Positions 1 to 64,000 of a stretch of DNA of 64,000 nucleotides are shown here, piece by piece. The DNA is taken from NCBI GenBank assembly GCA_001464895.1, contig LNEE01000062.1, positions 438,333-502,332 of the forward strand, given 5' to 3'. The stretch's first letter is position 1. Each line of letters opens with the position of its first letter. This stretch comes from Betaproteobacteria bacterium Ga0077532. Lineage in GTDB: Bacteria > Pseudomonadota > Gammaproteobacteria > Burkholderiales > Ga0077523. A model generated the notes under the pieces. The model saw only the letters and a list, made by a program, of their open reading frames with translations, ran no database searches and was not told the origin of the DNA. The translations under genes were made by a program, and so were the position numbers.

Positions 1-351
1 GATGCCCTGCGGGTCCTCCGCCGCGATCGCCCCGAATTTTGCGGCGATGGTGTCGAGCGCGTCGTCCCAAGAGATGCGCTCCCACGTCCCCTGGCCCGGC
101 CCCTTCGGCCCCACGCGCCGCAGCGGGGTCAGCACGCGGTCGGGCGAGTAGGTGCGGTCGAGGTACTTCGCCACCTTCGTGCAGAGCGTGTTGTCAGTGA
201 ACGGCATGTCGCCGCCGTGCACGGCGACCGCGACGCCGTCCTCGACGTCGATCTCCATCGCACAGGTGTCGGGGCAGTCGTGCGGGCAGACGGCCTTCAC
301 GGTCTTGCGAACGCCGGGTTGGGAGAGCGGGCGGAGATCATCGGTACCCAT
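1..351 (-). CDS. molybdopterin oxidoreductase, N-terminal part (cut by window edge)
   Basis: The first 117 codons of a minus-strand gene start at the ATG at 351 and run off the left edge. The motif CPHDCPDTC near residue 24, followed by a fourth Cys in NTLCTK, is the N-terminal cysteine pattern of DMSO-reductase-family molybdopterin oxidoreductases that binds an Fe-S cluster. The following residues (YSPDRVLTPLRRVG, then WERISWDDAL) are the usual continuation. There is no twin-arginine leader, so a cytoplasmic enzyme is likely. The substrate cannot be told from this part. The gene diverges from the cupin gene across about 200 bp that must hold both promoters. Confidence 0.9.
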   Translation of the reverse strand, partial: MGTDDLRPLSQPGVRKTVKAVCPHDCPDTCAMEIDVEDGVAVAVHGGDMPFTDNTLCTKVAKYLDRTYSPDRVLTPLRRVGPKGPGQGTWERISWDDALDTIAAKFGAIAAEDPQGI

Positions 352-554
352 GGCGGGCTCCTGGTCGGGCGGCAACGGAAGCCCCGAGTATCGGCGCACG
401 GGCGGGCACTGTCGACGGCGGCACTGGCGCGGTGCTGCGCGTTCCGTTCCCACCGCGCGGGGCCCGTGGGGCAGGCCGCGCCCTGCGTTCCCCTCCCGCG
501 TGTTTCGTTCCGGTGACGGGGCTATAGTCCGTCCACCCCGATCAGGAGCACGCG

Positions 555-1493
555 ATGAACACCACTGCCTTTGCCGACGTCGACACCGCCCGCCCCGAGA
601 CGCCCCGCCCGGAGACACCTCATACGCGCCGCGCCCGCTACCGCGCCGGCGAGAACGGCTTCGACTTCGCGTTCCCGGAGGTCCCCGTCCACCAGTTCCT
701 CGCCGAGCGCGATCGCGCGTTCGACCCGTCGGCACCCACCGGCCTGATCGACCTCGACGTGTCGGACGTGCTCGATTGCGACTATCCGGCGACGACCCCC
801 ACGCTGCTGTGCCGGTACGTCCGCCTGCGCGCAGGCGAACCGCTGGCGACCGAGTTCGTGGCCTCCGGCGAGATCTTCCACGTCATGCAGGGCGAGGGCG
901 AAAGCCGCAACGGCGCCGACACCGTGCTCTGGCGCGCAGGCGACGTATTCTGCTTCCCCGGCGGCAGCCGCAGCGTGCACCGCGCCGACGGCGGCACGGC
1001 GATCCTCTTCAGCGTGACGAACGAACCGCTGCTCGCGTTCGAGAATCTGCGCGCGCCGCTGCCCGGCCAGTCACGCATCGCGACGACCCACTGGACGGCC
1101 GAGGAGATCGATCGCCGCTTCCAGCCCGTGTGGGCCCGACCGATCACCGAGAAGACGACCGGCGCGTCGGTGCAGTTCACGAGCGCGGAACTCGCCCCGA
1201 GCTACAACACCATCCCCTCGATCAACTGCGCGATCAACACCCTGGTCGCCGGCGCCGACCAACGACCGCACCGGCACAACGGCGCCGCGGTGACGCTAGC
1301 GCTGCAAGGCGAGGGCATCCACTCGATGATCGACGGGCAGCGCGTGGATTGGTCGACGGGCGCGGCGCAGATCACGCCGGCGGCGGCTCTGCACTCACAC
1401 CACAACCGCGGGACGCAGCGGATGCGGTCGTTCGTGATCCAGGACGAGGGGCTGCATTTCTATACCCGGACGGTGGGGTTTAGTTTTGGGTGA
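555..1493 (+). CDS. bicupin domain protein (gentisate-dioxygenase-like)
   Basis: A 312-residue protein with two cupin barrels. The first (about 85-155) has GEIFHVMQGEGES and FCFPGG but lacks the HxH metal pair. The second (about 225-305) keeps H239-R-H241, a Glu-containing turn (QGEG) and a His cluster at 280-283, so metal binding is probably confined to the C-terminal cupin. This arrangement resembles gentisate 1,2-dioxygenase and 1-hydroxy-2-naphthoate dioxygenase relatives, but the length is shorter and the substrate is unknown. AGGAG at 544-548 precedes the ATG by six bases, which fixes the start. The stop overlaps the start of the next reading frame by eight bases. Confidence 0.75.
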   Translation: MNTTAFADVDTARPETPRPETPHTRRARYRAGENGFDFAFPEVPVHQFLAERDRAFDPSAPTGLIDLDVSDVLDCDYPATTPTLLCRYVRLRAGEPLATEFVASGEIFHVMQGEGESRNGADTVLWRAGDVFCFPGGSRSVHRADGGTAILFSVTNEPLLAFENLRAPLPGQSRIATTHWTAEEIDRRFQPVWARPITEKTTGASVQFTSAELAPSYNTIPSINCAINTLVAGADQRPHRHNGAAVTLALQGEGIHSMIDGQRVDWSTGAAQITPAAALHSHHNRGTQRMRSFVIQDEGLHFYTRTVGFSFG

Positions 1494-1941
1494 GGAAGAA
1501 GATCTCGCCGCCCAGGCCTTGAACCTTCCCCCGGAGGATCGCGCCGAACTGTTGGAACGTCTGATCGCGACCTTCGAACCGCGGTCCGCGGCCCAGGCCG
1601 CATGGTTGCAGCTCGCGAAGGCGCGCCGCGAAGATGTGAGTTCCGGCAGGGTCAGCATGGTCCCGGGCGATGAGGCACTGGCCAGGGTCCGCGCGCATAG
1701 CGTGAGCTATTGGGTTCCGGGTGGGACGCATTCATCGAGCCGCTGCACAAGCGGGCACCGAAGGATGCAGGCCTGGGCGGGATTGAGTGCATCCGGAGCT
1801 TGCCGTTGGCGCGTCCGCTCACGGTGCACAAGGCGTCCGGGAGGGGAAATCGCGATGTGGCTATCGCGGCGGCCTTCCGATCGGGCGGCTACGCAGTGCA
1901 GCAGGTGGTGGAAGACTGCGGAGTCCACCAATCGACGGTGA
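1486..1941 (+). pseudogene. truncated addiction-module antitoxin reading into foreign sequence
   Basis: About the first 70 codons (TTG start at 1486) match the small 'putative addiction module component' antitoxins: an LNLPPEDRAELLERL helix, then QAAWLQLAKARREDV and a PGDEALARVRA end. Family members normally stop near residue 70-75 and are followed by a RelE/ParE toxin. Here the frame continues about 80 codons through low-complexity Arg/Ser sequence with no homologous feel, and no toxin follows. The sequence after about 1700 instead carries a transposase tail in another frame. I infer that an insertion or deletion removed the toxin and the antitoxin stop. The start lies inside the cupin stop region, so any expression would be by translational coupling. 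Confidence 0.5.
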
Positions 1942-1976
1942 GTCGGGCGGAGAAGATGGGGGAAGGAGCCGGGTAG
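1710..1976 (+). pseudogene. RAYT (REP-associated tyrosine transposase) C-terminal remnant
   Basis: The open frame encodes LPLARPLTVHKASGRGN, then RDVAIAAAFRSGGYAVQQVV and GVHQSTVSR. This is the C-terminal linker and helix-turn-helix tail seen in many RAYT proteins (typically RDAAIAAAYRSGAYTL..IA..FGVHYSTVSR). The HUH/Tyr catalytic domain is absent, so this is a fragment. It directly follows the truncated antitoxin and ends just before the GCAAGACCCGGCCCCG motif at 1997-2012, which has a near copy at 5039-5054. The assignment rests on the HTH tail only. Confidence 0.5.
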
Positions 1977-2054
1977 GTCTGACTGGATGCTTGTCTGCAA
2001 GACCCGGCCCCGTTGATTTCCAGCCGAAGCTCGCAAGCAAATGAGGGAGCCGTA

Positions 2055-2753
2055 TTGATTCCGGATTCTTGCTGGTTTGATACCTCGACGATCGTCGCTG
2101 CGGTCATTGGTGCAGTTGGATCAGCCTTTGGCGCTTACTGGGGTGCGAAGAAGGCGTTCGCGCTCCAGACCGCAGCAGACAAGCGCATAGAAGATGAAGA
2201 GCGCGTCGCAGCTGTCAACCGTGCGCTATTCATACTGGGTCGGCAGATGAATCTTCTGGCTAACGCAAAGAAACAAATAATTGACCCCTATCGTCTTGAT
2301 CCTGCGCGCCATTTTCACATGAAGCCGGCGATTCCACAGCCGCGTCCAGACCTCCGAATCGGTCTTTCTGGCCTTGACTTCCTGTTAGTGACTGAACTTA
2401 GGGAAGATTTGTTCAAGATGCAGATCGCTGACGACTGGTTTCACGGGACTTTGGCCGCGCAGGAGGAACACCACCGCGTTCATCGTCTGGAGTTTCAACC
2501 TAAGCTTGCCAAGATACTCGCGGCCCATGACTCCGAAACCATTGCCATAGGGGAATTGGAGGCTGCGCTTGGTCCCAAGCTGACATTCGACTTGAAGCGC
2601 GCGTCAGATGAGTTCATCGACTTTACAGAGAAGGGAATCTCCAGACACGATGAAATCATTCAACGCTTTTGTGATGGCATGAAGAAGATTTTTCCAGACA
2701 AACAATTCATTCGGATGACTATTGCTGAAGACTACTTTTCCTCCTCGCAGTAG
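2055..2753 (+). CDS. hypothetical protein with N-terminal membrane anchor
   Basis: About 232 residues from a TTG at 2055, chosen because GGGAG at 2045-2049 sits five bases upstream; an alternative TTG at 2013 would add 14 residues. After a short polar start comes one hydrophobic stretch (STIVAAVIGAVGSAFGAYWG). A mostly helical, charged cytosolic domain without recognisable motifs follows. Codon use is clearly less G+C-rich than the neighbours, with many AT-ending codons, which points to recent acquisition together with the surrounding toxin-antitoxin and transposase debris. I do not recognise the family and assign no function. Confidence 0.7.
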   Translation: MIPDSCWFDTSTIVAAVIGAVGSAFGAYWGAKKAFALQTAADKRIEDEERVAAVNRALFILGRQMNLLANAKKQIIDPYRLDPARHFHMKPAIPQPRPDLRIGLSGLDFLLVTELREDLFKMQIADDWFHGTLAAQEEHHRVHRLEFQPKLAKILAAHDSETIAIGELEAALGPKLTFDLKRASDEFIDFTEKGISRHDEIIQRFCDGMKKIFPDKQFIRMTIAEDYFSSSQ

Positions 2754-2785
2754 CAAAGGAATAGGATCAAGTCTTGCGTTCCATC

Positions 2786-2812
2786 GGTTGCGTGGGTCCG
2801 ACCCCAGCGTGC
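2786..2812. repeat. 27-bp direct repeat, left copy
   Basis: A 27-bp sequence containing the near-palindrome GGGTCCGACCCC recurs without mismatch at 4490-4516. The two copies bracket the HicAB module and the broken RAYT (about 1.7 kb). Such short repeats beside RAYT genes are expected of REP-type sequences. Confidence 0.85.
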
Positions 2813-2972
2813 AGCGTGCCTAGCCATGCCTGGTCTGCAGCAGCGCTTTCCGTCCTGACACCCGGGGGAGAATCCTGCGCCTCACGCGCATGCGTCGAGG
2901 GAGGCCGCTGGACGGTCCGACTCACGTCGTACACGAATTGCCTGTGGTACCGGTGAGCGGTACCATTCTAAA

Positions 2973-3227
2973 ATGAAGCGCACCCACCGGAGAACGCTGG
3001 AAGCGGTCTTCTCGCACCCCACCAGCGCGAACATCGACTGGAAGGACATCGAGACACTCCTGGTCGGGCTCGGCGCCGATGTCAGCGAACGCGAGGGAAG
3101 CCGCGTCGCGATTGTCTTGTTCAACGAAGTGCGTGTCTTCCACAGACCACACCCCTCGCCAAAGACGGACAAGGGGGCGGTGGCGTCTGTGAAGAAGTGG
3201 CTCGAGCAACACGGAGTGAAGCCATGA
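2973..3227 (+). CDS. hicA: HicA-family mRNA interferase toxin
   Basis: An 84-residue protein of normal HicA length. The pattern NIDWKDIETLLVGLGADV, then REGSRVAIVLFNEVRVFHRP and TDKGAVASVKKWLEQHGV is the double-stranded-RNA-binding-like fold of the toxin. The usual catalytic GSH is GSR here, as in a known HicA subgroup, so activity cannot be taken for granted. The stop overlaps the hicB start by four bases (ATGA at 3224-3227), the normal coupling of this module. By family, it would cleave mRNA when free of antitoxin. Confidence 0.88.
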   Translation: MKRTHRRTLEAVFSHPTSANIDWKDIETLLVGLGADVSEREGSRVAIVLFNEVRVFHRPHPSPKTDKGAVASVKKWLEQHGVKP

Positions 3228-3556
3228 GTGTGATGACTGTCGATGGGTACAGCGCCAGGATCGAGTACGACGCCGAGATCGACATGTTCCGGGGTGAGAT
3301 TCTCGGTCTGTCGGGTGGCGCGGATTTCTATGGCAAGACGCCGAAGGAGCTCAGGGCGGAGTTCAGGAGATCGCTAGCGGTTTTTCTCGAGGTCTGCAAA
3401 GAGAAGGGTATCGAACCGCGCCGCAGCTACTCCGGGAAATTCAACCTCCGCATTCCTCCGGAACTCCACGAGCGGCTCGCCATCGCCGCGCAGGCCGAGG
3501 GCAAGAGCATCAATGCCGTGGCCCAGGAGGCGCTCGAACAGCGGGTCGCCGTTTGA
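3224..3556 (+). CDS. hicB: HicB-family antitoxin
   Basis: A 110-residue antitoxin from the ATG at 3224. The N-terminal part (YSARIEYDAEIDMFRGEILG, then YGKTPKELRAEFRRSLAVFL) is the partial RNase-H-like HicB fold that blocks HicA. The C-terminal part (KFNLRIPPELHERLAIAAQA, then KSINAVAQEAL) is a ribbon-helix-helix DNA-binding domain, so the protein should autorepress the operon. It overlaps hicA by four bases. An in-frame GTG at 3197 lies inside hicA and is less likely as the start. Confidence 0.9.
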   Translation: MSVMTVDGYSARIEYDAEIDMFRGEILGLSGGADFYGKTPKELRAEFRRSLAVFLEVCKEKGIEPRRSYSGKFNLRIPPELHERLAIAAQAEGKSINAVAQEALEQRVAV

Positions 3557-3691
3557 TGTACGCCACTCCGCAGTCGGCCCCCCCAGCCGCCTGATCTCTC
3601 CGGAGAACGTTCGGCAAAGGCCCTATTGTTCTCGCCATAAAGCCCCGTTTTCGATGCCCAAATGGGCCGCAGAGTATTGAGGGCCGACGGA

Positions 3692-4477
3692 ATGCCCCGC
3701 GCGAATCGCTACCACCTGCCTGGTCATGTCTGACACCTGACCCATCGATGTCGCCAGCGAGAATTCCTTCTCAAGTTCGCCCGTGATCGGGATCGCTATC
3801 GCTACTGGCTGTTCCAGGCAACGAAGCGCTTCGGGCTATGCGTTCTCGACTTCGCCATCACGAGCAATCATGTGCACTTGCTGGTGAAAGACACGGCTCC
3901 GAACGTCATCGCGCAGAGTCTGCAACTTGCCGCTGGGAGGACGGCGCAGGAGTACAACCAGCGCAAAGGGAGGAAGGGCGCGTACTGGGAAGACCGATAC
4001 CACGCCACGGCTGTCCAGGCCGACGGTCACCTCGCGCGGTGCATGGCGTACATCGATCTGAACATGGTGCGTGCGGGTGTTGTGTCCCATCCCGCAGAGT
4101 GGGCCCATGGCGGCTATGCGGAGATCCAGTCGCCTCCCGCTCGCTACGGTGTCATCGACATCGGGGCGCTGTGCAAACTGCTCGGGTTCGGTGACGTGGC
4201 GGCGCTTCAGGCGGCGCAGCTCGGATGGGTCGACGAGTCGCTGCGATCGGACGGTCGCGCGCAAGCGCCTGAATGGGCAAACGCGATCGCCGTGGGATCG
4301 CCGGACTTCGTTGCGAAGGTGAAATCAGACCTCGGCATTTCGGCTCGCCATCGAGACGTCGACGTTTCACGAACGACCGGTGTCCTGCGTGAGCCCGAGG
4401 CGGCTTACCGCTCCGAAATGGCTGGCGAAAATGGCCGTCTAAGCGTGAAAAACAGCTCTCTGTGGAATGAAGCGTGA
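3692..4477 (+). pseudogene. RAYT (REP-associated tyrosine transposase) with a nonsense codon
   Basis: Reading from the ATG at 3692 gives MPRANRYHLPGHV, then TGA at 3731-3733, then HLTHRCRQREFLLKFARDR and so on in the same frame to 4477. Relatives read GHVWHITHRC at this point, so the stop replaces a single conserved Trp (TGG to TGA). Everything downstream is intact: the HUH pair in SNHVHLLVKD, WEDRYHATAV, and the tyrosine motif YIDLNMVRAGVV. The total length (261 codons) is normal. Reinitiation at the GTG at 3872 would lose half of the HUH motif. This is a freshly broken or stop-suppressed gene rather than an old relic. Confidence 0.8.
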
Positions 4478-4489
4478 GGTAGTTCAGGA

Positions 4490-4516
4490 GGTTGCGTGGG
4501 TCCGACCCCAGCGTGC
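4490..4516. repeat. 27-bp direct repeat, right copy
   Basis: Identical to 2786-2812. It begins 12 bases after the RAYT stop and lies just before the DUF1428 gene, so it marks the right edge of the HicAB-RAYT segment. Confidence 0.85.
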
Positions 4517-4606
4517 CAGCGTGGTCGAGGTCAGGCCTGCTCGTGCGTTGCAGGTCGAGCCGAATGCGACAGCGGCGTATTCCAACCACCCCTCAGGAGA
4601 TCGATC

Positions 4607-4984
4607 ATGAGCTACATCGACGGGTTCGTCATCGCGGTGCCGACCGCGAACAAGCAGCAGTTCATCGAACACGCGAACGTCTTCGACAAGCTGTTCATCG
4701 ACCTCGGCGCGCTCCGTATCCTCGAGTGCTGGGGCGACGACGTGCCGGACGGAAAGCTGACCGACTTTCGCAGGGCGGTGCAGGCGACCGCCGACGAGAC
4801 CGTCGTCTTCTCCTGGGTCGAGTGGCCCGACAAGCCCACGCGCGACGCAGCGATGGGCCGGATGGAGCAGCTGTCGAAGCAGGATGACCGCTACAACATG
4901 GAGAAGAACCCGATGCCGTTCGACGGCAGGCGCATGATCTACGGCGGGTTTGCGCCGGTGGTGAAAGTGCAGGCAGGGGCGTAG
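4607..4984 (+). CDS. DUF1428 family protein (YbaA-like)
   Basis: A 125-residue cytosolic protein. The opening MSYIDGFVIAVP, the central LRILECWGDDVPDGK, WVEWPDKPTRDAAMGRM and the closing PFDGRRMIYGGFAPVV are characteristic of the DUF1428/YbaA dimeric alpha-beta barrel family, whose biochemical role is unknown. AGGAG lies just upstream of the ATG at 4607; an upstream in-frame GTG at 4496 sits inside the 27-bp repeat and is rejected. High-GC codon use matches the chromosome, so the accessory island ends before this gene. Confidence 0.9.
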   Translation: MSYIDGFVIAVPTANKQQFIEHANVFDKLFIDLGALRILECWGDDVPDGKLTDFRRAVQATADETVVFSWVEWPDKPTRDAAMGRMEQLSKQDDRYNMEKNPMPFDGRRMIYGGFAPVVKVQAGA

Positions 4985-5197
4985 GCCCGTCCCGGCGTGG
5001 GCGTGCAGGGCGAATGGCGCGGCGCAGCGTCCTGCAGTGCCAGACCTGGCCCCGCGCCACTCCGACGACGAACACCGGGGCGGACCCGCGCAACCTATCC
5101 CGCTAGACTCCGGCCTGTGGGCGGCTGTGCCCGTGCTGGAGGCTCTCCCGACCCGGTACCCGCCACGCACGGACCCCGTCGTCCCTGGAGAACCGCC

Positions 5198-6379
5198 ATG
5201 CCCCCGTTTGCTCGGCCTCTTTGCGCGACTGTCGCGCTGTTCGCCCTGTTGTCGGGCTGCGGCCCGAAGGAGGAGGAGCCGGCCCCGCCGCCGACCGTCA
5301 CGACCCCGCCTCCGACCGAGACGGTGAGGCTCGGGTTCGCCGCCCCGCTCACGGGCGCCCAGGCGCACTACGGAGCGGACATGCGCAACGGCCTCACCCT
5401 GGCGATCGAGGAAGCCAATGCCAGCGGCCTGGTGCTGGGCGGAACGCCCGTGCGGTTCGAGCTGATGGCGGAAGACGACCAGGCCGACCCCGCCAAGGCC
5501 ACCGTCGTCGCGCAGAAGCTGGTGGACGCCGGGATCAAGGGGATGCTCGGTCACTTCAATTCCGGGACGAGCATTCCTGCTTCCCGCATCTACGCGGAGG
5601 CTGGCATCCCGCAGATCGCGATGGCCACGGCGCCCGCGTACACCGCGAGCGGCTTCTCCACCACCTTTCGCATGATGACGAACGACGTCCAGCAGGGCAG
5701 CGTGCTGGGCCGTTACGTGGTCGAGAAGCAGGGTGCGAAACGCATCACGATCGTCGATGACCGCACGGCCTACGGCCAGGGGCTCGCCGACCAGTTCGAG
5801 CTCGCCGCCAAGGCGGCCGGCGCGACCATCGTCCGGCGCGAATACACCGACGACAAGTCGAAGGACTTCACCGCCATTCTCACCGGCATCAAGAAGTCCC
5901 AGCCCGACGCGGTGTTCTTCGGTGGCGCCGATGCGCAGGCGGCGCCCATGGCGAAGCAGATGCGACAACTCGGGGTGGCATCGCGCCTCTTCGGCGGAGA
6001 GATGGTGAAGACACCGAACTTCCTCACCCTCGCCGGCCCCGCCGCCGATGGCACCGTCGCCTCGCTGGCGGGCCTGCCCCTTGCGCAGATGCCCGGCGGT
6101 GCGGCATTCGCCGAGAAGTACCTGGCGCGCTTCAACGAGGAGGTCCAGGTCTACGCGCCGTTCGCGTACGACGGCGCCATGACGCTCATCGAGGCGATGA
6201 AGCGCGCGGATTCATCCGACCCGGCGAAGGTCCTGCCGGTGCTGGCGAAAATCGAGCGCGCGGGCGTGACGTCGGCGCGCATCGCGTACGACGACCGCGG
6301 CGACCTGCGCGAAGGCACGATCACGGTCTACGAAGTCACCGGGGGCGCGTGGCAGGTGCTCGAAGCGGTGGGGCCGTGA
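5198..6379 (+). CDS. branched-chain amino acid-type ABC substrate-binding lipoprotein (orphan)
   Basis: A 393-residue periplasmic-binding protein type I of the LivJ/LivK family. A lipoprotein leader ends in LLSGC (Cys21) and is followed by a Pro/Thr-rich tether to about residue 45. The binding domain then begins VRLGFAAPLTGAQAHYGADM and includes IKGMLGHFNSGTSIPASRIY and KRITIVDDRTAYGQGLADQF. No permease or ATPase gene is adjacent, so it either serves the Liv-type transporter at 28.7-32.2 kb or one outside the window. The start is the ATG at 5198, just before the hydrophobic core. The ligand is unknown. Confidence 0.88.
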   Translation: MPPFARPLCATVALFALLSGCGPKEEEPAPPPTVTTPPPTETVRLGFAAPLTGAQAHYGADMRNGLTLAIEEANASGLVLGGTPVRFELMAEDDQADPAKATVVAQKLVDAGIKGMLGHFNSGTSIPASRIYAEAGIPQIAMATAPAYTASGFSTTFRMMTNDVQQGSVLGRYVVEKQGAKRITIVDDRTAYGQGLADQFELAAKAAGATIVRREYTDDKSKDFTAILTGIKKSQPDAVFFGGADAQAAPMAKQMRQLGVASRLFGGEMVKTPNFLTLAGPAADGTVASLAGLPLAQMPGGAAFAEKYLARFNEEVQVYAPFAYDGAMTLIEAMKRADSSDPAKVLPVLAKIERAGVTSARIAYDDRGDLREGTITVYEVTGGAWQVLEAVGP

Positions 6380-6446
6380 GCGGCGGCTGATCCTAACCTT
6401 CGATCCGCGTGCCGATTGCGTTACCGGCGGCGTATCCACGGCCCCG

Positions 6447-6613
6447 GTAGGAGGGGCCCATGGCCCCGAAAGCGGTGGATGAGGGCGGACACGAGACAGT
6501 GCCTGCGCACTGTCTCGTGCCTCCCGAATCCGAGCGCAATGCAGGGTGCGAGGTGGATGTAAGAAAGCGCTTCACCCGGCACAGTCGCTTTCGCGGCCAT
6601 GGGCCGTTCCTAC
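6447..6613. repeat. hairpin repeat element with internal second hairpin
   Basis: The left arm (6447-6474, starting GTAGGAGGGGCCCATGG) pairs imperfectly with the right arm (6586-6613, ending GGGCCGTTCCTAC). Other copies are about 90 bp; this one is 167 bp because the interior carries extra sequence including a 13-bp perfect inverted repeat (6490-6502 with 6507-6519, loop CTGC). It lies after the orphan binding-protein gene. Confidence 0.75.
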
Positions 6614-6657
6614 AAATGCACTACCCGGAATGCCAGTAGAGGAAGGGCAACACCCTT

Positions 6658-6747
6658 GTAGGAGGGGGTCATGCCCCCGAAAGCGGTAGATGCGGCAGAA
6701 GCGCGTCACCCAGAACCGGCGCTTTCGCGGCCATGGGCCGCTCCTAC
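6658..6747. repeat. hairpin repeat element, 90 bp
   Basis: The left arm 6658-6686 starts GTAGGAGGGGGTCATGCC and the right arm 6719-6747 ends GGGCCGCTCCTAC. The core carries the CAGAAGCGCGTCACCC variant. The element sits in the gap after 6379, upstream of the LysR gene 3' end. Confidence 0.8.
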
Positions 6748-6790
6748 AGAAAGCGTGACCCCCTCCAACTGCGGGTGATGCACCACGGGC

Positions 6791-6825
6791 GCATATACAA
6801 CCGGCCGTCCCCTCGTTGGTACGCC
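6791..6825. repeat. second-family short repeat (ATATACAA...TTGGTACGCC)
   Basis: A diverged copy of the 35-bp sequence found at 20641, 23145 and 23339. It is preceded at 6771 by the linker GCGGGTGATGCACCACGG, shared with the copy at 23339, and lies just after a GTAGGAG element. Confidence 0.65.
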
Positions 6826-6849
6826 TCGCCGCCAGGCCGCTGCCTGCCG

Positions 6850-7779
6850 TCAGGCCCGTGCGGTCTCGGCGTGCTGGCCGATTGCCTCTGCGTCCACCTC
6901 GTTGCCCACGTGTTGCAGGAACGCCCGTGCCACTGCGGACAGTTGCTTCTGGCGGAGGTGTACCAACTGCCAGGTGGAATGGATCGGGAAGCCCTCCACG
7001 TCGAGGATCGCGACGTCGTCGCTCCAGCCCTTGCTACGGTGCAGTGCGTACTCGGACAGGATCGACAATCCGAGGCCGGCAGCGACGGCTTCCTTGATGG
7101 CGAGATTGCTCCCGAACTCCATGCGGACGTTGAGCTTGGCGTTGCATTGCGCGAGGTGCCGCTCGATCGCGACCCGGGTACCCGAGCCCGCCTCGCGCAG
7201 GATGAACCGCTCCTCGGCCAGTCGCGCCAGTGGAATGGCGCGGCTTCTCGCGAGCGGGTGGTCCCGCGGGGCGATCATCACGAGCGGGTTGTCGAGGAAG
7301 GCCTGCACGGTCAGATCGAGGTCCGACGGCGGGGCGGACAGGATGTAGAGGTCGTCGAGATTCGACTGCATGCGCTCGACGATCTGATCGAGATTCGCCA
7401 CGACGAGCTTCACCTCGATGCCCGGGTAGCGGGTGCAGAAGGGCGTGAGCAGGCGGGGGACGAAGTACTTCACCGTACTCACCACCGCGAGGCGCAGCGT
7501 GCCGCTCTGCAGGCCTTTCAGTTCGCTCACTTCGTCCTCGAAGGCGCGCCACTCCGCCTGCATGGTCTGCCATCGCGCGTAGAGCTTGCGACCTGCCTCG
7601 GTGAGGTACACCTTGCGCCCGATCTGCTCCAGGAGCAGCAGTCCCACGGCGTCGGTGAGTTGCCGGATCTGTTGCGAGACGGCGGGCTGCGAAAGGCAGA
7701 GGTCCTCGGCGGCACGCGTGAAGTTGCCGCAGTCGGCGACGGTCGCGAACACCTGCAGTTGCCGCAGAGTGAAGTGCAT
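6850..7779 (-). CDS. LysR-type transcriptional regulator (CbbR-like)
   Basis: A 309-residue LysR-family regulator. Residues 3-62 form the winged HTH (LRQLQVFATVADCGNFTRAA, then LSQPAVSQQIRQL). The effector domain begins near 90 (SGTLRLAVVSTVKYFVPRLL) and resembles CbbR/RbcR regulators of carbon assimilation. It is the last gene of the minus-strand serine-cycle block, 176 bp beyond the malyl-CoA lyase stop, so it may be co-transcribed or have its own promoter. By position I infer that it controls the serine-cycle genes, as the CbbR-like QscR does in Methylobacterium. The start at 7779 is the only Met ahead of the HTH that fits. Confidence 0.88.
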   Translation of the reverse strand: MHFTLRQLQVFATVADCGNFTRAAEDLCLSQPAVSQQIRQLTDAVGLLLLEQIGRKVYLTEAGRKLYARWQTMQAEWRAFEDEVSELKGLQSGTLRLAVVSTVKYFVPRLLTPFCTRYPGIEVKLVVANLDQIVERMQSNLDDLYILSAPPSDLDLTVQAFLDNPLVMIAPRDHPLARSRAIPLARLAEERFILREAGSGTRVAIERHLAQCNAKLNVRMEFGSNLAIKEAVAAGLGLSILSEYALHRSKGWSDDVAILDVEGFPIHSTWQLVHLRQKQLSAVARAFLQHVGNEVDAEAIGQHAETARA

Positions 7780-7955
7780 GCCTGCCAAAGGAAACGTCCT
7801 ATCTTGAACGACGTCCCGGAATTCTATGGAAAGTCCCTGCGATCGGGGCAACGAAATTGCGTTGGTTTTCTCGGGGAATCCACTCTCGCGGTGGGTCATT
7901 TCGAATGCTGCACCGCGGCGTTCCTTTGAGTCCTCCCGACATGTCGCATCGACTT

Positions 7956-8936
7956 TCAATGGCTGGCGGCGCCCATGGCCGCGGCTTTCTCCAACAACGC
8001 TTGCGCCATGCGGATGCTCGCGATGTCGATGAGCCGCCCGTCCAGCGACACGGCGCCCTTGCCTTCGCGCGCCGCCTGGTCCATCGCCTCGATGATCCGG
8101 CGCGCCTTGGTGACCTCGGCCTCCGATGGCGTGAAGACTTCGTTGGCGAGCGCGATCTGCGAGGGATGAATGGCCCACTTGCCTTCGTACCCGAGAACCG
8201 CGGCGCGATTCGCTGCGGAGCGGTAGCCGTCGGGGTCGCCGAAGTCGCCGAACGGGCCATCGACCGGGCGGAGGCCGTACGCGCGGCACGCGACCATCAT
8301 CCGCGTCTGCGCGGCGTGCCACGGGTCGGTCCAGAAGGTCTCGCGCCGGCCTTCCGCATCGCGGTCCGTGAGCACCACGGAGTCCTTGTTCACGCCGCCG
8401 ATTACCGTTGTGCGCGCGCGGGTGGACGCTGCGTAGTCGGCCACACCGAACGACATCGCCTCCAGGCGCCGCGAGGACTGGGCGATCGCTTCCACGTTCG
8501 CCATGCCGAGCGCCGTCTCGATCAGCACCTCGAAGCCCAGGCGCTTCGTGCGTCCCATCGCGGCCTCGATCTGCGTGACCAGCATGTCGATCGCGTAGAC
8601 GTCGGCGGGAACGCCGACCTTCGGGATCAGCAGCATGTCGAGCCGGGGGCACGCCTCCACGACGTCGATCACGTCGCGGTACATGTAGTGGGTGTCGAGG
8701 CCGTTGATGCGCACCATCATCGTCTTGGTGCCCCAGTCCACTTCGTTCAGGGCCTGGATGATGTTGGTGCGGGCACGCGCCTTGTCGTCGGGTGCGACGG
8801 CATCCTCGAGGTCGAGGAAGACGACGTCCGCCGCGGATGCTGCGGCCTTCTCGAACATGGCGGGGTTGGACCCGGGCACGGCCAGTTCCGAACGGTGCAG
8901 GCGCGGCGTGGCCTGTTCGACGACGGTGAAGCTCAT
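7956..8936 (-). CDS. mcl: L-malyl-CoA (beta-methylmalyl-CoA) lyase
   Basis: A 326-residue CitE-like TIM barrel that splits malyl-CoA into glyoxylate and acetyl-CoA, closing the serine cycle. The start MSFTVVEQATPRLHRSELAV and SAADVVFLDLEDAVAPDDKA match bacterial malyl-CoA lyases. The CoA/glyoxylate arginine is in MVRING (Arg76). The metal ligands fit Glu140 (VLIETALGM) and Asp167 (FGVADYAAS). The ATG at 8936 is preferred over an upstream in-frame Met at 9008. The gene follows the malate-CoA ligase alpha gene, whose product feeds it. A role on beta-methylmalyl-CoA cannot be excluded from sequence. Confidence 0.92.
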   Translation of the reverse strand: MSFTVVEQATPRLHRSELAVPGSNPAMFEKAAASAADVVFLDLEDAVAPDDKARARTNIIQALNEVDWGTKTMMVRINGLDTHYMYRDVIDVVEACPRLDMLLIPKVGVPADVYAIDMLVTQIEAAMGRTKRLGFEVLIETALGMANVEAIAQSSRRLEAMSFGVADYAASTRARTTVIGGVNKDSVVLTDRDAEGRRETFWTDPWHAAQTRMMVACRAYGLRPVDGPFGDFGDPDGYRSAANRAAVLGYEGKWAIHPSQIALANEVFTPSEAEVTKARRIIEAMDQAAREGKGAVSLDGRLIDIASIRMAQALLEKAAAMGAASH

Positions 8937-9048
8937 GGGTTGTGGATCTCCGGGGCAGTGCAGGGGCGGCCAGCGGGGGCGGTCGGTGGTACGTCGGGAG
9001 ATGCGCACGCCCGACGTATCGCCGGGAGGCGCGCTCCGTGCATCGAAG

Positions 9049-9939
9049 TCATGCGACGAGTGCCAGGGCCTGGGCGACGGTCGTGCCGAGTTCGGCGGCG
9101 CTCGGTGCGACGTGCAAACCGTACGAGCGCATGATCTCGGACTTCTCGGCGGCGGTGTCGCCGACCGCGGAGATGATCGCGCCCGCGTGGCCCATGCGGC
9201 GTCCCTTCGGCGCCGTGAGACCTGCGACGTAGCCGATGACCGGCTTGCGCATGTTCTCCTTCGCCCACTGCGCAGCCTCGGCTTCCTGCGGGCCGCCGAT
9301 CTCGCCGATCATCACCACCGCGTGCGTTTCGGGGTCCTCTTCGAAGCGCGCGAGATGATCGAGGAACGAGCTGCCGTTGATGGGGTCGCCACCGATACCG
9401 ACACTCGTGCTCACGCCGATGCCGAGAGCCTTCATCTGCGCTGCTGCCTCGTAGCCCAGCGTGCCCGAGCGCGACACGATGCCGACGTTGCCCGGCAGGT
9501 AGATGTGGCCGGGCATGATGCCGAGCATCGCGCGGCCGGCGCTGATGATCCCCGCGCAGTTCGGACCGACGATGGTGGTCCGCCGCTCCCTGGCGTAGCG
9601 CTTCAGATAGCGCTTCACGCGCATCATGTCCTGGGCCGGGATGCCGTCGGTGATGACGCACACGAGGCGCAGCCCCGCGTCGGCGGCTTCCATCAAGGCA
9701 TCCGCGGCGAACGCCGGCGGGACGAACGCGAGGCTCGCTTCCGCCCCGGTGGTCTCCACGGCGTCCTTCACGGTGTTGAACACCGGTCGGTCGAGATGGC
9801 GCTGGCCACCCTTGCCGGGCGTGACGCCGCCCACGAGGTTCGTGCCGTAGGCGATCATCTCCTTCGCGTGGAAGCTCGCCTTGTCGCCGGTGAAACCCTG
9901 GACGATGACGCGTGTGGTCTGGTCGATGAGGATGCTCAT
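9049..9939 (-). CDS. mtkB: malate-CoA ligase, alpha subunit
   Basis: A 296-residue subunit of the succinyl-CoA synthetase superfamily. It has the CoA-binding Rossmann start (VIVQGFTGDKASFHAKEMI), the TVVGPN-like IVGPNCAGIIS, and the phosphohistidine in GHAGA (His251). Its neighbours, an ATP-grasp beta subunit on one side and malyl-CoA lyase on the other, identify it as malate-CoA ligase (malate thiokinase) rather than the TCA-cycle enzyme. Together with the beta subunit it makes malyl-CoA from malate, CoA and ATP in the cytosol. It lies 13 bp downstream of mtkA, in the same operon. Confidence 0.92.
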   Translation of the reverse strand: MSILIDQTTRVIVQGFTGDKASFHAKEMIAYGTNLVGGVTPGKGGQRHLDRPVFNTVKDAVETTGAEASLAFVPPAFAADALMEAADAGLRLVCVITDGIPAQDMMRVKRYLKRYARERRTTIVGPNCAGIISAGRAMLGIMPGHIYLPGNVGIVSRSGTLGYEAAAQMKALGIGVSTSVGIGGDPINGSSFLDHLARFEEDPETHAVVMIGEIGGPQEAEAAQWAKENMRKPVIGYVAGLTAPKGRRMGHAGAIISAVGDTAAEKSEIMRSYGLHVAPSAAELGTTVAQALALVA

Positions 9940-9952
9940 GGGAGGCTCCGGG

Positions 9953-11125
9953 TCAGGCGGCTTCGCGATGCGCGCGCGCCGCGGCGACGGCCCGGTGGGC
10001 GGCCTCGGCGAGCGTCTCGGCGGTGATGATCGCGAGGCCGCTCTCGCGCACGATGCGCTGGCCCTCCTCCACGTTCGTGCCGGCGAGGCGCACGATGAGC
10101 GGCACCCGCAGATCGCGCGCCGCCTGCACCACGCCCTGTGCCACCCAGTCGCAGCGGTTGATGCCCGCGAAGATGTTCACGAGGATCGCCCGCACGCCCT
10201 TGTCGGACAGGACCAGATCGAAGGCCTGCTTAACGCGCTCCGGCGAGGCGCCGCCGCCCACGTCGAGGAAGTTGGCCGGCTCGCCGCCCGCGTACTTGAT
10301 CATGTCCATCGTCGCCATCGCGAGGCCCGCCCCGTTGATGATGCAGCCGATGTCGCCATCGAGCCCCACGTAGTTCAGGCCGAGCTGGTTCGCCTGGGCC
10401 TCTCGGGGATCCTCCTGCGTGACGTCGCGCATCTCGGCGATCTCGGCCCGGCGGAAGATCGCGTTGTCGTCGAACGACATCTTCGCGTCGAGCGCGATCA
10501 CGCGGTCGTCCTTGGTGACGACGAGCGGGTTGATCTCGACCATCGTCGCATCGAGATCGCGGAAGGCCCGGTAGCAACCGAGCATCGTCGCGACGGCCTG
10601 GCTGACCTGCTTCAGATTGAGCCCGAGCCCGAAGGCGATCTGCCGCGCCTGGAAGGGCAGCAGGCCCACGGCCGGTTCCACCTCCACCTGCAGGATCGTT
10701 TCGGGGCGCGCGTGGGCGATCTCCTCGATCTCCATGCCACCCGCGCCCGAGGCGATGACCCGGATGCGTTCCGCCTTGCGGTCGAGGACGAAGCCGAGAT
10801 AGATCTCACGCTCGAAGGGCTCGGCCATCTCGACGTACACGCGGCTCACCATCTTGCCGGCCGGGCCCGTCTGCGCCGTCACCATGCAGGTGCCGAGCAT
10901 CGCCTTCGCGGCCTCCGCCACCTCGTGGTACGTGCGGCAGAGCTTCACGCCCCCCGCCTTGCCGCGGGCGCCAGAGTGGATCTGCGCCTTGACGGCCCAG
11001 TGCCACCCGCCCAGCTCGGTCGCGACGTACACCGCCTGGTCCGAGCTGTAGGCCGCGCCGCCACGTGGGATGGGCACGCCGAACCGGTGCAGAAGCTCCT
11101 TGGCCTGGTACTCGTGAATATCCAT
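9953..11125 (-). CDS. mtkA: malate-CoA ligase, beta subunit
   Basis: A 390-residue ATP-grasp subunit of the SucC type. The opening [20 protein letters not shown] is the family hallmark, and the C-terminal part has [20 protein letters not shown] and [20 protein letters not shown], the CoA-ligase flavodoxin-like domain. It contributes the nucleotide-binding half of malate thiokinase. The assignment to malate rather than succinate rests on its place between hydroxypyruvate reductase and mtkB-mcl. The stop and the mtkB start are 13 bp apart, consistent with coupled expression. Confidence 0.92.
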
Positions 11126-11195
11126 CCTTGGTCTCCGAGGGTTGGTGCAGGTCTTCCAGGGGGACTGCAGATCGTCCCCGTGGGGACGGCACCGA

Positions 11196-12146
11196 CTACG
11201 TCACGAGGTGCTGGGGGCGACCCGCGGCCCAGGCCTCGATGTTGTCGATGAGTTGGTCGGCGAGGAACTGCATGGCCTCCTGGGAGGCCCACGCCACGTG
11301 GGGTGTGAGGATGAAGTTCGGCCGGCGCACGTCCAACAGGGGATGCCCGTCGCGCGGTGGCTCGGTGGTGAGGACGTCGAAGCCCGCGCCTGCGATGAGA
11401 CCTGCGTCCAGCGCGTGGATCAGCGCCTCTTCGTCGACGAGCCCGCCGCGCGAGGTGTTGATCAGCAGCGCGCTGCGCTTCATCCGCCGCATCTCGGGCA
11501 GGCCGATCAGATTGCGCGTGGCCGGCATGAGCGGGCAGTGCAGGCTCAGCACATCGGACCGTTCCAGCACTTCGTCGAACGGCGTGTAGTCCACACCCGG
11601 TGCCTTGGGGGGCGCGTGGTCGGCGAACAGCACGTTCATGCCGAAGCCCCGGGCGATGGTGGCCGTGCCCTGGCCGATCGCACCTTCGCCGACGATGCCC
11701 AGTGTCGAGCCGTGCAGATCGCGGATGTCGTGGTCGAGGAAGCAGAACTGGTCGGCCTTCTGCCACACGCCGGCCTCGACGTCGCGCCGATAGGCGATGA
11801 GGTTGCGGCGCAGCGCGAGGATGAGGGCGAAGGCGTGCTCGGGCACCGTGTGGACGGCGTAGTTGCGGATGTTCGCGACCGCGATGCCGCGAGCGCGACA
11901 CGCAGCCACGTCGATGCAGTCGTAGCCCGTGGCGGCCACGGCGATCATGCGCAGGTTCGGCAACTGCGCGAGGGTGGGCTCGCGCAGTTGCACCTTGTTG
12001 ACGATGGCCACCGTGGCCTCCCGCAGGCGATCGACCACTTCGTCGGGCGCCGTCGCCCGATGCTCGACGTACGTGTGCTCGAACGCCGGTGCGCGAACGC
12101 GGGCCTTGACGGAATCCCGGTCGAGGAAGACCACGGTGTGCCCCAT
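11196..12146 (-). CDS. hprA: hydroxypyruvate reductase (D-2-hydroxyacid dehydrogenase family)
   Basis: A 316-residue NAD(P)H-dependent enzyme that reduces hydroxypyruvate to D-glycerate in the serine cycle. The Rossmann motif is [20 protein letters not shown]. The catalytic set is visible: an Arg after [14 protein letters not shown], a Glu in [14 protein letters not shown], and the His in [12 protein letters not shown]. The stretch [20 protein letters not shown] is typical of glycerate-dehydrogenase relatives. It starts three bases after the serine-glyoxylate aminotransferase stop, whose product is its substrate, so the two are surely co-translated. Confidence 0.92.
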
Positions 12147-12149
12147 GCG

Positions 12150-13376
12150 TCAGGCCCCCGCCGGGACGAGCCGGGCCGCTTCGTTGCTCGTTGCCAGCTT
12201 GCGGGCGGCCTCCTCGCCGCGCCAGTACTGCTGAGCCGCCGCAACGCCACTGCCGGGGGTGATGTGGATGCCGGCGTCGATCATCGCCATCTCCGCGCCA
12301 CCGATCGCGCCGATCAGCATGATCTCGTTGAGATCGCCGAGATGGCCGATGCGGAACACCTTGCCGGCCACCTTCGACAACCCGGCGCCGAGCGACAGGT
12401 TGTAGCGGCGGAACGCGATCTCGATCACCTGCGCGCCGTTGATGCCTTCGGGGACGAGGATCGCCGAGACGGTGTCGGAGTGCCACTTGGGCGCCCGCGC
12501 GCAGAGGTCGAGCTTCCAGCCCTTCTGCACGGCGGCGCGGACACCGCCGGCGAGGTAGTGATGCCGGCGGAAGACGTTCTCCAGCCCTTCCTCCTCGAGC
12601 ATGGCGAGCGACTCGCGCAGGCCGTAGAGCAGCGGCAGCGGCGGCGTGTACGGGAAGTAGCCGGAGGTGTTGGCCTTCACCATGTCGCCGAAGTCGAAGT
12701 AGCAGCGGGGCGCACGGGCCTGTTCGCGAAGGGCGAGCGCCTTCGGGCTCACGCACACGATGCCCAGGCCGGCGGGCAGCATCAGGCCCTTCTGCGAGCC
12801 GGTCACGCAGACGTCCACGCCCCAATCATCCATGCGGAAGTCGATGCTGCCGAGCGAGCTGACGGCGTCCACCATCAGCAGGGCCGGATGCTTGGCGGCG
12901 TCCATCGCGCGGCGCACCCCGGCGATGTCGCTCGTCACGCCCGTGGCCGTCTCGTTGTGCGTGGCGAGCACGGCCTTGATGCGGTGCCCCTTGTCGGCTT
13001 CCAGGGTTTCGAGGACGCGCTCCAGCGGGATGCCCGTGCCCCACTCGCAGTCGAGGATCTCGACCTCGAAGCCGAGACGCGTCGCCATGTCGATCCAGAG
13101 ATGGCTGAACTGGCCGAATCGCGAGGCAAGCACCTTGTCGCCGGGGGAGAGGCAGTTCGTGAGGGCCGCTTCCCAGCAGCCCGTACCCGAGGCCGGGAAC
13201 ATGATGGGCGTGCCGGTCTCGGTCTTGAAGACCTTCTTGAGGCCTGCGAGGCAGTGCAGCGTGAGTTCCGGAAACTTGGGCGAGCGGTGATCCTCCATCG
13301 CGACCATCATCGAGCGCAGCACGCGATCGGGTACGTTGGTGGGTCCGGGAACGAAGAGAGCGTTGCGACCAGCCAT
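12150..13376 (-). CDS. sgaA: serine-glyoxylate aminotransferase
   Basis: A 408-residue class V PLP aminotransferase. The opening NALFVPGPTNVPDRVLRSMM and MEDHRSPKFPELT are diagnostic. The PLP lysine is Lys196 in TGSQKGLMLPAGL, and MVDAVSSLGSIDFRMDDWGV precedes it. It converts serine plus glyoxylate into hydroxypyruvate plus glycine, linking GlyA upstream and HprA downstream. The length is normal. The gene follows glyA after a 123-bp gap that contains a small 14-bp tandem repeat. Confidence 0.94.
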   Translation of the reverse strand: MAGRNALFVPGPTNVPDRVLRSMMVAMEDHRSPKFPELTLHCLAGLKKVFKTETGTPIMFPASGTGCWEAALTNCLSPGDKVLASRFGQFSHLWIDMATRLGFEVEILDCEWGTGIPLERVLETLEADKGHRIKAVLATHNETATGVTSDIAGVRRAMDAAKHPALLMVDAVSSLGSIDFRMDDWGVDVCVTGSQKGLMLPAGLGIVCVSPKALALREQARAPRCYFDFGDMVKANTSGYFPYTPPLPLLYGLRESLAMLEEEGLENVFRRHHYLAGGVRAAVQKGWKLDLCARAPKWHSDTVSAILVPEGINGAQVIEIAFRRYNLSLGAGLSKVAGKVFRIGHLGDLNEIMLIGAIGGAEMAMIDAGIHITPGSGVAAAQQYWRGEEAARKLATSNEAARLVPAGA

Positions 13377-13426
13377 GGCAGACCTCCTGGGATTCGGTTC
13401 TTGGAAACTGGGTTGGGATGCGTGGG

Positions 13427-13468
13427 ATCAGGTGATGGAAATCGGGTGATGGAAATCGGGTGATGCGA
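13427..13468. repeat. 14-bp tandem repeat, three units
   Basis: Three head-to-tail copies of ATCGGGTGATGGAA (first with one substitution, last diverging at its end) lie in the gap between glyA and sgaA. They may be replication slippage or part of a leader. No protein is encoded there. Confidence 0.7.
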
Positions 13469-13499
13469 ACCCAGGCACGGCCGCGCTCGGGATCGAGGG

Positions 13500-14762
13500 T
13501 CAGGGTCGGTAGTCCGGGCCGTACACCGGGAAGACCGAACACAGCGCGCGCACCCGTTCCACCGTACGAGCGATCACGGCGTCGTTGTCGGGCGCTTCGA
13601 GCACGTCGGCGATGAGGTCCGCGACCTTCACTGCTTCGTCGGTACCGAAGCCGCGCGTGGTGATGGCCGGGGAGCCGATCCGGATGCCGCTCGTGACGAA
13701 CGGCTTCTCGGGGTCGTTGGGGATCGCGTTCTTGTTGACGGTGATGTGGGCGCGGCCCAGCACGGCCTCGGCGGCCTTGCCGGTGATCTGCTTGGCCCGC
13801 AGGTCGAGCAGGAAGACGTGGCTCTCGGTGCGGCCCGAGACGATGCGCAGACCGCGCTCGGTGAGGCGATGCGCCATGGCCTGCGCGTTCTTCTTGACCT
13901 GCTGCTGGTAGGTCTTGAACTCCGGTCGGAGCGCTTCCTGGAAAGCCAGGGCCTTGGCCGCGATGACGTGCATCAGCGGACCACCCTGGATGCCCGGGAA
14001 GATCATCGAATTGAGCGGCTTCTCGAACTCGGCGCTCGACAGGATGATCCCGCCGCGCGGACCGCGCAGCGTCTTGTGCGTGGTGCTCGTGACGAAATGC
14101 GCGATGCCTACGGGCGACGGGTACTCGCCGGCGGCGACGAGGCCCGCGTAGTGGGCCATGTCCACCAGCAGGTAGGCGCCCACCTCGTCGGCGATCTCGC
14201 GGAAACGCTTCCAGTCGATGGTGAGCGAGTACGCCGAGGCGCCCGCCACGATCATCTTCGGCCGTACTTCGCGCGCGATGGACGCGACTTCGTCGTAGTC
14301 GATCGCCTCGGTGTCCGGATTCAGGCCGTAGGCGGCCGACTTGTAGATCTTCCCGCTGAAGTTGACGGTGGCGCCGTGGGTCAGGTGACCGCCGTGCGCG
14401 AGCGACATCCCGAGGATCGTGTCGCCAGGGGCGAGCATCGCCATGTAGACGGCCGCGTTGGCCTGGGAACCCGAGTGGGGCTGGACGTTGGCGTACTCGG
14501 CGCCGAACAGCTGCCTGGCGCGTTCGATCGCTAGCTGTTCGGCCACGTCGACGTGTTCGCAACCACCGTAGTAGCGCTTGCCCGGATAGCCCTCCGCGTA
14601 TTTGTTGGTGAGGACGGACCCCTGCACCCGCATCACCGCGGGGCTCACGTAGTTCTCGGAAGCGATCAACTCGAGGTGATCTTCCTGACGTTGGAGTTCA
14701 TGACCGATGACCGCCCAGAGCTGGGGGTCGGTCTCGGCGATCGCTTGCTTGTGGTCGAACAC
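13500..14762 (-). CDS. glyA: serine hydroxymethyltransferase
   Basis: A 420-residue cytosolic PLP enzyme that joins methylene-tetrahydrofolate to glycine, giving serine, the entry step of the serine cycle. It has the full set of hallmarks: [40 protein letters not shown], and the PLP lysine Lys230 in [17 protein letters not shown]. It is the first of the tightly spaced serine-cycle genes, and a 283-bp gap separates it from the formate-tetrahydrofolate ligase stop. Repeated AAGTT/AACTT half-sites in that gap suggest LysR control. Whether a separate housekeeping glyA exists cannot be seen here. Confidence 0.95.
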
Positions 14763-14844
14763 GGCGGGCCTCGGGTCGGGGGATCTGGTGCGTCTGTTCT
14801 AGACGTCGAGGCCAGTGTAGGGGAGCGTGAAAACTGTCTGATCG

Positions 14845-14902
14845 AAGTTTGTTATCGCTATGCAAACAATAACTTATGGCGCACTGCGGCACCGGAAGTT
14901 AT
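14845..14902 (-). promoter_or_regulatory. candidate LysR operator region upstream of glyA
   Basis: Three related half-sites lie 83-140 bp upstream of the glyA start: AAGTT (14845-14849), ATAACTT (14869-14875) and AAGTTAT (14896-14902). The first two form a 31-bp imperfect dyad, and the last two form a second inverted pair. The stretch is AT-rich in an otherwise GC-rich region. Spaced dyads of this kind are what CbbR/LysR regulators bind, but no consensus for this protein is known to me. Confidence 0.35.
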
Positions 14903-15045
14903 GAAAAAAATCTCATATGTTCGACAAAATCGCGACCACAGTCCTGGACAAACAGAGGCTTGGCGCTGATTGCGTGGCACGGGCGGGCGGCACCGGACGG
15001 CGCGGGTGGCCACCGATCGGCGCCACCCGTCGCATCGGGGTGCCG

Positions 15046-16725
15046 TCAGAACAGGCCGACCACGCGCCCCTGTTCATCGAGATCGATCTTCGCGGCCGAG
15101 GGCTGCTTGGGCAGGCCGGGCATCGTCATCACGTCGCCGCAGATCATCACGACGAACTGGGCGCCCGCTGCGAGGCGCACTTCGCGCACGTTGATCGTGT
15201 GGCCCGAGGGCGCGCCCCGCGCCGCAGGATCGGTCGAGAACGAGTACTGCGTCTTCGCGACGCACACGGGGTAGCTGCCGAAGCCGTCCTCCTCCAACTT
15301 CTTCACCTGGGCCCTGGCCTTGCCGTCGAAGACGACGTTCGCGGCACCGTAGATCTTCGTGGCGATCGCAGTGATCTTCTCGACGAGCGTCGCGCTGTCC
15401 TCGTAGACGAACTTGAAGTTCGTACCGGCGCCCGGCCGCTCGACGAGATCCACCACCGCGCGCGCGACGTTCTCCGCGCCCTTGCCGCCCTCGGCCCAGT
15501 GCCTCGCGACGAACACCGGCGTGTCGAGTTTCTGCATGCGGCTTTGGAGGAGGTCCAGCTCGGCCTGCGTGTCGAAGGTGAAGTTGTTGATCGAGACCAC
15601 GCACGGCAGACCGTAGTGCTCGCGGACGTTGCGGACGTGCCGTTCGAGATTCGCGATGCCGGCCTCCAGCGCCGCGAGGTTCTCCTGCGACACGTTCTTC
15701 ACGTCGACGCCGCCGTGGTACTTGAGCGCACGCAACGTCGCGACGATGACCACCGCGTCGGGCCGCAGGCCGGACTTGCGGCACTTGATGTCGATGAACT
15801 TCTCCGCGCCGAGGTCCGCACCGAAACCGGCTTCGGTCACCACGTAGTCGCCGAGCCGCAGCGACGCCTGCGTGGCGATCACCGAGTTGCAGCCGTGCGC
15901 GATGTTCGCGAACGGGCCACCGTGCAGGATGGCCGGGTTGTTCTCGAGCGTCTGCACGAGGTTGGGCTTCAGCGCTTCCTTGAGCAGCACGGTCATCGCA
16001 CCGTGCGCCTCCAGCTCGCGCGCCGTCACAGGCTTCTGCTCGCGCGTGTAGCCGATGACGATGTTGCCGAGGCGTTCCTTCAGGTCCGCGATGGACGTCG
16101 CGAGGCAGAAGATCGCCATCACCTCCGATGCCACGACGATGTCGAAACCGTCCTCGCGCGGATAGCCGTTGGCAGGTCCGCCGAGCGACACGGTGATGTC
16201 GCGCAGCGCCCGGTCGTTCATGTCCATCACGCGCTTCCAGGTGATGCGACGGACGTCGATGCCCAGCTCGTTACCGTGATGGATGTGGTTGTCGATCATC
16301 GCGGCGAGCAGGTTGTTCGCCAGGCCGATCGCATTGAAGTCGCCAGTGAAGTGGAGGTTGATGTCCTCCATGGGCACCACCTGCGCGTAGCCGCCGCCGG
16401 CCGCGCCACCCTTCACGCCGAACACCGGCCCGAGCGAGGGTTCGCGCAGGCACACGATGGCGCGCTTGCCGATCCGGTTGAGGGCATCCCCGAGGCCGAC
16501 CGTGGTGGTCGTCTTGCCCTCGCCCGCCGGGGTCGGGCTGATCGCCGTGACGAGGATGAGCTTCGCGTTCGGCCGCGGCGGCAGGCCTGCGAGGTAGTCG
16601 AGGGAGATCTTCGCCTTGTAGTGGCCGTAGGGCTCCAGGTGTTCGTCGGCGATGCCGAGCTTCGACGCCACGTCGGTGATGCGATGCAGGGTCGCGTGCT
16701 GGGCGATTTCGATGTCCGATGCCAT
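15046..16725 (-). CDS. fhs: formate-tetrahydrofolate ligase
   Basis: A 559-residue ATP-dependent ligase making 10-formyl-tetrahydrofolate from formate. The P-loop is [20 protein letters not shown]-like at residues 64-80, and the conserved [30 protein letters not shown] and [15 protein letters not shown]-type sequences are all present. Length and ends match the family. In serine-cycle methylotrophs this enzyme (FtfL) feeds formate carbon to the cycle, which fits its place just upstream of glyA on the same strand. The ATG at 16725 is chosen because homologous sequence begins there; an upstream ATG at 16785 adds a Pro-rich, non-homologous leader. Confidence 0.95.
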
Positions 16726-17122
16726 GGAGCGGGTCTCCGGAAGAGGCGGTTCGAGGGAAGGCGGCGCGGGGTGCGCCGAGCGCAAAGGCCCGGAGTCTAG
16801 GTCGAGCGGCAGCCACGACGGATCGGTTCTGCTAATGGCCCGGCAAACTTGCGCTTATGGATCTGCGGTCCGGGCGAGACGTCGCCGCGTCCGCCCTTGT
16901 CAGGCTCTGCGGTGCCGGGCCCGACGCGCAAACCCGATCCCTTTCTTCGGGACATTCCTTGCGCCCCCTCAGGGGTCCGACGACCCGATGTGAAACGATC
17001 GGATGTCACGGGAAGTCTATGGACGCGGCCCCATCGGGCCGGGATTCGTGTGCCAACCTTCGTGATGGCACTTGCAACGGCGACAACGGGCGACAATCGC
17101 GCGGCACTCTGGAGGAGATTCG
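16726..17122. other. 397-bp divergent intergenic region, no gene seen
   Basis: This gap separates the minus-strand fhs from the plus-strand cation ATPase and must carry both promoters. I looked for a ZTP- or tetrahydrofolate-type riboswitch ahead of fhs and saw no convincing match. Only the ATPase ribosome-binding site (GGAGGAG at 17111-17117) is clear. Confidence 0.6.
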
Positions 17123-19828
17123 GTGAACGACACCCAAACACACTGGCATGCGTCGGAGGCGTCTCAAGCCTTGCAGGCGTTGGACACGGGACCGCAGGGC
17201 CTGACGCAGGCAGAGGTCAGCCGCCGCCTGAAGACGTACGGCCAGAACCGCCTGGCCGATCCCGATCCGCCGGGGCTGCTGGCGCGCCTGGCGCGGCAGT
17301 TCAACAACCTGCTGCTGATCGTGCTGATGGTGGCGGCCGCCGTGACGGCCGTGATGGGCCACTGGATCGACAGCGGTGTCATCGCCGTGGTCGTCGTGCT
17401 GAATGCGCTCATCGGTTTCATCCAGGAGGGCAAGGCCGAGCGTGCGCTGAAGGCGATCCGCCATCTGCTCGCACCCCACGCCGTCGTGCTGCGCGATGGC
17501 CGGCAGCACGACATCGATGCGGCTGACCTCGTGCCCGGTGACATCGTGCTGCTCGCCTCGGGCGACAGCCTCCCGGCCGACGTGCGGCTGCTGCAGGCGC
17601 GCAATCTGCGCGTCGACGAGTCCGCGCTCACCGGGGAATCGGTGCCGGTCGACAAGAACACCGACCGGGTGGATGTCGGCGCGACCCTCGGTGACCGGCT
17701 GTGCATGGGCTACGCGGGCACGCTGGTCACCCAGGGGCAGGCGCGCGCGGTCGTCGTGGCCACCGGCGCGGCCACAGAGATCGGCCGCATCGGGCGGATG
17801 CTCGCGTCGGTGGAAGCCGGCACGACGCCACTGCTCGAGAAGATGAGCGTCTTCGGCCGGCGCCTGACACTGGCGATCCTGGGCGCGGCAGCGCTCCTGT
17901 TCGGGTTCGGTGTGCTGGTGCGCGGCATGTCGGTCGCCGACACCTTCATGGCCGCCGTCGGTCTGGCCGTGGCGGCGATCCCGGAAGGCCTCCCGGCCAT
18001 TCTCACCATCACGCTGGCGATCGGCGTGCAACGCATGGCGCGGCGCAACGCGGTGATCCGACGCCTGCCGGCCGTCGAGACTCTGGGCTCGGTGACGGTC
18101 ATCTGCTCCGACAAGACCGGCACCCTCACCCGCAACGAGATGACGGTGCAGTCGGTCGTGTGCAACCTGCAGAGCTTCGACGTGCAGGGCGCTGGCTACG
18201 CGCCGGCGGGTGCGATCCTCCGCGACGGCCAGTCCGTCGACGTGCCGCAGCTCGCGCGCGCCGAACCGGGTTTGATGCGCCTGGCGAGAAGCGCCGCGCT
18301 GTGCAACGACGCCAGCCTGCACGAGGACAGCGCCGGCTGGCAGCTGGCCGGCGACCCGACCGAGGGCGCGCTCATCACGCTGGCGCTGAAGGCCGGCCTG
18401 AACCCCACCGAACTGAAGATCGAGAGCGAGCGGATCGACGTGATCCCCTTCGAATCCGAGCACCGCTTCATGGCCACCCTGCACCGGGAAGGCGATGGAA
18501 GGGTGGTGTTGGTGAAGGGTGCGCCGGAGCGCGTCCTGGCCATGTGCGGGTACCAGGCCGGCGGCGACGGCCAAACCGAGCCACTGGCGCATGAGGCCTG
18601 GCGTGAGGCCGTCGAGGTCCAGGCGCGCGCCGGGCGGCGCGTGCTTGCGCTCGCCGAGCGCGTGCTGCCGGGCGACCGGAACGATCTGCAGCACGCCGAT
18701 GTGGAGAGCGGGCTGACGCTGCTGGGGATCGTCGGCATCATCGATCCGCCGCGCACGGAGGCCGTCGAGGCGGTGGCGCGTTGCCAGCAGGCCGGCATCC
18801 GCGTGGTGATGATCACCGGCGACCACGGCGTCACTGCCAGTGCGATCGCCGGGCAGATCGGCCTGGGCGGTGGTGGGCCCGCCATCACCGGGCCGGAGAT
18901 CGAGGCGATGGACGAGGCGGCATTGCGCGAGGTGGTGCGCGATGCCCGCGTGTTCGCCCGCGCGAGCCCCGAGCACAAGCTGCGGCTCGTGCGCGCCATG
19001 AAGGCGAATGGCGAGATCGTCGCGATGACCGGCGATGGCGTCAACGATGCCCCGGCACTCAAGCAGGCCGACGTGGGCGTGGCGATGGGGAAGAAGGGGA
19101 CGGAGGCCGCCAAGCAGGCGGGCGACGTCGTGCTGGCCGACGACAACTTCGCGTCCATCGCCCACGCGGTCGAGGAAGGCCGCACCGTCTACGACAATCT
19201 GCAGAAGACCGTCACCTTCCTGCTGCCGATCAACGGCGGCGAGTCGTTGACCCTGCTGCTCGCCGTGCTCCTGGGGATCGCGCTGCCCATCCTGCCTGCC
19301 CAGGTGCTGTGGGTGAACATGGTGAGCTCCGTCGCGCTGGCGATGGTGCTCGCCTTCGAGCCGACCGAGGCCGACGTGATGCGGCGGCCGCCCCGCCCCG
19401 TCGGCGAGCCGCTGCTGTCGCGCTTCCTGGTCTGGCGCATCGTCTTCGTGTCCACCCTGTTCCTGTCCGGCATCTTCGCCATGTACGAATGGGCGCTCCG
19501 GACCGGCGCCAGCATGGAGGCGGCGCGCACCGTGGCCGTGAACACCCTGGTGTGCATGGAGGTGTTCTACCTGTTCAGCGTGCGCTACCTGAAGTCGCGG
19601 TCCTTCAGCTGGCAAGGCGTGCAGGGCACACCTCGCGTGCTGGCCGCGGTGGCAGGCGTCTTCGTCCTGCAGTTGCTGTTCACCTATCTGCCGTTGATGC
19701 AGACGCTGTTCCACACCGAGTCGCTGCCGCTCGCGTGGGGTGCCCGCATCGTGGCCGTCGGTGCGGCGGTGCTGGTGATCCTGGAGATAGAGAAGGCCGT
19801 GCTGCGCCGCCTGGGTAGCACGACCTGA
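17123..19828 (+). CDS. P-type cation-transporting ATPase (P2A, Ca2+-ATPase-like)
   Basis: A 901-residue inner-membrane cation pump. It carries an N-terminal cation-ATPase segment, the actuator TGE loop (LTGESVPVDKN), the M4 ion-site motif IPEGLPAILTITLAIG, the phosphorylated Asp330 in SDKTGTLTRNE, the hinge GDGVNDAPALKQADVG, and six C-terminal helices with LWVNMVSSVALAMVLAFEP. PEGLP plus NMVSS is typical of P2A/SERCA-like pumps, so Ca2+ or Mn2+ is likely, but Na+/K+ relatives look similar. The GTG at 17123 is chosen because GGAGGAG lies five bases upstream. It is monocistronic. Confidence 0.92.
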   Translation: MNDTQTHWHASEASQALQALDTGPQGLTQAEVSRRLKTYGQNRLADPDPPGLLARLARQFNNLLLIVLMVAAAVTAVMGHWIDSGVIAVVVVLNALIGFIQEGKAERALKAIRHLLAPHAVVLRDGRQHDIDAADLVPGDIVLLASGDSLPADVRLLQARNLRVDESALTGESVPVDKNTDRVDVGATLGDRLCMGYAGTLVTQGQARAVVVATGAATEIGRIGRMLASVEAGTTPLLEKMSVFGRRLTLAILGAAALLFGFGVLVRGMSVADTFMAAVGLAVAAIPEGLPAILTITLAIGVQRMARRNAVIRRLPAVETLGSVTVICSDKTGTLTRNEMTVQSVVCNLQSFDVQGAGYAPAGAILRDGQSVDVPQLARAEPGLMRLARSAALCNDASLHEDSAGWQLAGDPTEGALITLALKAGLNPTELKIESERIDVIPFESEHRFMATLHREGDGRVVLVKGAPERVLAMCGYQAGGDGQTEPLAHEAWREAVEVQARAGRRVLALAERVLPGDRNDLQHADVESGLTLLGIVGIIDPPRTEAVEAVARCQQAGIRVVMITGDHGVTASAIAGQIGLGGGGPAITGPEIEAMDEAALREVVRDARVFARASPEHKLRLVRAMKANGEIVAMTGDGVNDAPALKQADVGVAMGKKGTEAAKQAGDVVLADDNFASIAHAVEEGRTVYDNLQKTVTFLLPINGGESLTLLLAVLLGIALPILPAQVLWVNMVSSVALAMVLAFEPTEADVMRRPPRPVGEPLLSRFLVWRIVFVSTLFLSGIFAMYEWALRTGASMEAARTVAVNTLVCMEVFYLFSVRYLKSRSFSWQGVQGTPRVLAAVAGVFVLQLLFTYLPLMQTLFHTESLPLAWGARIVAVGAAVLVILEIEKAVLRRLGSTT

Positions 19829-19938
19829 CCCTTGCTCCGTCCGAACCGCCCCATCGGCTGCGGAGCACGAGTGGAGGTGACGCGTTCTCCGTTCGCGCGG
19901 ACAATCCGGAGTCCTCGTTCCGATCTCCTGTGATCTCC

Positions 19939-20298
19939 ATGAAGAAGAACGCCACCGGTGGCCTTGTCTACTCCACTGCCGTCGGCCGCACGTGCCCGGG
20001 TTGCCGCCGCCCCCTCGCCGAATGCGTGTGCGGCCGCCCGAAGAGCGCGCCGCCCGCCGCCGGCCCGGTACGCGTCTCGCGCGAGACGAAGGGCCGTGGC
20101 GGAAAGTGCGTCACGCTGGTGAAAGGGCTGGCACTCGCACCGGACTCGTTGACCGATCTCGGCAAGCGATTGAAGGCTGCGTGCGGGTCCGGCGGCACGG
20201 TGAAGGACGGCGTGATCGAAGTGCAGGGCGATCATTGCGACCGCGTCGTCGCCGCATTGGTGGCCGAGGGGATCCACGCGAAGAAGGCGGGCGGGTAG
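19939..20298 (+). CDS. yciH: translation initiation factor SUI1/eIF1-like protein YciH
   Basis: A 119-residue protein. A four-cysteine N-terminal segment (CPGCRRPLAECVC) is followed by the SUI1/eIF1 domain (about 45-115): VRVSRETKGRGGKCVTLVKG, GTVKDGVIEVQGDHCDRVVA and a Lys-rich tail. In bacteria this family influences start-site fidelity, but it is not essential. The ATG at 19939 is preferred; a GTG at 19930 would add three residues. It lies 110 bp after the ATPase gene on the same strand. Its 3' side runs into an array of hairpin repeats. Confidence 0.9.
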   Translation: MKKNATGGLVYSTAVGRTCPGCRRPLAECVCGRPKSAPPAAGPVRVSRETKGRGGKCVTLVKGLALAPDSLTDLGKRLKAACGSGGTVKDGVIEVQGDHCDRVVAALVAEGIHAKKAGG

Positions 20299-20374
20299 GG
20301 GAGGGTCGTCGAAGCTGCGGAAGCAGTTCAACCGGAAGCCAGGCTCTCGCGGGCATGGCGCGTCCACTTTCCTT

Positions 20375-20464
20375 GTAGGAGGGGCCCATGGCCCCGAAAG
20401 CGGTGGAGGCTGCGGAAGCGTATCGACCGGAACCATCGCTTTCGCGGGCATGGCCCGCTCCTAC
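20375..20464. repeat. hairpin repeat element, 90 bp
   Basis: The left arm 20375-20403 starts GTAGGAGGGGCCCATGG and the right arm 20436-20464 ends GGCCCGCTCCTAC. The core runs opposite to that of the 54-kb and 63-kb copies (it contains CGACCGGAACCAT, the reverse complement of ATGGTTCCGGTCG). A degenerate right arm from another copy lies at 20343-20367. Confidence 0.8.
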
Positions 20465-20539
20465 AACAGCTCGCCCATTTCCGAGGTAGGTGGCGCACCG
20501 ACCAGCCCTGTAGGAGGGGCCCATGGCCCCGAAAGCGGT
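20453..20539. repeat. 87-bp segmental duplication, copy 1
   Basis: The stretch from the right arm of one hairpin element to the left arm of the next recurs at 20722-20808 (offset 269 bp) with one mismatch, at 20529 versus 20798. This shows that spacer sequence moves together with the elements. Confidence 0.85.
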
Positions 20540-20599
20540 GGATGCCGTGGAAACGATTCACCCGGAATCGACGCTTCCGCGTGCATGGCCCGGTCCTAG
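20510..20599. repeat. hairpin repeat element, 90 bp, degenerate right arm
   Basis: The left arm starts GTAGGAGGGGCCCATGG at 20510. The right arm ends CCCGGTCCTAG at 20599 and has several substitutions against the left arm, so the stem is weakened. Confidence 0.75.
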
Positions 20600-20640
20600 A
20601 AGAGCTCGGCCCATATCCAGGGCGGGTGGCGCATCAACGG

Positions 20641-20675
20641 GGGATATACAAGGGGCCCTCCCCTTGTTCGTACAC
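20641..20675. repeat. second-family short repeat
   Basis: Contains ATATACAAGGGG then CCCCTTGTTCGTAC: an 8-bp perfect stem (ACAAGGGG with CCCCTTGT) around a four-base loop. It is the same family as 23145-23180, and is preceded by a diverged form of the GCGGGTGATGCACCACGG linker. Confidence 0.75.
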
Positions 20676-20721
20676 CTCGCGGGCTCCCCGCCGCGGGCCA
20701 ACGGCCCGAGAGGCGGGCACT

Positions 20722-20808
20722 GCCCGCTCCTACAACAGCTCGCCCATTTCCGAGGTAGGTGGCGCACCGACCAGCCCTGTAGGAGGGGCCCATGGCCTCG
20801 AAAGCGGT
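20722..20808. repeat. 87-bp segmental duplication, copy 2
   Basis: Partner of 20453-20539. It includes a lone hairpin right arm (20712-20732) and a lone left arm (20779-20808) that abuts the 3' end of the exonuclease-like gene, so the element is truncated there. Confidence 0.85.
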
Positions 20809-20824
20809 TGATACCGCCGCCGCA

Positions 20825-21940
20825 TCACCCGCCCCCGAACACCAACCGTGTGCTCATCGGGCAATGGTCCGAGGCAGCCACCGGGCGTGCCTCGAACCGT
20901 GCGGGCAGGCGGCCGTCTTCCAGGGATGCCGGATCGAGCATCGCCAACAGCGTCGCGCTCACCGCGATCTGGTCCAAGTTTCGATGGCACGCGCGGCTCG
21001 ACGCGGCGCTGCGGTCCATGGAGACCAGCCCCATCTCGCTGTCCGGTGGATCGCCGTCGTTGATCTCGGGCCACAGATTCCGCACTTCGCCAGCCGCCAC
21101 GGCGGTCGTCGGCAAAGCGCCTCCGGTGCGCGCCTCATACCCGCCGCGGATCTCGGCTTCGAGATCGCGGTTCCAGTCGCCCACGATCATGAACGGCCGG
21201 CCCGCGCGCGCCTGCGCTTCGATCCATGCCTCCAGCGGCGCGGCCTGGCGTTGCAGGGATCGGCATGCTGCCCGGTTCGGAGCGTCCATCGGCCCGCCGG
21301 GGCACCCCGATTTCAGATGCACCGCCAGCAGCGTGATGCGTGTGTCGCGAACGGTGATGCCCAGTGCGAGCCCGCGGCGCAGCGGGCGTTCCGTCGACGG
21401 GTCCTCCTCCAGCGAGAGCGGCGTGACTTCGCTGCAGTCGACTGCAGCGGCGAGAGAGTCGCGCACGGCGTAGCCCACGTTCTGCGCATCACGCCGCGAC
21501 GTGAAGCACGCGACCCGATAACCGGGCGGCAGCACCGATCGCAACGCCGCCGCGTTCTGCACTTCCTGCACCGTGATCACGTCGACGTCGCGGAGTGCGA
21601 CCAACTCGGCAAGCCGCCGCCGCAACGGCGCGAGCTTGCGTGCCTCGTAGTCGGTCGCCGTCTCGATGCCCTTCTTCGGGAACACGTTGCAGAACGGGAG
21701 ATCGTCCCGGACCTTCCGGTTGGGATGCCCGGCGTCGGCGCATCGCCGCCAGTAGTCCGCGGCGTCGAGCGCGGCCGGATCCGCGAGCCACTCCATGTTC
21801 CACGACAACACGGACACGGGGCCGGACCCCATCTGCCGGGGTTGTGGCGCGATGCTGCCGCAGGCTGCGAGGCCGCACAGGCAGAGCAGCAGGATGGCGA
21901 ACGCTGGCGTGCGCCGACGCAACGAGGGGGAAGGGTCCAT
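20825..21940 (-). CDS. endonuclease/exonuclease/phosphatase-fold lipoprotein
   Basis: A 371-residue secreted lipoprotein: a leader with LLLCLCGLAAC (Cys near residue 25), then the EEP catalytic fold. Motifs in order are VLSWNMEWLA, ITVQEVQNAAAL (catalytic Glu), GITVRDTRITLLAVHLKSGC, MIVGDWNRDLEAE (Asp/Asn pair) and a final ASDHCPMSTRLVF (Asp-His). All are present, so it is probably an active metal-dependent phosphodiesterase at the outer membrane or in the periplasm. The substrate could be DNA, a nucleotide or a phospholipid. The start at 21940 puts the leader at the N-terminus. It diverges from the next gene across 206 bp. Confidence 0.82.
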   Translation of the reverse strand: MDPSPSLRRRTPAFAILLLCLCGLAACGSIAPQPRQMGSGPVSVLSWNMEWLADPAALDAADYWRRCADAGHPNRKVRDDLPFCNVFPKKGIETATDYEARKLAPLRRRLAELVALRDVDVITVQEVQNAAALRSVLPPGYRVACFTSRRDAQNVGYAVRDSLAAAVDCSEVTPLSLEEDPSTERPLRRGLALGITVRDTRITLLAVHLKSGCPGGPMDAPNRAACRSLQRQAAPLEAWIEAQARAGRPFMIVGDWNRDLEAEIRGGYEARTGGALPTTAVAAGEVRNLWPEINDGDPPDSEMGLVSMDRSAASSRACHRNLDQIAVSATLLAMLDPASLEDGRLPARFEARPVAASDHCPMSTRLVFGGG

Positions 21941-22146
21941 GCCGCCATTGGACCCGGTTCTGCCCTCCGTGAGAACCGGTGCGTGATCCGGATCGCGCAT
22001 CGCCAGGCGCCGGTCGTCACCTTCCATGGGAACGAAATCCGTTCGCGGGACTCTTGCTACTCGGGACTCGGTGGCTGAATCGAACTGCCCAGTCCCGAAC
22101 GAACGCACCAGCATCCGCTGCCAGCAATCGATCCATTCAATCTGCG

Positions 22147-22923
22147 ATGACTTCTGACACATCTCTGCGCCCCGCTGGGCGCGGGCTGCGCGCCGCAGGG
22201 TTCCTGATGGCTCTCGCTCTTTGTGCACTTGCTCCGATCAATATCCGCGCAGCAGACCGCGAGCAGGGCGACGGCATGATGGGCAGCGAGCAGCCGCGGA
22301 TTCCCGAGCCGATGGTGTTCGACCTCGTCCGACCGCTCGGCAGCACGCGCGGCGAGCTGGAGATCAATGCCCTCGCGGCGCAGCAGACGGACGGTTCCGT
22401 CGCGTGGGCACCCGAGATCGAGTACACGATCGCCGACGGGCTCGCCGTGGAACTCGAACTGCCTGCCGAGAATTCGAGCGTGCAGGCCACGAAGGCTGCG
22501 GTCCAGGGCACCTTCAGGCAAGGCAGGACCGAGCAGTTCATCCACGGCTGGCAGGCCATCGGCAAGAAGCAGCGGGCGGATGGGTCGCGCTCCGCCGACG
22601 GGCTGTATATCGCAGGCTATCGCTGGAACGACCGCTGGAGCACGCTCGGCATGACCGGCGTGCGGCTGGATGCGCTGGGCCGCGGGACAACGCGCAGCAT
22701 CCTGACCAACGCCAGCCTCTTCTACTCCCCGGGGGATCGCGCAACGCTCGGCATCGAGTTCAATGGCGAGTGGGGCGGCGCGGGGCGATCCCGATCGTGG
22801 ATCCCGCAGATCCACGTCAGGCTCTCCGACCACTGGAGCGTCCAGTCGGGTGTCGCGTTGAACCGCCGGAAGGATGCCGCGAAGACATGGGCGTTGACCG
22901 GGCGCTTGATCTACGCGTTCTGA
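22147..22923 (+). CDS. putative outer-membrane beta-barrel protein
   Basis: A 258-residue protein. A signal peptide (FLMALALCALAPINIRAA, cleavage about residue 35) is followed by alternating polar/aromatic stretches: YTIADGLAVELELP, FIHGWQAIGKKQRADGS, GLYIAGYRWNDRWSTLGM, ATLGIEFNGEWG and WIPQIHVRLSDHWSVQSGVA. The C-terminus ends GRLIYAF, a terminal aromatic as in outer-membrane barrels. I do not recognise a named family. The ATG at 22147 directly precedes the leader. The gene is single and flanked downstream by the repeat region. Confidence 0.6.
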   Translation: MTSDTSLRPAGRGLRAAGFLMALALCALAPINIRAADREQGDGMMGSEQPRIPEPMVFDLVRPLGSTRGELEINALAAQQTDGSVAWAPEIEYTIADGLAVELELPAENSSVQATKAAVQGTFRQGRTEQFIHGWQAIGKKQRADGSRSADGLYIAGYRWNDRWSTLGMTGVRLDALGRGTTRSILTNASLFYSPGDRATLGIEFNGEWGGAGRSRSWIPQIHVRLSDHWSVQSGVALNRRKDAAKTWALTGRLIYAF

Positions 22924-23144
22924 AACGTTTCCCGGGCCACGAGACTGCACGATCGGCACAGGACGGCTGCCGGACGGAGGTCTGCGCCTGAGCAACAGGC
23001 GGGACGACTTCATGCCCCGTTCGGACCTGCTCCTCAGGCGCAAATCGGCGCGTGATCCAGCGCCGCTCGTCCCCGCGACTACTTCCCCGGTTCACTTCCC
23101 CGGTGTCTGCAGATGCGGGAAGTGGTTCTGGCGCGGCTAACGGA

Positions 23145-23180
23145 GGGAGATACAAGGGGCCCTCCCCTTGTTGGTACGCC
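23145..23180. repeat. second-family short repeat
   Basis: Carries GATACAAGGGG then CCCCTTGTTGGTACGCC, with the perfect 8-bp ACAAGGGG/CCCCTTGT stem. It lies upstream of the hairpin element at 23213. Confidence 0.75.
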
Positions 23181-23212
23181 ACGCGGCCAAGCCGCGGCGG
23201 GCCTTCAGGCGC

Positions 23213-23301
23213 GAGAGGCGGCCCATGGTCCCGAAAGCTGTGAATGCCGCGGAAGCGCTTCACCCGGAACCGTCGCTTTCGCGGCCATGGGCCGCTCCTA
23301 C
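23213..23301. repeat. hairpin repeat element, degenerate left arm
   Basis: The right arm 23274-23301 ends GGGCCGCTCCTAC and is intact. The left arm has lost its GTAGGAG end and keeps only GCGGCCCATGGTCCCGAAAG. The core has GGAAGCGCTTCACCCGGAAC, as in the 6.5-kb copies. Confidence 0.7.
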
Positions 23302-23338
23302 GAGAGCGTGGCCGATTCCGACAGCGGGTGATGCACCA

Positions 23339-23376
23339 CGGGGGGTATACAACGGGCTGTCCTCTTGTTGGTACGC
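23339..23376. repeat. second-family short repeat
   Basis: Carries GGTATACAACGGG then CTTGTTGGTACGCC, preceded by the linker GCGGGTGATGCACCACGG at 23321-23338, identical to that before 6791. The stem is partly degraded. Confidence 0.65.
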
Positions 23377-23509
23377 CCTGCGGGCACGACTCTCGGGCCT
23401 CACCGCCCTCTGCCATCGCCATCCGCGATGGCATCTTTCCGAAAGACTGGTTTACGCCCCGCCGGTCCTGCGAGCAACATCGCCCCTTTCGCTCTCTCAA
23501 CGGACGCTC

Positions 23510-24763
23510 GTGGTGGCTGGCGCACGAACCAACAACGCATCGATTCCCGACGCGGCCCTCGCGGGGCTGCGCGTCGTCGAGCTGGGTCAGCTGATCGCTG
23601 GCCCCTTTGCCACGCGTCTTCTCGCCGAGTTCGGGGCGGACGTCGTGAAGATCGAACCCCCCGGCGCGGGCGATCCGCTGCGCAACTGGCGGCTCCTTCA
23701 GGACGGCACCTCCGTCTGGTGGCAGGTGCAGTCGCGCAACAAGCGCTCGCTCGCTCTCGATCTCCGTCAGCCCGAGGGCCAGGAGATCGTGCGGAGGCTC
23801 GTCGCCGAGGCCGACGTCCTGGTCGAGAACTTCCGGCCGGGCACGCTCGAAGGCTGGGGGCTCGGTTGGGACGTGCTCCACGCCCTCAACCCGAAACTCG
23901 TGATGCTGCGCATCTCCGGCTACGGACAGACCGGGCCCTATCGCGATCAACCCGGCTTCGGCGTCATCGGCGAGGCGATGGGCGGGCTGCGGCACCTCAC
24001 GGCCGAGCCGGGGCGTGTGCCGGTGCGCGTTGGCGTGTCCATCGGCGATACGCTGGCCGCTCTCCACGGCACCATCGGCGTCCTGATGGCGCTGTACCAC
24101 CACAAGGTTCACGGCGGTCCGGGGCAGGTGATCGACGTCGCGCTGCACGAGGCCGTGTTCAACGTCATGGAGAGCCTGATTCCCGAGTACAGCGCATTCG
24201 GTGTGGTGCGCGAGGCCGCAGGCTCTGCGCTGCCGGGCATCGCGCCGTCGAATGCGTATCGATGCCTCGACGGCTATGTGCTCGTCGCCGGCAACGGTGA
24301 TGGCATCTTCAAGCGGCTGATGGAGGCCATCGGCCGCGCCGACCTCGCCACGGCCCCGGACCTCGCCGACAACGCCGGCCGCGTGGCGCGCGTCGAGGAA
24401 CTGGACGCCGCCATCGGTGCATGGACGATCACGCGGACCGTGCCCGACGTGCTCGCGGTCCTGGCCCGGGTGCGGGTGCCGGCGGGCCGCATCTACACCG
24501 CGAAGGACATCGTGGAGGACCCCCACTACCGCGCCCGCGACATGATCCTCGAGCAGCGCACGCGCGACGGCCACACGCTGGAGGTGCCGGGCATCGTGCC
24601 CAAGATGTCCGCGACGCCCGGAGCCGTTCGCACGTCGGCACCGCGCCTCGGCGATGACACGCTGGCCGTGTTGCGCGAAGTGGGGCTCACCGATGCGCAG
24701 ATCGCCGCACTTCAGGCGGCAGGCGTGGTGCAGGGCGCCGACCCGAAGGAAGCGACGGCATGA
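23510..24763 (+). CDS. CaiB/BaiF family CoA-transferase
   Basis: About 417 residues of a class III CoA-transferase. Markers are LRVVELGQLIAGPFATRLLA, EFGADVVKIEPPGAGDPLRN, RNKRSLALDLRQPEGQEIV and the catalytic Asp about residue 180 in VSIGDTLAALHG. It moves CoA between carboxylic acids in the cytosol, activating a substrate without ATP. The start is uncertain: GTG at 23510 or 23513, no strong ribosome-binding site, and upstream sequence is repeat DNA. Its stop overlaps the next start (ATGA), so it heads a coupled catabolic operon. The acyl substrate is unknown. Confidence 0.88.
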   Translation: MVAGARTNNASIPDAALAGLRVVELGQLIAGPFATRLLAEFGADVVKIEPPGAGDPLRNWRLLQDGTSVWWQVQSRNKRSLALDLRQPEGQEIVRRLVAEADVLVENFRPGTLEGWGLGWDVLHALNPKLVMLRISGYGQTGPYRDQPGFGVIGEAMGGLRHLTAEPGRVPVRVGVSIGDTLAALHGTIGVLMALYHHKVHGGPGQVIDVALHEAVFNVMESLIPEYSAFGVVREAAGSALPGIAPSNAYRCLDGYVLVAGNGDGIFKRLMEAIGRADLATAPDLADNAGRVARVEELDAAIGAWTITRTVPDVLAVLARVRVPAGRIYTAKDIVEDPHYRARDMILEQRTRDGHTLEVPGIVPKMSATPGAVRTSAPRLGDDTLAVLREVGLTDAQIAALQAAGVVQGADPKEATA

Positions 24764-25746
24764 AAAACACCGTCTGGCACGGTGCGCGCCGTCGCATCCG
24801 CATGCAGGACGTCGGGCCGCGCGACGGCCTGCAGATCGAACCCGTCTTCGTCCCCACCGCGGACAAGATCGCCCTGGTGAATGCCCTGTCGCGCACCGGG
24901 CTCGCGAAGATCGAGGTGACCGCCTTCGTGTCGCCCAAGGCCATTCCAGCCATGCGCGATGCCGACGAGGTGATGCGCGGCATCGAGCGCGCGCCCGGTG
25001 TCGAGTACGCAGTCCTCGTGCCGAACGTGCGCGGCGCCGAGCGCGCCATCGACGTGCAGGCCGACGAGCTGAACCTCGTGATGTCGGCCACCGAGACGCA
25101 CAACCTCGCCAACCTGCGCATGACGCGCGATCAGTCGTTCGCCGCCCTGACCGCCGTGACCACGCTCGGCCACGACGCGCGCATTCCCGTGAACATCTCG
25201 CTGTCGTGCACCTTCGGATGTCCGATGGAGGGCGACGTTCCGATGGCCGTCGTGCTCGACTGGTGCGCACGGTTCGCCGACCTCGGCGCCCGCGGCATCA
25301 CGCTCGCGGACACGACGGGCATGGCGCACCCCGCGCAGGTCTCCGCGATCGCGCACGCGTTCCGAACCCGCTGGCCGGATCTGCAACTCACGATGCACTT
25401 CCACGACACGCGCGGGCTCGCCGTCGCCAACGTGCTCGCATCCATCGATGCCGGCGTCGACCGATTCGACGCGTCGCTCGGCGGCCTGGGCGGATGCCCG
25501 TATGCGCCGGGCGCGAGCGGCAACGCCTGCACCGAAACGCTCGTCCACGCGCTGGAATTGATGGACTACGACACCGGTGTCGATCTCGCCGCACTGCTCG
25601 CAGCGTCTCGCCGCCTGCCTGCGTTGGTGGGGCACGAGACCCCGAGCCCCATCGTGAAAGCCGGGCGTCGCCTGGACCTGCATCCGGTGCCCGAGTGGTT
25701 CGACGAAGTGGCCGCCCGGGCGCGTGACCGGGGTCCGCGGATTTGA
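24760..25746 (+). CDS. hydroxymethylglutaryl-CoA lyase family enzyme
   Basis: A 328-residue HMGL-like TIM barrel. It has MQDVGPRDGLQIEPVFVPTA (metal Asp and Arg), LADTTGMAHP, the metal His pair in MHFHDTRGLAVAN, and the catalytic Cys loop GGLGGCPYAPGASGN. All of this fits HMG-CoA lyase, which splits 3-hydroxy-3-methylglutaryl-CoA into acetyl-CoA and acetoacetate. Coupling to a CoA-transferase (four-base overlap) suggests that the transferase makes its CoA-ester substrate, so a related beta-hydroxy acyl-CoA such as a citramalyl- or methylmalyl-type ester is also possible. No leucine-degradation genes are adjacent. Confidence 0.85.
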   Translation: MKNTVWHGARRRIRMQDVGPRDGLQIEPVFVPTADKIALVNALSRTGLAKIEVTAFVSPKAIPAMRDADEVMRGIERAPGVEYAVLVPNVRGAERAIDVQADELNLVMSATETHNLANLRMTRDQSFAALTAVTTLGHDARIPVNISLSCTFGCPMEGDVPMAVVLDWCARFADLGARGITLADTTGMAHPAQVSAIAHAFRTRWPDLQLTMHFHDTRGLAVANVLASIDAGVDRFDASLGGLGGCPYAPGASGNACTETLVHALELMDYDTGVDLAALLAASRRLPALVGHETPSPIVKAGRRLDLHPVPEWFDEVAARARDRGPRI

Positions 25747-27386
25747 GCGACGCCTCGGACGAGTTCGACTACGTCATCGTCGGTGCCGGCGCGGCGGGAT
25801 GCCTGCTCGCGCATCGGCTGACCGAGGATGGCCGGTTCACCGTCTGCGTGCTCGAATCGGGTCCGCCCGATCGACATTTCTTCCTGCACGTGCCGGCGGG
25901 CTTCATCCACGTCGGCTACCACCCGAAGCTCACGTGGGGCTTCACGAGCGAGCCCACGCCCGACACCGCAGGTCGCGGCGTGAAGGCGTTCATGGGTCGC
26001 ACGCTCGGCGGGTCGTCGTCGATCAACGGCTTCAACTACACGCGTGGCCTGCCGCTCGACTACGACGGCTGGGCGGCACTCGGCAACCCCGGCTGGTCGT
26101 ACGCCGAGGTGCTGCCTTACTTCAAGCGCACCGAGCGCCGCGTCGGCGAGTTCGATCCGCGGTACCGCGGCGCCGACGGGTTGCTGCCCATCACCGACTG
26201 CGACTGGCGACATCCGCTCTGCGACGCCTACATCGAGAGCGCGCGCGCCTGCGGGCTGCCGTCGCACGTCGACTACAACGCGGCGAGCCAGACGGGCGCG
26301 GGCTACTACCAGCGCTGGATCGTGAACGGCTGGCGCGTGAGCGCGGCGAAGGCGTTCCTGCGGCCCGCGATGAAGCGCCGGAATCTCGACGTGCGTTCCG
26401 ACGCGCACGCGACCGCGGTCACGTTCGAGGGCACCCGTGCGACGGGTGTTCACTACCTCGCGGGTCGCGGCGGGCCGAAGCGCGCGGTCCGCGCACGCCG
26501 CGAAGTGATCCTGAGCGCGGGCGCCGGCAACACGCCGAAGCTGCTGCAGCTCTCGGGCGTCGGCCCCGCGGCGTTGCTCGCCGAACTCGGTGTGCCCGTC
26601 GTGCACGCGCTGCCTGGCGTCGGCGAGAACCTGCGCGACCACTACATGGTGCGTTCCATCGTCCGCGTGCAGGGTGCCACCACGCTGAACAGCACGGCGC
26701 GCGGATGGCGGCTCGGCATCGAGATCGCGAAGTGGCTCGCGGGTCGGCCGAGCGTGCTCGCAATCAGCCCCTCGGTGGCGTTCGGCTTCGCGCAGTCGCG
26801 GCCGGATGCGGTGGGGACCGACCTGCAGTTCCACTTCTCGCCGGGAAGCTACGCGTCGGGCATCGCCGGCAAGCTCGACGACTTTCCCGGGATGACGCTC
26901 GGGTTCTACCAGCTTCGGCCGCAGGCGGCGGGTTTCGCGCGCGCGACGTCCACCGACCCGTTCGCGCTGCCCCGCGTGCAGCCGTACTACCTCGGTCATG
27001 AGGAGGACCGCCGCGTCGCCGTCGCAGGGCTGCGCCTCGCCCGGAAGATCCTGCACACTGGCGCGCTTGCGAGGTTCGGCGTGTGCGACGAGTTCCCGCC
27101 GCCCACGGCGGTGACCGACGACGAACTGCTTGATTGCGCGCGCCTGCGTGGGGGCACGGCCTGGCACTACATGGGCACGTGCAGGATGGGGCCGGCGACC
27201 GATCCGCTGGCCGTCGTCGATGCCGACCTCCGCGTGCACGGCCTGCAGGGGCTGCGCGTGGTCGACGCCTCGGTGATGCCGACGATGCCCTCGGGCAACA
27301 CGGGGGCGCCCACGATGATGGTCGCCGAGAAGGCGGCCGATCTGATTCTCGGACGCACGCCTCCACAGGCGGAGCACCCGCAGTAG
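25743..27386 (+). CDS. GMC family FAD-dependent alcohol oxidoreductase (first copy)
   Basis: A 547-residue choline-dehydrogenase-like flavoprotein. The FAD site is FDYVIVGAGAAGCLLAHRLT, the GMC signature is GRTLGGSSSINGFNYTRG, and the C-terminus has the catalytic His in WHYMGTCRMG and the Asn in MPSGNTGAPTMM. No signal peptide is seen, so it is cytosolic or peripheral to the inner membrane, oxidising a primary alcohol. The TTG at 25743 overlaps the preceding stop (TTGA). It differs clearly from the second GMC gene at 32170, so it is not a recent duplicate. Confidence 0.88.
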   Translation: MSDASDEFDYVIVGAGAAGCLLAHRLTEDGRFTVCVLESGPPDRHFFLHVPAGFIHVGYHPKLTWGFTSEPTPDTAGRGVKAFMGRTLGGSSSINGFNYTRGLPLDYDGWAALGNPGWSYAEVLPYFKRTERRVGEFDPRYRGADGLLPITDCDWRHPLCDAYIESARACGLPSHVDYNAASQTGAGYYQRWIVNGWRVSAAKAFLRPAMKRRNLDVRSDAHATAVTFEGTRATGVHYLAGRGGPKRAVRARREVILSAGAGNTPKLLQLSGVGPAALLAELGVPVVHALPGVGENLRDHYMVRSIVRVQGATTLNSTARGWRLGIEIAKWLAGRPSVLAISPSVAFGFAQSRPDAVGTDLQFHFSPGSYASGIAGKLDDFPGMTLGFYQLRPQAAGFARATSTDPFALPRVQPYYLGHEEDRRVAVAGLRLARKILHTGALARFGVCDEFPPPTAVTDDELLDCARLRGGTAWHYMGTCRMGPATDPLAVVDADLRVHGLQGLRVVDASVMPTMPSGNTGAPTMMVAEKAADLILGRTPPQAEHPQ

Positions 27387-27459
27387 AGATGGCGATGAAC
27401 AATGAAGCGGTCGACGCGAACGATCCCGATCTCGCGCGGCCCTCGACAGGGAGGAAGTC

Positions 27460-28650
27460 ATGAAAAAGTTGGGAACGATCATCCGCACGGTGGCGCTTGC
27501 CGCAGGCCTGCTCGGCGGAGCCGCGCAGGCGCAGGACATCCGCATCGGCTACAACGCGGACCAGTCCGCCAGTGCCGTCGCCGAGCTTGGCACTGCTGGC
27601 CGGTGGGGATTCGAGGCCGCCATCGAGGACCTCAACAAGGCCGGCGGCGTGCTGGGTCGCAAGGTGGTCGGCGTGATCCGCGACGACCTCGGCACACCGC
27701 CCAAGTCGATCCAGAACATGACCGAGCTGATGGACAACGAGGGTGTCGTCGCCGTGGTCGGGCCCGCCAACTCGGGCAACGCGCTCGCGTGGCTGCACCT
27801 GCCGCAGCAGCGCAAGATCCCGGTCGTGGTGCCGATCGCCACGGGGACCGAGGTCACGACGCGCTACTCCAAGACACCGCAGAACTACCTCTTCCGCATC
27901 TCGATGGTCGACCGCGAGCAGATCGCACTGCTGGCCGCCTACGCGGTGAAGTCGTCGAAGACGAAGAAGATCGCGATCATCGGTGACACGACGGGCTACG
28001 GGCAGGGCGGCATCAAGGACGCCACGGAGATCCTCGCCCTGCACGGCGTGAAGCCGGTGGCCGTCGAGAAGTTCGGCCCGAAGGACACGGACATGACGTC
28101 CCAGCTCGCGAAGATCCGCGATGCGGGCGCCGACACCGTGATCGTCTACGCCATCGCCGACGGATCCGCGCACACGCTGAAGAGCATGGAGAAGATCGGC
28201 TACCTGCCCACGACCCTGGGTTCGTGGGGCAATCTCAGCTCGCTGCTGCCGCGCATCGCCGGGCCGAAGCTCTCCGAGCACATCATCCTCGCGGCCTCCA
28301 CCACGGAGGACAGCAATGCCCGTACGAAGTCGCTGGGCGAGCGTGTGCGGCAGCGCTTCCCGACCATGACGACCTTCGCGTGCGCCGCGCAGGCGTACGA
28401 CGCCGTGATCCTGCTGGCTGCCGCCATGAAGGCCGCCGGGACCACGGACGGCGAGAAGGTCGCTGTGGCCCTCGAAGGGATCGACGGCGTGCAGGGAGTG
28501 ATCAAGACGTACAACAAGCCGTTCTCGAAGACCGACCACGAAGGCCTCACCGTCGCCGACTTCTACCTCGCGCGCTGGAAGGGCGGGGTGGTGGGCCGCT
28601 ACGAGGACGCCGTGACGAAGGCGCTCACGCCCGCCGACCTGAAGAAGTGA
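27460..28650 (+). CDS. branched-chain amino acid-type ABC substrate-binding protein
   Basis: A 396-residue LivK-like periplasmic protein. A signal peptide (MKKLGTIIRTVALAAGLLGG, cleavage after AQA) is followed by IRIGYNADQSASAVAELGTA, VVGPANSGNALAWLHLPQQR and KKIAIIGDTTGYGQGGIKDA. GGGAGGAAG just upstream of the ATG fixes the start. It is followed by matching permease and ATPase genes, making a complete transporter. The enzymes on both sides suggest that the ligand is a branched organic acid or alcohol rather than an amino acid. Confidence 0.9.
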   Translation: MKKLGTIIRTVALAAGLLGGAAQAQDIRIGYNADQSASAVAELGTAGRWGFEAAIEDLNKAGGVLGRKVVGVIRDDLGTPPKSIQNMTELMDNEGVVAVVGPANSGNALAWLHLPQQRKIPVVVPIATGTEVTTRYSKTPQNYLFRISMVDREQIALLAAYAVKSSKTKKIAIIGDTTGYGQGGIKDATEILALHGVKPVAVEKFGPKDTDMTSQLAKIRDAGADTVIVYAIADGSAHTLKSMEKIGYLPTTLGSWGNLSSLLPRIAGPKLSEHIILAASTTEDSNARTKSLGERVRQRFPTMTTFACAAQAYDAVILLAAAMKAAGTTDGEKVAVALEGIDGVQGVIKTYNKPFSKTDHEGLTVADFYLARWKGGVVGRYEDAVTKALTPADLKK

Positions 28651-28710
28651 CCGACGCCTCGGCGGGACGCCCTCCCGCCGAGGCCTGCATGCATCCCCGG
28701 AGTCATCCAC

Positions 28711-29628
28711 ATGGTCGTCCTCCTGCAGGCCCTCTTCAGCGGCCTCGCGCTCGGCGGCATCTACTCGCTCGTCGCCGTGGGTTTCAACATCACGCACAGC
28801 ACCACGCGCACCTTCAACTTCGGCCAGGGCGAGTTCCTCGTCGCGGGCGCGTTCGTCGCTGTGTCCGGCCTCCTGCTGATCGCGGGCAAGGGCGTGACGG
28901 ACCCGCTCGAGCAGGCCGACGTCTCGATGCTCGCGTACGGCGGCGGGATGCTCGCGGCGCTCGTGATCCCCGGCATCCTCGGCGTGCTGCTCTACCTGAC
29001 CGCGGTGCGTCCGTTCGCGGGGCGCAGCGGCCTCGCGTGGGTCATGAGCACCATCGGGTTCGGTGTGCTCGTGCAGAACACGGCGCTCGCCATCTGGGGC
29101 CCGTCGCCCATGGTCATGCCCTCGCCACTGGGCGGTGAGGTCATCCGTATCGGCGGTGCGGGCGTGCTGCCGCAGGAGTTCCTGGTGCTGGGCGCCAGCA
29201 TCGTCGTGATGCTCGTCCTCGACACCGTGATGCGCCGCACGCGCATCGGCAAGGCCGTGCGCGCCGTCGCCGAGAACCGCAACGCCGCGACGCTGATGGG
29301 CATCGACGTGTCGGCCGTCGTGATCGGCGCATTCGTCGTCAGCTCGGCGCTCGCGGGCCTCGCGGGGATGCTGGTGGCGCCGATCACCACGGCCTCCGTC
29401 TTCATGGGTCTCACGCTCGCGCTCAAGGCCTTCTCGGCGGCGATCGTCGGCGGTCTCGACAACCCGCGCGGGTGCATGCTCGGCGGCTTCCTCATGGGGC
29501 TGCTCGAGGCGCTCGTCGGCCTCTGGCACGCGGAACTCCGCGAGATCGCGATCTTCCTGCTCATCATCGTCGTGCTCGTCGTGAAGCCCGAGGGGCTGCT
29601 CGGCCGCCGGCGCGTGGAGAAGGTGTGA
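28711..29628 (+). CDS. livH: branched-chain amino acid-type ABC permease LivH
   Basis: A 305-residue inner-membrane permease with about eight hydrophobic segments. LFSGLALGGIYSLVAVGFNI and HSTTRTFNFGQGEFLVAGAF near the start, and RAVAENRNAATLMGIDVSAV before the conserved loop, are LivH hallmarks. The C-terminus reads IVVLVVKPEGLLGRRRVEKV, as usual. Its stop shares one base with the next start (TGATG at 29626-29630), so it is translationally coupled to the fused permease-ATPase. Confidence 0.92.
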   Translation: MVVLLQALFSGLALGGIYSLVAVGFNITHSTTRTFNFGQGEFLVAGAFVAVSGLLLIAGKGVTDPLEQADVSMLAYGGGMLAALVIPGILGVLLYLTAVRPFAGRSGLAWVMSTIGFGVLVQNTALAIWGPSPMVMPSPLGGEVIRIGGAGVLPQEFLVLGASIVVMLVLDTVMRRTRIGKAVRAVAENRNAATLMGIDVSAVVIGAFVVSSALAGLAGMLVAPITTASVFMGLTLALKAFSAAIVGGLDNPRGCMLGGFLMGLLEALVGLWHAELREIAIFLLIIVVLVVKPEGLLGRRRVEKV

Positions 29629-31451
29629 TGCCGGGTCGTGCGCATCTCGCGGGTCTCGTTGCGGTGGTCGCTGCGGTGGCGGTGGTCCCGCTCCTCACGA
29701 GCAACGGCTTCCTGCTGAAGGTCATGTTCATGGTCGGCGTGAACTACCTCGCTGCCGCCGGCCTCAACGTGCTGGTCAACCACACCGGGCAGAAGTCGCT
29801 CGGCCACGCCGGACTCTTCGCGGTCGGCGCTTATACCGTGGCGTTGCTCACCACCCGCGGCGAGTGGAATCCGTGGCTCGCGTTCGCGGCGAGCGGCGTC
29901 GTGGCGGGTGTTTTCGGTGCCGTGATCGCGCTGCCCGCGCTGCGCGTGTCGGGCCCGGCGCTGGCGATGGTGACCATCGGATTCGGCATCGTCATCGAGA
30001 AGGTGGTCTCGGAGTGGACGGATGTCTTCGCCGGCCAGCAGGGCATCTACGGCGTGGTGCCGCCCGCCATCGGCGGCGTGGATTTCGGCGCGCGCGCGTG
30101 GGTGTGGTTCGCGGGTGCGCTGGGGATCGTCGCCCACCTCGCGATCCGCGCGCTCCTGCGCGGCAAGTACGGCCGCGCCTTCCGGGCGGTGGCCGCCGCC
30201 GAGATCGCCGCCGAGAGCGTGGGCATCAGCGTGTATCGCGTGAAGGTGCTCGCGTTCGTCGTGAGCGCCGTGACGTGCGGATTCGCCGGCGCGCTCGTGG
30301 CGCAGCAGAACCAGTACATCAGCTCCGACTTCATCACGTTCTCGCTGTCGATCTTCTTCCTGCTGATCGTCCTGTTCGGTGGCAGTTCGGTCGTGGGGCC
30401 GCTGCTGGGCGCCATCGTGCTCACGCTGCTCGACGCTTTCCTGGCGCGCTGGCCCCACGTGCAGCACTTCACATACGGTGCGATGCTGCTCTTCGCGCTG
30501 TACGCCATGCCGGACGGCCTGTCGGGCGCGCTCCGCGCGATCGGACGCCGGCTTGTCCCCGCGCTTCGCCGCGTGCCGCCGGTCCCGCCGGTGACGGGCG
30601 CCTGGAAGCTCCACGCGGGCGAGGTCCTCGCGCCCGACCGGCCGCTCCTCGATGTGCGCGGTCTGTACAAGGCCTACGGTGGTGTCGTGCCGACGAACGA
30701 CGTGAGCCTGGAACTGAAGACCGGCCACGTTCATTCGCTGATCGGTCCGAACGGCGCGGGCAAGACGACGCTGCTCAACCTGCTCTCCGGCATCGTTGCG
30801 CCCGATCGCGGCAAGATCGTCTTCGACGGCCGCCCGATCGCTGGGATCGCCCCGAACGGCGTGTGCCGGATGGGACTGGCCCGCACCTTCCAGAACCTGC
30901 GCCTCTTCGGTGACATGACGGTCCTGGAGAACGTCGCGACCGGGCTGCACACGCACCTGCGCACCGGTCTGGTCACCTGCATGACAGGCCTGCCCGCCGC
31001 GGGTCGCAAGGAGCGGGACGCCCGCGACGAGGCGCTCCGGATTCTCGAGTTCCTCGATCTCCGCGAGCGTGCCCACGAGCGGGCAGCGAGCCTGCCCTAC
31101 GGCCTGCAGCGCCGACTCGAACTCGCCCGCGCGCTTGCGACGCATCCGCGACTGTTGCTGCTCGACGAGCCGGCGGCGGGCCTCAACCCCCAGGAGACGC
31201 GCGCACTCATCGATGTGATCGCGCGCATCCGCGACCTCGGCATCACGGTGCTGCTGATCGAGCATCACATGGACCTCGTGATGGCCGTCTCCGACCACGT
31301 GATCGTGCTCGACCACGGCGTGAAGATCGCCGAGGGTGCTCCGGCCGCCGTGCAGCAGAACCCGCGGGTCATCGCCGCCTATCTGGGCACCGGCGACGAC
31401 GATGAAGTGGACGAAGCTTCCCTGGCGCTCGCGGGAGGTGCCCATGGCTGA
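29628..31451 (+). CDS. fused LivM permease and LivG ATPase
   Basis: A single 607-residue chain. Residues 1-320 are a LivM-type permease (FMVGVNYLAAAGLNVLVNHT, GQKSLGHAGLFAVGAYTV, FRAVAAAEIAAESVGISVYR). After a linker, residues 340-590 are a LivG-type ATPase with Walker A GPNGAGKT (373-380), RTFQNLRLFGDMTVLENVATG, the LPYGLQRRLELARALATHP signature region and LLLLDEPAAGLN. The two are usually separate genes. The reading frame is continuous with no stop, so this is a true fusion tying one ATPase to one permease half. The ATG at 29628 overlaps the livH stop. Confidence 0.92.
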   Translation: MPGRAHLAGLVAVVAAVAVVPLLTSNGFLLKVMFMVGVNYLAAAGLNVLVNHTGQKSLGHAGLFAVGAYTVALLTTRGEWNPWLAFAASGVVAGVFGAVIALPALRVSGPALAMVTIGFGIVIEKVVSEWTDVFAGQQGIYGVVPPAIGGVDFGARAWVWFAGALGIVAHLAIRALLRGKYGRAFRAVAAAEIAAESVGISVYRVKVLAFVVSAVTCGFAGALVAQQNQYISSDFITFSLSIFFLLIVLFGGSSVVGPLLGAIVLTLLDAFLARWPHVQHFTYGAMLLFALYAMPDGLSGALRAIGRRLVPALRRVPPVPPVTGAWKLHAGEVLAPDRPLLDVRGLYKAYGGVVPTNDVSLELKTGHVHSLIGPNGAGKTTLLNLLSGIVAPDRGKIVFDGRPIAGIAPNGVCRMGLARTFQNLRLFGDMTVLENVATGLHTHLRTGLVTCMTGLPAAGRKERDARDEALRILEFLDLRERAHERAASLPYGLQRRLELARALATHPRLLLLDEPAAGLNPQETRALIDVIARIRDLGITVLLIEHHMDLVMAVSDHVIVLDHGVKIAEGAPAAVQQNPRVIAAYLGTGDDDEVDEASLALAGGAHG

Positions 31452-32169
31452 GAGCCCGATGCTGCGTGTCGATGATCTCGAAGTGCGCTACGGCGTGATC
31501 GAGGCGCTGAAGGGCATCTCGCTGGAAGTGCGCGAGGGCGAGGTGGTGACGATCATCGGTGGCAATGGCGCCGGCAAGAGCACTTTGATGAAGGCCGTGT
31601 CCGGACTCGAACCCGTCGCCGCCGGCCGCATCCGCTTCGGCGGGACCGACATCACGACGCTCGCCGGCCATCGCCGCGTGGCGCTCGGCATCGCACAGTC
31701 GCCGGAAGGCCGGCAGGTCTTCGCGGACCAGTCCGTCCGCGACAACCTCTTGCTCGGTGCGTACCACCGCCGCGCCTCCGACGCCGACATCGAGGCGGAC
31801 ATCGAGGCGCAGTACGCACGCTTCCCCAGGCTTCGCGAGCGCAGGGCGCAGATGGCCGGGACGCTCTCCGGCGGGGAGCAGCAGATGCTCGCCATCGGCC
31901 GCGCGCTGATGGCGAGGCCGCGCCTGCTGCTCCTCGACGAACCGTCGCTCGGGCTGGCGCCGCTGATCGTGCGAGAGATCTTCGGTGTGATCCGATCGCT
32001 GCGAGCCCAGGGCGTGACCATCCTGCTCGTCGAGCAGATGGCCCACCAGGCGCTCGGCGTCGCCGACCGCGCCTACGTGCTGGAGACCGGCCGCATCACG
32101 TTGTCGGGCACCGGCGTGGAACTCCGGCGGGATCCGCGCGTGCGGGCCGCCTACCTCGGAGACCATTGA
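31444..32169 (+). CDS. livF: branched-chain amino acid-type ABC ATPase LivF
   Basis: A 241-residue cytosolic ATPase. It has Walker A GGNGAGKST, the LivF-typical IAQSPEGRQVFADQSVRDNL, the signature LSGGEQQMLAIGRALM, and Walker B LLLLDEPSLGLAPL. It pairs with the fused LivG half to power the transporter. The ATG at 31444 overlaps the preceding gene by eight bases, and its stop is immediately followed by the next ATG at 32170, so the operon continues without a gap. Confidence 0.93.
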   Translation: MAESPMLRVDDLEVRYGVIEALKGISLEVREGEVVTIIGGNGAGKSTLMKAVSGLEPVAAGRIRFGGTDITTLAGHRRVALGIAQSPEGRQVFADQSVRDNLLLGAYHRRASDADIEADIEAQYARFPRLRERRAQMAGTLSGGEQQMLAIGRALMARPRLLLLDEPSLGLAPLIVREIFGVIRSLRAQGVTILLVEQMAHQALGVADRAYVLETGRITLSGTGVELRRDPRVRAAYLGDH

Positions 32170-33807
32170 ATGACCGGGCAGTCCCGTCCTTCAGCCGACG
32201 TCTTCGACTACGTGATCGTCGGCAGTGGTGCCGCCGGTTCCCTCCTCGCGGCGCGCCTCGGCGAGGATTCCGCGGTGCGCATCTGCGTGCTGGAGGCGGG
32301 GCCCACCGACTGGCATCCGTGGCTCCATGTGCCTGCCGGCTACATCAAGAAGCTGTTCGATCCGGGGTATACGTTTCCGTACGCTTCCGAGCCCACCGAG
32401 CATACGCGGGGCCGCGCGATCCCCGTGCCGCAAGGGCGTACGCTCGGCGGGTCCACGGCGATCAACGGCCTCGTCTACAACCGCGGGCACGCGGAGGACT
32501 TCGATCACTGGGCGGCGCTGGGCAACCCCGGCTGGGCTTACGCCGAAGTGCTGCCGCTCTTCAAGCGCACCGAGCGCTGGCTCGGACCGGACCCCGACGG
32601 CCTGCGCGGGCGCAGCGGCGCGATGACCGTGACGCCCATCGACTGGATCCATCCGATCTGCGAGGCATTCATCGAGGGGGCCGGCGAACTCGGCATCCCG
32701 CGCAACGCCGACTACAACGGCGCCGTGCAGGCGGGTGTCGGTTACTTCCAGCGCACGATCCATCGCGGCTGGCGGGTGAGCGCCGCGGGGTCGTTCCTGC
32801 ACCCGGCACGCAAGCGCGGCAACGTCACGGTGCGCACGCATGCGCACGCCACGCGACTCGTGTTCGAAGCAGGCAGAGCGGTCGGTGTGTGCTATGCGCA
32901 GGGCGGCAACGCGAGCGATCTTCGCGAGGTCCGCGCGAGCCGCGAAGTCATCCTCGCCACCGGTGCCCTCAACACGCCGCGCCTGCTGCAGTTGTCGGGT
33001 ATCGGGCCCGGTGCGCTGCTCCAGCGGTTCGGCATTCCGGTCGTGCGTGATCTGCCCGGCGTGGGCCGGCATCTGAAGGATCACTTCTCGGTGCGCGTGG
33101 TCGCCCGAACGCGTGACGTCACGACCATGAACGAGCTTTCGCGTGGCCCGCAGCTGCTCGGGCAGATCGCCCGGTGGATGCTGAAGCGGCCGAGCATCCT
33201 CGCGCTGAGTCCGTCATTGGTGCACTGGTTCTGGAAGTCGCGCGAGGGGCTCGACCGGCCGGACCTGCAGGGCGTCTTCACGCCCGCGAGCTATCGCGAA
33301 GGCTACGTGGGCATGCTCGACGTGTACCCGGGCATGACCTGCGGCGTATGGCAGCACCGGCCGGAGGGCAGCGGCTTCGTCGAACTGCAGTCGACGGACC
33401 CCTTCGAAGCGCCGCGCATCCAGCCGCGCTATCTCGAACACGAAGGCGATCGCAGGGTGCTGCTGGACGGCGTGCGCATCGCGCGGCACCTGCTGCGAAC
33501 CCAGGCGCTCGCCCGATATGTGGAGGCGGAGACGATGCCCGGCGTGGCGGTGGATCGCGACGACGAGGTGCTCGATTTCGTGCGGCGCATCGGCGTGTCG
33601 TCGTACCACCTGAACGGCACGGCGCGCATGGGGCCGGCGTCGGACCCGATGGCGGTGGTGGATGCGCAGCTCCGCGTGCATGGCATCGCTGGCCTGCGCG
33701 TCGTCGACGCGTCGGTCATGCCGGAGATCCCGTCGGCGAACACGGCGGCGTCGACGATGATGATCGCGGAGAAGGCCGCCGACATGATCCGCGGCGCCTG
33801 CGACTGA
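32170..33807 (+). CDS. GMC family FAD-dependent alcohol oxidoreductase (second copy)
   Basis: A 545-residue relative of the enzyme at 25743. The FAD motif is FDYVIVGSGAAGSLLAARLG, the GMC signature is GRTLGGSTAINGLVYNRG, and the catalytic His/Asn pair lies in YHLNGTARMG and IPSANTAASTMM. It begins directly at the livF stop and is the last gene of the operon. Two GMC enzymes flanking one transporter suggest successive or alternative oxidations of the imported compound. No terminator was seen after the stop at 33807. Confidence 0.88.
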   Translation: MTGQSRPSADVFDYVIVGSGAAGSLLAARLGEDSAVRICVLEAGPTDWHPWLHVPAGYIKKLFDPGYTFPYASEPTEHTRGRAIPVPQGRTLGGSTAINGLVYNRGHAEDFDHWAALGNPGWAYAEVLPLFKRTERWLGPDPDGLRGRSGAMTVTPIDWIHPICEAFIEGAGELGIPRNADYNGAVQAGVGYFQRTIHRGWRVSAAGSFLHPARKRGNVTVRTHAHATRLVFEAGRAVGVCYAQGGNASDLREVRASREVILATGALNTPRLLQLSGIGPGALLQRFGIPVVRDLPGVGRHLKDHFSVRVVARTRDVTTMNELSRGPQLLGQIARWMLKRPSILALSPSLVHWFWKSREGLDRPDLQGVFTPASYREGYVGMLDVYPGMTCGVWQHRPEGSGFVELQSTDPFEAPRIQPRYLEHEGDRRVLLDGVRIARHLLRTQALARYVEAETMPGVAVDRDDEVLDFVRRIGVSSYHLNGTARMGPASDPMAVVDAQLRVHGIAGLRVVDASVMPEIPSANTAASTMMIAEKAADMIRGACD

Positions 33808-34219
33808 AGCGAGCCGTCTGTGGCTGCGGAGGCTGTCCACCAGCAGCCGCGCCCGGGGTGACAGCGCCGCACCGCTGAGCACGCACAGGCTGAGGCGCCG
33901 GCATCACGCCGAGGCCCATGTCGGCCTCGTTCGCCAGGCCCTGCTTCACGATCGTCGAGCTGATGCGCTTCTGGAGCGGGACCTGACCGCAAGCGTCGTC
34001 GGCGCAGGCGCGCATGTCGACCGGGATCTCCCCCATAGCGTGCCGCAGGCGATGCGCAGGCCCGAGCAGCGCATAGCCGGCCGGCGTCGCATTCACCCCT
34101 TTGATCGTGCGCGCAAGCAGCGTCGACGTGAGCTGATGCACCAGTTCGCCGAAGCACTTGCTGAGCGCAGCGAAGAGTTCGTGTGACCTCGGGTCGAGGT
34201 CAATGGCGCATTGCCACAA
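33716..34219 (-). CDS. uncertain hypothetical protein, 3' end overlapping GMC gene
   Basis: A minus-strand frame of 167 codons from a TTG. The first 115 or so codons look protein-like, with high GC3 and a sequence such as HELFAALSKCFGELVHQLTS, ARTIKGVNATPAGYALLGPA and ISSTIVKQGLANEADMGLGV. The last 40-50 turn into Arg/Ser/Pro-rich sequence antisense to the second GMC gene. The real gene may therefore end earlier through a lost stop, or be a decayed remnant. I do not recognise the family. Confidence 0.35.
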   Translation of the reverse strand: MWQCAIDLDPRSHELFAALSKCFGELVHQLTSTLLARTIKGVNATPAGYALLGPAHRLRHAMGEIPVDMRACADDACGQVPLQKRISSTIVKQGLANEADMGLGVMPAPQPVRAQRCGAVTPGAAAGGQPPQPQTARFSRRRRGSCRRPSPRSSSSTPPCSPTGSPA

Positions 34220-34434
34220 TCAACCGCCTCCGAAAGCCTTTCGGACCATGCCGCGCGCCACGACGCTGTGCTAGATTTCCCACGGGCCGGCACCAAGGCC
34301 GACCTGCCGATTTCGCGTCGTGCATACCAACAAGAATCCCGACCGAGCCACGCCATGAGACCTGACCTGCTCGATGAACGAAGCCCTGCGGGTGGGGGCT
34401 GCAGTGTTCGTTGCCGGCATTGTCGGGGCGCACC

Positions 34435-37400
34435 ATGAGTGAACTCCTGTGCCTTTCTTGTGGAGTTCGATTGCCCGACACGGCAAAGTTCTGCAGTGAA
34501 TGCGGAGTCGCTGTGGCGCGTGCGATGGGCGGCCACCCTCATCCGGGTGCCGGTCCGGAGGTGCGACAGGCCACCGTCGTGAGCTGTGACCTCGCCGACT
34601 ACACGTTGATGACCGATCGGCTCTATGTCGGCGATTCCCACAAGGTCGTGAGCGACGTGCTGAGGGCCATCGCCGATGTCATGGGCCAGTTCAAGGACGG
34701 CATCCTGCGTTCGGTCGACAGGCCCGAAGGAGACTCGGTTCTCTACATCTTCGGGTATCCACGGGCGCGTGACGACGATGCAGTACGCGCCACCCAGGCC
34801 GCGCTGCGTGCGGCAGCGGCGGTTGCCCGTCTGAGACCGTGTGACGACGTCGAGCCGCAGATTCGCGTTGGAGTCGACACGGGTGAGATCGTGATCGAGC
34901 CGGGGACCGAAGCGCACCAGATTCCTGTCCACGGACCGGCCTGCAATCGCGCGGCGCGTCTGCGCGCACTGGCGCCACCAGGGGGCGTCGTCGTTTCTCA
35001 GGCGACCCACCGCCTGATTGCCGGCTATGTGAACTGCAAGGACCTCGGCCTGCAGCCGATGAAAGGGCTTCCCGATCAGCGCGCCTGGCATGTGACCGAG
35101 TTTCGCCGTGTCCGAAGCAGTTTCGTCGGCGTTCGGGGCTACACCGCTCTCACACCTCTTGTCGGACGTGGGCCGGAGATCGGGCTGTTGTTGGATCGCT
35201 GGCAACTGGCGCGAGACGGGGTCGGCCAGGTGGTCTTCCTGGCTGGCGAGCCTGGGGTCGGCAAGTCGCGGCTTCTGGCCGAGCTCGTCAACCGCACCGA
35301 GGTCGACGACCAAGCGGTGCTGTTGTACCAGTGCTCGCACTATCACCGAACCAGTGCCTTTCATCCCATCGTCGAATCGATGCTCGGCAGTCTCGATGTC
35401 GACGACGACACGCCGGCGTCGGACAAGCGTCAGCGACTCGAGGCACTGGTGCTCGGTGTGCTCGGCCTGCCGGCGGACGTCTATCGAACAGTCGCCGGCA
35501 TCGTCTCGATCGACTGCGACGACGGACAATCCGTGGCGAAGCCAGCTACGGTGGATCTCGCACAGGAGATCGATGCGCTGATGGCTGTCGCCGAGGCGCG
35601 CCTCGCGGGCCAGCCGGCGTCCATCCTGGTGCTGGAGGACGCGCACTGGGCGGACCCCAGCACGCTGCAGGTGCTCGATGCGTTCGTGCGCCGAGTTTCA
35701 GGCCTCCCGACACTGCTGGTCGTGACTCACCGACCCGAGTTCGACAACCGTCGGTGGTCCGGCGCGCACGTGACGAGGCTCGATCTCGGTGGTCTCGCCG
35801 CCTCGTACAGCGAATCGCTGGTGCGACGGGTGGACGACAAGGGCCGCCTGCCCAGTGCCGCCATCCGGCACATCGTTGGAAAGACCGACGGGATTCCGCT
35901 GTTCATCGAGGAACTCACCAAGGCGATCCTCGAACTTCGCGGGGGCGAGCAGATCTGGAACGATCTGGATTCGATGGCGTCGCCGGCGGGCATCGCCGTC
36001 CCGCTGACCCTGAGGGATTCCCTGACGGCGCGCCTCGATCGCGTACCGTCCGGAAAGGCTGTCGCGCAGGTCGCGGCGATCATCGGCCGGGAGTTCTCCG
36101 AGGCCCTGCTGGCGGCGGTGATGCAGGCTTCACAGATCGACTTCCACCGCGGCCTCGCCGACCTAGAGGAGGCCGGGCTCGTGTTTCGGCATCCGGCTGC
36201 CACCGAGCGGACCTACCGATTCAAGCACGCGCTCATCCAGGACGTTGCGCGTGACTCGATTCTCCGCGATGCCCGGCAACGCTTGCACGGCCTGGTGGCG
36301 CAAGCCCTGGAGAAGCAGGTCGCCGATGGCCGGAACGTCGCGCCGGAAGTGCTCGCCCATCACTATGCCGAGGCCAACCGCCCCGAGCTGGCGGTGGATT
36401 ACTGGAGCCAGGCCGCGGATCTTGCAGCACGCCATGCGGCAAACGCCGAGGCCATCTATCACCTCAACCAGGGCCTGCGGGCGGCGCAACGATGCGTCGA
36501 CAGTCCGCAGCGGAATGAGACCAAGCTCAAGCTTCTCGCGGCACTCGCCCGTGTGCTCGTTGCAGTGAAGGGTTATGCCTCGGACGATGTGTGGACCGTT
36601 TTCCAGATGGCGCGAAAGCTCTTCCCCGAAGTGGGTGACGAGCACGACGGCAAGTTCATCGTTGCCTGGGGTGAGGGGCATTCATCGCTTGTGTCGGCGC
36701 AATACCAGAGGGGTCTGGAGCGCGGGTTCGAATTGGCGGCCCACGCCGAACAGGCCCGCAGCAGCGAGAACTTCGCTGCGGCACAACTGCTCGTCGGTGT
36801 GGCACACCTGTATCTTGGGAAGCATGCCGTCGCTCGGGAACGGCTCGAGCTCGCCGCGGGGATCAACTCGACGCCGGACCGCATGCCAGACCCGGGTGCT
36901 GTCACGCCAGAGACAACCGCCAAGGCGCTCGCCTATCTGGCTCGGACGGTATGGTTCCTCGGCCGGCCCGATGAGGCCGCCCGACTGAGTGCGCAGGCGG
37001 TGGATCTTGCCCGCAAGGCCTTCATGCCGCTCATTCCGACGCAAACGGCATCGATGTGCATGCTCGTCCACCAGATCCGCGGCGACCGGGAGCAGACGCG
37101 GACGTGGATCGATCGTACGAGGACCTACGCTACGGAGAAGGATCCCCAGCCCTACTGGTTGCGCCTCGCCAACATCGTCGACCTGTGGTGGCACGCGGAA
37201 GACGACCCGTGGCACGCTGCCGATGGAATCCGGATGCGGATAGACGAATACCGCGCGACAGGGGCCCGGGTCGGGCTCTCCGGATTCCTGCTCCTGCAGG
37301 CCGAGGTCATGGAGCGCGCGAAGCGCCTCGACGATGCCGCTTCGGCGGTTGGGGAGGCACTGGCTTTCGCGCAGAGCACCGGCGAGGTCTATTACCTGCC

Positions 37401-37719
37401 GGAGATTCATCGCCGGCGGGCGTCCTTGATGCTCGCGAGTCGAGGCAAGCGCGCCCGGCCGGCAGCTGAGGGGGTCCTGATGGACGCGATCGAGATTGCA
37501 CGGCGCCAGCAGGCGCTCTCATGGGAACTACGAGGTGCCAACAGCCTCGCCCGGCTCTGGCTCGATGGTGGGCGACCGCAGGAAGCCGCCGACCTGCTCG
37601 CGCCGGTCTACGGACAAATCACGGAGGGCTTCCTCAGCCCCGACGCGACCGAAGCCCGTGACCTTCTGAACGCGCTGCCCCAGCCGTCAGACCGAAAGCG
37701 GGCGGACCTGCTCCACTAG
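34435..37719 (+). CDS. zinc-ribbon / class III cyclase / AAA ATPase / TPR signalling protein
   Basis: A 1094-residue cytosolic protein with four parts. A zinc ribbon has Cys6, Cys9, Cys20 and Cys23. A class III nucleotide cyclase domain (45-200) has metal Asp52 (VVSCDLADYT) and Asp100 (EGDSVLYIFG) and the Asn171/Arg175 pair in GPACNRAARL, so it looks catalytically competent. A STAND-like ATPase domain has Walker A GEPGVGKS (271-278) and Walker B ILVLEDAHWAD (397-407). A long helical repeat tail from about 620 resembles TPRs. Such proteins couple ATPase-driven sensing to cAMP production. Its end overlaps the convergent polyprenyl synthetase by 33 bp. Confidence 0.88.
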   Translation: MSELLCLSCGVRLPDTAKFCSECGVAVARAMGGHPHPGAGPEVRQATVVSCDLADYTLMTDRLYVGDSHKVVSDVLRAIADVMGQFKDGILRSVDRPEGDSVLYIFGYPRARDDDAVRATQAALRAAAAVARLRPCDDVEPQIRVGVDTGEIVIEPGTEAHQIPVHGPACNRAARLRALAPPGGVVVSQATHRLIAGYVNCKDLGLQPMKGLPDQRAWHVTEFRRVRSSFVGVRGYTALTPLVGRGPEIGLLLDRWQLARDGVGQVVFLAGEPGVGKSRLLAELVNRTEVDDQAVLLYQCSHYHRTSAFHPIVESMLGSLDVDDDTPASDKRQRLEALVLGVLGLPADVYRTVAGIVSIDCDDGQSVAKPATVDLAQEIDALMAVAEARLAGQPASILVLEDAHWADPSTLQVLDAFVRRVSGLPTLLVVTHRPEFDNRRWSGAHVTRLDLGGLAASYSESLVRRVDDKGRLPSAAIRHIVGKTDGIPLFIEELTKAILELRGGEQIWNDLDSMASPAGIAVPLTLRDSLTARLDRVPSGKAVAQVAAIIGREFSEALLAAVMQASQIDFHRGLADLEEAGLVFRHPAATERTYRFKHALIQDVARDSILRDARQRLHGLVAQALEKQVADGRNVAPEVLAHHYAEANRPELAVDYWSQAADLAARHAANAEAIYHLNQGLRAAQRCVDSPQRNETKLKLLAALARVLVAVKGYASDDVWTVFQMARKLFPEVGDEHDGKFIVAWGEGHSSLVSAQYQRGLERGFELAAHAEQARSSENFAAAQLLVGVAHLYLGKHAVARERLELAAGINSTPDRMPDPGAVTPETTAKALAYLARTVWFLGRPDEAARLSAQAVDLARKAFMPLIPTQTASMCMLVHQIRGDREQTRTWIDRTRTYATEKDPQPYWLRLANIVDLWWHAEDDPWHAADGIRMRIDEYRATGARVGLSGFLLLQAEVMERAKRLDDAASAVGEALAFAQSTGEVYYLPEIHRRRASLMLASRGKRARPAAEGVLMDAIEIARRQQALSWELRGANSLARLWLDGGRPQEAADLLAPVYGQITEGFLSPDATEARDLLNALPQPSDRKRADLLH

Positions 37720-38844
37720 GCGCAGCAGTTCGTCGGCGTAGGGCACACCAAGAGTCTCCGCCTCGTCGATGGCCTGCGCCTGGATCCGGTCGAGCTCCGC
37801 ATCGGCTCGACCGAGCTGGGCCTGGAAGGCCGCCGTGAGAGTGTGCGTGTCGTTCTCGTCGAGCGGGTCCTTTCTGAAAATCTCGATCAGCGAGGGGTCG
37901 TGCTGGAGCGCGAGCGCCGCGGGCAGGGTGAGGATGCCGTCCCGGACATCTTCGTCACCGCCGCCACCGAGACGGACGGACTGCTTCACGTCGGCGACGT
38001 CGTCGCAGCCGTGATAGAGCATGCCGAGCAGCCGCCCGAACCGCCGGAACTTCTGGGACCGTGCGCCGAGCACCGCACAGATCTCGAACATGCAGCCGGT
38101 GTCCTCCCGGGCGAGGTAGTGCCAGTCGGCCAGGCCGAAGAGCACGCGCGGACGGCGTTCCCGGGGGCGGAGGGCGCCGCCCTTGCGGCTGTCCCACTGC
38201 ACGCATTCCGCCACCGCCAAGCGCTTCATCAGTTCGGAGATCAGGCGCATGTCGAAACGCACCGGGCCGGTGTTGTTGAGCGACTGCCGCACGGCAGCCG
38301 AGACCAGCCCGCCCTGATCGAGCTGCGAGCGGCCGTCACGGTCCACGGCCTCGACGATGCCATGAGCCCGATCCGCCACGGCCTCGCGACGTCGTCGCTG
38401 TGTCTCGGCGTCGAGGCCGGCGAGATCGATGAACTCGTCCGACATCGTCTGGGCGAGCAGGTCGTAGGCGTCCGCGACGATGAAACCCGAGACCATGTAC
38501 GCCGTCAGCGAGTCGTATACGGGGTGAAGCGTCGGCTTGCCGCGGCGTTCGTCCGAGTGGTCGACGATGTCGTCGATGATGAGCGTGACGTTGTGGATCA
38601 TCTCCACGGCCTGCGCCGTGACGATCATGCGGTCGGGTACCGGCTCGCGCGTCTGGGAGAAGTGGCAACCGAAGACGGTGAGCGGACGGAAGAACTTGGA
38701 GAGCCCGTGGAACTGCTGATCGAGCATGGCGCGGATCGCCGGGTCCGCGGAGTTCAGCCAGGCCTCGATGCGCGCCTCGAGCCGTTCGACCTCCTTCTCA
38801 CGGCCGAGGTGGCGGATGACTTCGATGGGGGCGATGGTGGGCAC
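37687..38844 (-). CDS. polyprenyl synthetase family protein (isoprenyl diphosphate synthase)
   Basis: A 385-residue all-helical trans-prenyltransferase. The first Asp-rich motif is DDIVD (91-95), followed by DERRGKPTLH. The second is DDVAD (281-285) in LGMLYHGCDDVADVKQ, followed by DEDVRDGILTLPAALAL, so both Mg-diphosphate sites are present. It should condense isopentenyl diphosphate with an allylic diphosphate; the chain length cannot be read by eye. The start is a GTG at 38844 without a strong ribosome-binding site. It lies 44 bp downstream of the 169-residue gene, so they form an operon. A spacer region of about 100 residues between the motifs is unusually charged for a housekeeping IspA or IspB. 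Confidence 0.82.
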   Translation of the reverse strand: MPTIAPIEVIRHLGREKEVERLEARIEAWLNSADPAIRAMLDQQFHGLSKFFRPLTVFGCHFSQTREPVPDRMIVTAQAVEMIHNVTLIIDDIVDHSDERRGKPTLHPVYDSLTAYMVSGFIVADAYDLLAQTMSDEFIDLAGLDAETQRRRREAVADRAHGIVEAVDRDGRSQLDQGGLVSAAVRQSLNNTGPVRFDMRLISELMKRLAVAECVQWDSRKGGALRPRERRPRVLFGLADWHYLAREDTGCMFEICAVLGARSQKFRRFGRLLGMLYHGCDDVADVKQSVRLGGGGDEDVRDGILTLPAALALQHDPSLIEIFRKDPLDENDTHTLTAAFQAQLGRADAELDRIQAQAIDEAETLGVPYADELLRLVEQVRPLSV

Positions 38845-38888
38845 GGGGAGGCAGCGCAGGGGGAGTTGGCTGTCGTCGGCCGCGGTCC

Positions 38889-39398
38889 TCAGGGACGCGG
38901 CGAGAGCGGGAGCAGGTCCTCGCGAATCCTGCGCATATCGTCCTCGAACCGGCTGGCTTGGTCCCGCGCCATGGAGCCTATGTCGTGCAGCAGGATGACA
39001 AGCTGCCCGATCACGGCGAATCGTTCCTTGAACTCAGGGTCATCGACGTCGTGAAAGGCCTCTAGCTTGTCCCGAATCACAGGAGCATGTTGCTCGATCA
39101 GTCGCTGCCATTCGAGGCTCAGTCTGACGACGCTCCCGAGCAGGATGCTGTTGAGCTTGACGTTCAAGGCCTCCGGATCACTGGTGGGCGCAACGAGAAG
39201 ATCATCGTCTTCATCTGCATCGCTACCGGTCCACGCGCGGCACGCCTTCCGGTAGCGGCGCTCTTCGATGCGCTCCTCGCGGTACTCTGCGACCGCCCGC
39301 GACAGCGCTGCCCAGTCGAGGCTCGATCGTCCCACTTCTGCCATCGTCGCGATGGCGCGCATCACTTCGTCGGGTCCGACGTTCTTCTCGTAGAGCAT
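38889..39398 (-). CDS. hypothetical 169-residue protein, operon partner of polyprenyl synthetase
   Basis: An acidic, mostly helical protein. A helical N-terminus (MLYEKNVGPDEVMRAIATMA) is followed by basic EERIEERRYRKACRAW, an acidic linker DADEDDD, and a helical C-terminal half ending ILLHDIGSMARDQASRFEDD. No signal peptide or known motif is seen. It is the first gene of the two-gene minus-strand unit, and diverges from the 718-residue decarboxylase-like gene across 226 bp. Its function is unknown; by position it could be a partner of the prenyl synthase. Confidence 0.72.
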   Translation of the reverse strand: MLYEKNVGPDEVMRAIATMAEVGRSSLDWAALSRAVAEYREERIEERRYRKACRAWTGSDADEDDDLLVAPTSDPEALNVKLNSILLGSVVRLSLEWQRLIEQHAPVIRDKLEAFHDVDDPEFKERFAVIGQLVILLHDIGSMARDQASRFEDDMRRIREDLLPLSPRP

Positions 39399-39624
39399 GC
39401 GGGTCGCCTCGATAGTTCGTTACTGCGCGATCTGCGGGTCGGTGGCGCCAGCGAGTCTTGCGTGCCGCATCCCGACCGGATAAGTTGCGCCATCATAGTG
39501 ACACTTACATTCGGTGGAAAGGCTATGCGCCGAGCCGTCGTCACGTGAATGGGCAGCCGACGGACCTTTCGTACCTGTATTGACGACGCACTACATCGCT
39601 GCTGTTCTGGGAAAGGAGACACCG

Positions 39625-41781
39625 ATGTCGAAGGACGAGAACCAGCGTCAGCCCGACGGTCCGCTTGCCGCAGCCGTGACTCAGGCCGCCGCGGTGATTT
39701 CGACGGCGCTCACCGAGTACCTCGGGCGAACGTTCCAGGCGGCGGGCAATCGCGCCATCGATACTTTCGGGGCCAGTGCCGGGCGCGAGTCCGATCCTGA
39801 CTCGACACTCGGATCGATACAGCAGGTCTTTTCACAGTACCGCGATGCCCTTGGGGATCTGGCGGGTGCTCTACCTCAAGTGGTGCAGCGGGCGAGCCAG
39901 GAGTGGCGGGTGGAGCCGGGGATGCGGTTGTTGTTCCGGGCCCGGAGTACGGCGCTCGAGAAGATCGAGCTGGACAAAAAGAGCGGGCCCGAGGTGGCGT
40001 TGTACTCGGCGGTGGTGGAGTTTCTCAATGTGCTCAACCCGAGGCATGGCGTCCGAAAAGCATGGGTGCGCAATCTTTGCCTTCAACAGGAAGGTCTCGT
40101 TGAACAGAAGCTGGTTGCAGAGCGGAACTGTCAGGCGGAAGCCGTCTCATCTCTCGGACACAGGATCGCGTCGCTCACGCGCGCAATCGATGCCCTCGAG
40201 GCGCAGGCCAGCGCAACACCCGTGGTCGAGACGTGGCAGCGCGCGTTTTCCAACTTCTCGACAAGGAGCGCGCTGGAAGACAGCGTGCTGTCCGACAAAG
40301 CGGCGACAGCACACGCCGGAGTGAAGGCACTGGTCGAGCACCTCGACAAGACCTCGCCGGGAGCGCGCTGGGAGGGAGTGCTTAATCTGCTCCGCAATGT
40401 CCCTGCTCAGTTCTCTGATCCGAGGCGGGTCAATCTGCCTCAGATCCTGGATGAGATAAAGCACGAGATCCGGCGGGATCCCGTCAAGGGGCTGGCAGTC
40501 GCACAGCAGCGCCTCAATTGGATGTGCGGCGACACTGGGCACGTCTATGCATTGCTCCAACTGTTGGAGCATGCGCTCGGCGATGCATGCCTGCGTGAGA
40601 TCCTGGTCCACCAGGGAGTGTTCGACGCCTTCGTGTGCGCCATCCAGGATCTCGAGAAGCCGCAGAACAGTCTGCAGCCGAAGTGGGAGAGTGCTCTTCG
40701 TCAGGTGTTTTCAGGGATCGGCTATCCGTTGGGGCGGCCGCTCACCGTCCTCGCCCAGTGCACCCGGCAGAGGAACGAGTTCACTGTTCTCGATCATGCG
40801 CATGATCGCGTCTTCAACATCCGGGAAAGCGAGTCCGGATTCTCTGCGGATGCCGTTCAGGAGTTGGAGATGTACGGCCTCCGGGAAGGTCGGACGTATT
40901 TCACGGCGACCGCGCGCCAGACGCCTTGCGTCACCCAACGAGTCCTCCCGCATCGCATTCACGATGCTGCGGTTGGCATGGCTGTCTGGATGGTGGACCG
41001 ACGGGAAGTCCAGTCCATCCTCGACAGCGCCCCCGACCGCCCGCCGGTCAAGGTTCGCGCGTGGGACATGGGTGTGAATCGGACCCCTCTGGTGTTGTTC
41101 GTCGTGCACTATCGCGAGTCGGATATCTGCGAGCTTGGCGGCACTGACCCGGCGACAGCTGCGCGTGCGAAAGAAATCGACGAGCACTACGAACTGGGTC
41201 TCGGGTGCTTCGTTGCGCCACGCAACGATCCATTGGCGATCGGCATGATGGTACTCGGGAAGCTGCCGGTATCCATGGCTGCGGCCGCACAGGTGGGCCG
41301 GGAGATCTGGGGCTACGACAAGGTGCCCGTCGACTCGGGCCGTTGGGATCTGCGCTATCGACCGGACGCGATGACGTGCCTGCTGGAACTGCCCGGCGAC
41401 GTGCGCCTGCGTGTCGAACTGCCGCGGGGAGGCAAGCGCTCCTCGACTCGGATTCCCTTGTTCAGCTACACGACCAAGTTCGGACAGTTGCACCGCAACG
41501 TCCTGACGCGCAGCGGTTCGGGGGAGACATTGCGTGTCGGGTGGCACGGAGTGGCAGTGTCGATCGATCGCCCGAATCACACCGCAACGAACTGGTGGGA
41601 AGATTCGCAAGCCGGAGGCGAATGCCGTTCGCTGCTCACGCTGCTTTACCAGTTCGGAATCGTCCGGGACGACCCGACAAAGGGGCGACGTGCCGCGTAC
41701 TCTCTTTGGACCGAACACATGCAGGGAGAGCAGGGCCCTCCGTGCATCGTGCCCAACATCGGTGTTCGAGAGGATGAGTGA
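39625..41781 (+). CDS. large protein with C-terminal acetoacetate decarboxylase-like domain
   Basis: A 718-residue protein from the ATG at 39625 (AAGGAG at 39613-39618). Residues 1-390 are helical and unrecognised: ALTEYLGRTFQAAGNRAIDT, EWRVEPGMRLLFRARSTALE and VRKAWVRNLCLQQEGLVEQK. Residues about 500-680 resemble the acetoacetate decarboxylase fold: HYELGLGCFVAPRNDPLAIG, GREIWGYDKVPVDSG and LPRGGKRSSTRIPLFSYTTK. By eye GREIWGYDK aligns with GREIWGYPKK of true decarboxylases, keeping the Schiff-base lysine (Lys566) but losing the neighbouring Lys. Catalysis is therefore possible but altered. It converges with the flavoprotein gene six bases away. Confidence 0.72.
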   Translation: MSKDENQRQPDGPLAAAVTQAAAVISTALTEYLGRTFQAAGNRAIDTFGASAGRESDPDSTLGSIQQVFSQYRDALGDLAGALPQVVQRASQEWRVEPGMRLLFRARSTALEKIELDKKSGPEVALYSAVVEFLNVLNPRHGVRKAWVRNLCLQQEGLVEQKLVAERNCQAEAVSSLGHRIASLTRAIDALEAQASATPVVETWQRAFSNFSTRSALEDSVLSDKAATAHAGVKALVEHLDKTSPGARWEGVLNLLRNVPAQFSDPRRVNLPQILDEIKHEIRRDPVKGLAVAQQRLNWMCGDTGHVYALLQLLEHALGDACLREILVHQGVFDAFVCAIQDLEKPQNSLQPKWESALRQVFSGIGYPLGRPLTVLAQCTRQRNEFTVLDHAHDRVFNIRESESGFSADAVQELEMYGLREGRTYFTATARQTPCVTQRVLPHRIHDAAVGMAVWMVDRREVQSILDSAPDRPPVKVRAWDMGVNRTPLVLFVVHYRESDICELGGTDPATAARAKEIDEHYELGLGCFVAPRNDPLAIGMMVLGKLPVSMAAAAQVGREIWGYDKVPVDSGRWDLRYRPDAMTCLLELPGDVRLRVELPRGGKRSSTRIPLFSYTTKFGQLHRNVLTRSGSGETLRVGWHGVAVSIDRPNHTATNWWEDSQAGGECRSLLTLLYQFGIVRDDPTKGRRAAYSLWTEHMQGEQGPPCIVPNIGVREDE

Positions 41782-41787
41782 GGGGCT

Positions 41788-44160
41788 TCAGTCGTCGGGC
41801 GGTTTGTGGAGGGGTAGATCCGCCATCCATTGCGCAGCACCCGCGTACAGGCCGAGTGCGGTGGAGGCTGCGTTCCCGGGGATCGCGAACATCGCGTCCG
41901 CACTTGCCCGCATGTCCCGGGGAGACAGTGCTCTTTCCGGATGGCGCCGCATCTCGAGTGTGCTGGACGCTGCCTTGGCGGTCGGCAGATACGGTGCGAG
42001 GATGGCCTTCATGGCCTCTGCGTTGGCGCGCGGCAGCGTCCTGGGCATGAGTACCTTGATCTCGTTGAAGTAGGTTGCCGACGGCGAAAGCTCGGGTTTG
42101 TCAGTCCTCAACTGGGCCTGCACCGCGCGGGCCGCGTTCAGTCCGCTGAGCACTGCACCCTCCACGCAGATCACGTCGATGTCGTTCGCCACGAAATCGC
42201 CAGCGAGAAAGAGGTTCGGGATCTCGGTCACGGTCTCCGGCCGCCAGGGCTCGCTGCCCACCTCGTTGAGGAACAGAGGCTCGTTGACGTTCATTTGCAG
42301 GTACGTCCGAGAGAAGTCGACATCCTGCTCGACATCGAATGGTATGAAGCGGCGCAGGTCCGAGAGGATCTCCCGCGCTGCATCGTCCTTGGTCATGCCC
42401 TCGATCCGGTAGAAGTCTGTGACTGCCACGCTGAGATGCGTCGGCGCGGTCTTGTCCGGAATCGGAGGGCCGCCCGCCGAAGGCTTCTCGCGCGACCACA
42501 GCTGAGAATTGTCGAAGAAGCTGATCGCGTATCGCGAGTCGCGCAGCACCACATGGTGCTCGGGGATGCCTTCGAGCTTCCGGTTGAAGTACAGGTCCAG
42601 CACGGCTGTGACCCCTGATTGCAGCTTCCGAACGGCGGCCATGCCCGGCAGGCGGTCCCGGAGATCCGAGACGATTCCGGCGAGGGCGAGGGGCGGCACC
42701 GCCATGATCACGTAGTCGGGCTCGAACTCGGCCCGCTGCTCCGGTCCGGCAGAATCGTCCTGACGCTCGCCATCGTTGTTGCTGCGAGGCCATCGGGTGT
42801 CGGATGGGCGGAACGCGAGCTCGCTCACCCGCCCTGTCGCCTTGTTGAACCCGAACCGGCTCACCTTCATGCCGCGGTGGATCCGACACGGAATCTTCTC
42901 GCCGCCATCGGAGTCTTCAAGCTTCTCCGCCAACATCTCGAAAAGCGTGCCGTCGACATTCGACTTCAACACCCGGAGTGCCGGGTCAGGGTCTGCCAAC
43001 GTGAACGCCAGATGCTTCTGGTACGCGTAGGCGGAGCTGTAGTACGCCGGTACCGCAAACGCCCTCAACAACAAGTGCTCGTGGATCTTCAGGGACTCCT
43101 CGGATGCGTACCACCGGGAGGAGAGGAAGCCGTGCACGCTGACACGGTCGAGATAGCGTGCGGGATCCAGCGGCTCGCTCACGAGGTCCAGCGCGGAATA
43201 CAGTACGAGAAAGGAGTCGGGCAGACTGGTGATCCCGGCGAGCATGTTCTCCGCCCACTGTTCGGTCTTGCCGAGCTTCTTCAGCTTGTGGGTGCGGCGC
43301 TTCATGGGCGTCGAGCCCGGATGCATGTGGAGGTAGTGATCCCGCGGCTCGAAATGGGTGTCCCGGTCCAGCCCGATATCCTTCATGAGACGCCAGAAGT
43401 TGACGTACCAGTTGAGGTACATGTGGTAGCAGTGTTCGTGGCACTCATCATCGCTGATGTCGAGGATCCACGTCTCGTTGAAGCGTTTGCGAACGCTGAT
43501 GCGGTACTTGGCCTTGCTTTTCGGATCCGTCTCCGTGATTTCCCAATGCCGTGCGCTCTCGTCCCAATGCTTCGCACTCTTTCCAGACGGGGCACGCCAA
43601 AGACGCTTGGCTGTGAAGGTGGGTGGCTGGGAGCGGCGCACTGCCAGTTCCTTGGAGAGGTCGTCGTCCTTGCCGCGATCACGCTTCCTGGTCATTCGGT
43701 CCTTTCGCGTCCAGAGCCATCTGTCGATGGTCCATTGCAGCCACGCAGGAAAGGCGTTGGCGGCGTCCAAGTCCGTGGAAAGCGCCTTCACTTCCGTGTC
43801 GGAAAGAGAACGATCCGCGCGCAGGCGGATTGGCCATTCGATTTGCGACCCGAAGCGTCGTTCGACGCGCGCGCGCATCTCCTTCGGGTCGATGGCGTTC
43901 ACCGGCTCGGGAAACTCCGCCTGCAGGATTGCCTTGAGTGGCAGGCGCATCGGATTGGCCCCGAGCTTCCCGCCGAGATTCGCACTCTGCTCGAACACCT
44001 GTACCTCGAAGCCGCGCGCCCTGAGTTCCCATGCCGCGGTCAGGCCCGCAATGCCCGCGCCGACGATTGCGACTCTCACCGGGCGCACTTTCTCGTCCGC
44101 ACCGGCGCCTTTCGCGTCACTGCCTTCGCCCGAAGTCCTTTCGCCATTGCCACCGCTCAT
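41788..44160 (-). CDS. FAD-dependent amine-oxidase/phytoene-desaturase-like oxidoreductase
   Basis: A 790-residue flavoprotein. After a polar N-terminus, the FAD motif is VRVAIVGAGIAGLTAAWELR (GAGIAG at 34-39), with the adenosine Glu58 in VQVFEQSANLGGKLG. The C-terminal FAD motif is NLFLAGDFVANDIDVICVEG and SGLNAARAV. This pairing is that of phytoene desaturase, hydroxysqualene dehydroxylase and related isoprenoid desaturases. The protein is longer than these (about 500), with a charged insertion near 130-200 (MTRKRDRGKDDDLSKEL) and a C-terminal extension of about 100. It lies between the decarboxylase-like gene and a small thioredoxin-like gene. The substrate is unknown, but isoprenoid context is plausible. 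Confidence 0.82.
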   Translation of the reverse strand: MSGGNGERTSGEGSDAKGAGADEKVRPVRVAIVGAGIAGLTAAWELRARGFEVQVFEQSANLGGKLGANPMRLPLKAILQAEFPEPVNAIDPKEMRARVERRFGSQIEWPIRLRADRSLSDTEVKALSTDLDAANAFPAWLQWTIDRWLWTRKDRMTRKRDRGKDDDLSKELAVRRSQPPTFTAKRLWRAPSGKSAKHWDESARHWEITETDPKSKAKYRISVRKRFNETWILDISDDECHEHCYHMYLNWYVNFWRLMKDIGLDRDTHFEPRDHYLHMHPGSTPMKRRTHKLKKLGKTEQWAENMLAGITSLPDSFLVLYSALDLVSEPLDPARYLDRVSVHGFLSSRWYASEESLKIHEHLLLRAFAVPAYYSSAYAYQKHLAFTLADPDPALRVLKSNVDGTLFEMLAEKLEDSDGGEKIPCRIHRGMKVSRFGFNKATGRVSELAFRPSDTRWPRSNNDGERQDDSAGPEQRAEFEPDYVIMAVPPLALAGIVSDLRDRLPGMAAVRKLQSGVTAVLDLYFNRKLEGIPEHHVVLRDSRYAISFFDNSQLWSREKPSAGGPPIPDKTAPTHLSVAVTDFYRIEGMTKDDAAREILSDLRRFIPFDVEQDVDFSRTYLQMNVNEPLFLNEVGSEPWRPETVTEIPNLFLAGDFVANDIDVICVEGAVLSGLNAARAVQAQLRTDKPELSPSATYFNEIKVLMPRTLPRANAEAMKAILAPYLPTAKAASSTLEMRRHPERALSPRDMRASADAMFAIPGNAASTALGLYAGAAQWMADLPLHKPPDD

Positions 44161-44303
44161 CGTGGTCCCCTATGGACGACGCTTTCGTCATTCGAGAATA
44201 AGTCGATATCATCGGGGCAACAAGAAGTCTGTGATCAAACGACACGACCTTGGTCGGTGTGTGCAGATCTGTCCGATTCGTTCCAATCCTCGGAGTTATT
44301 CGG

Positions 44304-44708
44304 ATGCGCCAGAACCCTCATGTCCCGGTCAGAGACAAGTCCGAAGATGCTACGTCCGGCATGGCCGCCGAGCTGAAATGTGTTCAAGCAGATACCGGTG
44401 AGCCTGGCATCTTTGTTGTGCTTATCAAGCGCGATGGAATCGTGCTGAACATGGACATCGGTCGCGTCAAAGAGATCGCCGATGTTCTCTACGAAGCGAT
44501 CGGTTTGGAGGAGTTCCTCGTGATCGACTCGGGTCGGGATCCAGGGGTTTTCCAGACGCTTGGCGTCGAGCCGAGCACTCCGAAGCTCCTCATGTTCCAG
44601 AAGGGACAACTGGTGCCACCCGTTTGGCTGGTGGATCCGGAACGACCCGATGTCGGGTCGTGGCTCGCGGCGCTCGAGAAGGCGGGCGTCGCGTTACCTG
44701 AACGGTAA
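44304..44708 (+). CDS. small thioredoxin-fold-like hypothetical protein
   Basis: 134 residues from the ATG at 44304 (CGGAG upstream). Its middle, VVLIKRDGIVLNMDIGRVKE, and the end, FQTLGVEPSTPKLLMFQKGQ followed by LVPPVWLVDPERPDVGSWL, suggest a thioredoxin-like fold with the conserved cis-Pro turn (STPKLLMF). The CxxC is absent; the only Cys is in ELKCVQA. It could be a scaffold or chaperone rather than a redox enzyme. It is divergent from the flavoprotein gene with 143 bp between. Confidence 0.55.
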   Translation: MRQNPHVPVRDKSEDATSGMAAELKCVQADTGEPGIFVVLIKRDGIVLNMDIGRVKEIADVLYEAIGLEEFLVIDSGRDPGVFQTLGVEPSTPKLLMFQKGQLVPPVWLVDPERPDVGSWLAALEKAGVALPER

Positions 44709-45058
44709 GAGCAGACTGCATCACCGCAGGTGCCAAACAGGAGGACGAGATCCAGGGCGAAGACCGATAAGCGACGTCGATGAAGGTGGTCGGGACGTCT
44801 TGATCTACGGCTGTGTCGACGTCGGCGATCTGGTTCGTCGGCTGGCACAGAACGCCGACTACCGATCGCTGATCTCGATGCCGATAACGTTGGCAGCACA
44901 CCGGTTGTTGCGATGATTCAGTTCGAAGTGCTGTCCCAGCCGGGTTACCTCCGAGAAGACGTACGCTGGTGTCCACTTCGTAGCCCCACACAAGGCGCAA
45001 CGGCGGATGCTCGAAGGCGCGCGGGCACCCTCAGGCGTCCGCGCGTTCCCACCCCGCC
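44709..45058. other. 350-bp intergenic region, no gene assigned
   Basis: Between the thioredoxin-like gene and the 3' end of the repeat protein. Short open frames exist on both strands (for example RLVWGYEVDTSV on minus and DVGDLVRRLAQNADYRSL on plus), but none has a start with a ribosome-binding site or a recognisable family. A decayed gene is possible. Confidence 0.5.
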
Positions 45059-46705
45059 TTACGGCGCCTTAGTCATCCAATACTGCCCCGACACCTCGGC
45101 GCAGTTCGCCATCTGCAGCTGGTTGTTCTTCCCGTCGTTCACGACATCGAGACACTTGCCCGGCCCCGTGAAGAGCGTGCGCAGGCGGACGTGGCCGGCC
45201 TGTGCGGTGTTCTCGAAGCCCCACATCTGCCCCGACACCGCCGCGCAGTCGGCCATCTGCAGCCGGTTGTTCTTGCCGTCGTTGACGATGTCGAGGCAGC
45301 GATTGGCGCCCGTGAACTGAGTCTTCAGACGGAAGCTGCCCGGCGCCTCCTTTGCGGGTTCCATCGTCCAGGCCTGACCGGAGTAGGCGCCGCATGGGGC
45401 CATCTGCACGCGGTTGTTCTTCCCGTCGTTCACGATGTCCAGACAGTTGTTGGCGCCCGTGAACATCGAGCGGAACTTCGCGGCGGTGCCCTGGGGGGCG
45501 GCCGGTGCCTGGGTTTGCGGCGGTGCGGGGTCAGGCTTGGGTTGCGGGGCTGGCGTCGGCGCGGGGGGCGGTGCGGGCGCCGGCTGCGGCTGAGCTTCCA
45601 TCGCGAGGTTCGTCGTCCAGGCCTGACCGGAGTAGTTGCCGCACGCAGCCATCTGCACCTGGTTGTTCTTCCCGTCGTTCACGATGTCGAGGCACCTGCC
45701 GGGGCCCGTGAAGAGCGTCCGCAGGCGGAGGCTGCCTCCCGTCGATTCCACGGTCCACACCTGGCCCGAGTAGGCGCCGCAGTCGGCCATCTGCAGCCGG
45801 TTGTTCTTCCCGTCGTTCACGATGTCGAGGCACTTGCCGGGGCCCGTGAACTGGGTCTTCAGGCGCACGGCGCCGGGGGCTTCCCGCGTCGGTTCGATCT
45901 GCCAGATCTGACCCGAGTAGTTGCCGCAGTCGGCCATGTGGACGCGGTTGTTCTTCCCATCGTTCACGATATCGAGGCACTTGCCGCCACCCGTGAACAT
46001 CGTGCGCAGGCGCGCCTGCGTGCTCGGCTGCTGCGCGGGAGCCTGTGTCGGTTGGGGGTCAGGCTCGGCCTGCTGGACGGGAGGCGGCGGCGCCAGGGGC
46101 GGCGGTGCGGGCTCCGTGGCGACAGGCGGTGGGGCGGTCGGTGTCGGGGCCGTGGGCGCTGCGCTGCCTTGACCACCCGCGGGTTCCAGCGTCCACATCG
46201 CGCTCCACCAGCCCTGCTGGATCGGCCCCGACTGCAGGGCGCCGTTCTCGATGTGCAGGTACTGATCGGGCTTCCACCGGTTACGGATGCGCGCGAACGG
46301 TGCGCCCTGCACGTTATCGACCACCCACATGGCGCTCCACCAGCCCGGCTGGATGGGCCCCGATTGCAGCGCGCCGTATTCGATGTGCAGGTACTGATCG
46401 CCCTTCCATCGGTTCCGCAGTTTCACGAACTCAGTGCCGGGCACGCCCTCGACGATCCACATGGCGCTCCACCAGCCCGGCTGGATGGGACCGGCCTGCG
46501 CCGCCCCGTATTCGATGTGGACGTACTGATCCGGCTTCCAGCGGTTCTTGATCCAGCTGAGCGACTGGGAATGGGCAGCGAACGAGAGCGAAAGCAGGCT
46601 GCCGAAGAGCAGCGTGACGATCGTCCGGAGCCAATGGCTCTGGCGCGAGATGATGTTGGATTCCGGCCGGCGGGCCTGGATGCGTTGCGAAGGCGTGGAT
46701 GTCAC
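45059..46705 (-). CDS. secreted repeat protein: three tryptophan-rich repeats plus two ricin-like trefoils
   Basis: A 548-residue secreted protein from a GTG. A signal peptide lies at about residues 25-48. Part 1 (49-175) has three 44-residue repeats of NRWKPDQYLHIE...GPIQPGWWSAMW. Part 2 (230-367) has three repeats of LRTLFTGPGKCLDIVNDGKN ...QMADCG.YSGQ.W. Part 3 (409-548) has three more. Triplets of this size with QxW-like ends are what a ricin-B-type beta-trefoil lectin needs, so two trefoils are likely. Pro/Ala/Gln-rich linkers lie at 181-229 and 370-408. The Cys pair in each repeat probably makes a disulfide. It should bind carbohydrate outside the cell. No catalytic domain is present. 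Confidence 0.82.
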   Translation of the reverse strand: MTSTPSQRIQARRPESNIISRQSHWLRTIVTLLFGSLLSLSFAAHSQSLSWIKNRWKPDQYVHIEYGAAQAGPIQPGWWSAMWIVEGVPGTEFVKLRNRWKGDQYLHIEYGALQSGPIQPGWWSAMWVVDNVQGAPFARIRNRWKPDQYLHIENGALQSGPIQQGWWSAMWTLEPAGGQGSAAPTAPTPTAPPPVATEPAPPPLAPPPPVQQAEPDPQPTQAPAQQPSTQARLRTMFTGGGKCLDIVNDGKNNRVHMADCGNYSGQIWQIEPTREAPGAVRLKTQFTGPGKCLDIVNDGKNNRLQMADCGAYSGQVWTVESTGGSLRLRTLFTGPGRCLDIVNDGKNNQVQMAACGNYSGQAWTTNLAMEAQPQPAPAPPPAPTPAPQPKPDPAPPQTQAPAAPQGTAAKFRSMFTGANNCLDIVNDGKNNRVQMAPCGAYSGQAWTMEPAKEAPGSFRLKTQFTGANRCLDIVNDGKNNRLQMADCAAVSGQMWGFENTAQAGHVRLRTLFTGPGKCLDVVNDGKNNQLQMANCAEVSGQYWMTKAP

Positions 46706-46922
46706 GTGAAGCGCTCCCTCTTGGGTGAAGCTCTGGACCCTGCGCTGTCGACGCGCCTTCGGGGCCGGTCGCGGTCAGGGAGTCTGGACATGCAACCGAA
46801 GCCCGAAGAGTGGTGTCGGGCCGTGACGTGCAACGCAGCCGCCGTGCCAGCGCCACGCCGCGATGGCAATGCCCAGGGGGGCGGGCGAGAATCCGGCCCT
46901 CGCGAACCGAAGGATGTCCCGA

Positions 46923-47705
46923 ATGAATGCAGACCTCGAAGCCGGCGTGCAGGACCTCCTCGCCGCCCGCGCCACCCGTTCGATCATTCCCGATCTCGCA
47001 GGGGCGAGACAGCCGGTGACGCACCAGGATGGCTATCGCATGCAGGCCGCGCTGGCCGAGCGCTGGGACGATCGCATCGTCGGTTGGAAGGTGGGCGCCA
47101 CGTCGAAACAGGTGCAGGCGCTCTTCGGTGTTCCGGGGCCGCTCTACGGGCCCGTGTTCGCGCGGACCGTGGCACAGAGCGCCGCGCGGTGTCGCGTGGC
47201 GGACTTCCAGCACCGCATGCTCGAATCCGAATTCGCCTTCCGCTTCGGCCGCGACCTGCCGGCGCGCGCGGCACCCTACACCCGTGAGGAGGTCCTCGAT
47301 GCCGTCGAGGCGTTGATCCCCGCGATCGAGATCATCAGCCCGCGCTTCGACCGGCTCACCGTCGACCGCATCCCGCAGCTCATCGCCGACTGCGGTGGGA
47401 ACGGGGGCGCAGTGCTGGGGGCGCCCGTGCACGACTGGCGATCGCTCGACCTGCCGTCGCTGCCGGTGGAACTGCGCATCGACGGTGTGCTGAAGCAGGC
47501 GGGCACCGGGGCGGCCGTGCTGGGCGACCCGCGGAACGTGCTCGAGTGGTTCGTCGAGACGTTCCGGGTGCAGGGCCTCGACATCGCCAAGGGTCTGTTC
47601 GTGATGACCGGCACGATGACCGGCATCCATGCACCCGCGCCCGGCGAGCAGGCCGTCGCCGATTTCGGCGCGCTCGGCACCGTCGAGGTCGTGTTCGAGG
47701 CGTGA
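46923..47705 (+). CDS. 2-keto-4-pentenoate hydratase family protein
   Basis: A 260-residue fumarylacetoacetase-fold protein of the MhpD/DmpE type. Markers are VGWKVGATSKQVQALFGVPG, PLYGPVFARTV, the metal-ligand region ESEFAFRFGRDLP, VEALIPAIEIISPRF, and near the C-terminus KGLFVMTGTMTGIHAPAPGE. These enzymes hydrate 2-oxopent-4-enoate or decarboxylate 4-oxalocrotonate in meta-cleavage pathways, but no such pathway genes are adjacent. AAGGA at 46910-46914 favours the ATG at 46923 over the one at 46914. It converges with the amidase gene four bases away. Confidence 0.85.
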   Translation: MNADLEAGVQDLLAARATRSIIPDLAGARQPVTHQDGYRMQAALAERWDDRIVGWKVGATSKQVQALFGVPGPLYGPVFARTVAQSAARCRVADFQHRMLESEFAFRFGRDLPARAAPYTREEVLDAVEALIPAIEIISPRFDRLTVDRIPQLIADCGGNGGAVLGAPVHDWRSLDLPSLPVELRIDGVLKQAGTGAAVLGDPRNVLEWFVETFRVQGLDIAKGLFVMTGTMTGIHAPAPGEQAVADFGALGTVEVVFEA

Positions 47706-47709
47706 AGCG

Positions 47710-49134
47710 TCAGGTCTCGCGCGCCCACAGCTGGTGGGCCATCACGCCAGCGTCGCGTTCGATGGCTTCCATCGCGTCGAGGATGAGGTCCTCGCGGAAT
47801 CGCCGTCCGATGATCTGCACGCCGGCGGGCAGGCCGTCCACGATGTCCACGGGCACCAGCCCCGCGGGCAGGCTCAGATAGTTCACGCCGTAGCTGTAGA
47901 TGAGCGCATCGAAGAGATCCTTCGTCTGCGTCGGGCCCTGCGCGTCGTAGTTCCACGCATGCGTGGGGCGCAGCATGAACGGCGACAGCACCAGCGGATA
48001 TCGATCGAGGAAGATGTTCCAGGCCCGCGTCATCTTCGTGCGGGCCGCGACCCCGAGGAGGTACCGCTCGCCGTCGGCGACGTCGCCCATCGCGTAGTAC
48101 GCATCGAACACGCGCTGCACATCATCGCTGCCGTGCTTGCGCACGAGCGGGTCGAGCGTCGCGCGGATCTCGGCGAGGGCGATCGACATCCATCCCGCCG
48201 CCGGCTCGGTGATGGGGGGCGGCTCCACTTCCTCGACCGCATAGCCCGCCGCTTCCAGCACGCGTGCCGCACGGTCGAGCGTCTGCGCGATGCCGGGGTG
48301 CATGGGGTATCCGTGCGCGTTCTTCGTGAAGGCCACGCGGATCGGCCCCGCGATCGACGGCCCCTCGAATGGCACCGGTACCCACCACGGATCGCGCTCA
48401 TCGCCGCGGGACATGACGGCGGTGGCCAGGCGGACGTCGCGCACCTCGCGGCAGAGTGCGCCTTGCACCGACATCAGCTGCGCCAGCAGGCCGCGCTCGG
48501 CGACCGCCGACGGATTGAACACGGGGACGCGGCCCACGGTCGGCTTGACGGTGGCCACGCCGCACGCGAACGCCGGGATGCGCAGCGAGCCGCCGATGTC
48601 GTTGCCGTGGTGGATGGGCCCCATGCCCGCCGCTGCTGCCGATCCGGCGCCGCCCGACGAGCCGCCCGACGAGGCGTCAGGCCCCCACGGGTTGCGCGTG
48701 CGGCCATGCAGCGGGCTGTCGGTGGTGGCGCGCATCGAGAACTCGGGCGTCGTGGTGCGGCCGATCACGATGGCGCCCGCGGCGCGCAGGTTGCGCACGA
48801 CCGGCGAGTCGTCCGGCGCGATCACGCCCTCGAACGCCCGCACGCCGTTGGGCGTTGGCATGCCCGCGACGTCGACGTTCTCCTTGATGGTGACCGGCAC
48901 GCCGTGCAGCGGCCCCCACGATTCACCACGGGCCGTGGCGGCGTCGGCCTCGTGCGCCCGCGCCCGTGCCACGTCGAAGCACGGATACACGATGGCGTTC
49001 AGGGCAGGGTTGCAGGCCTCGGCGCGCGCGAGGATGGACTCCATCGCCTCGGTGGCGGAGCACTCGCGGGAGTCGATGTGATCGGCAAGGGCGCTGGCGC
49101 TCAATTGCCAGAGCGGGAGGGTCGGCGACGTCAT
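47710..49134 (-). CDS. amidase signature family hydrolase
   Basis: A 474-residue amidase. The Ser-cisSer-Lys triad is visible: Lys84 in GVPVTIKENVDVAG, Ser159 in DASSGGSSGGAGSAAAAG and Ser183 in GNDIGGSLRIPAFACG, with the canonical 24-residue Ser-Ser spacing. No signal peptide. Relatives hydrolyse amides ranging from small aliphatic to aryl compounds, and GatA differs in context (no gatB or gatC here). The substrate is unknown. It converges with the hydratase gene and has a 335-bp upstream gap. Confidence 0.9.
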   Translation of the reverse strand: MTSPTLPLWQLSASALADHIDSRECSATEAMESILARAEACNPALNAIVYPCFDVARARAHEADAATARGESWGPLHGVPVTIKENVDVAGMPTPNGVRAFEGVIAPDDSPVVRNLRAAGAIVIGRTTTPEFSMRATTDSPLHGRTRNPWGPDASSGGSSGGAGSAAAAGMGPIHHGNDIGGSLRIPAFACGVATVKPTVGRVPVFNPSAVAERGLLAQLMSVQGALCREVRDVRLATAVMSRGDERDPWWVPVPFEGPSIAGPIRVAFTKNAHGYPMHPGIAQTLDRAARVLEAAGYAVEEVEPPPITEPAAGWMSIALAEIRATLDPLVRKHGSDDVQRVFDAYYAMGDVADGERYLLGVAARTKMTRAWNIFLDRYPLVLSPFMLRPTHAWNYDAQGPTQTKDLFDALIYSYGVNYLSLPAGLVPVDIVDGLPAGVQIIGRRFREDLILDAMEAIERDAGVMAHQLWARET

Positions 49135-49469
49135 GGCGGCGGTCTCGGCTGGGGGCTGGTGTCGCGAAACTCCTTGGTCCGATCACCAGCAGCATTGCAT
49201 TCGGGGGCAACGTGCCCCACCTGTCGATCGTGCCGGAATCTTTAGGCGATGGACAGGGTGGGTGACCCCGCGCCCAGGTCCTCGACGACACTGCCCTCGA
49301 TGTTCGGCTTGCCCGATCCGGCATTGCGGATTCGCGTCGGGTGCGCGTGGAGAACCCTGGACAAACAGCGTTGTCGCACTCCGGACTGTTCTTTGGAGCC
49401 CTGTGCATCGGGCAGGCGTTCCACCGCGTGCAGTGCTACCCTCTCCTCTGGATCAAGAAGGGAACAACC
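49135..49469. other. 335-bp divergent intergenic region
   Basis: This stretch lies between the amidase start and the Tim44-like gene start and must contain both promoters. No repeat element, RNA gene or convincing open frame was seen. Confidence 0.5.
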
Positions 49470-50483
49470 ATGCAATCCTCTCGTTTTCGTCACATCTTCC
49501 TGCTGCTCTTCACCGTGTGCCTCGGCCTCACCGTCGTCATCGAGGATGCCGAAGCCCGCCGTCTCGGCGGCGGCAAGTCGATGGGCCGCCAGTCCAACAA
49601 CGTGAGCCAGCGTGAGGCTGCCGCGCCCCAGGGCAGCCCGTCGCAGCAGCAGGCATCGAAGCCTGCCCAGGGCCAGCAGGGTGCCGCGGCGCAGCCGCCG
49701 TCGCGCAATCGCTGGCTCGGCCCGCTGGCTGGTCTCGCTGCCGGTATCGGCATCGCGTCTTTGCTGTCGCACCTCGGCATGGGCGGTGCACTCGCCGAAG
49801 CCATGGGCTCCATGCTCATGATCGGGCTGCTCGTCATGGCCGGCTTCTTCATCTACCGCATGGTGCGCGGCGCCAACGCGAAGAACGGTCAGGGCCCGAA
49901 CATCCCACCCGGCATGCGACCCGCCTACGCCAAACCGGCACCGCTCGACGAACCGCCCGCCCGCCGCGACTACGCCCAGCCGTCGTACGACAATCCCCCG
50001 ACGCAGCGGCAAGCCTTCGGCGCTGCGCCCGCAAGCTCGGGGCCGGTGAGCGTCACCGGCGAGCCGCTCGCGCCGCTGTCGTCTTCGGCGGCGTCGACGG
50101 CGACGTGGACGGTCCCGGCAGATTTCGACGTCGACGGCTTCCTGCGCAGCGCCAAGGTGTACTTCGTGCGGCTTCAGGCCGCGTGGGACGCCGCGGATCT
50201 TGCGGACATCCGCGAATTCACGACGCCCGAGATGTTCGCCGAGATCAAGATGGACCTCTCCGAGCGCGGTGACGGGAAGAACGTGACCGACGTCGTGAGC
50301 GTCGATGCGCAACTGCTCGGCGTCGAGGAGCAGGGCGCGGTGGCTCTCGCGAGTGTCCGCTTCACCGGGACGATGCGCGAGGCGGAAGGTGCTCCCGCCG
50401 AACCGTTCGATGAGGTGTGGAACCTCGTGAAGCCCCTGAAGGGCAAGGACGGCTGGCTGCTGGGCGGCATCCAGCAGGGCTGA
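49470..50483 (+). CDS. Tim44-like domain membrane protein
   Basis: A 337-residue protein. A signal or anchor peptide (FRHIFLLLFTVCLGLTVVIE) is followed by EARRLGGGKSMGRQSNNVSQ, a start typical of bacterial Tim44-domain proteins. A Gln/Pro-rich segment comes next, then two hydrophobic helices (WLGPLAGLAAGIGIASLLSH and MGSMLMIGLLVMAGFFIYRM) and a Pro-rich linker. The C-terminal Tim44-like NTF2 fold (about 215-335) starts FDVDGFLRSAKVYFVRLQAA. The family is common in betaproteobacteria and its role is unknown. The ATG at 49470 is set by the leader. An intrinsic terminator follows. Confidence 0.88.
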   Translation: MQSSRFRHIFLLLFTVCLGLTVVIEDAEARRLGGGKSMGRQSNNVSQREAAAPQGSPSQQQASKPAQGQQGAAAQPPSRNRWLGPLAGLAAGIGIASLLSHLGMGGALAEAMGSMLMIGLLVMAGFFIYRMVRGANAKNGQGPNIPPGMRPAYAKPAPLDEPPARRDYAQPSYDNPPTQRQAFGAAPASSGPVSVTGEPLAPLSSSAASTATWTVPADFDVDGFLRSAKVYFVRLQAAWDAADLADIREFTTPEMFAEIKMDLSERGDGKNVTDVVSVDAQLLGVEEQGAVALASVRFTGTMREAEGAPAEPFDEVWNLVKPLKGKDGWLLGGIQQG

Positions 50484-50504
50484 TCCTCCCCGACCAGCAA
50501 TGAG

Positions 50505-50536
50505 AAAGCCCCGTCGCGGCAACGCGGCGGGGCTTT
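50505..50536 (+). terminator. Rho-independent terminator with GNRA loop
   Basis: The 14-bp stem starts AAAGCCCCG and ends CGGGGCTTT, with one G-T pair, and closes on a GCAA tetraloop; ATCTT follows. It lies 22 bp after the Tim44-like stop. The A-rich left flank lets it also serve the opposing small gene at 50567. Confidence 0.88.
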
Positions 50537-50566
50537 ATCTTGCCCGACTTCCGACGGGCGCAGTCG

Positions 50567-50707
50567 TCAGATCGGGCGGGGCGTCGTGAACGGCGTGGAC
50601 CCACTCTTGCCGACGGCGTCCTTCGTCTTCTTCGCGGCGCGCTTCTCCTTCTGGCTGAGGGCGGGCTGTTTCTTCGTTTCCTTCGTCGAGTGACGTTCCT
50701 TGGCCAT
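50567..50707 (-). CDS. small basic hypothetical protein
   Basis: A 46-residue, Lys-rich protein (MAKERHSTKETKKQPALSQK, then EKRAAKKTKDAVGKSG). GGAG lies just upstream of the ATG at 50707. Similar short KKQPxLSxKEKRAAKK proteins are widespread in betaproteobacteria, without known function; the charge suggests nucleic-acid binding. It converges on the terminator after the Tim44-like gene. Confidence 0.65.
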   Translation of the reverse strand: MAKERHSTKETKKQPALSQKEKRAAKKTKDAVGKSGSTPFTTPRPI

Positions 50708-50827
50708 GGTGGATCTCCGGTGAGTTGGTCCGGACATCCGCCGGACCACGGCGCCAGTATGCGCGTTCGATCCGGCGCGGCGGGTGCGATGTCACACCGA
50801 ATGCGCCTCGGCACTGGTCGCGCCCGC

Positions 50828-51505
50828 TCAGCACCAGGAGTGTTCACCCGCCGGTTCGCGTAGCAGTTCGCGGATGTTGGCTTCGATCACGCGGTACCCC
50901 ACGTTGCCGTTCAACCGCTGACGCCCCTCGTTGAACACGAGGGTTGGGCTCACCGTCACCGTCAGGTCGCGGGCGAGGTCGAGATCGCGGGCCAGCTCCG
51001 CGTGGGCCGTGCCCGAGGCCAGCGCCGCGTCCACGGGTCCGAGGGGAATTCCGACCGACGTGGCCACGGCGCGCTGTACCGCGTGGTTCGAGATGTCCGC
51101 TGCGTTCTCGAAGAACGCCCGGCGGAGCGCCCAGGCAGTGCGCTGAAAGGCTGCTTCGGGCATCGCGCCCGGATCCGTGCGTGCCACCGAGCGCACCGCA
51201 CACAGGAAGAGATGGCAGGCGAGCGACGACGTCGGCGGGTTCACGACCCAGGTGTCCGGGTGGATCGTCACGTGGGCGTAAGGGCGCGCGGCTTCCTGGA
51301 CATGCTTGGCATAGCCGACCAGCCCGCCGCGGTCCTTCCAGCGGGCCTCCAGCTTCTCGCGGGCGTTCCCGAAGATCGACACGAACTGCGGCTCGACGAC
51401 GATCTCGGCGCCGAAGGTCGCCTGCAGTTCCTCGACGCGGACCTGCGCGATGAAGGCCCAGACGCACAGGATGTCCGAGAAGTACGAGATCCGGATGGGT
51501 GCCAT
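50828..51505 (-). CDS. DsbA/2-hydroxychromene-2-carboxylate isomerase-family protein
   Basis: A 225-residue cytosolic thioredoxin-fold protein of the DsbA/FrnE/HCCA-isomerase group. It opens APIRISYFSDILCVWAFIAQ, has a helical insertion with EARWKDRGGLVGYAKHVQEA, and ends VTVSPTLVFNEGRQRLNGNV with the cis-Pro region. The active site reads C-V-W-A instead of CxxC, so it cannot form the usual dithiol. Glutathione-dependent isomerisation or single-Cys chemistry is more likely than oxidation. The ATG at 51505 is set by homology. It lies 43 bp downstream of the cyclase gene on the same strand. Confidence 0.8.
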   Translation of the reverse strand: MAPIRISYFSDILCVWAFIAQVRVEELQATFGAEIVVEPQFVSIFGNAREKLEARWKDRGGLVGYAKHVQEAARPYAHVTIHPDTWVVNPPTSSLACHLFLCAVRSVARTDPGAMPEAAFQRTAWALRRAFFENAADISNHAVQRAVATSVGIPLGPVDAALASGTAHAELARDLDLARDLTVTVSPTLVFNEGRQRLNGNVGYRVIEANIRELLREPAGEHSWC

Positions 51506-51548
51506 GGTGGTGATTCCTCGATGTGAATCCGACGGGCGTCGGGATGCG

Positions 51549-52178
51549 TCAGTCGCGATACCGCACGCGGAAGGCGTGCGTGGCGCCAGGCGGTTCCCCC
51601 GAGATCTCCTCCAGCGGGTAAGGGAAGGCCTCTCGCACCTGGTCCGCCACGGCACCCGTGACGAGAATCTCGTGCGCCTTCGCGCGGTCCTCACCCAGCT
51701 TCGCCGCTGCGTTCACCTCGGGGCCGAAGACGTCCTGATCCCCGATTCGCAGCATCGGACCATGACCCAGACCCACGCAGAGCAGCACCTGTTCGGACTC
51801 GATGCGGTCGCGGTTGTAGTCCGTCAGCGTCGTCTGCATCGCGATGGCGCATTCGAGCGCCTTCGACACGCTTCGGAAAATGACCAACATGCTGTCGCCT
51901 GCCGTCTTGAGCAGGATGCCGTCGAAGCGGTCGATGCACGGCACCAGGAGACGGTGGGACTCGTGGATGGTCTGCAGGAAATGGATGATCCCGAAGTCCG
52001 TCACGTTGCGCGAGAAGCCGGCGAGGTCCGTGAACATGACGGCCCAGGTCTCGCCGAAGAGATCCCAGATGCGTTGGTCGATCTCGGCCTTGTCGGCACC
52101 GGGGGCGAGGCGGGCCTCGATCAACTTCTCGAGACGGTCCTGCGAGGCACCGATGCCGACCTGGAAGATGTGAGCCAT
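51549..52178 (-). CDS. class III adenylate/guanylate cyclase
   Basis: A 209-residue soluble cyclase with little besides the catalytic domain. Metal residues are Asp51 (AVMFTDLAGFS) and Asp95 (KTAGDSMLVIF). The transition-state region reads FGPEVNAAAKLGEDRA, where the usual Arg is Lys, so activity may be reduced. A short helical N-terminus (RLEKLIEARLAPGADKAEID) may dimerise. It is the second cyclase in the window after that at 34435. It probably shares a transcript with the DsbA-like gene. The ATG at 52178 follows a divergent 185-bp gap. Confidence 0.85.
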   Translation of the reverse strand: MAHIFQVGIGASQDRLEKLIEARLAPGADKAEIDQRIWDLFGETWAVMFTDLAGFSRNVTDFGIIHFLQTIHESHRLLVPCIDRFDGILLKTAGDSMLVIFRSVSKALECAIAMQTTLTDYNRDRIESEQVLLCVGLGHGPMLRIGDQDVFGPEVNAAAKLGEDRAKAHEILVTGAVADQVREAFPYPLEEISGEPPGATHAFRVRYRD

Positions 52179-52363
52179 GGCGTACGTCTGCGGAAAGGGA
52201 GCGGGGATTATCACAGGTGAGCGTACCGGCCCGGGTGCCGAACATCGACGTCGATCCTGCACGTCGTCCTGTGCTTCAATCCCGGGTTGCCGTCGTAGCC
52301 CGTGCACCCTGCCCGGGAACGCCGCCCCCCGCTCACGCGACCCAAGCTCCCGAGGAGACTGCC

Positions 52364-53317
52364 ATGTCCGCCGCTCGCGCCCTTGCCCCGTTCGTTGCCG
52401 GCCTCTTGGGACTTTTTCTCTTTGCCGCGCCTGCCTGCGCCGCCGACGAACCTGCGGCCGCCGAAGCCGACCCGCGGACGGAAGCCGAAGCGGCCGTGAT
52501 GGCTGCCCAGATGGCCGCGATCACGGGTCCGCACGAGATCGCACTGCGCGACCAGGCCGTGCTCCAGATGCCCGCAAAGTTCGCTTACATCCCCGCCGCG
52601 GAAAGCCGGCGCCTGCTGAAGGCGATGGGCAACCAGCCCGGTGACAACCTGCTGGGCATGATCGTCCCCGACTCGGGCGGGCAGGAGATCGCGGAGGAGG
52701 ACGAGGCGAACTGGATCGTCGTGATGGAATACGTCGATTCCGGCCACATCAAGGAGGACGACGCGAAGGAGTGGAACGCCGAAGACCTCCTGAAGAGCCT
52801 GCGCGAAGGGACGGAGCAGGGCAACGAGGAGCGCCGCAAGCTCGGCATGAGCGAGCTGCAGGTCCTGCGCTGGATCGAACCGCCGACGTATGCCGCCGAC
52901 ACGCATCGGCTCGTGTGGTCCGCCGCGACGAAGGTGAAGAGCGAGCCCGGGGACGCGCCGCGCGGCGTGAACTACAACACCTATGCGCTGGGTCGCGAGG
53001 GCTACGTGAGCCTGAACCTGGTGACGGACTACGAAAGCATCGAGACGGACAAGGCCGTCGCCCGCCAGCTGCTCGCCGCGCTCCAGTTCAAGGACGGTCG
53101 TCGCTACACCGACTTCACGGAATCGACCGACCGCATCGCCGAGTACGGTCTCGCCGCGCTCGTCGGCGGCATCGCCGCGAAGAAGCTGGGCCTGCTCGCA
53201 GTCATCGCCGCCTTCGCCGTGAAGCTCGCAAAGGTCATCGGTGTGGCAGCCATCGCCGCGCTCGGCATCGGTGCGAAGTTCTTCGGCCGCAAGAAGAAGG
53301 ACGACAGCGCGAGCTGA
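52364..53317 (+). CDS. DUF2167 membrane protein
   Basis: A 317-residue protein. A signal peptide (FVAGLLGLFLFAAPACAADE) leads into a periplasmic domain with the DUF2167 features QMPAKFAYIPAAESRRLLKA, NWIVVMEYVDSGHIKEDDAK, LRWIEPPTYAADTHRLVWSA and NYNTYALGREGYVSLNLVTD. Near the C-terminus two hydrophobic stretches (AALVGGIAAKKLGLLAVIAA and AKVIGVAAIAALGIGAKFFG) end in KKKDDSAS. The role is unknown. The stop is 12 bp before the M50 protease start, a pairing seen in other bacteria, so the two probably act together at the membrane. Confidence 0.88.
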   Translation: MSAARALAPFVAGLLGLFLFAAPACAADEPAAAEADPRTEAEAAVMAAQMAAITGPHEIALRDQAVLQMPAKFAYIPAAESRRLLKAMGNQPGDNLLGMIVPDSGGQEIAEEDEANWIVVMEYVDSGHIKEDDAKEWNAEDLLKSLREGTEQGNEERRKLGMSELQVLRWIEPPTYAADTHRLVWSAATKVKSEPGDAPRGVNYNTYALGREGYVSLNLVTDYESIETDKAVARQLLAALQFKDGRRYTDFTESTDRIAEYGLAALVGGIAAKKLGLLAVIAAFAVKLAKVIGVAAIAALGIGAKFFGRKKKDDSAS

Positions 53318-53329
53318 AGCGACATCACG

Positions 53330-54061
53330 ATGCTGAAACTCCTCTCGCTCCTTTTCGCTGCCGGCAAGCTGGGCAAGGTGGCGACCACCGGGCTCACCAT
53401 GATCCTCAGCATCGGCGTGTACGCGCTGGTGTTCGGCTTCTGGTTCGCGGTGGGCTTCGTGTTGCTCATCCTCGTTCATGAGATGGGCCACTACATCGCG
53501 GCGAAGCAGAAGGGCCTCGACGTCGGCGCGCCCACGTTCATCCCGTTCGTCGGCGCGTGGATCCAGCTGAAGGAACTGCCCCATAGCGTCGAGACCGAGG
53601 CCTACGTGGGCATGGGCGGCCCGCTCGTCGGCACCGTGGGCGCCCTCGTGTGCTATTTCCTCGCGCGGAGCTACGACAGCGACCTGCTGCTCGCGCTTTC
53701 GTACACGGGGTTCTTCATCAACCTCTTCAACCTCATCCCGCTCTCCCCCTTCGACGGTGGCCGCATCACCGCGATCGTGTCGCCACGGATCTGGCTGCTG
53801 GGCGTGCCGGTGCTCGTCGGTCTGTTCTTCTGGCGACCGAGCCCGATGTTGATCCTGGTCGCACTGCTCGCGGCGCCGAATGTGTGGAAAGCGATCAAGT
53901 TCGATCGCAATGCGCCGGAGAACATCGTGTACTACGACGTACCGGCGCAGACCCGATTGAACTACGGCATCGCCTACCTCGCGCTCGCGGCTTACCTCGC
54001 CGTGATGACGGGCGAGGTGCACGAGATGTTGGAAGCGGCGGGGGTGCGGGGGCGGTTGTAG
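53330..54061 (+). CDS. site-2 protease family (M50) membrane metalloprotease
   Basis: A 243-residue inner-membrane protein. The zinc motif is HEMGH (His50, Glu51, His54) inside a hydrophobic helix, and the third ligand is Asp142 in NLFNLIPLSPFDGGR. About six transmembrane segments and no PDZ or CBS domain, so it is the compact form. It may cleave a membrane-anchored substrate; the adjacent DUF2167 protein is a candidate partner. It is followed after 43 bp by a perfect 29-bp inverted-repeat element that could end transcription. Confidence 0.9.
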   Translation: MLKLLSLLFAAGKLGKVATTGLTMILSIGVYALVFGFWFAVGFVLLILVHEMGHYIAAKQKGLDVGAPTFIPFVGAWIQLKELPHSVETEAYVGMGGPLVGTVGALVCYFLARSYDSDLLLALSYTGFFINLFNLIPLSPFDGGRITAIVSPRIWLLGVPVLVGLFFWRPSPMLILVALLAAPNVWKAIKFDRNAPENIVYYDVPAQTRLNYGIAYLALAAYLAVMTGEVHEMLEAAGVRGRL

Positions 54062-54104
54062 GGGGCGGTTGCAGAGGGGGAGGTAGGAGTGGGGTCATGC
54101 ACTT

Positions 54105-54193
54105 GTAGGAGCGGGCCATGCCCGCGAAAGCGGTGGTTCCGGTCGAAGCGTTTCCCTGCATCGACCGCTTTCGCGGGCATGGCCCGCTCCTAC
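54105..54193. repeat. hairpin repeat element with perfect 29-bp arms
   Basis: The best-preserved copy: the left arm (54105-54133, starting GTAGGAGCGGGCCATGC) is the exact reverse complement of the right arm (54165-54193, ending CATGGCCCGCTCCTAC). The 31-bp loop contains TTCCGGTCGAAGCG. It lies between two convergent genes (stops at 54061 and 54202) and may terminate both. Confidence 0.92.
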
Positions 54194-54201
54194 AAGACCG
54201 T

Positions 54202-55260
54202 CTAGAACGCCGACGCGATCGCCCGCCCCACATCTTCGGTCGATGCCTTGCCACCGGCGTCCGGCGTGCGCGGGCCGTCGATCAATGCGCCCTCGATGGC
54301 CTTCACGATCGCTGCCGCCGCATCCGCGTGGCCGAGGTGCTCCAGCATCATCGCGCCTGACCAGATCTGCGCGATCGGGTTCGCGATCTTCTTGCCGTAG
54401 ATGTCCGGTGCCGATCCGTGTACCGGCTCGAACAGCGACGGAAACTTCCGCTCCGGGTTGATGTTCGCGGACGGTGCGACGCCGATGGTGCCGGCGGTCG
54501 CGGGGCCAAGGTCCGAGAGGATGTCGCCGAAGAGGTTCGACCCCACGATCACGTCGAAGCGCTGCGGGTTCAGGACCATCTGGATGGTGAGGCCGTCGAT
54601 GTGGTACTGGTTCGTCGTGATGGCGGGGTACTGCTTTGCCATCTCGGCGAAGCGCTCGTCCCAGTACGGCATCGTGATCGAGATCCCGTTCGACTTCGTC
54701 GCCGACGTCACCAGCTTGCGCGGCCGCTTCATCGCGAGTTCGAACGCGTACTTCATGATCCGATCGGTGCCGTGGCGCGTGAAGACGGACTGCTGCGTGA
54801 CGAATTCTCGATCCGTCCCCGGAAACATCCGGCCACCCACCGACGAGTACTCGCCTTCGGTGTTCTCGCGCACGACGAAGTAGTCGATGTCGCCCACCTT
54901 CCGGCCCGCGAGCGGACACGGGATGCCGGGCATCAAGCGCACGGGCCGGAGGTTCACGTACTGATCGAAGCCGCGGCGGAAGAGGATCAGAGAATCCCAG
55001 AGCGACACGTGGTCCGCCACCTTCGCGGGCCAGCCGGTGGCGCCGAAGAAGATGCAATCGTGGCCGCCGATGTGGTCGCGCCAATCGGGCGGCATCCACC
55101 AGCCGTGCGTGTCGTAGTTGTCGCAGCTCCAGTCGAAGTGATCGAACGCGAGATCGATGCCGAACTTCCGCCCGACGGCGTCGAGCACGCGCACGCCCTC
55201 GGGCATGACCTCCTTGCCGATGCCGTCGCCGGCGATCACTGCGATCCTGTACTTGGCCAC
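54202..55260 (-). CDS. tartrate/D-malate dehydrogenase (isopropylmalate dehydrogenase family)
   Basis: A 352-residue NAD-dependent beta-decarboxylating dehydrogenase. It starts YRIAVIAGDGIGKEVMPEGV, with the substrate/metal region VRENTEGEYSSVGGRMFPGT, the Lys/Asp metal set in FDVIVGSNLFGDILSDLGPA, and FEPVHGSAPDIYGKKIANPI. ENTEGEY and the length fit tartrate dehydrogenase/D-malate dehydrogenase rather than LeuB. The start is a GTG at 55260 with GGGAGG upstream. It converges with the M50 gene across the hairpin repeat. It may supply pyruvate from D-malate or act on tartrate. Confidence 0.88.
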   Translation of the reverse strand: MAKYRIAVIAGDGIGKEVMPEGVRVLDAVGRKFGIDLAFDHFDWSCDNYDTHGWWMPPDWRDHIGGHDCIFFGATGWPAKVADHVSLWDSLILFRRGFDQYVNLRPVRLMPGIPCPLAGRKVGDIDYFVVRENTEGEYSSVGGRMFPGTDREFVTQQSVFTRHGTDRIMKYAFELAMKRPRKLVTSATKSNGISITMPYWDERFAEMAKQYPAITTNQYHIDGLTIQMVLNPQRFDVIVGSNLFGDILSDLGPATAGTIGVAPSANINPERKFPSLFEPVHGSAPDIYGKKIANPIAQIWSGAMMLEHLGHADAAAAIVKAIEGALIDGPRTPDAGGKASTEDVGRAIASAF

Positions 55261-55455
55261 CTGGAACCTCCCGTCGTGTCGTGGTGTGCTGCCGGTCGGT
55301 GCCGGCATTGAGTCGCCCATTCTCGCGGGGTACGGCTGCAGACGCCAGTGCTGCGCCATCGTCCCGGTCGCAGGGCGCTTCGCGAGAATGGAATTGCCAG
55401 CGGCGGCGCTTCGACGCAAGCTCGCGGCCTTCGCGTTTCGCTCCCCCGCCGCACC

Positions 55456-56304
55456 ATGGATCTGCAGCACCTCACCGACTGGGTCGGCCGCACCGAGTCC
55501 CGCACCGACCACGTCACCGCGACGCCTGTCGCCGCGCTTGCCGCCACGCTAGATCGCGATGCCGATGTCTCTGCCGATCCCGGCGCGCCGTTGCCGCCGC
55601 TCTGGCACTGGCTCTACTTCACGCCGCTGGCGCCGCAGCGCGAGATCGGTGACGACGGGCACGCGAAGCGCGGTGGTTTCCTGCCGCCTGTGCCCCTCCC
55701 ACGGCGCATGTGGGCCGGCGGGCGGTTGGAGTTCCTGCGTCCGCTCCGAGTGGGCGATGCGCTCACGCGGCTGTCGCGGATCGCCAGTGTCGAAGTGAAG
55801 GAGGGCCGGAGCGGCAAGTTGGTGTTCGTCACCGTCCGGCACGAGTACACCGATGCGGCGGGCGTGGCGCTCGCCGAGGAGCACGACATCGTTTATCGCG
55901 ACAATCCGCAGCCGGGCGCGAAGTCGCCGCCGCCGCAGTCTGCACCTGCGGACGCCGTGTTCTCGCGCGAGATCGTCCCCGACCCCGTCCTCCTGTTCCG
56001 GTACTCCGCGCTCACGTTCAACGGGCATCGCATCCACTACGACCGTCCGTACGTGACCGAGGTCGAAGGTTATCCGGGCCTCGTCGTGCACGGCCCGCTG
56101 ATCGCCACGCTGCTGCTCGACCTGCTGTCGCGCGAATTGCCGCAGGCGCGTGTGCGGGCCTTCGAGTTCCGCGCGGTGCGGCCGGTCTTCGACATCCACC
56201 GGTTCACCGTCTGCGGCAAGCCCGCGGACGACGGCACGGTCGCGCTCTGGGCTTGCGACCACGAGGGCTGGCTCACGATGCAGGCGCAGGCGCGGATCGA
56301 CTGA
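55456..56304 (+). CDS. MaoC-like hydratase (3-methylfumaryl-CoA/mesaconyl-C4-CoA hydratase type)
   Basis: A 282-residue double-hotdog protein. The N-terminal hotdog has LPPLWHWLYFTPLAPQREIG, FLPPVPLPRRMWAGGRLEFL and RPLRVGDALTRLSRI. The C-terminal hotdog has FRYSALTFNGHRIHYDRPYV and GYPGLVVHGPLIATLLLDLL, with the hydratase motif Asn-Gly-His around HRIHYD. This matches the 3-methylfumaryl-CoA/mesaconyl-C4-CoA hydratase type. It acts on acyl-CoA in the cytosol. No 3-hydroxypropionate-cycle genes are adjacent, so the pathway is open. The ATG at 55456 is set by homology. Confidence 0.82.
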   Translation: MDLQHLTDWVGRTESRTDHVTATPVAALAATLDRDADVSADPGAPLPPLWHWLYFTPLAPQREIGDDGHAKRGGFLPPVPLPRRMWAGGRLEFLRPLRVGDALTRLSRIASVEVKEGRSGKLVFVTVRHEYTDAAGVALAEEHDIVYRDNPQPGAKSPPPQSAPADAVFSREIVPDPVLLFRYSALTFNGHRIHYDRPYVTEVEGYPGLVVHGPLIATLLLDLLSRELPQARVRAFEFRAVRPVFDIHRFTVCGKPADDGTVALWACDHEGWLTMQAQARID

Positions 56305-56328
56305 GCACGCCCGCGCGCTGCCACATGG

Positions 56329-57222
56329 TCAAGGCTTCAGGATGCGGTACATCTCCGTGTGGTCCGTGGTGCGTTCCGACTTCGCAGCGGCGTCCTGCCA
56401 CTGCTTCGCGCACACCTGACCGAGGTCAGCGCGCACCCCGAGTTGGTCCGCGAGCCCGATGGCGATGCCCACGTCCTTCGCCATCAGGCCAAGGAAGAAG
56501 CCGGAGCCGTACGTGCCGGAGAGCATGAACTGCGCGACCTTGTGCTCGGTCGTGTTGTTCTTGCCGGTGGACGCGTTCAGCACCTGCGTCATCACGTGCG
56601 GATCGATGCCGAACTTCTCGCCCACGTGGAGCGCCTCGACCGCAGCCACGAGCCCCGCCGCCGACACGTAGTTGTTCAGCGCCTTCATCGCGTGGCCGGC
56701 GCCGGCCGCTCCCACGTGGAAGATCTGCTTGCCCATGGCGGCGAGGATCGGCCGCACGCGTTCGAGCACGGCGGCGTCACCGCCGAACATGATCGACAGC
56801 GTGCCGTCGCGCGCGCGGCGCACGGCACCGGACACCGGCGCGTCGACGAACGTGATGCCGGCCCCGGCGGCCACGTTCGCGAGGTCGCGCGTGCGCATCG
56901 GATCGCTGGAACTCATGTCGATCACGATGGCGCCCTTCGCGAGCACGGAGAACACGCCCGACTTCCCGTCGGCGCCGAGCACCGTGGTGTCGACCTCCTT
57001 GGAACTCGGCAGCATCGTGATCACGATATCCGCGCCGCGCGCGGCTTCGTTCGCGCTGATTCCCGCCGTGGCCCCGATGCCCTTCGCGATGCGCGCAGTC
57101 GCCTCACTGTTCAGGTCGAACAGGGCGGGCGTGAAGCCGGCGAGCGCGAGTTGCCGGACCATCGGCTCGCCCATGGTGCCCAGGCCGATGAACGCGATGC
57201 GGTCCTTCGGAGCATCGGTCAT
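56329..57222 (-). CDS. 3-hydroxyisobutyrate dehydrogenase-family NAD(P)-dependent oxidoreductase
   Basis: A 297-residue beta-hydroxyacid dehydrogenase. The Rossmann motif is IAFIGLGTMGEPMVRQLALA, the substrate loop is VDAPVSGAVRRARDGTLSIM, and the catalytic Lys is in GAGHAMKALNNYVSAAGLVA. It oxidises a 3-hydroxy acid such as 3-hydroxyisobutyrate, tartronate semialdehyde or similar. The gene starts two bases after the carboxymuconolactone-decarboxylase stop and so is in the same operon. That pairing suggests a role in aromatic or organic-acid breakdown rather than valine degradation. Confidence 0.9.
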   Translation of the reverse strand: MTDAPKDRIAFIGLGTMGEPMVRQLALAGFTPALFDLNSEATARIAKGIGATAGISANEAARGADIVITMLPSSKEVDTTVLGADGKSGVFSVLAKGAIVIDMSSSDPMRTRDLANVAAGAGITFVDAPVSGAVRRARDGTLSIMFGGDAAVLERVRPILAAMGKQIFHVGAAGAGHAMKALNNYVSAAGLVAAVEALHVGEKFGIDPHVMTQVLNASTGKNNTTEHKVAQFMLSGTYGSGFFLGLMAKDVGIAIGLADQLGVRADLGQVCAKQWQDAAAKSERTTDHTEMYRILKP

Positions 57223-57224
57223 GG

Positions 57225-57602
57225 TCAGATGCCCATCTCGGCGAACACTTCGCGCGCGATGCGGAAGCTGTCGATCGCGGCCGGCACGCCACAGTAGATG
57301 CCCGCCTGCAGCAGCACCTCGCGGATCTCGTCCTTGGTGAGGCCGTTGTTGATGGCACCGCGGACGTGCAGCTTCACTTCGTGCGGACGGTTCAGCGCGG
57401 TGAGCATCGCGAGGTTCAGCATGCTGCGCGTGCGGCGGTCGAGGCCCGGACGGTTCCAGATCTCGCCCCAGCAGTAGCTGGTGACGAGTTCCTGCAGCGG
57501 ACGGTTGAAGTCGTCGGCGCCGGCGATGGCCTTGTCGACGTACTCGGCGCCCAGCACTTCGCGGCGGACCTTCAGGCCCTTCTCGAACATCTCGTTGCTC
57601 AT
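57225..57602 (-). CDS. carboxymuconolactone decarboxylase family protein (PcaC-like)
   Basis: A 125-residue helical AhpD-fold protein: MFEKGLKVRREVLGAEYVDK, WNRPGLDRRTRSMLNLAMLT, LNRPHEVKLHVRGAINNGLT and KDEIREVLLQAGIYCGVPAA. This spans a full PcaC-like 4-carboxymuconolactone decarboxylase. No other pca genes are next to it, so the substrate may be a different lactone or keto acid. It precedes the 3-hydroxyisobutyrate-dehydrogenase-like gene by two bases. It diverges from the alcohol dehydrogenase at 57819 across 216 bp. Confidence 0.9.
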   Translation of the reverse strand: MSNEMFEKGLKVRREVLGAEYVDKAIAGADDFNRPLQELVTSYCWGEIWNRPGLDRRTRSMLNLAMLTALNRPHEVKLHVRGAINNGLTKDEIREVLLQAGIYCGVPAAIDSFRIAREVFAEMGI

Positions 57603-57818
57603 CGCATCACCTCCGGTGTGAGTGGCCGCGTGCCGGGGCGGCAGCGCGAAGCACCGGAGTGTCGGCCGCGGCTTTTGCCGGTGTCAACGCATCCGCGTGC
57701 GGGCCGCCTTCGCGATCGGTGAAGCCCCCTTACCCGAATAGCGCGCGCGTGACCGATCCCGCGCTCGCCGACTGTGCGATGCTCGCGCCCTTTCCCATTC
57801 CACGACAGGACAGCCCCG

Positions 57819-58838
57819 ATGACCGCCACCACCATGCGCGCCCTCCAGGCCACCGCGTTCTCCATCGACAGCCTCGCACTCGCCGAGCGTGCGGTTCCCG
57901 TGCCGCGCCGGGGCGAGATCCTCGTGCGCATCCGCGCGGCGAGCCTCAACTACCGCGATCTCGCCATCCTCGCGCAGGCCTACATTCCGACGCTGCCGTT
58001 GCCGTACGTCCCGGCATCCGATGCGTGCGGTCAGGTCGTGGCGGTCGGCGAGGACGTCACGCGTTTCGCCGTGGGCGATCGCGCCATTCCTCTCTACACG
58101 CAGGGCTGGCACGACGGCAAGCCGACGCCCGAGCAGCGTACGCGCCGCACGCTCGGGGCACCGCTGTCCGGTGTGCTGCAGGAGTACGTCGCGGTGCCCG
58201 CCGAGGACGCAGTCACGGTTCCTCCCCATCTGTCCGACGCCGAGGCCGCAACGCTGCCGATCGCGGCGCTGACGGCCTGGTCGACGCTTCAGGAAGGTGA
58301 CGTGAAAACCGGCGACACCGTGCTCGTGCAGGGCACCGGGGGCGTCGCGCTCTTCGCGCTTCAGTTCGCGAAGCTGGCCGGGGCGAAGGTGATCGTGATC
58401 TCGTCGAGCGACGAGAAGCTGGCGCGCGCGAAGGCGCTCGGCGCGGACGTCGGCATCAACTACCGCGCGACGCCCGACTGGCATGTCGCGGTGAAGGAGG
58501 CCACGGGTGGCCGCGGAGTCGACATCATCGTCGAGACGGTCGGGTCGACCCTCGACAAGTCGCTCGCCGCCGTCGCCTTCGGCGGTTTCATCGGCGTGAT
58601 CGGGTTCGTGGCGGGTTACGAGGCGAAGATCCCGTTGCGCGCCGTGATCGGCCCCATGATCCGCGTGCAGGGGATCGCGACCGGCTCACGCACGCGCCTC
58701 GAGGCGATGAACCGGGCGATCACGCAGCACGGACTGAAACCGGTGATCGACAGCACGTTCGCGCTGGCGGATGGTGCCGACGCGTTCCGTCGTCTGGAGA
58801 AGGGCGCGCACTTCGGCAAGATCGTCATCGACATCTGA
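57819..58838 (+). CDS. zinc-free medium-chain alcohol dehydrogenase/quinone oxidoreductase-like protein
   Basis: A 339-residue MDR-family enzyme. The GroES-like N-terminus reads ILVRIRAASLNYRDLAILAQ, and the position normally held by the zinc-binding Cys is Asn. No structural-zinc cysteines are present. The NAD(P) fold has DTVLVQGTGGVALFALQFAK. It therefore resembles quinone oxidoreductases or zinc-free NADPH-dependent alcohol dehydrogenases. The start is the ATG at 57819. It converges with the zinc-type dehydrogenase at 58865 across 26 bp. Confidence 0.88.
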   Translation: MTATTMRALQATAFSIDSLALAERAVPVPRRGEILVRIRAASLNYRDLAILAQAYIPTLPLPYVPASDACGQVVAVGEDVTRFAVGDRAIPLYTQGWHDGKPTPEQRTRRTLGAPLSGVLQEYVAVPAEDAVTVPPHLSDAEAATLPIAALTAWSTLQEGDVKTGDTVLVQGTGGVALFALQFAKLAGAKVIVISSSDEKLARAKALGADVGINYRATPDWHVAVKEATGGRGVDIIVETVGSTLDKSLAAVAFGGFIGVIGFVAGYEAKIPLRAVIGPMIRVQGIATGSRTRLEAMNRAITQHGLKPVIDSTFALADGADAFRRLEKGAHFGKIVIDI

Positions 58839-58864
58839 CGATCCTGCCGGGTGGTCCTGGCCCG

Positions 58865-59989
58865 CTACGGAATCACGACCTGTCGGATCGCCTCGCCGCT
58901 GTCGAGGCGGTCGAAGCCCGTGTTGATCTCGTCGAGCGTGAGGACTCCCGTGCGCAGGCGGTCCACGGGCAACCGCCCCTGCCGGAACAGCGACACGTAG
59001 TTCGGCACGTCGCGCGCGGGGATGCAGGTGCCGATGTAGCTGCCACGCACGCAGCGTTCCTCGGCCACGAGGTTGACGATCGGCAGCGCCATCGTGGCGT
59101 CGGGCGGCGGGAGGCCCGCCGTCACGGTGGTGCCGCCGCGCTTCGTGATGCGGTACGCGAACTCCAGCGCGCGGGCGGACCCGGCGAACTCCAGCGCGTA
59201 GTCGACGCCTCCGCCCGTGGCTGCGCGGACGGCTTCCACGACACCTTCCGCACCGGCCTCGAACACATCGGTGGCGCCGAGTGTGCGTGCCACATCGAGC
59301 TTGCTCCGCGCGAGGTCCACCGCGACCACGCGGCGCGCGCCGGCCGCCACCGCACCGAGCAGCGCCGCGAGTCCCACGCCGCCGAGGCCGATGATCGCGA
59401 CCGTGTCGCCCATGCGCACCCGGGCCGTGTTCACCACCGCGCCGACCCCGGTGAGGACCGCGCAGCCGAAGAGGGCGGCGTCTTCCATCGCGACCTCCGG
59501 ATCGATCTTCACGAGCGACCGGCGCGACACCACGGCGTACTCCGCGAAGACGGAGCCGCCCGTGTGATGGCTCACGTACTGGTCGCCGCGGTGCAGGCGG
59601 CGCGCGCCCGAGAGCAGCGTGCCCGCCGCATTCGCCGCGCCGCCCGGCTCGCACAGCGCGGGGCGCCCCTCCGCACACGGGAGGCAGTGGCCGCAGCTCG
59701 GTACGAAGACGATGACGACATGGTCGCCTGCACGCAGGTCCGTGACGCCGGGACCCACGTGCTCGACGATGCCCGCAGCTTCGTGGCCGAGCGCGATCGG
59801 CACGGGGCGCGGCCGCGAGCCGTTGATGACCGAGAGGTCCGAATGACAGAGGCCCGCCGCGCCGATGCGTACCAGCACTTCGCCATCGCCGGGCGGGTCG
59901 AGCGTGATCTCCTCGACGGAGAGCGGACGGCTGGTCGCATAGGGGCGGTCGGCGCCGAGGCGGTCGAGGATGGCGGCACGGATCTTCAT
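58865..59989 (-). CDS. zinc-dependent class III-like alcohol dehydrogenase
   Basis: A 374-residue zinc MDR enzyme. It has the catalytic zinc Cys in GLCHSDLSVING and His in IALGHEAAGIVEHV, four structural-zinc cysteines in PSCGHCLPCAEGRPALC, and the NAD motif TVAIIGLGGVGLAALLGAVA. The overall pattern fits class III (formaldehyde/glutathione-type) alcohol dehydrogenases and mycothiol-like relatives, but the specificity is unproven. In a possible methylotroph, formaldehyde handling is one option. It diverges from the RraA-like gene. Confidence 0.88.
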   Translation of the reverse strand: MKIRAAILDRLGADRPYATSRPLSVEEITLDPPGDGEVLVRIGAAGLCHSDLSVINGSRPRPVPIALGHEAAGIVEHVGPGVTDLRAGDHVVIVFVPSCGHCLPCAEGRPALCEPGGAANAAGTLLSGARRLHRGDQYVSHHTGGSVFAEYAVVSRRSLVKIDPEVAMEDAALFGCAVLTGVGAVVNTARVRMGDTVAIIGLGGVGLAALLGAVAAGARRVVAVDLARSKLDVARTLGATDVFEAGAEGVVEAVRAATGGGVDYALEFAGSARALEFAYRITKRGGTTVTAGLPPPDATMALPIVNLVAEERCVRGSYIGTCIPARDVPNYVSLFRQGRLPVDRLRTGVLTLDEINTGFDRLDSGEAIRQVVIP

Positions 59990-60161
59990 GGGGTTCTCCG
60001 GGGAGGGTGGCCCGCTGCCGCGCTGTGCGGCGCGCAGGCTGCGATGAGGCTCCCCGGATTGTGCTGCACGACGCCGGTCCATGGCGATGGGTGACAGCGC
60101 CTCGCGCCGGATGTCATCCTCCGCGGGTCGCAGTCCAGTCGAACGTCTCCCGGAGATCCGC

Positions 60162-60833
60162 ATGTCCCTCGCCAGAATTCTCCCCGCGCCCGCGCCGCCC
60201 GACCCCGCCATCGTCGCCGCACTCGGCGCGCACGCGGTGTCGCATCTCTCCGACGCGCTGCGTCGCGCCGATGGCGCCACGGGCGTGCTGCGGCCGATGC
60301 ATCGCAAGGGCAACCTCTGCGGCCCCGCGCTCACCGTGCGTCTGCCGCCCAACGACAACCTCTTCATCCAGAAGGCGGTGGATCTCGCGCAGCCGGGCGA
60401 TGTGATCGTGGTGGATGTGGGCGGCTCGCTCGATATCGCCGTCGTCGGCGACATCGTCAGCGCATGGGCCACGCGGCGCGGTGTTGCGGGCTTCGTGATC
60501 GACGGCGCGATCCGCGATCTCGCGGACATCTCGTCGCACGATCTGCCGATCTACGCTCGCGGCGTATCGCCGAAGGGCCCGACGCGCGTGGGGCCCGGCG
60601 AGATCCACGTGCCGGTGACGGTGGCCGGGATGACCGTGAACCCCGGCGACATCATCGTGGGCGACATCGACGGACTGGTCGTGATCCGCCCGGAGGACGT
60701 CGAGCGTGCGCTGGCGGGCGCGGACCAGTTGCGTGCGCGGGAGGGTGAGACCCACGCGGCCATCGCCGCGGGGACGCTCGATCGGCAGTGGGTGGACCAG
60801 GCGGTGGCGAAGGCGCTGGCAGGTCGGGACTGA
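60162..60833 (+). CDS. RraA-like protein / 4-carboxy-4-hydroxy-2-oxoadipate aldolase family
   Basis: A 223-residue protein. VSHLSDALRRADGATGVLRP, GNLCGPALTVRLPPNDNLFI, AVVGDIVSAWATRRGVAGFV and IDGAIRDLADISSHDLPIYA are followed by the metal-binding IIVGDIDGLVVIRPEDVERA. This is the HMG/CHA aldolase branch of the RraA fold rather than the RNase E inhibitor. It would cleave 4-hydroxy-4-methyl-2-oxoglutarate or 4-carboxy-4-hydroxy-2-oxoadipate into pyruvate and pyruvate/oxaloacetate, using a divalent metal. The nearby PcaC-like and MaoC-like genes support a ring-cleavage or keto-acid role, but no operon joins them. Confidence 0.87.
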   Translation: MSLARILPAPAPPDPAIVAALGAHAVSHLSDALRRADGATGVLRPMHRKGNLCGPALTVRLPPNDNLFIQKAVDLAQPGDVIVVDVGGSLDIAVVGDIVSAWATRRGVAGFVIDGAIRDLADISSHDLPIYARGVSPKGPTRVGPGEIHVPVTVAGMTVNPGDIIVGDIDGLVVIRPEDVERALAGADQLRAREGETHAAIAAGTLDRQWVDQAVAKALAGRD

Positions 60834-60844
60834 GCCCAGCGCAC

Positions 60845-61888
60845 CTACGCCGTCGCGGTCTCGGCCTGCGCTGCGGATTGCGCCGCGCCGCGCAGTCCGA
60901 AAGCCTCTGCGAGCAATTCGTACGAACGGTGGCGCGGCACGGGGTCGTGGGTCCAGGTGTTGATCACCAGCTCGTCGAGATCGAGGCGACGCGCCAGCGC
61001 GTGCAGCTTCTCCGCCACCTGCGGTCCCGTCCCGACGAAGGCCTTGCTGCGCATCGCCGTGACCGTCGCCATCTCGGTCGCGGAGTACGGATGTGCCATG
61101 GCGTCCTCGGGCGACACCAGCGGATTGCGGAGTCCCTGCTCGAAGCCGACACGCCAGTACTCGCGCGTCGTTGCCAGGCGCTTCGCTTCCGCCTCCGTGT
61201 CCGCGGCCAGCGCCCACACGCAGATGGTCGGCTGCGGCGTCGGATGCCGATCGCTCGCGCGGTAGTTGCGCCGATAGAGATCGAGTGCCTGCTCCACGCC
61301 GCGGCCATCGCTGAAGAAATAGGCGTACGCGTAGGGCAATCCGAAGTGCGCGGCGAGCTGCGCGCCGTAGTCCGAGCTGCCGAGAATCCAGATCTGCGGT
61401 TCCGTCGACCCCATCGGATGCGCGCGGATCGAGCGGAACGGATGGTTCTCCGGCAGTGGCTCACCGGCCACCCAGGCCTGCAGCTCCTGCACCTGCCGCG
61501 GAAACTCGTCGGCGGCGTTCGAGTACGGATTCAGCGCGTGGGCCGTCAGACGATCGGAACCCGGCGCACGCCCGAGCCCCAGGTCGATGCGGCCCGGTGC
61601 AATGGCCTCGAGCACACGGAACTGCTCCGCCACCTTGAGGGCCGCGTAGTGCGGCAGCATCACCCCGGCACTGCCCACGCGGATGCGCGTGGTGGTCGCC
61701 GCGATGGCGGCCATGAGCACCTCCGGCGCTGTCCCCACGATGCTCTCGCTGTTGTGATGCTCCGACACCCAGTATCGGTGGAATCCCAGGCGGTCGCAGT
61801 GGCGCGCGAGGTCGATGCTCTCGCGGATGGCGGCATCCTGCCCACGTCCCGCAGAGGCGGTGGACTGGTCGAGTACGGAAATCTTCAT
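60845..61888 (-). CDS. luciferase-like (LLM) flavin-dependent monooxygenase
   Basis: A 347-residue LLM-class enzyme of the MsnO8/YhbW type. It opens MKISVLDQSTASAGRGQDAA, with the flavin-barrel features FHRYWVSEHHNSESIVGTAP, IRVGSAGVMLPHYAALKVAE, QFRVLEAIAPGRIDLGLGRA, PGSDRLTAHAL and IWILGSSDYGAQLAAHFGLP. It uses reduced flavin from a separate reductase to oxidise an unknown substrate. The ATG at 61888 is preferred over one 51 bases upstream because the family starts at KISVLD. It converges on the aldolase gene 11 bp away. Confidence 0.9.
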   Translation of the reverse strand: MKISVLDQSTASAGRGQDAAIRESIDLARHCDRLGFHRYWVSEHHNSESIVGTAPEVLMAAIAATTTRIRVGSAGVMLPHYAALKVAEQFRVLEAIAPGRIDLGLGRAPGSDRLTAHALNPYSNAADEFPRQVQELQAWVAGEPLPENHPFRSIRAHPMGSTEPQIWILGSSDYGAQLAAHFGLPYAYAYFFSDGRGVEQALDLYRRNYRASDRHPTPQPTICVWALAADTEAEAKRLATTREYWRVGFEQGLRNPLVSPEDAMAHPYSATEMATVTAMRSKAFVGTGPQVAEKLHALARRLDLDELVINTWTHDPVPRHRSYELLAEAFGLRGAAQSAAQAETATA

Positions 61889-62085
61889 GGGGTCCTGGGC
61901 GCTGAGTCGATGTGACAGGTGACCACTGTACGCCCACACCGACGATCTCTGCGATGGGCGCGGCGCCCGTTCGTATGGAGGTGCGCCCTCCGAGGCCCAG
62001 CGCGTGTGCGGTGGTTCCGCAACGCATGCTCTCGAATCATCGTTTCTCGATCGGGGATCGAAAGCGCGCAGAGAGCGCCAAAGAA

Positions 62086-62121
62086 AAACGCGCCGCTGCG
62101 CATGTGCGCAGCGGCGCGTTT
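62086..62121 (-). terminator. perfect Rho-independent terminator
   Basis: A 17-bp perfect inverted repeat (AAACGCGCCGCTGCGCA with its complement) around TG. On the minus strand it ends GGCGCGTTTTTCTTTGG, with the U-run in the right place. It lies 21 bp after the stop of the small secreted protein gene and is its clear terminator. Confidence 0.93.
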
Positions 62122-62142
62122 CATGAGACGCGTGCTCGAGAT

Positions 62143-62505
62143 TTACATCTGAACGCGCGGGAACTCCGAGGAGTCTGCCATCACACCAACACCACGCTGG
62201 TCGATCTGCACGCGCACCCTGTGGTCCTGCGCAGGCGCGATCCAGCTGTGATTCACGGCGCTCTCGAGACTGACGCGGGACTCACCCGTCAGCGGAAGGC
62301 GGTTGCCTTCCAATTGCACAGTCGCCACGTCGCTGCGGAGCCCTTCGCTCGGGACCGCGAATGCAGCAACGGTGGAGCGAAGGTCGCCCGCCGGTGCAGT
62401 GTGAACCTCGTTGCCTTCCATCTGCGCGAGGGCAACGCCGGAGGCGCCGATGGCCAGGACCGCCGCGAATGTGGTGGTGAAGATCTTCGATGTGACTTGA
62501 TTCAT
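62143..62505 (-). CDS. small secreted hypothetical protein
   Basis: 120 residues with a clear Sec signal peptide (MNQVTSKIFTTTFAAVLAIG, cleavage after VALAQ-like sequence about residue 28). The mature part is polar: EGNEVHTAPAGDLRSTVAAF, VQLEGNRLPLTGESRVSLES and VQIDQRGVGVMADSSEFPRV. AAGGAG seven bases before the ATG and a perfect downstream terminator show a well-defined single-gene unit. No Cys and no known motif. A periplasmic role is likely, function unknown. The DNA upstream is repeat-rich, without genes. Confidence 0.8.
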   Translation of the reverse strand: MNQVTSKIFTTTFAAVLAIGASGVALAQMEGNEVHTAPAGDLRSTVAAFAVPSEGLRSDVATVQLEGNRLPLTGESRVSLESAVNHSWIAPAQDHRVRVQIDQRGVGVMADSSEFPRVQM

Positions 62506-62962
62506 TTTTTCATCTCCTTGGTGCGTGATTCCGCACGGACCTGTGTCTTGTGAACACCATCCGTACGCCGCGAGGCGCCGTAGCACATGCGCATAGGAAA
62601 GCCTCGCGGTGGGGCACCGCAGCAGTGCGCTCGACGAGCGCAGTGTTGCGGCACATGCCACTCTGAGGCCAGCGTCGCTGAGAAGTTCCGCAACGGATCG
62701 CATCTCGCGGTGCCGTTGATTGCGCATCGCCATCGAGCGATCGCGAACATCACACACGAGCGCGACTGCCGCGTCGTCGACTAGCACGAGTTCGCAGGTT
62801 CAACCTTGGTCGACATTCGAGAAAAGCGGCGATCGCTCGTTCGCGTCCGGCGCGCTTGCCATCGGAAAAACGTCGGACGGTCCTGCGCGTGTGGTTGGTA
62901 CGCGGGAACCGTGCGCGTGGATGCATCCCCGGCGTCCTCGCATCCGCGCCTGAGTTCGCAAT

Positions 62963-63321
62963 GTAAGAGCGGCCCATGGCCGCAAAAGCGATGGTTCCGG
63001 TCGAAGCGTTTCCTGGCGTCAATCGCTTTCGGGGCCATGGGCCCCTCCTACAGGGGCTGTGGTGCACCAAGCGTTGTCGGAATGGCCCACGCTTTTTGTA
63101 GGAGCGGCCCATGGCCGCGAAAGCGATGGTTCCGGTCGATGCGTTTCCTGGCGTCAATCGCTTTCGGGGCCGTGGGCCCCTCCGACAGGGGCTGTGGTGC
63201 ACCAAGCATTGTCGGAACGGCCCACGCTTTTTGTAGGAGCGGCCCATGGCCGCGAAAGCGTCTGTTCCGGTCGATGCGTTTCCTCGCGTCAATCGCTTTC
63301 GGGGCCATGGGCCCCTCCTAC
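62963..63321. repeat. three-copy tandem array of the hairpin repeat, 135-bp period
   Basis: Elements start at 62963, 63098 and 63233, exactly 135 bp apart. Each is 89 bp (ends GTAGGAGCGG / CCCCTCCTAC, the first starting GTAAGAG) followed by a 46-bp spacer, and the two spacers differ at two bases. Within each element the left arm has GGCCCATGGCCGCGAAAGCG and the right arm has CGCTTTCGGGGCC, so the arms pair imperfectly. The upstream part of this gap (62506-62962) shows no gene or repeat. Confidence 0.92.
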
Positions 63322-63366
63322 AAGGGCTGTGACGAGATCAGCGCAGACGGACCTCCGGTCGCTCGA

Positions 63367-64000
63367 TCATGGCGCCCCCAGGAATGCCCGCGCGTCGACG
63401 ACGTAGAGCCCGGAGTCGCTGGCGACGGCCAGATACTTCTGGAGCCGCTCCCGACCGCGTTCGCGTTCGCCGGCCATCAACAGGCTGCGGCCGTACATGA
63501 AGTGGAACGACACCGGCAGCGCGACCGGCAGCGCTTCGAGCTGCGCAAAGTTCGCGAGCGCCTCGCGATGATCGCCAGCCAGCAGTTGCGGCTTGAGTCG
63601 CGCGATCACCAGCGCCTGGCGTTCGGTGGGTGGCAGCCAGTGTTCGGCGTAGAGCGCCAGTGGATCGAGTTGTTCGCGTCCGATCTCGAGATGCCAGGGC
63701 TCGGCCGCCGGGTCGCGCAGCGTGACCAGCACGTCGAGGTGTCGTGGACGCTGCGGGAACTGCTGCAGCAGATTCGTGAGCGGCAGGCGCAGTGTGCCGT
63801 CGTTCGTCTCCACGACGGCCGGGACGGAACCCATCACGGCGCCGTCGGCGTCCTGCCCCTGCAGCAGGACGTTCGCGGTGACGGCCTCGGTGTGCGGATC
63901 CACGCGCGGGCGACTGTTGCCGGTCGGGCGCTCGTTACGGCGGATCTCCTGGGCCTCGCTCCAGCCGGTCGACTCGCCGAAGCATTCCTCCGATCGGAAC
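63367..64000 (-). CDS. hypothetical protein, C-terminal part (cut by window edge)
   Basis: The frame is open from the stop at 63367 to the right edge (211 codons), so the gene starts outside the window. The visible part begins RSEECFGESTGWSEAQEIRR and continues through GNSRPRVDPHTEAV, a stretch about gene output (SVPAVVETNDGTLRLPLTNL, RPRHLDVLVTLRDPAAEPWH), and a helical tail with ALVIARLKPQLLAGDHREAL and GRSLLMAGERERGRERLQKY, which resembles TPR helices. I do not recognise the family. It is followed by the hairpin repeat array. Confidence 0.6.
   Translation of the reverse strand, partial: FRSEECFGESTGWSEAQEIRRNERPTGNSRPRVDPHTEAVTANVLLQGQDADGAVMGSVPAVVETNDGTLRLPLTNLLQQFPQRPRHLDVLVTLRDPAAEPWHLEIGREQLDPLALYAEHWLPPTERQALVIARLKPQLLAGDHREALANFAQLEALPVALPVSFHFMYGRSLLMAGERERGRERLQKYLAVASDSGLYVVDARAFLGAP

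Follow-up and report, generated by a model that had tools for sequence, protein, structure and literature searches.

A recurrent proteobacterial gene cassette containing a divergent prenyl synthase and probably linked to isoprenoid modification

Gene content of the locus

The window, by which we mean the whole 64,000-nucleotide stretch of Betaproteobacteria bacterium Ga0077532 DNA that was analysed, contains four open reading frames lying where the initial annotation had placed them, encoding a prenyl synthase (PS), a small partner (P2), an acetoacetate decarboxylase (ADC)-like protein (AADL) and a flavoprotein (FLAVO). PS carries the Asp-rich motifs DDIVD and DDVAD, and AADL has 718 residues when read from the ATG at 39625, or 755 in the longer reading frame from the GTG at 39514. 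A regulator gene, CYC, is convergent with PS and overlaps it by 33 bp. The features are as follows.

34411..37719, plus strand: CYC, zinc ribbon, class III nucleotide cyclase, AAA/STAND ATPase and TPR (AAA_16, 5.4e-19; Guanylate_cyc, 4.3e-9)
37687..38844, minus strand: PS, divergent prenyl synthase, 385 residues (PF00348, 1.5e-26), third or further copy in the genome
37933..37935, minus strand: PS I304, replacing the K of GKxTLP
37963..37965, minus strand: PS G294, replacing the lysine after the second motif
37990..38004, minus strand: second Asp-rich motif DDVAD, PS residues 281-285
38011..38013, minus strand: PS H278, replacing the Q of FQxxDD
38101..38103, minus strand: PS D248, replacing the KT lysine
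38560..38574, minus strand: first Asp-rich motif DDIVD, PS residues 91-95
38889..39398, minus strand: P2, helical partner of PS, 169 residues
39625..41781, plus strand: AADL, helical N-terminal region and predicted ADC-superfamily domain
41320..41322, plus strand: AADL K603 (755-residue numbering), WGxxK lysine, candidate Schiff-base lysine
41788..44160, minus strand: FLAVO, HpnE-like FAD oxidoreductase, 790 residues (Pfam Amino_oxidase, 7.4e-25)

Recurrence and distribution of the cassette

The initial annotation had grouped the four genes as an isoprenoid-linked set acting together, and the neighbourhoods of their relatives support this reading, since PS, P2, AADL, FLAVO and CYC recur as neighbours in Alpha- and Betaproteobacteria. 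Across the 19 loci with FLAVO, PS and P2 adjoin it in 18 and AADL in 15, in several gene arrangements, so that the genes are not usually found apart. CYC, previously described as a regulator converging on the set, does converge on PS, but it is more than a mere neighbour, as it belongs to the set at 14 of the 19 loci. The co-occurrence exceeds chance, given that these families are neighbours in both classes. A sixth gene of about 100 codons, P1, was seen at all 15 alphaproteobacterial loci, using a model built on 6 of the 15 sequences found with it (weakest new match 6.9e-6, at L019). Locus L119 is without AADL and P1, locus L019, on a short contig, is without PS and P2, and two Acidiphilium genomes keep an AADL that is unlinked to the cassette locus.

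The distribution is patchy and carriers are rare, numbering 2 among the 399 genomes of the order that were sampled, the centre genome being part of the sample. The genome scan relied on two exact peptide patterns and passed over L119 and a fragment in G1120, so that its counts are minimum values. Among 72,556 plasmid records there was no match to AADL (E ≤ 1e-5), FLAVO (1e-20) or PS (1e-8), viral contigs searched with AADL alone gave no relative, and searches of an open-licence library turned up no description of the cassette. The view that this is no standard carotenoid or hopanoid cluster stands: squalene/phytoene synthase (SQS/PSY) is not among the ORF families recurring at cassette loci, and matches to it lie elsewhere in 18 of 18 genomes, with a single weak one (75.9 bits) in G779. 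Away from the cassette, the source genome has HpnC, HpnD and HpnE above cut-off and one more SQS/PSY gene.

A prenyl synthase without the canonical allylic-site lysines

Prenyl synthases are highly uniform enzymes, in which the KT lysine and the lysine following the second Asp-rich motif ordinarily hold the allylic diphosphate. PS resembles the trans-isoprenyl diphosphate synthases (IspA, IspB, CrtE, solanesyl synthase) in its PF00348 match and its two DDxxD motifs, which place it in their fold family, and in its IPP-site residues. The aspartates of both motifs are invariant in the 18 cassette PS sequences (17 plus L119, a second cassette PS), all of which also keep K50, R53, H84, R100 and R101 and have Gly fixed at position 120. 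We compared them with 38 of the 44 complete non-cassette synthase matches that, besides one fragment, occur in 18 genomes. The canonical KT and post-second-motif lysines are found in 0 of the 18 cassette sequences and in 38 of the 38 others, the former having Asp (D248) and Gly (G294) in their place. This type of PS reads EDTGSMFE where the KT motif would stand. The Gln of FQxxDD is likewise His (H278) in all 18 and Gln in all 38, the Lys of GKxTLP is Ile (I304) in all 18 and Lys in 32 or Arg in six of the others, and the GD aspartate is replaced in every cassette copy. The third of these lysines, that of GKxTLP, is not universal, however, because one solved solanesyl synthase has Asn there. 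Given that conserved allylic-site residues are lost, the reaction of PS may differ from chain elongation.

The possibility that PS is the only synthase of its genome, and a housekeeping IspA or IspB, does not hold. The source genome has three further synthases, and other synthases occur in every genome searched, with two or more complete ones in 16 of 18; G776 has one other complete synthase and one fragment, and G780 has one other synthase and no cassette PS. In a tree the cassette sequences separate (100/100) from the 38 comparison synthases, although long branches meet there, that of the cassette included. PS does not reach the NCBIfam cut-offs for IspA or IspB and, judged by its sequence, is neither of these. 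The dN/dS of 0.06-0.09 in four pairs, three of which share L020, points to strong purifying selection on the group.

PS finds its best NCBIfam match in the family 2 encapsulin cargo polyprenyl transferase (NF041169), as do four further cassette PS that were scanned. We rejected this assignment, as the score of PS, 74.3 bits, compares with a cut-off of 450 and a shell gene is not among the recurrent families. According to PMC8346489, the published systems of this type are almost all actinobacterial.

FLAVO, AADL and the helical proteins

FLAVO had been described as a phytoene-desaturase-like flavoprotein. The likeness to carotenoid desaturases is there (zeta-carotene desaturase 60.4 bits, phytoene desaturase 38.3), but the nearest family is the hydroxysqualene dehydroxylase HpnE (TIGR03467), at 92.9 bits against a cut-off of 283.05, which the HpnE of the source genome itself passes with 433.8 bits. 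FLAVO keeps its FAD motifs, and its profile scores mark it as HpnE-like, yet not HpnE. Its nearest families are enzymes of isoprenoid chains, which we count towards the pathway explanation favoured below.

The description of AADL as divergent and ADC-like is borne out. The source sequence has no Pfam match at E ≤ 1, and no ADC chain came up when the PDB was searched by sequence with the family profile and with two individual members, but Pfam ADC matches 5 of 15 aligned members (best 3.4e-6), and all 23 Foldseek matches at E ≤ 0.001 to the model of its relative L020 are ADC-superfamily structures. AADL is thus predicted to carry the fold of this superfamily (ADC, MppR, aldolase-dehydratases), and its WGxxK lysine is a candidate for the catalytic Schiff-base residue of the ADC family. 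ADC enzymes employ a lysine pair in catalysis, whereas no neighbouring second lysine is present in the 13 rows of the A4 alignment that keep the first; AADL differs further in its additional helical N-terminus and its barely recognisable sequence. The first lysine is found in 15 of 17 AADL sequences, and its absence from the other two, together with the incomplete loci L119 and L019, we count against that same pathway explanation. Both AADL and FLAVO score far from any family with a known reaction.

P2, previously noted as a partner of PS without a family, reached no family cut-off in our searches; it adjoins PS, and in the relative G002 the two are fused. Its beta- and alphaproteobacterial forms are related (hhalign probability 82, E 1e-5, in a single comparison), and an alignment of the region around its start in three betaproteobacteria gave nothing useful. 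Foldseek with the low-confidence P2 model (mean pLDDT 60) returned nothing at E ≤ 1, and neither this search nor the family searches matched P2 to a small subunit of the HepS/HexA type. P1 and the AADL N-terminus are weakly similar (hhalign probability 38.6 with the betaproteobacterial sequences, 5.9 without). The models of P2 and the AADL N-terminus show long helical hairpins, which suggested phasin-like granule proteins. We discarded this idea for both and for P1, as there was no profile similarity to Phasin_2 and hhalign probabilities were at most 0.14 of 100 against 28 ORFs, not checked singly, from 30 phasin loci, two of which gave no ORF and were dropped.

Interpretation and alternatives

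The best reading of the cassette is an undescribed isoprenoid-modifying pathway, and it probably makes an isoprenoid compound. In the explanation we favour, to which we give an even chance, it is a conserved, patchily distributed biosynthetic cassette in which PS carries out a non-ordinary step on an allylic prenyl diphosphate and FLAVO and AADL follow. That one pathway is involved is supported by recurrence through rearrangement, by the unlinked AADL kept in both Acidiphilium genomes and by the P2-PS fusion. The fixed residue pattern, separate grouping and low dN/dS of PS also speak for the favoured explanation, as does the predicted AADL fold with its largely retained lysine. For substrate, reactions, step order, scaffold role and regulation we infer the following scheme. 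PS would take up an allylic prenyl diphosphate from the housekeeping synthases and ionise it through Mg2+ held by the two intact Asp-rich motifs. Since the lysines for the allylic diphosphate are gone and Asp and His stand in their place, a single condensation, a transfer, or a cyclisation or water capture might ensue, rather than ordinary repeated IPP addition. FLAVO would next oxidise, desaturate or dehydroxylate the chain, and AADL would act, by way of a lysine Schiff base, on an intermediate with a keto or aldehyde group. The helical models suggest that P2, P1 and the N-terminus of AADL may keep the enzymes together or at a membrane, and CYC would control the cassette. In seven genomes another CYC paralogue outscores the cassette CYC against P0005, and CYC may therefore have been recruited rather than inherited.

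One could also imagine that PS, for all its divergence, elongates chains in the ordinary way, that P2 is a small subunit like those of hexaprenyl and heptaprenyl synthases, and that FLAVO and AADL modify the resulting chain. The retained Asp motifs and IPP-site residues, the adjoining or fused P2 gene and the best PDB sequence matches of PS (solanesyl, nonaprenyl and other synthases) all fit this idea, but the complete replacement of lysines that every other synthase compared retains, and a P2 without family match or structural relative at E ≤ 1, make us consider it rather unlikely. If instead the cassette had no product of its own and modified or regulated the squalene/hopanoid or carotenoid route of the host, FLAVO would be a second HpnE-like enzyme on squalene-type chains, in keeping with its nearest family, with the SQS/PSY matches in all 18 genomes and with the HpnC, HpnD and HpnE of the source genome. 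This seems improbable, as FLAVO falls far under the HpnE cut-off, G779 has only its one weak SQS/PSY match, and the extra PS and AADL are left unexplained.

The loss of conserved lysines could also be expected of a non-catalytic PS that binds prenyl diphosphate as sensor or scaffold, within a regulatory complex around CYC. The frequency of CYC at the loci fits, as does the loss in 8 of 14 CYC of an Asn to which we presume a role in the cyclase, but the six invariant metal-site aspartates, the low dN/dS, the retained FAD motifs and the AADL lysine make such a complex distinctly improbable. That the genes merely travel together without sharing one pathway is suggested by the patchy distribution and by loci from which AADL or CYC is absent; we regard it as very improbable when the same families stay together despite rearrangement in two classes, an unlinked AADL is retained and P2 and PS can fuse.

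A bolder form of the favoured pathway explanation, plausible although we lean against it, would have PS found a catalytic class of its own within the prenyl-synthase fold, in which the metal and IPP sites are kept and an Asp/His pair replaces the allylic lysine clamp. Assembled on a helical protein scaffold with the HpnE-like FLAVO and the ADC-fold AADL, it would yield an isoprenoid product of a kind new to bacteria. A group of synthases that has kept the metal-binding aspartates and dropped the KT and post-second-motif lysines would show which parts of the mechanism are required and what each is for. With the cassette as a handle, one can also search for an undescribed pathway in cultured bacteria, Bradyrhizobium, Acidiphilium and Aquabacterium among them, so that the product can be sought directly. 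A parallel exists in insects, where, according to PMC12376265 and PMC13143122, terpene synthases derived from prenyl synthases have kept the Asp motifs while conserved contact residues changed; there the IPP-contact residues are lost, whereas the cassette PS keeps those tested and loses the allylic-site lysines.

A recurrent gene set in Alpha- and Betaproteobacteria

The four genes named in the initial annotation, encoding a divergent prenyl synthase (PS), its 169-aa partner (P2), an acetoacetate decarboxylase (ADC)-like protein (AADL) and an HpnE-like flavoprotein (FLAVO), were found in the window where they had been placed, as was the cyclase/ATPase/TPR regulator (CYC), which shares 33 bp with the end of PS. 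Pfam assigns PS to polyprenyl_synt (1.5e-26), FLAVO to Amino_oxidase (7.4e-25) and CYC to AAA_16 plus a class III cyclase; no family reaches the cut-off for the window P2 or AADL.

34411-37719 (+), CYC
39625-41781, AADL
41788-44160, FLAVO

The conserved-neighbourhood check that the annotation had asked for places these families side by side across alpha- and betaproteobacterial loci. The closest relative, genome G002, belongs to the same genus (locus L013; as L016, this contig bears the title Betaproteobacteria bacterium Ga0077526) and carries every one of the five families, P2 and PS being joined in one 645-aa ORF. By scanning 84,980 genomes, one per species, with two exact FLAVO peptide patterns, which makes the locus counts lower bounds, we recovered 17 loci, two of them beta (Ga0077526 and Aquabacterium terrae) and the other 15 treated here as alpha. 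By title, the latter are Bradyrhizobium (4), Acidiphilium (2), Jannaschia, Roseomonas, Rubritepida, Palleronia, Allosediminivita, Acetobacteraceae, Alphaproteobacteria (2) and a Proteobacteria MAG (L021), whose genome appeared in the Acidiphilium family sample and was counted with the alphas. Aquabacterium terrae, which already has L017, has a second cassette (L119:3820-10481, in G765:C12). Its genes, which share one strand, are FLAVO, P2, CYC and a PS that shows the cassette-type substitutions described below.

Adding the window and L119 gives 19 loci, in which family presence was assessed by tblastn, ORF clustering and HMM searches: PS and P2 each occur in 18/19, AADL in 15/19 and CYC in 14/19. 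PS and P2 were not found at L019, a 7.7-kb contig from a genome whose single synthase match is of the non-cassette type. AADL is missing from four loci: L119; L019, where the contig ends at FLAVO and the rest of the genome gave no match; and both Acidiphilium loci, whose genomes carry it at another place, about 16 kb from their sole CYC homologue at E<=1e-40. In a further fragment outside this count (G1120), FLAVO meets the end of AADL at the contig edge.

Gene order varies. In the alpha loci PS, P2 and a sixth gene, P1, are divergent from FLAVO, which is convergent on AADL; CYC adjoins PS in most of them and lies beyond AADL in L031. In the beta loci the positions of AADL and FLAVO are exchanged. 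That the families stay together despite rearrangement, and that AADL is retained when unlinked, argues for a joint function.

Substitutions in the prenyl synthase

The concern that PS might be the only synthase copy did not hold, as each of the 18 genomes searched has at least one further synthase: 16 carry two or more complete ones, G776 carries one and a fragment, and G780 carries one. In a tree with 38 non-cassette synthases of the carrier genomes, the 18 cassette PS cluster together (100/100) at the end of a long branch, to which a long-branch warning applies. Both Asp-rich motifs, annotated in the window PS, are kept in 18/18 (D91, D92, D95 and D281, D282, D285; window PS numbering), and a column-by-column comparison likewise finds K50, R53, H84, R100 and R101 in every one. 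Other positions have changed uniformly.

Residue changes in cassette PS (18/18 in each row)
Usual residue; cassette PS; 38 others
KT lysine; D248; K 38/38
Lysine after second motif; G294; K 38/38
K of GKxTLP; I304; K 32/38, R 6/38
Q of FQxxDD; H278; Q 38/38
Asp of GD motif; G120; D 38/38

The three lysines normally contact the allylic diphosphate in prenyl synthases. When the family is aligned by profile with a solved solanesyl synthase, the first two are placed identically; in that enzyme the third position is Asn, which makes the I304 change less telling. With a dN/dS of 0.06-0.09 (four pairs), the lowest among cassette genes, PS is not decaying. The Thr of the KT motif, conserved across all prenyl synthases according to PMC13143122, is retained. 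For the allylic pocket, PMC10396970 describes a metal cluster lying between the two Asp motifs, and for the homoallylic pocket, basic residues. The nearest precedent for the proposed shift in the PS reaction is a group of insect terpene synthases that arose from prenyl synthases; these have substituted IPP-contact residues (PMC12376265), whereas cassette PS keeps the tested ones and has changed at the other site.

The flavoprotein and the decarboxylase-like protein

FLAVO scores 92.9 bits against HpnE (cut-off 283.05) and 60.4 against zeta-carotene desaturase. The window genome holds a true HpnE (433.8 bits) adjoining HpnC and HpnD, so FLAVO is another enzyme and its identification as HpnE was rejected. 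For AADL, sequence searches of the PDB gave no ADC superfamily match, but the predicted decarboxylase-like domain was borne out by a model of the L020 relative (mean pLDDT 75), whose 23 Foldseek matches at E<=0.001 all belong to the ADC superfamily, including decarboxylases, MppR and aldolase-dehydratases. Near its N-terminus this model also forms a hairpin of helices (residues 32-114, pLDDT 60-74). The WGxxK lysine is present in 15/17 AADL, being lost in L021 and L031. The beta forms of FLAVO and AADL exceed the alpha forms by inserts of ~150-250 residues.

P2, P1 and the regulator

Alpha and beta P2 share their position next to PS, and their kinship appears at profile level only (hhalign probability 82, E 1e-5, single comparison). 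L020 P2 was modelled as an extended hairpin of helices (mean pLDDT 60 for the whole model, mostly 65-93 within the hairpin), for which no structural relative was found. P1, an unannotated conserved gene of ~100 aa, is present in 15/15 alpha loci (L020:9587-9958 and equivalents in L018-L032), between P2 and FLAVO in 14 and between CYC and FLAVO in L019; searches of the window, L016, L017 and L119 did not find it. Purifying selection acts on P1 (dN/dS 0.17-0.40, four pairs).

Both metal Asp of CYC are kept in 14/14 rows. What we take to be the catalytic-site Asn of cyclases is present in 6/14 and missing from 8/14 (listed: window, L018, L020-L024, L030, L032), and in those the cyclase may thus be inactive or altered. 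In seven genomes another paralogue outscores the cassette CYC against the window CYC, and in G768, G777 and G779 the cassette CYC is the sole homologue at E<=1e-40; CYC therefore belongs to the set and may be orthologous across classes.

A possible pathway

The observed part comprises which genes make up the set, that they recur, how PS has changed and that AADL has the ADC fold; all else is proposed. The cassette is best fitted by a pathway from housekeeping prenyl diphosphates. Housekeeping synthases would supply these, PS would carry out a modified reaction on them, FLAVO would oxidize and AADL might contribute Schiff-base chemistry, with the helical proteins as a putative scaffold and CYC possibly controlling the cassette. 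In the open-licence literature, as far as its text was available, we found no description of this gene set, which may be described elsewhere, and no paper pairing a polyprenyl synthetase with acetoacetate decarboxylase.

Distribution and surroundings

FLAVO relatives are rare: 2/399 genomes sampled in the order, 2/12 in the genus, 1/398 in the phylum sample (the window's own genome), 1/248 in the Bradyrhizobium lablabi family sample (its centre) and 5/249 in the Acidiphilium family sample, a pattern that would result if the genes had spread horizontally or been lost repeatedly. Eight of ten flanking window ORFs scanned match families unrelated to the cassette (two GMC oxidoreductases, periplasmic binding protein, ABC transporter, ricin-type lectin, FAA hydrolase, amidase, Tim44) and two match none. 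The 548-aa ORF at 45059-46705, with two ricin-type beta-trefoil lectin stretches, adjoins the cassette and is absent from the other loci. Upstream, 25743-33807 holds the two GMC oxidoreductases, an ABC transporter ATPase and the periplasmic binding protein, likely an uptake and catabolic cluster. The cassette genes have a G+C content of 62-67%; upstream it is 69% and downstream 67%, which hints weakly at acquisition.
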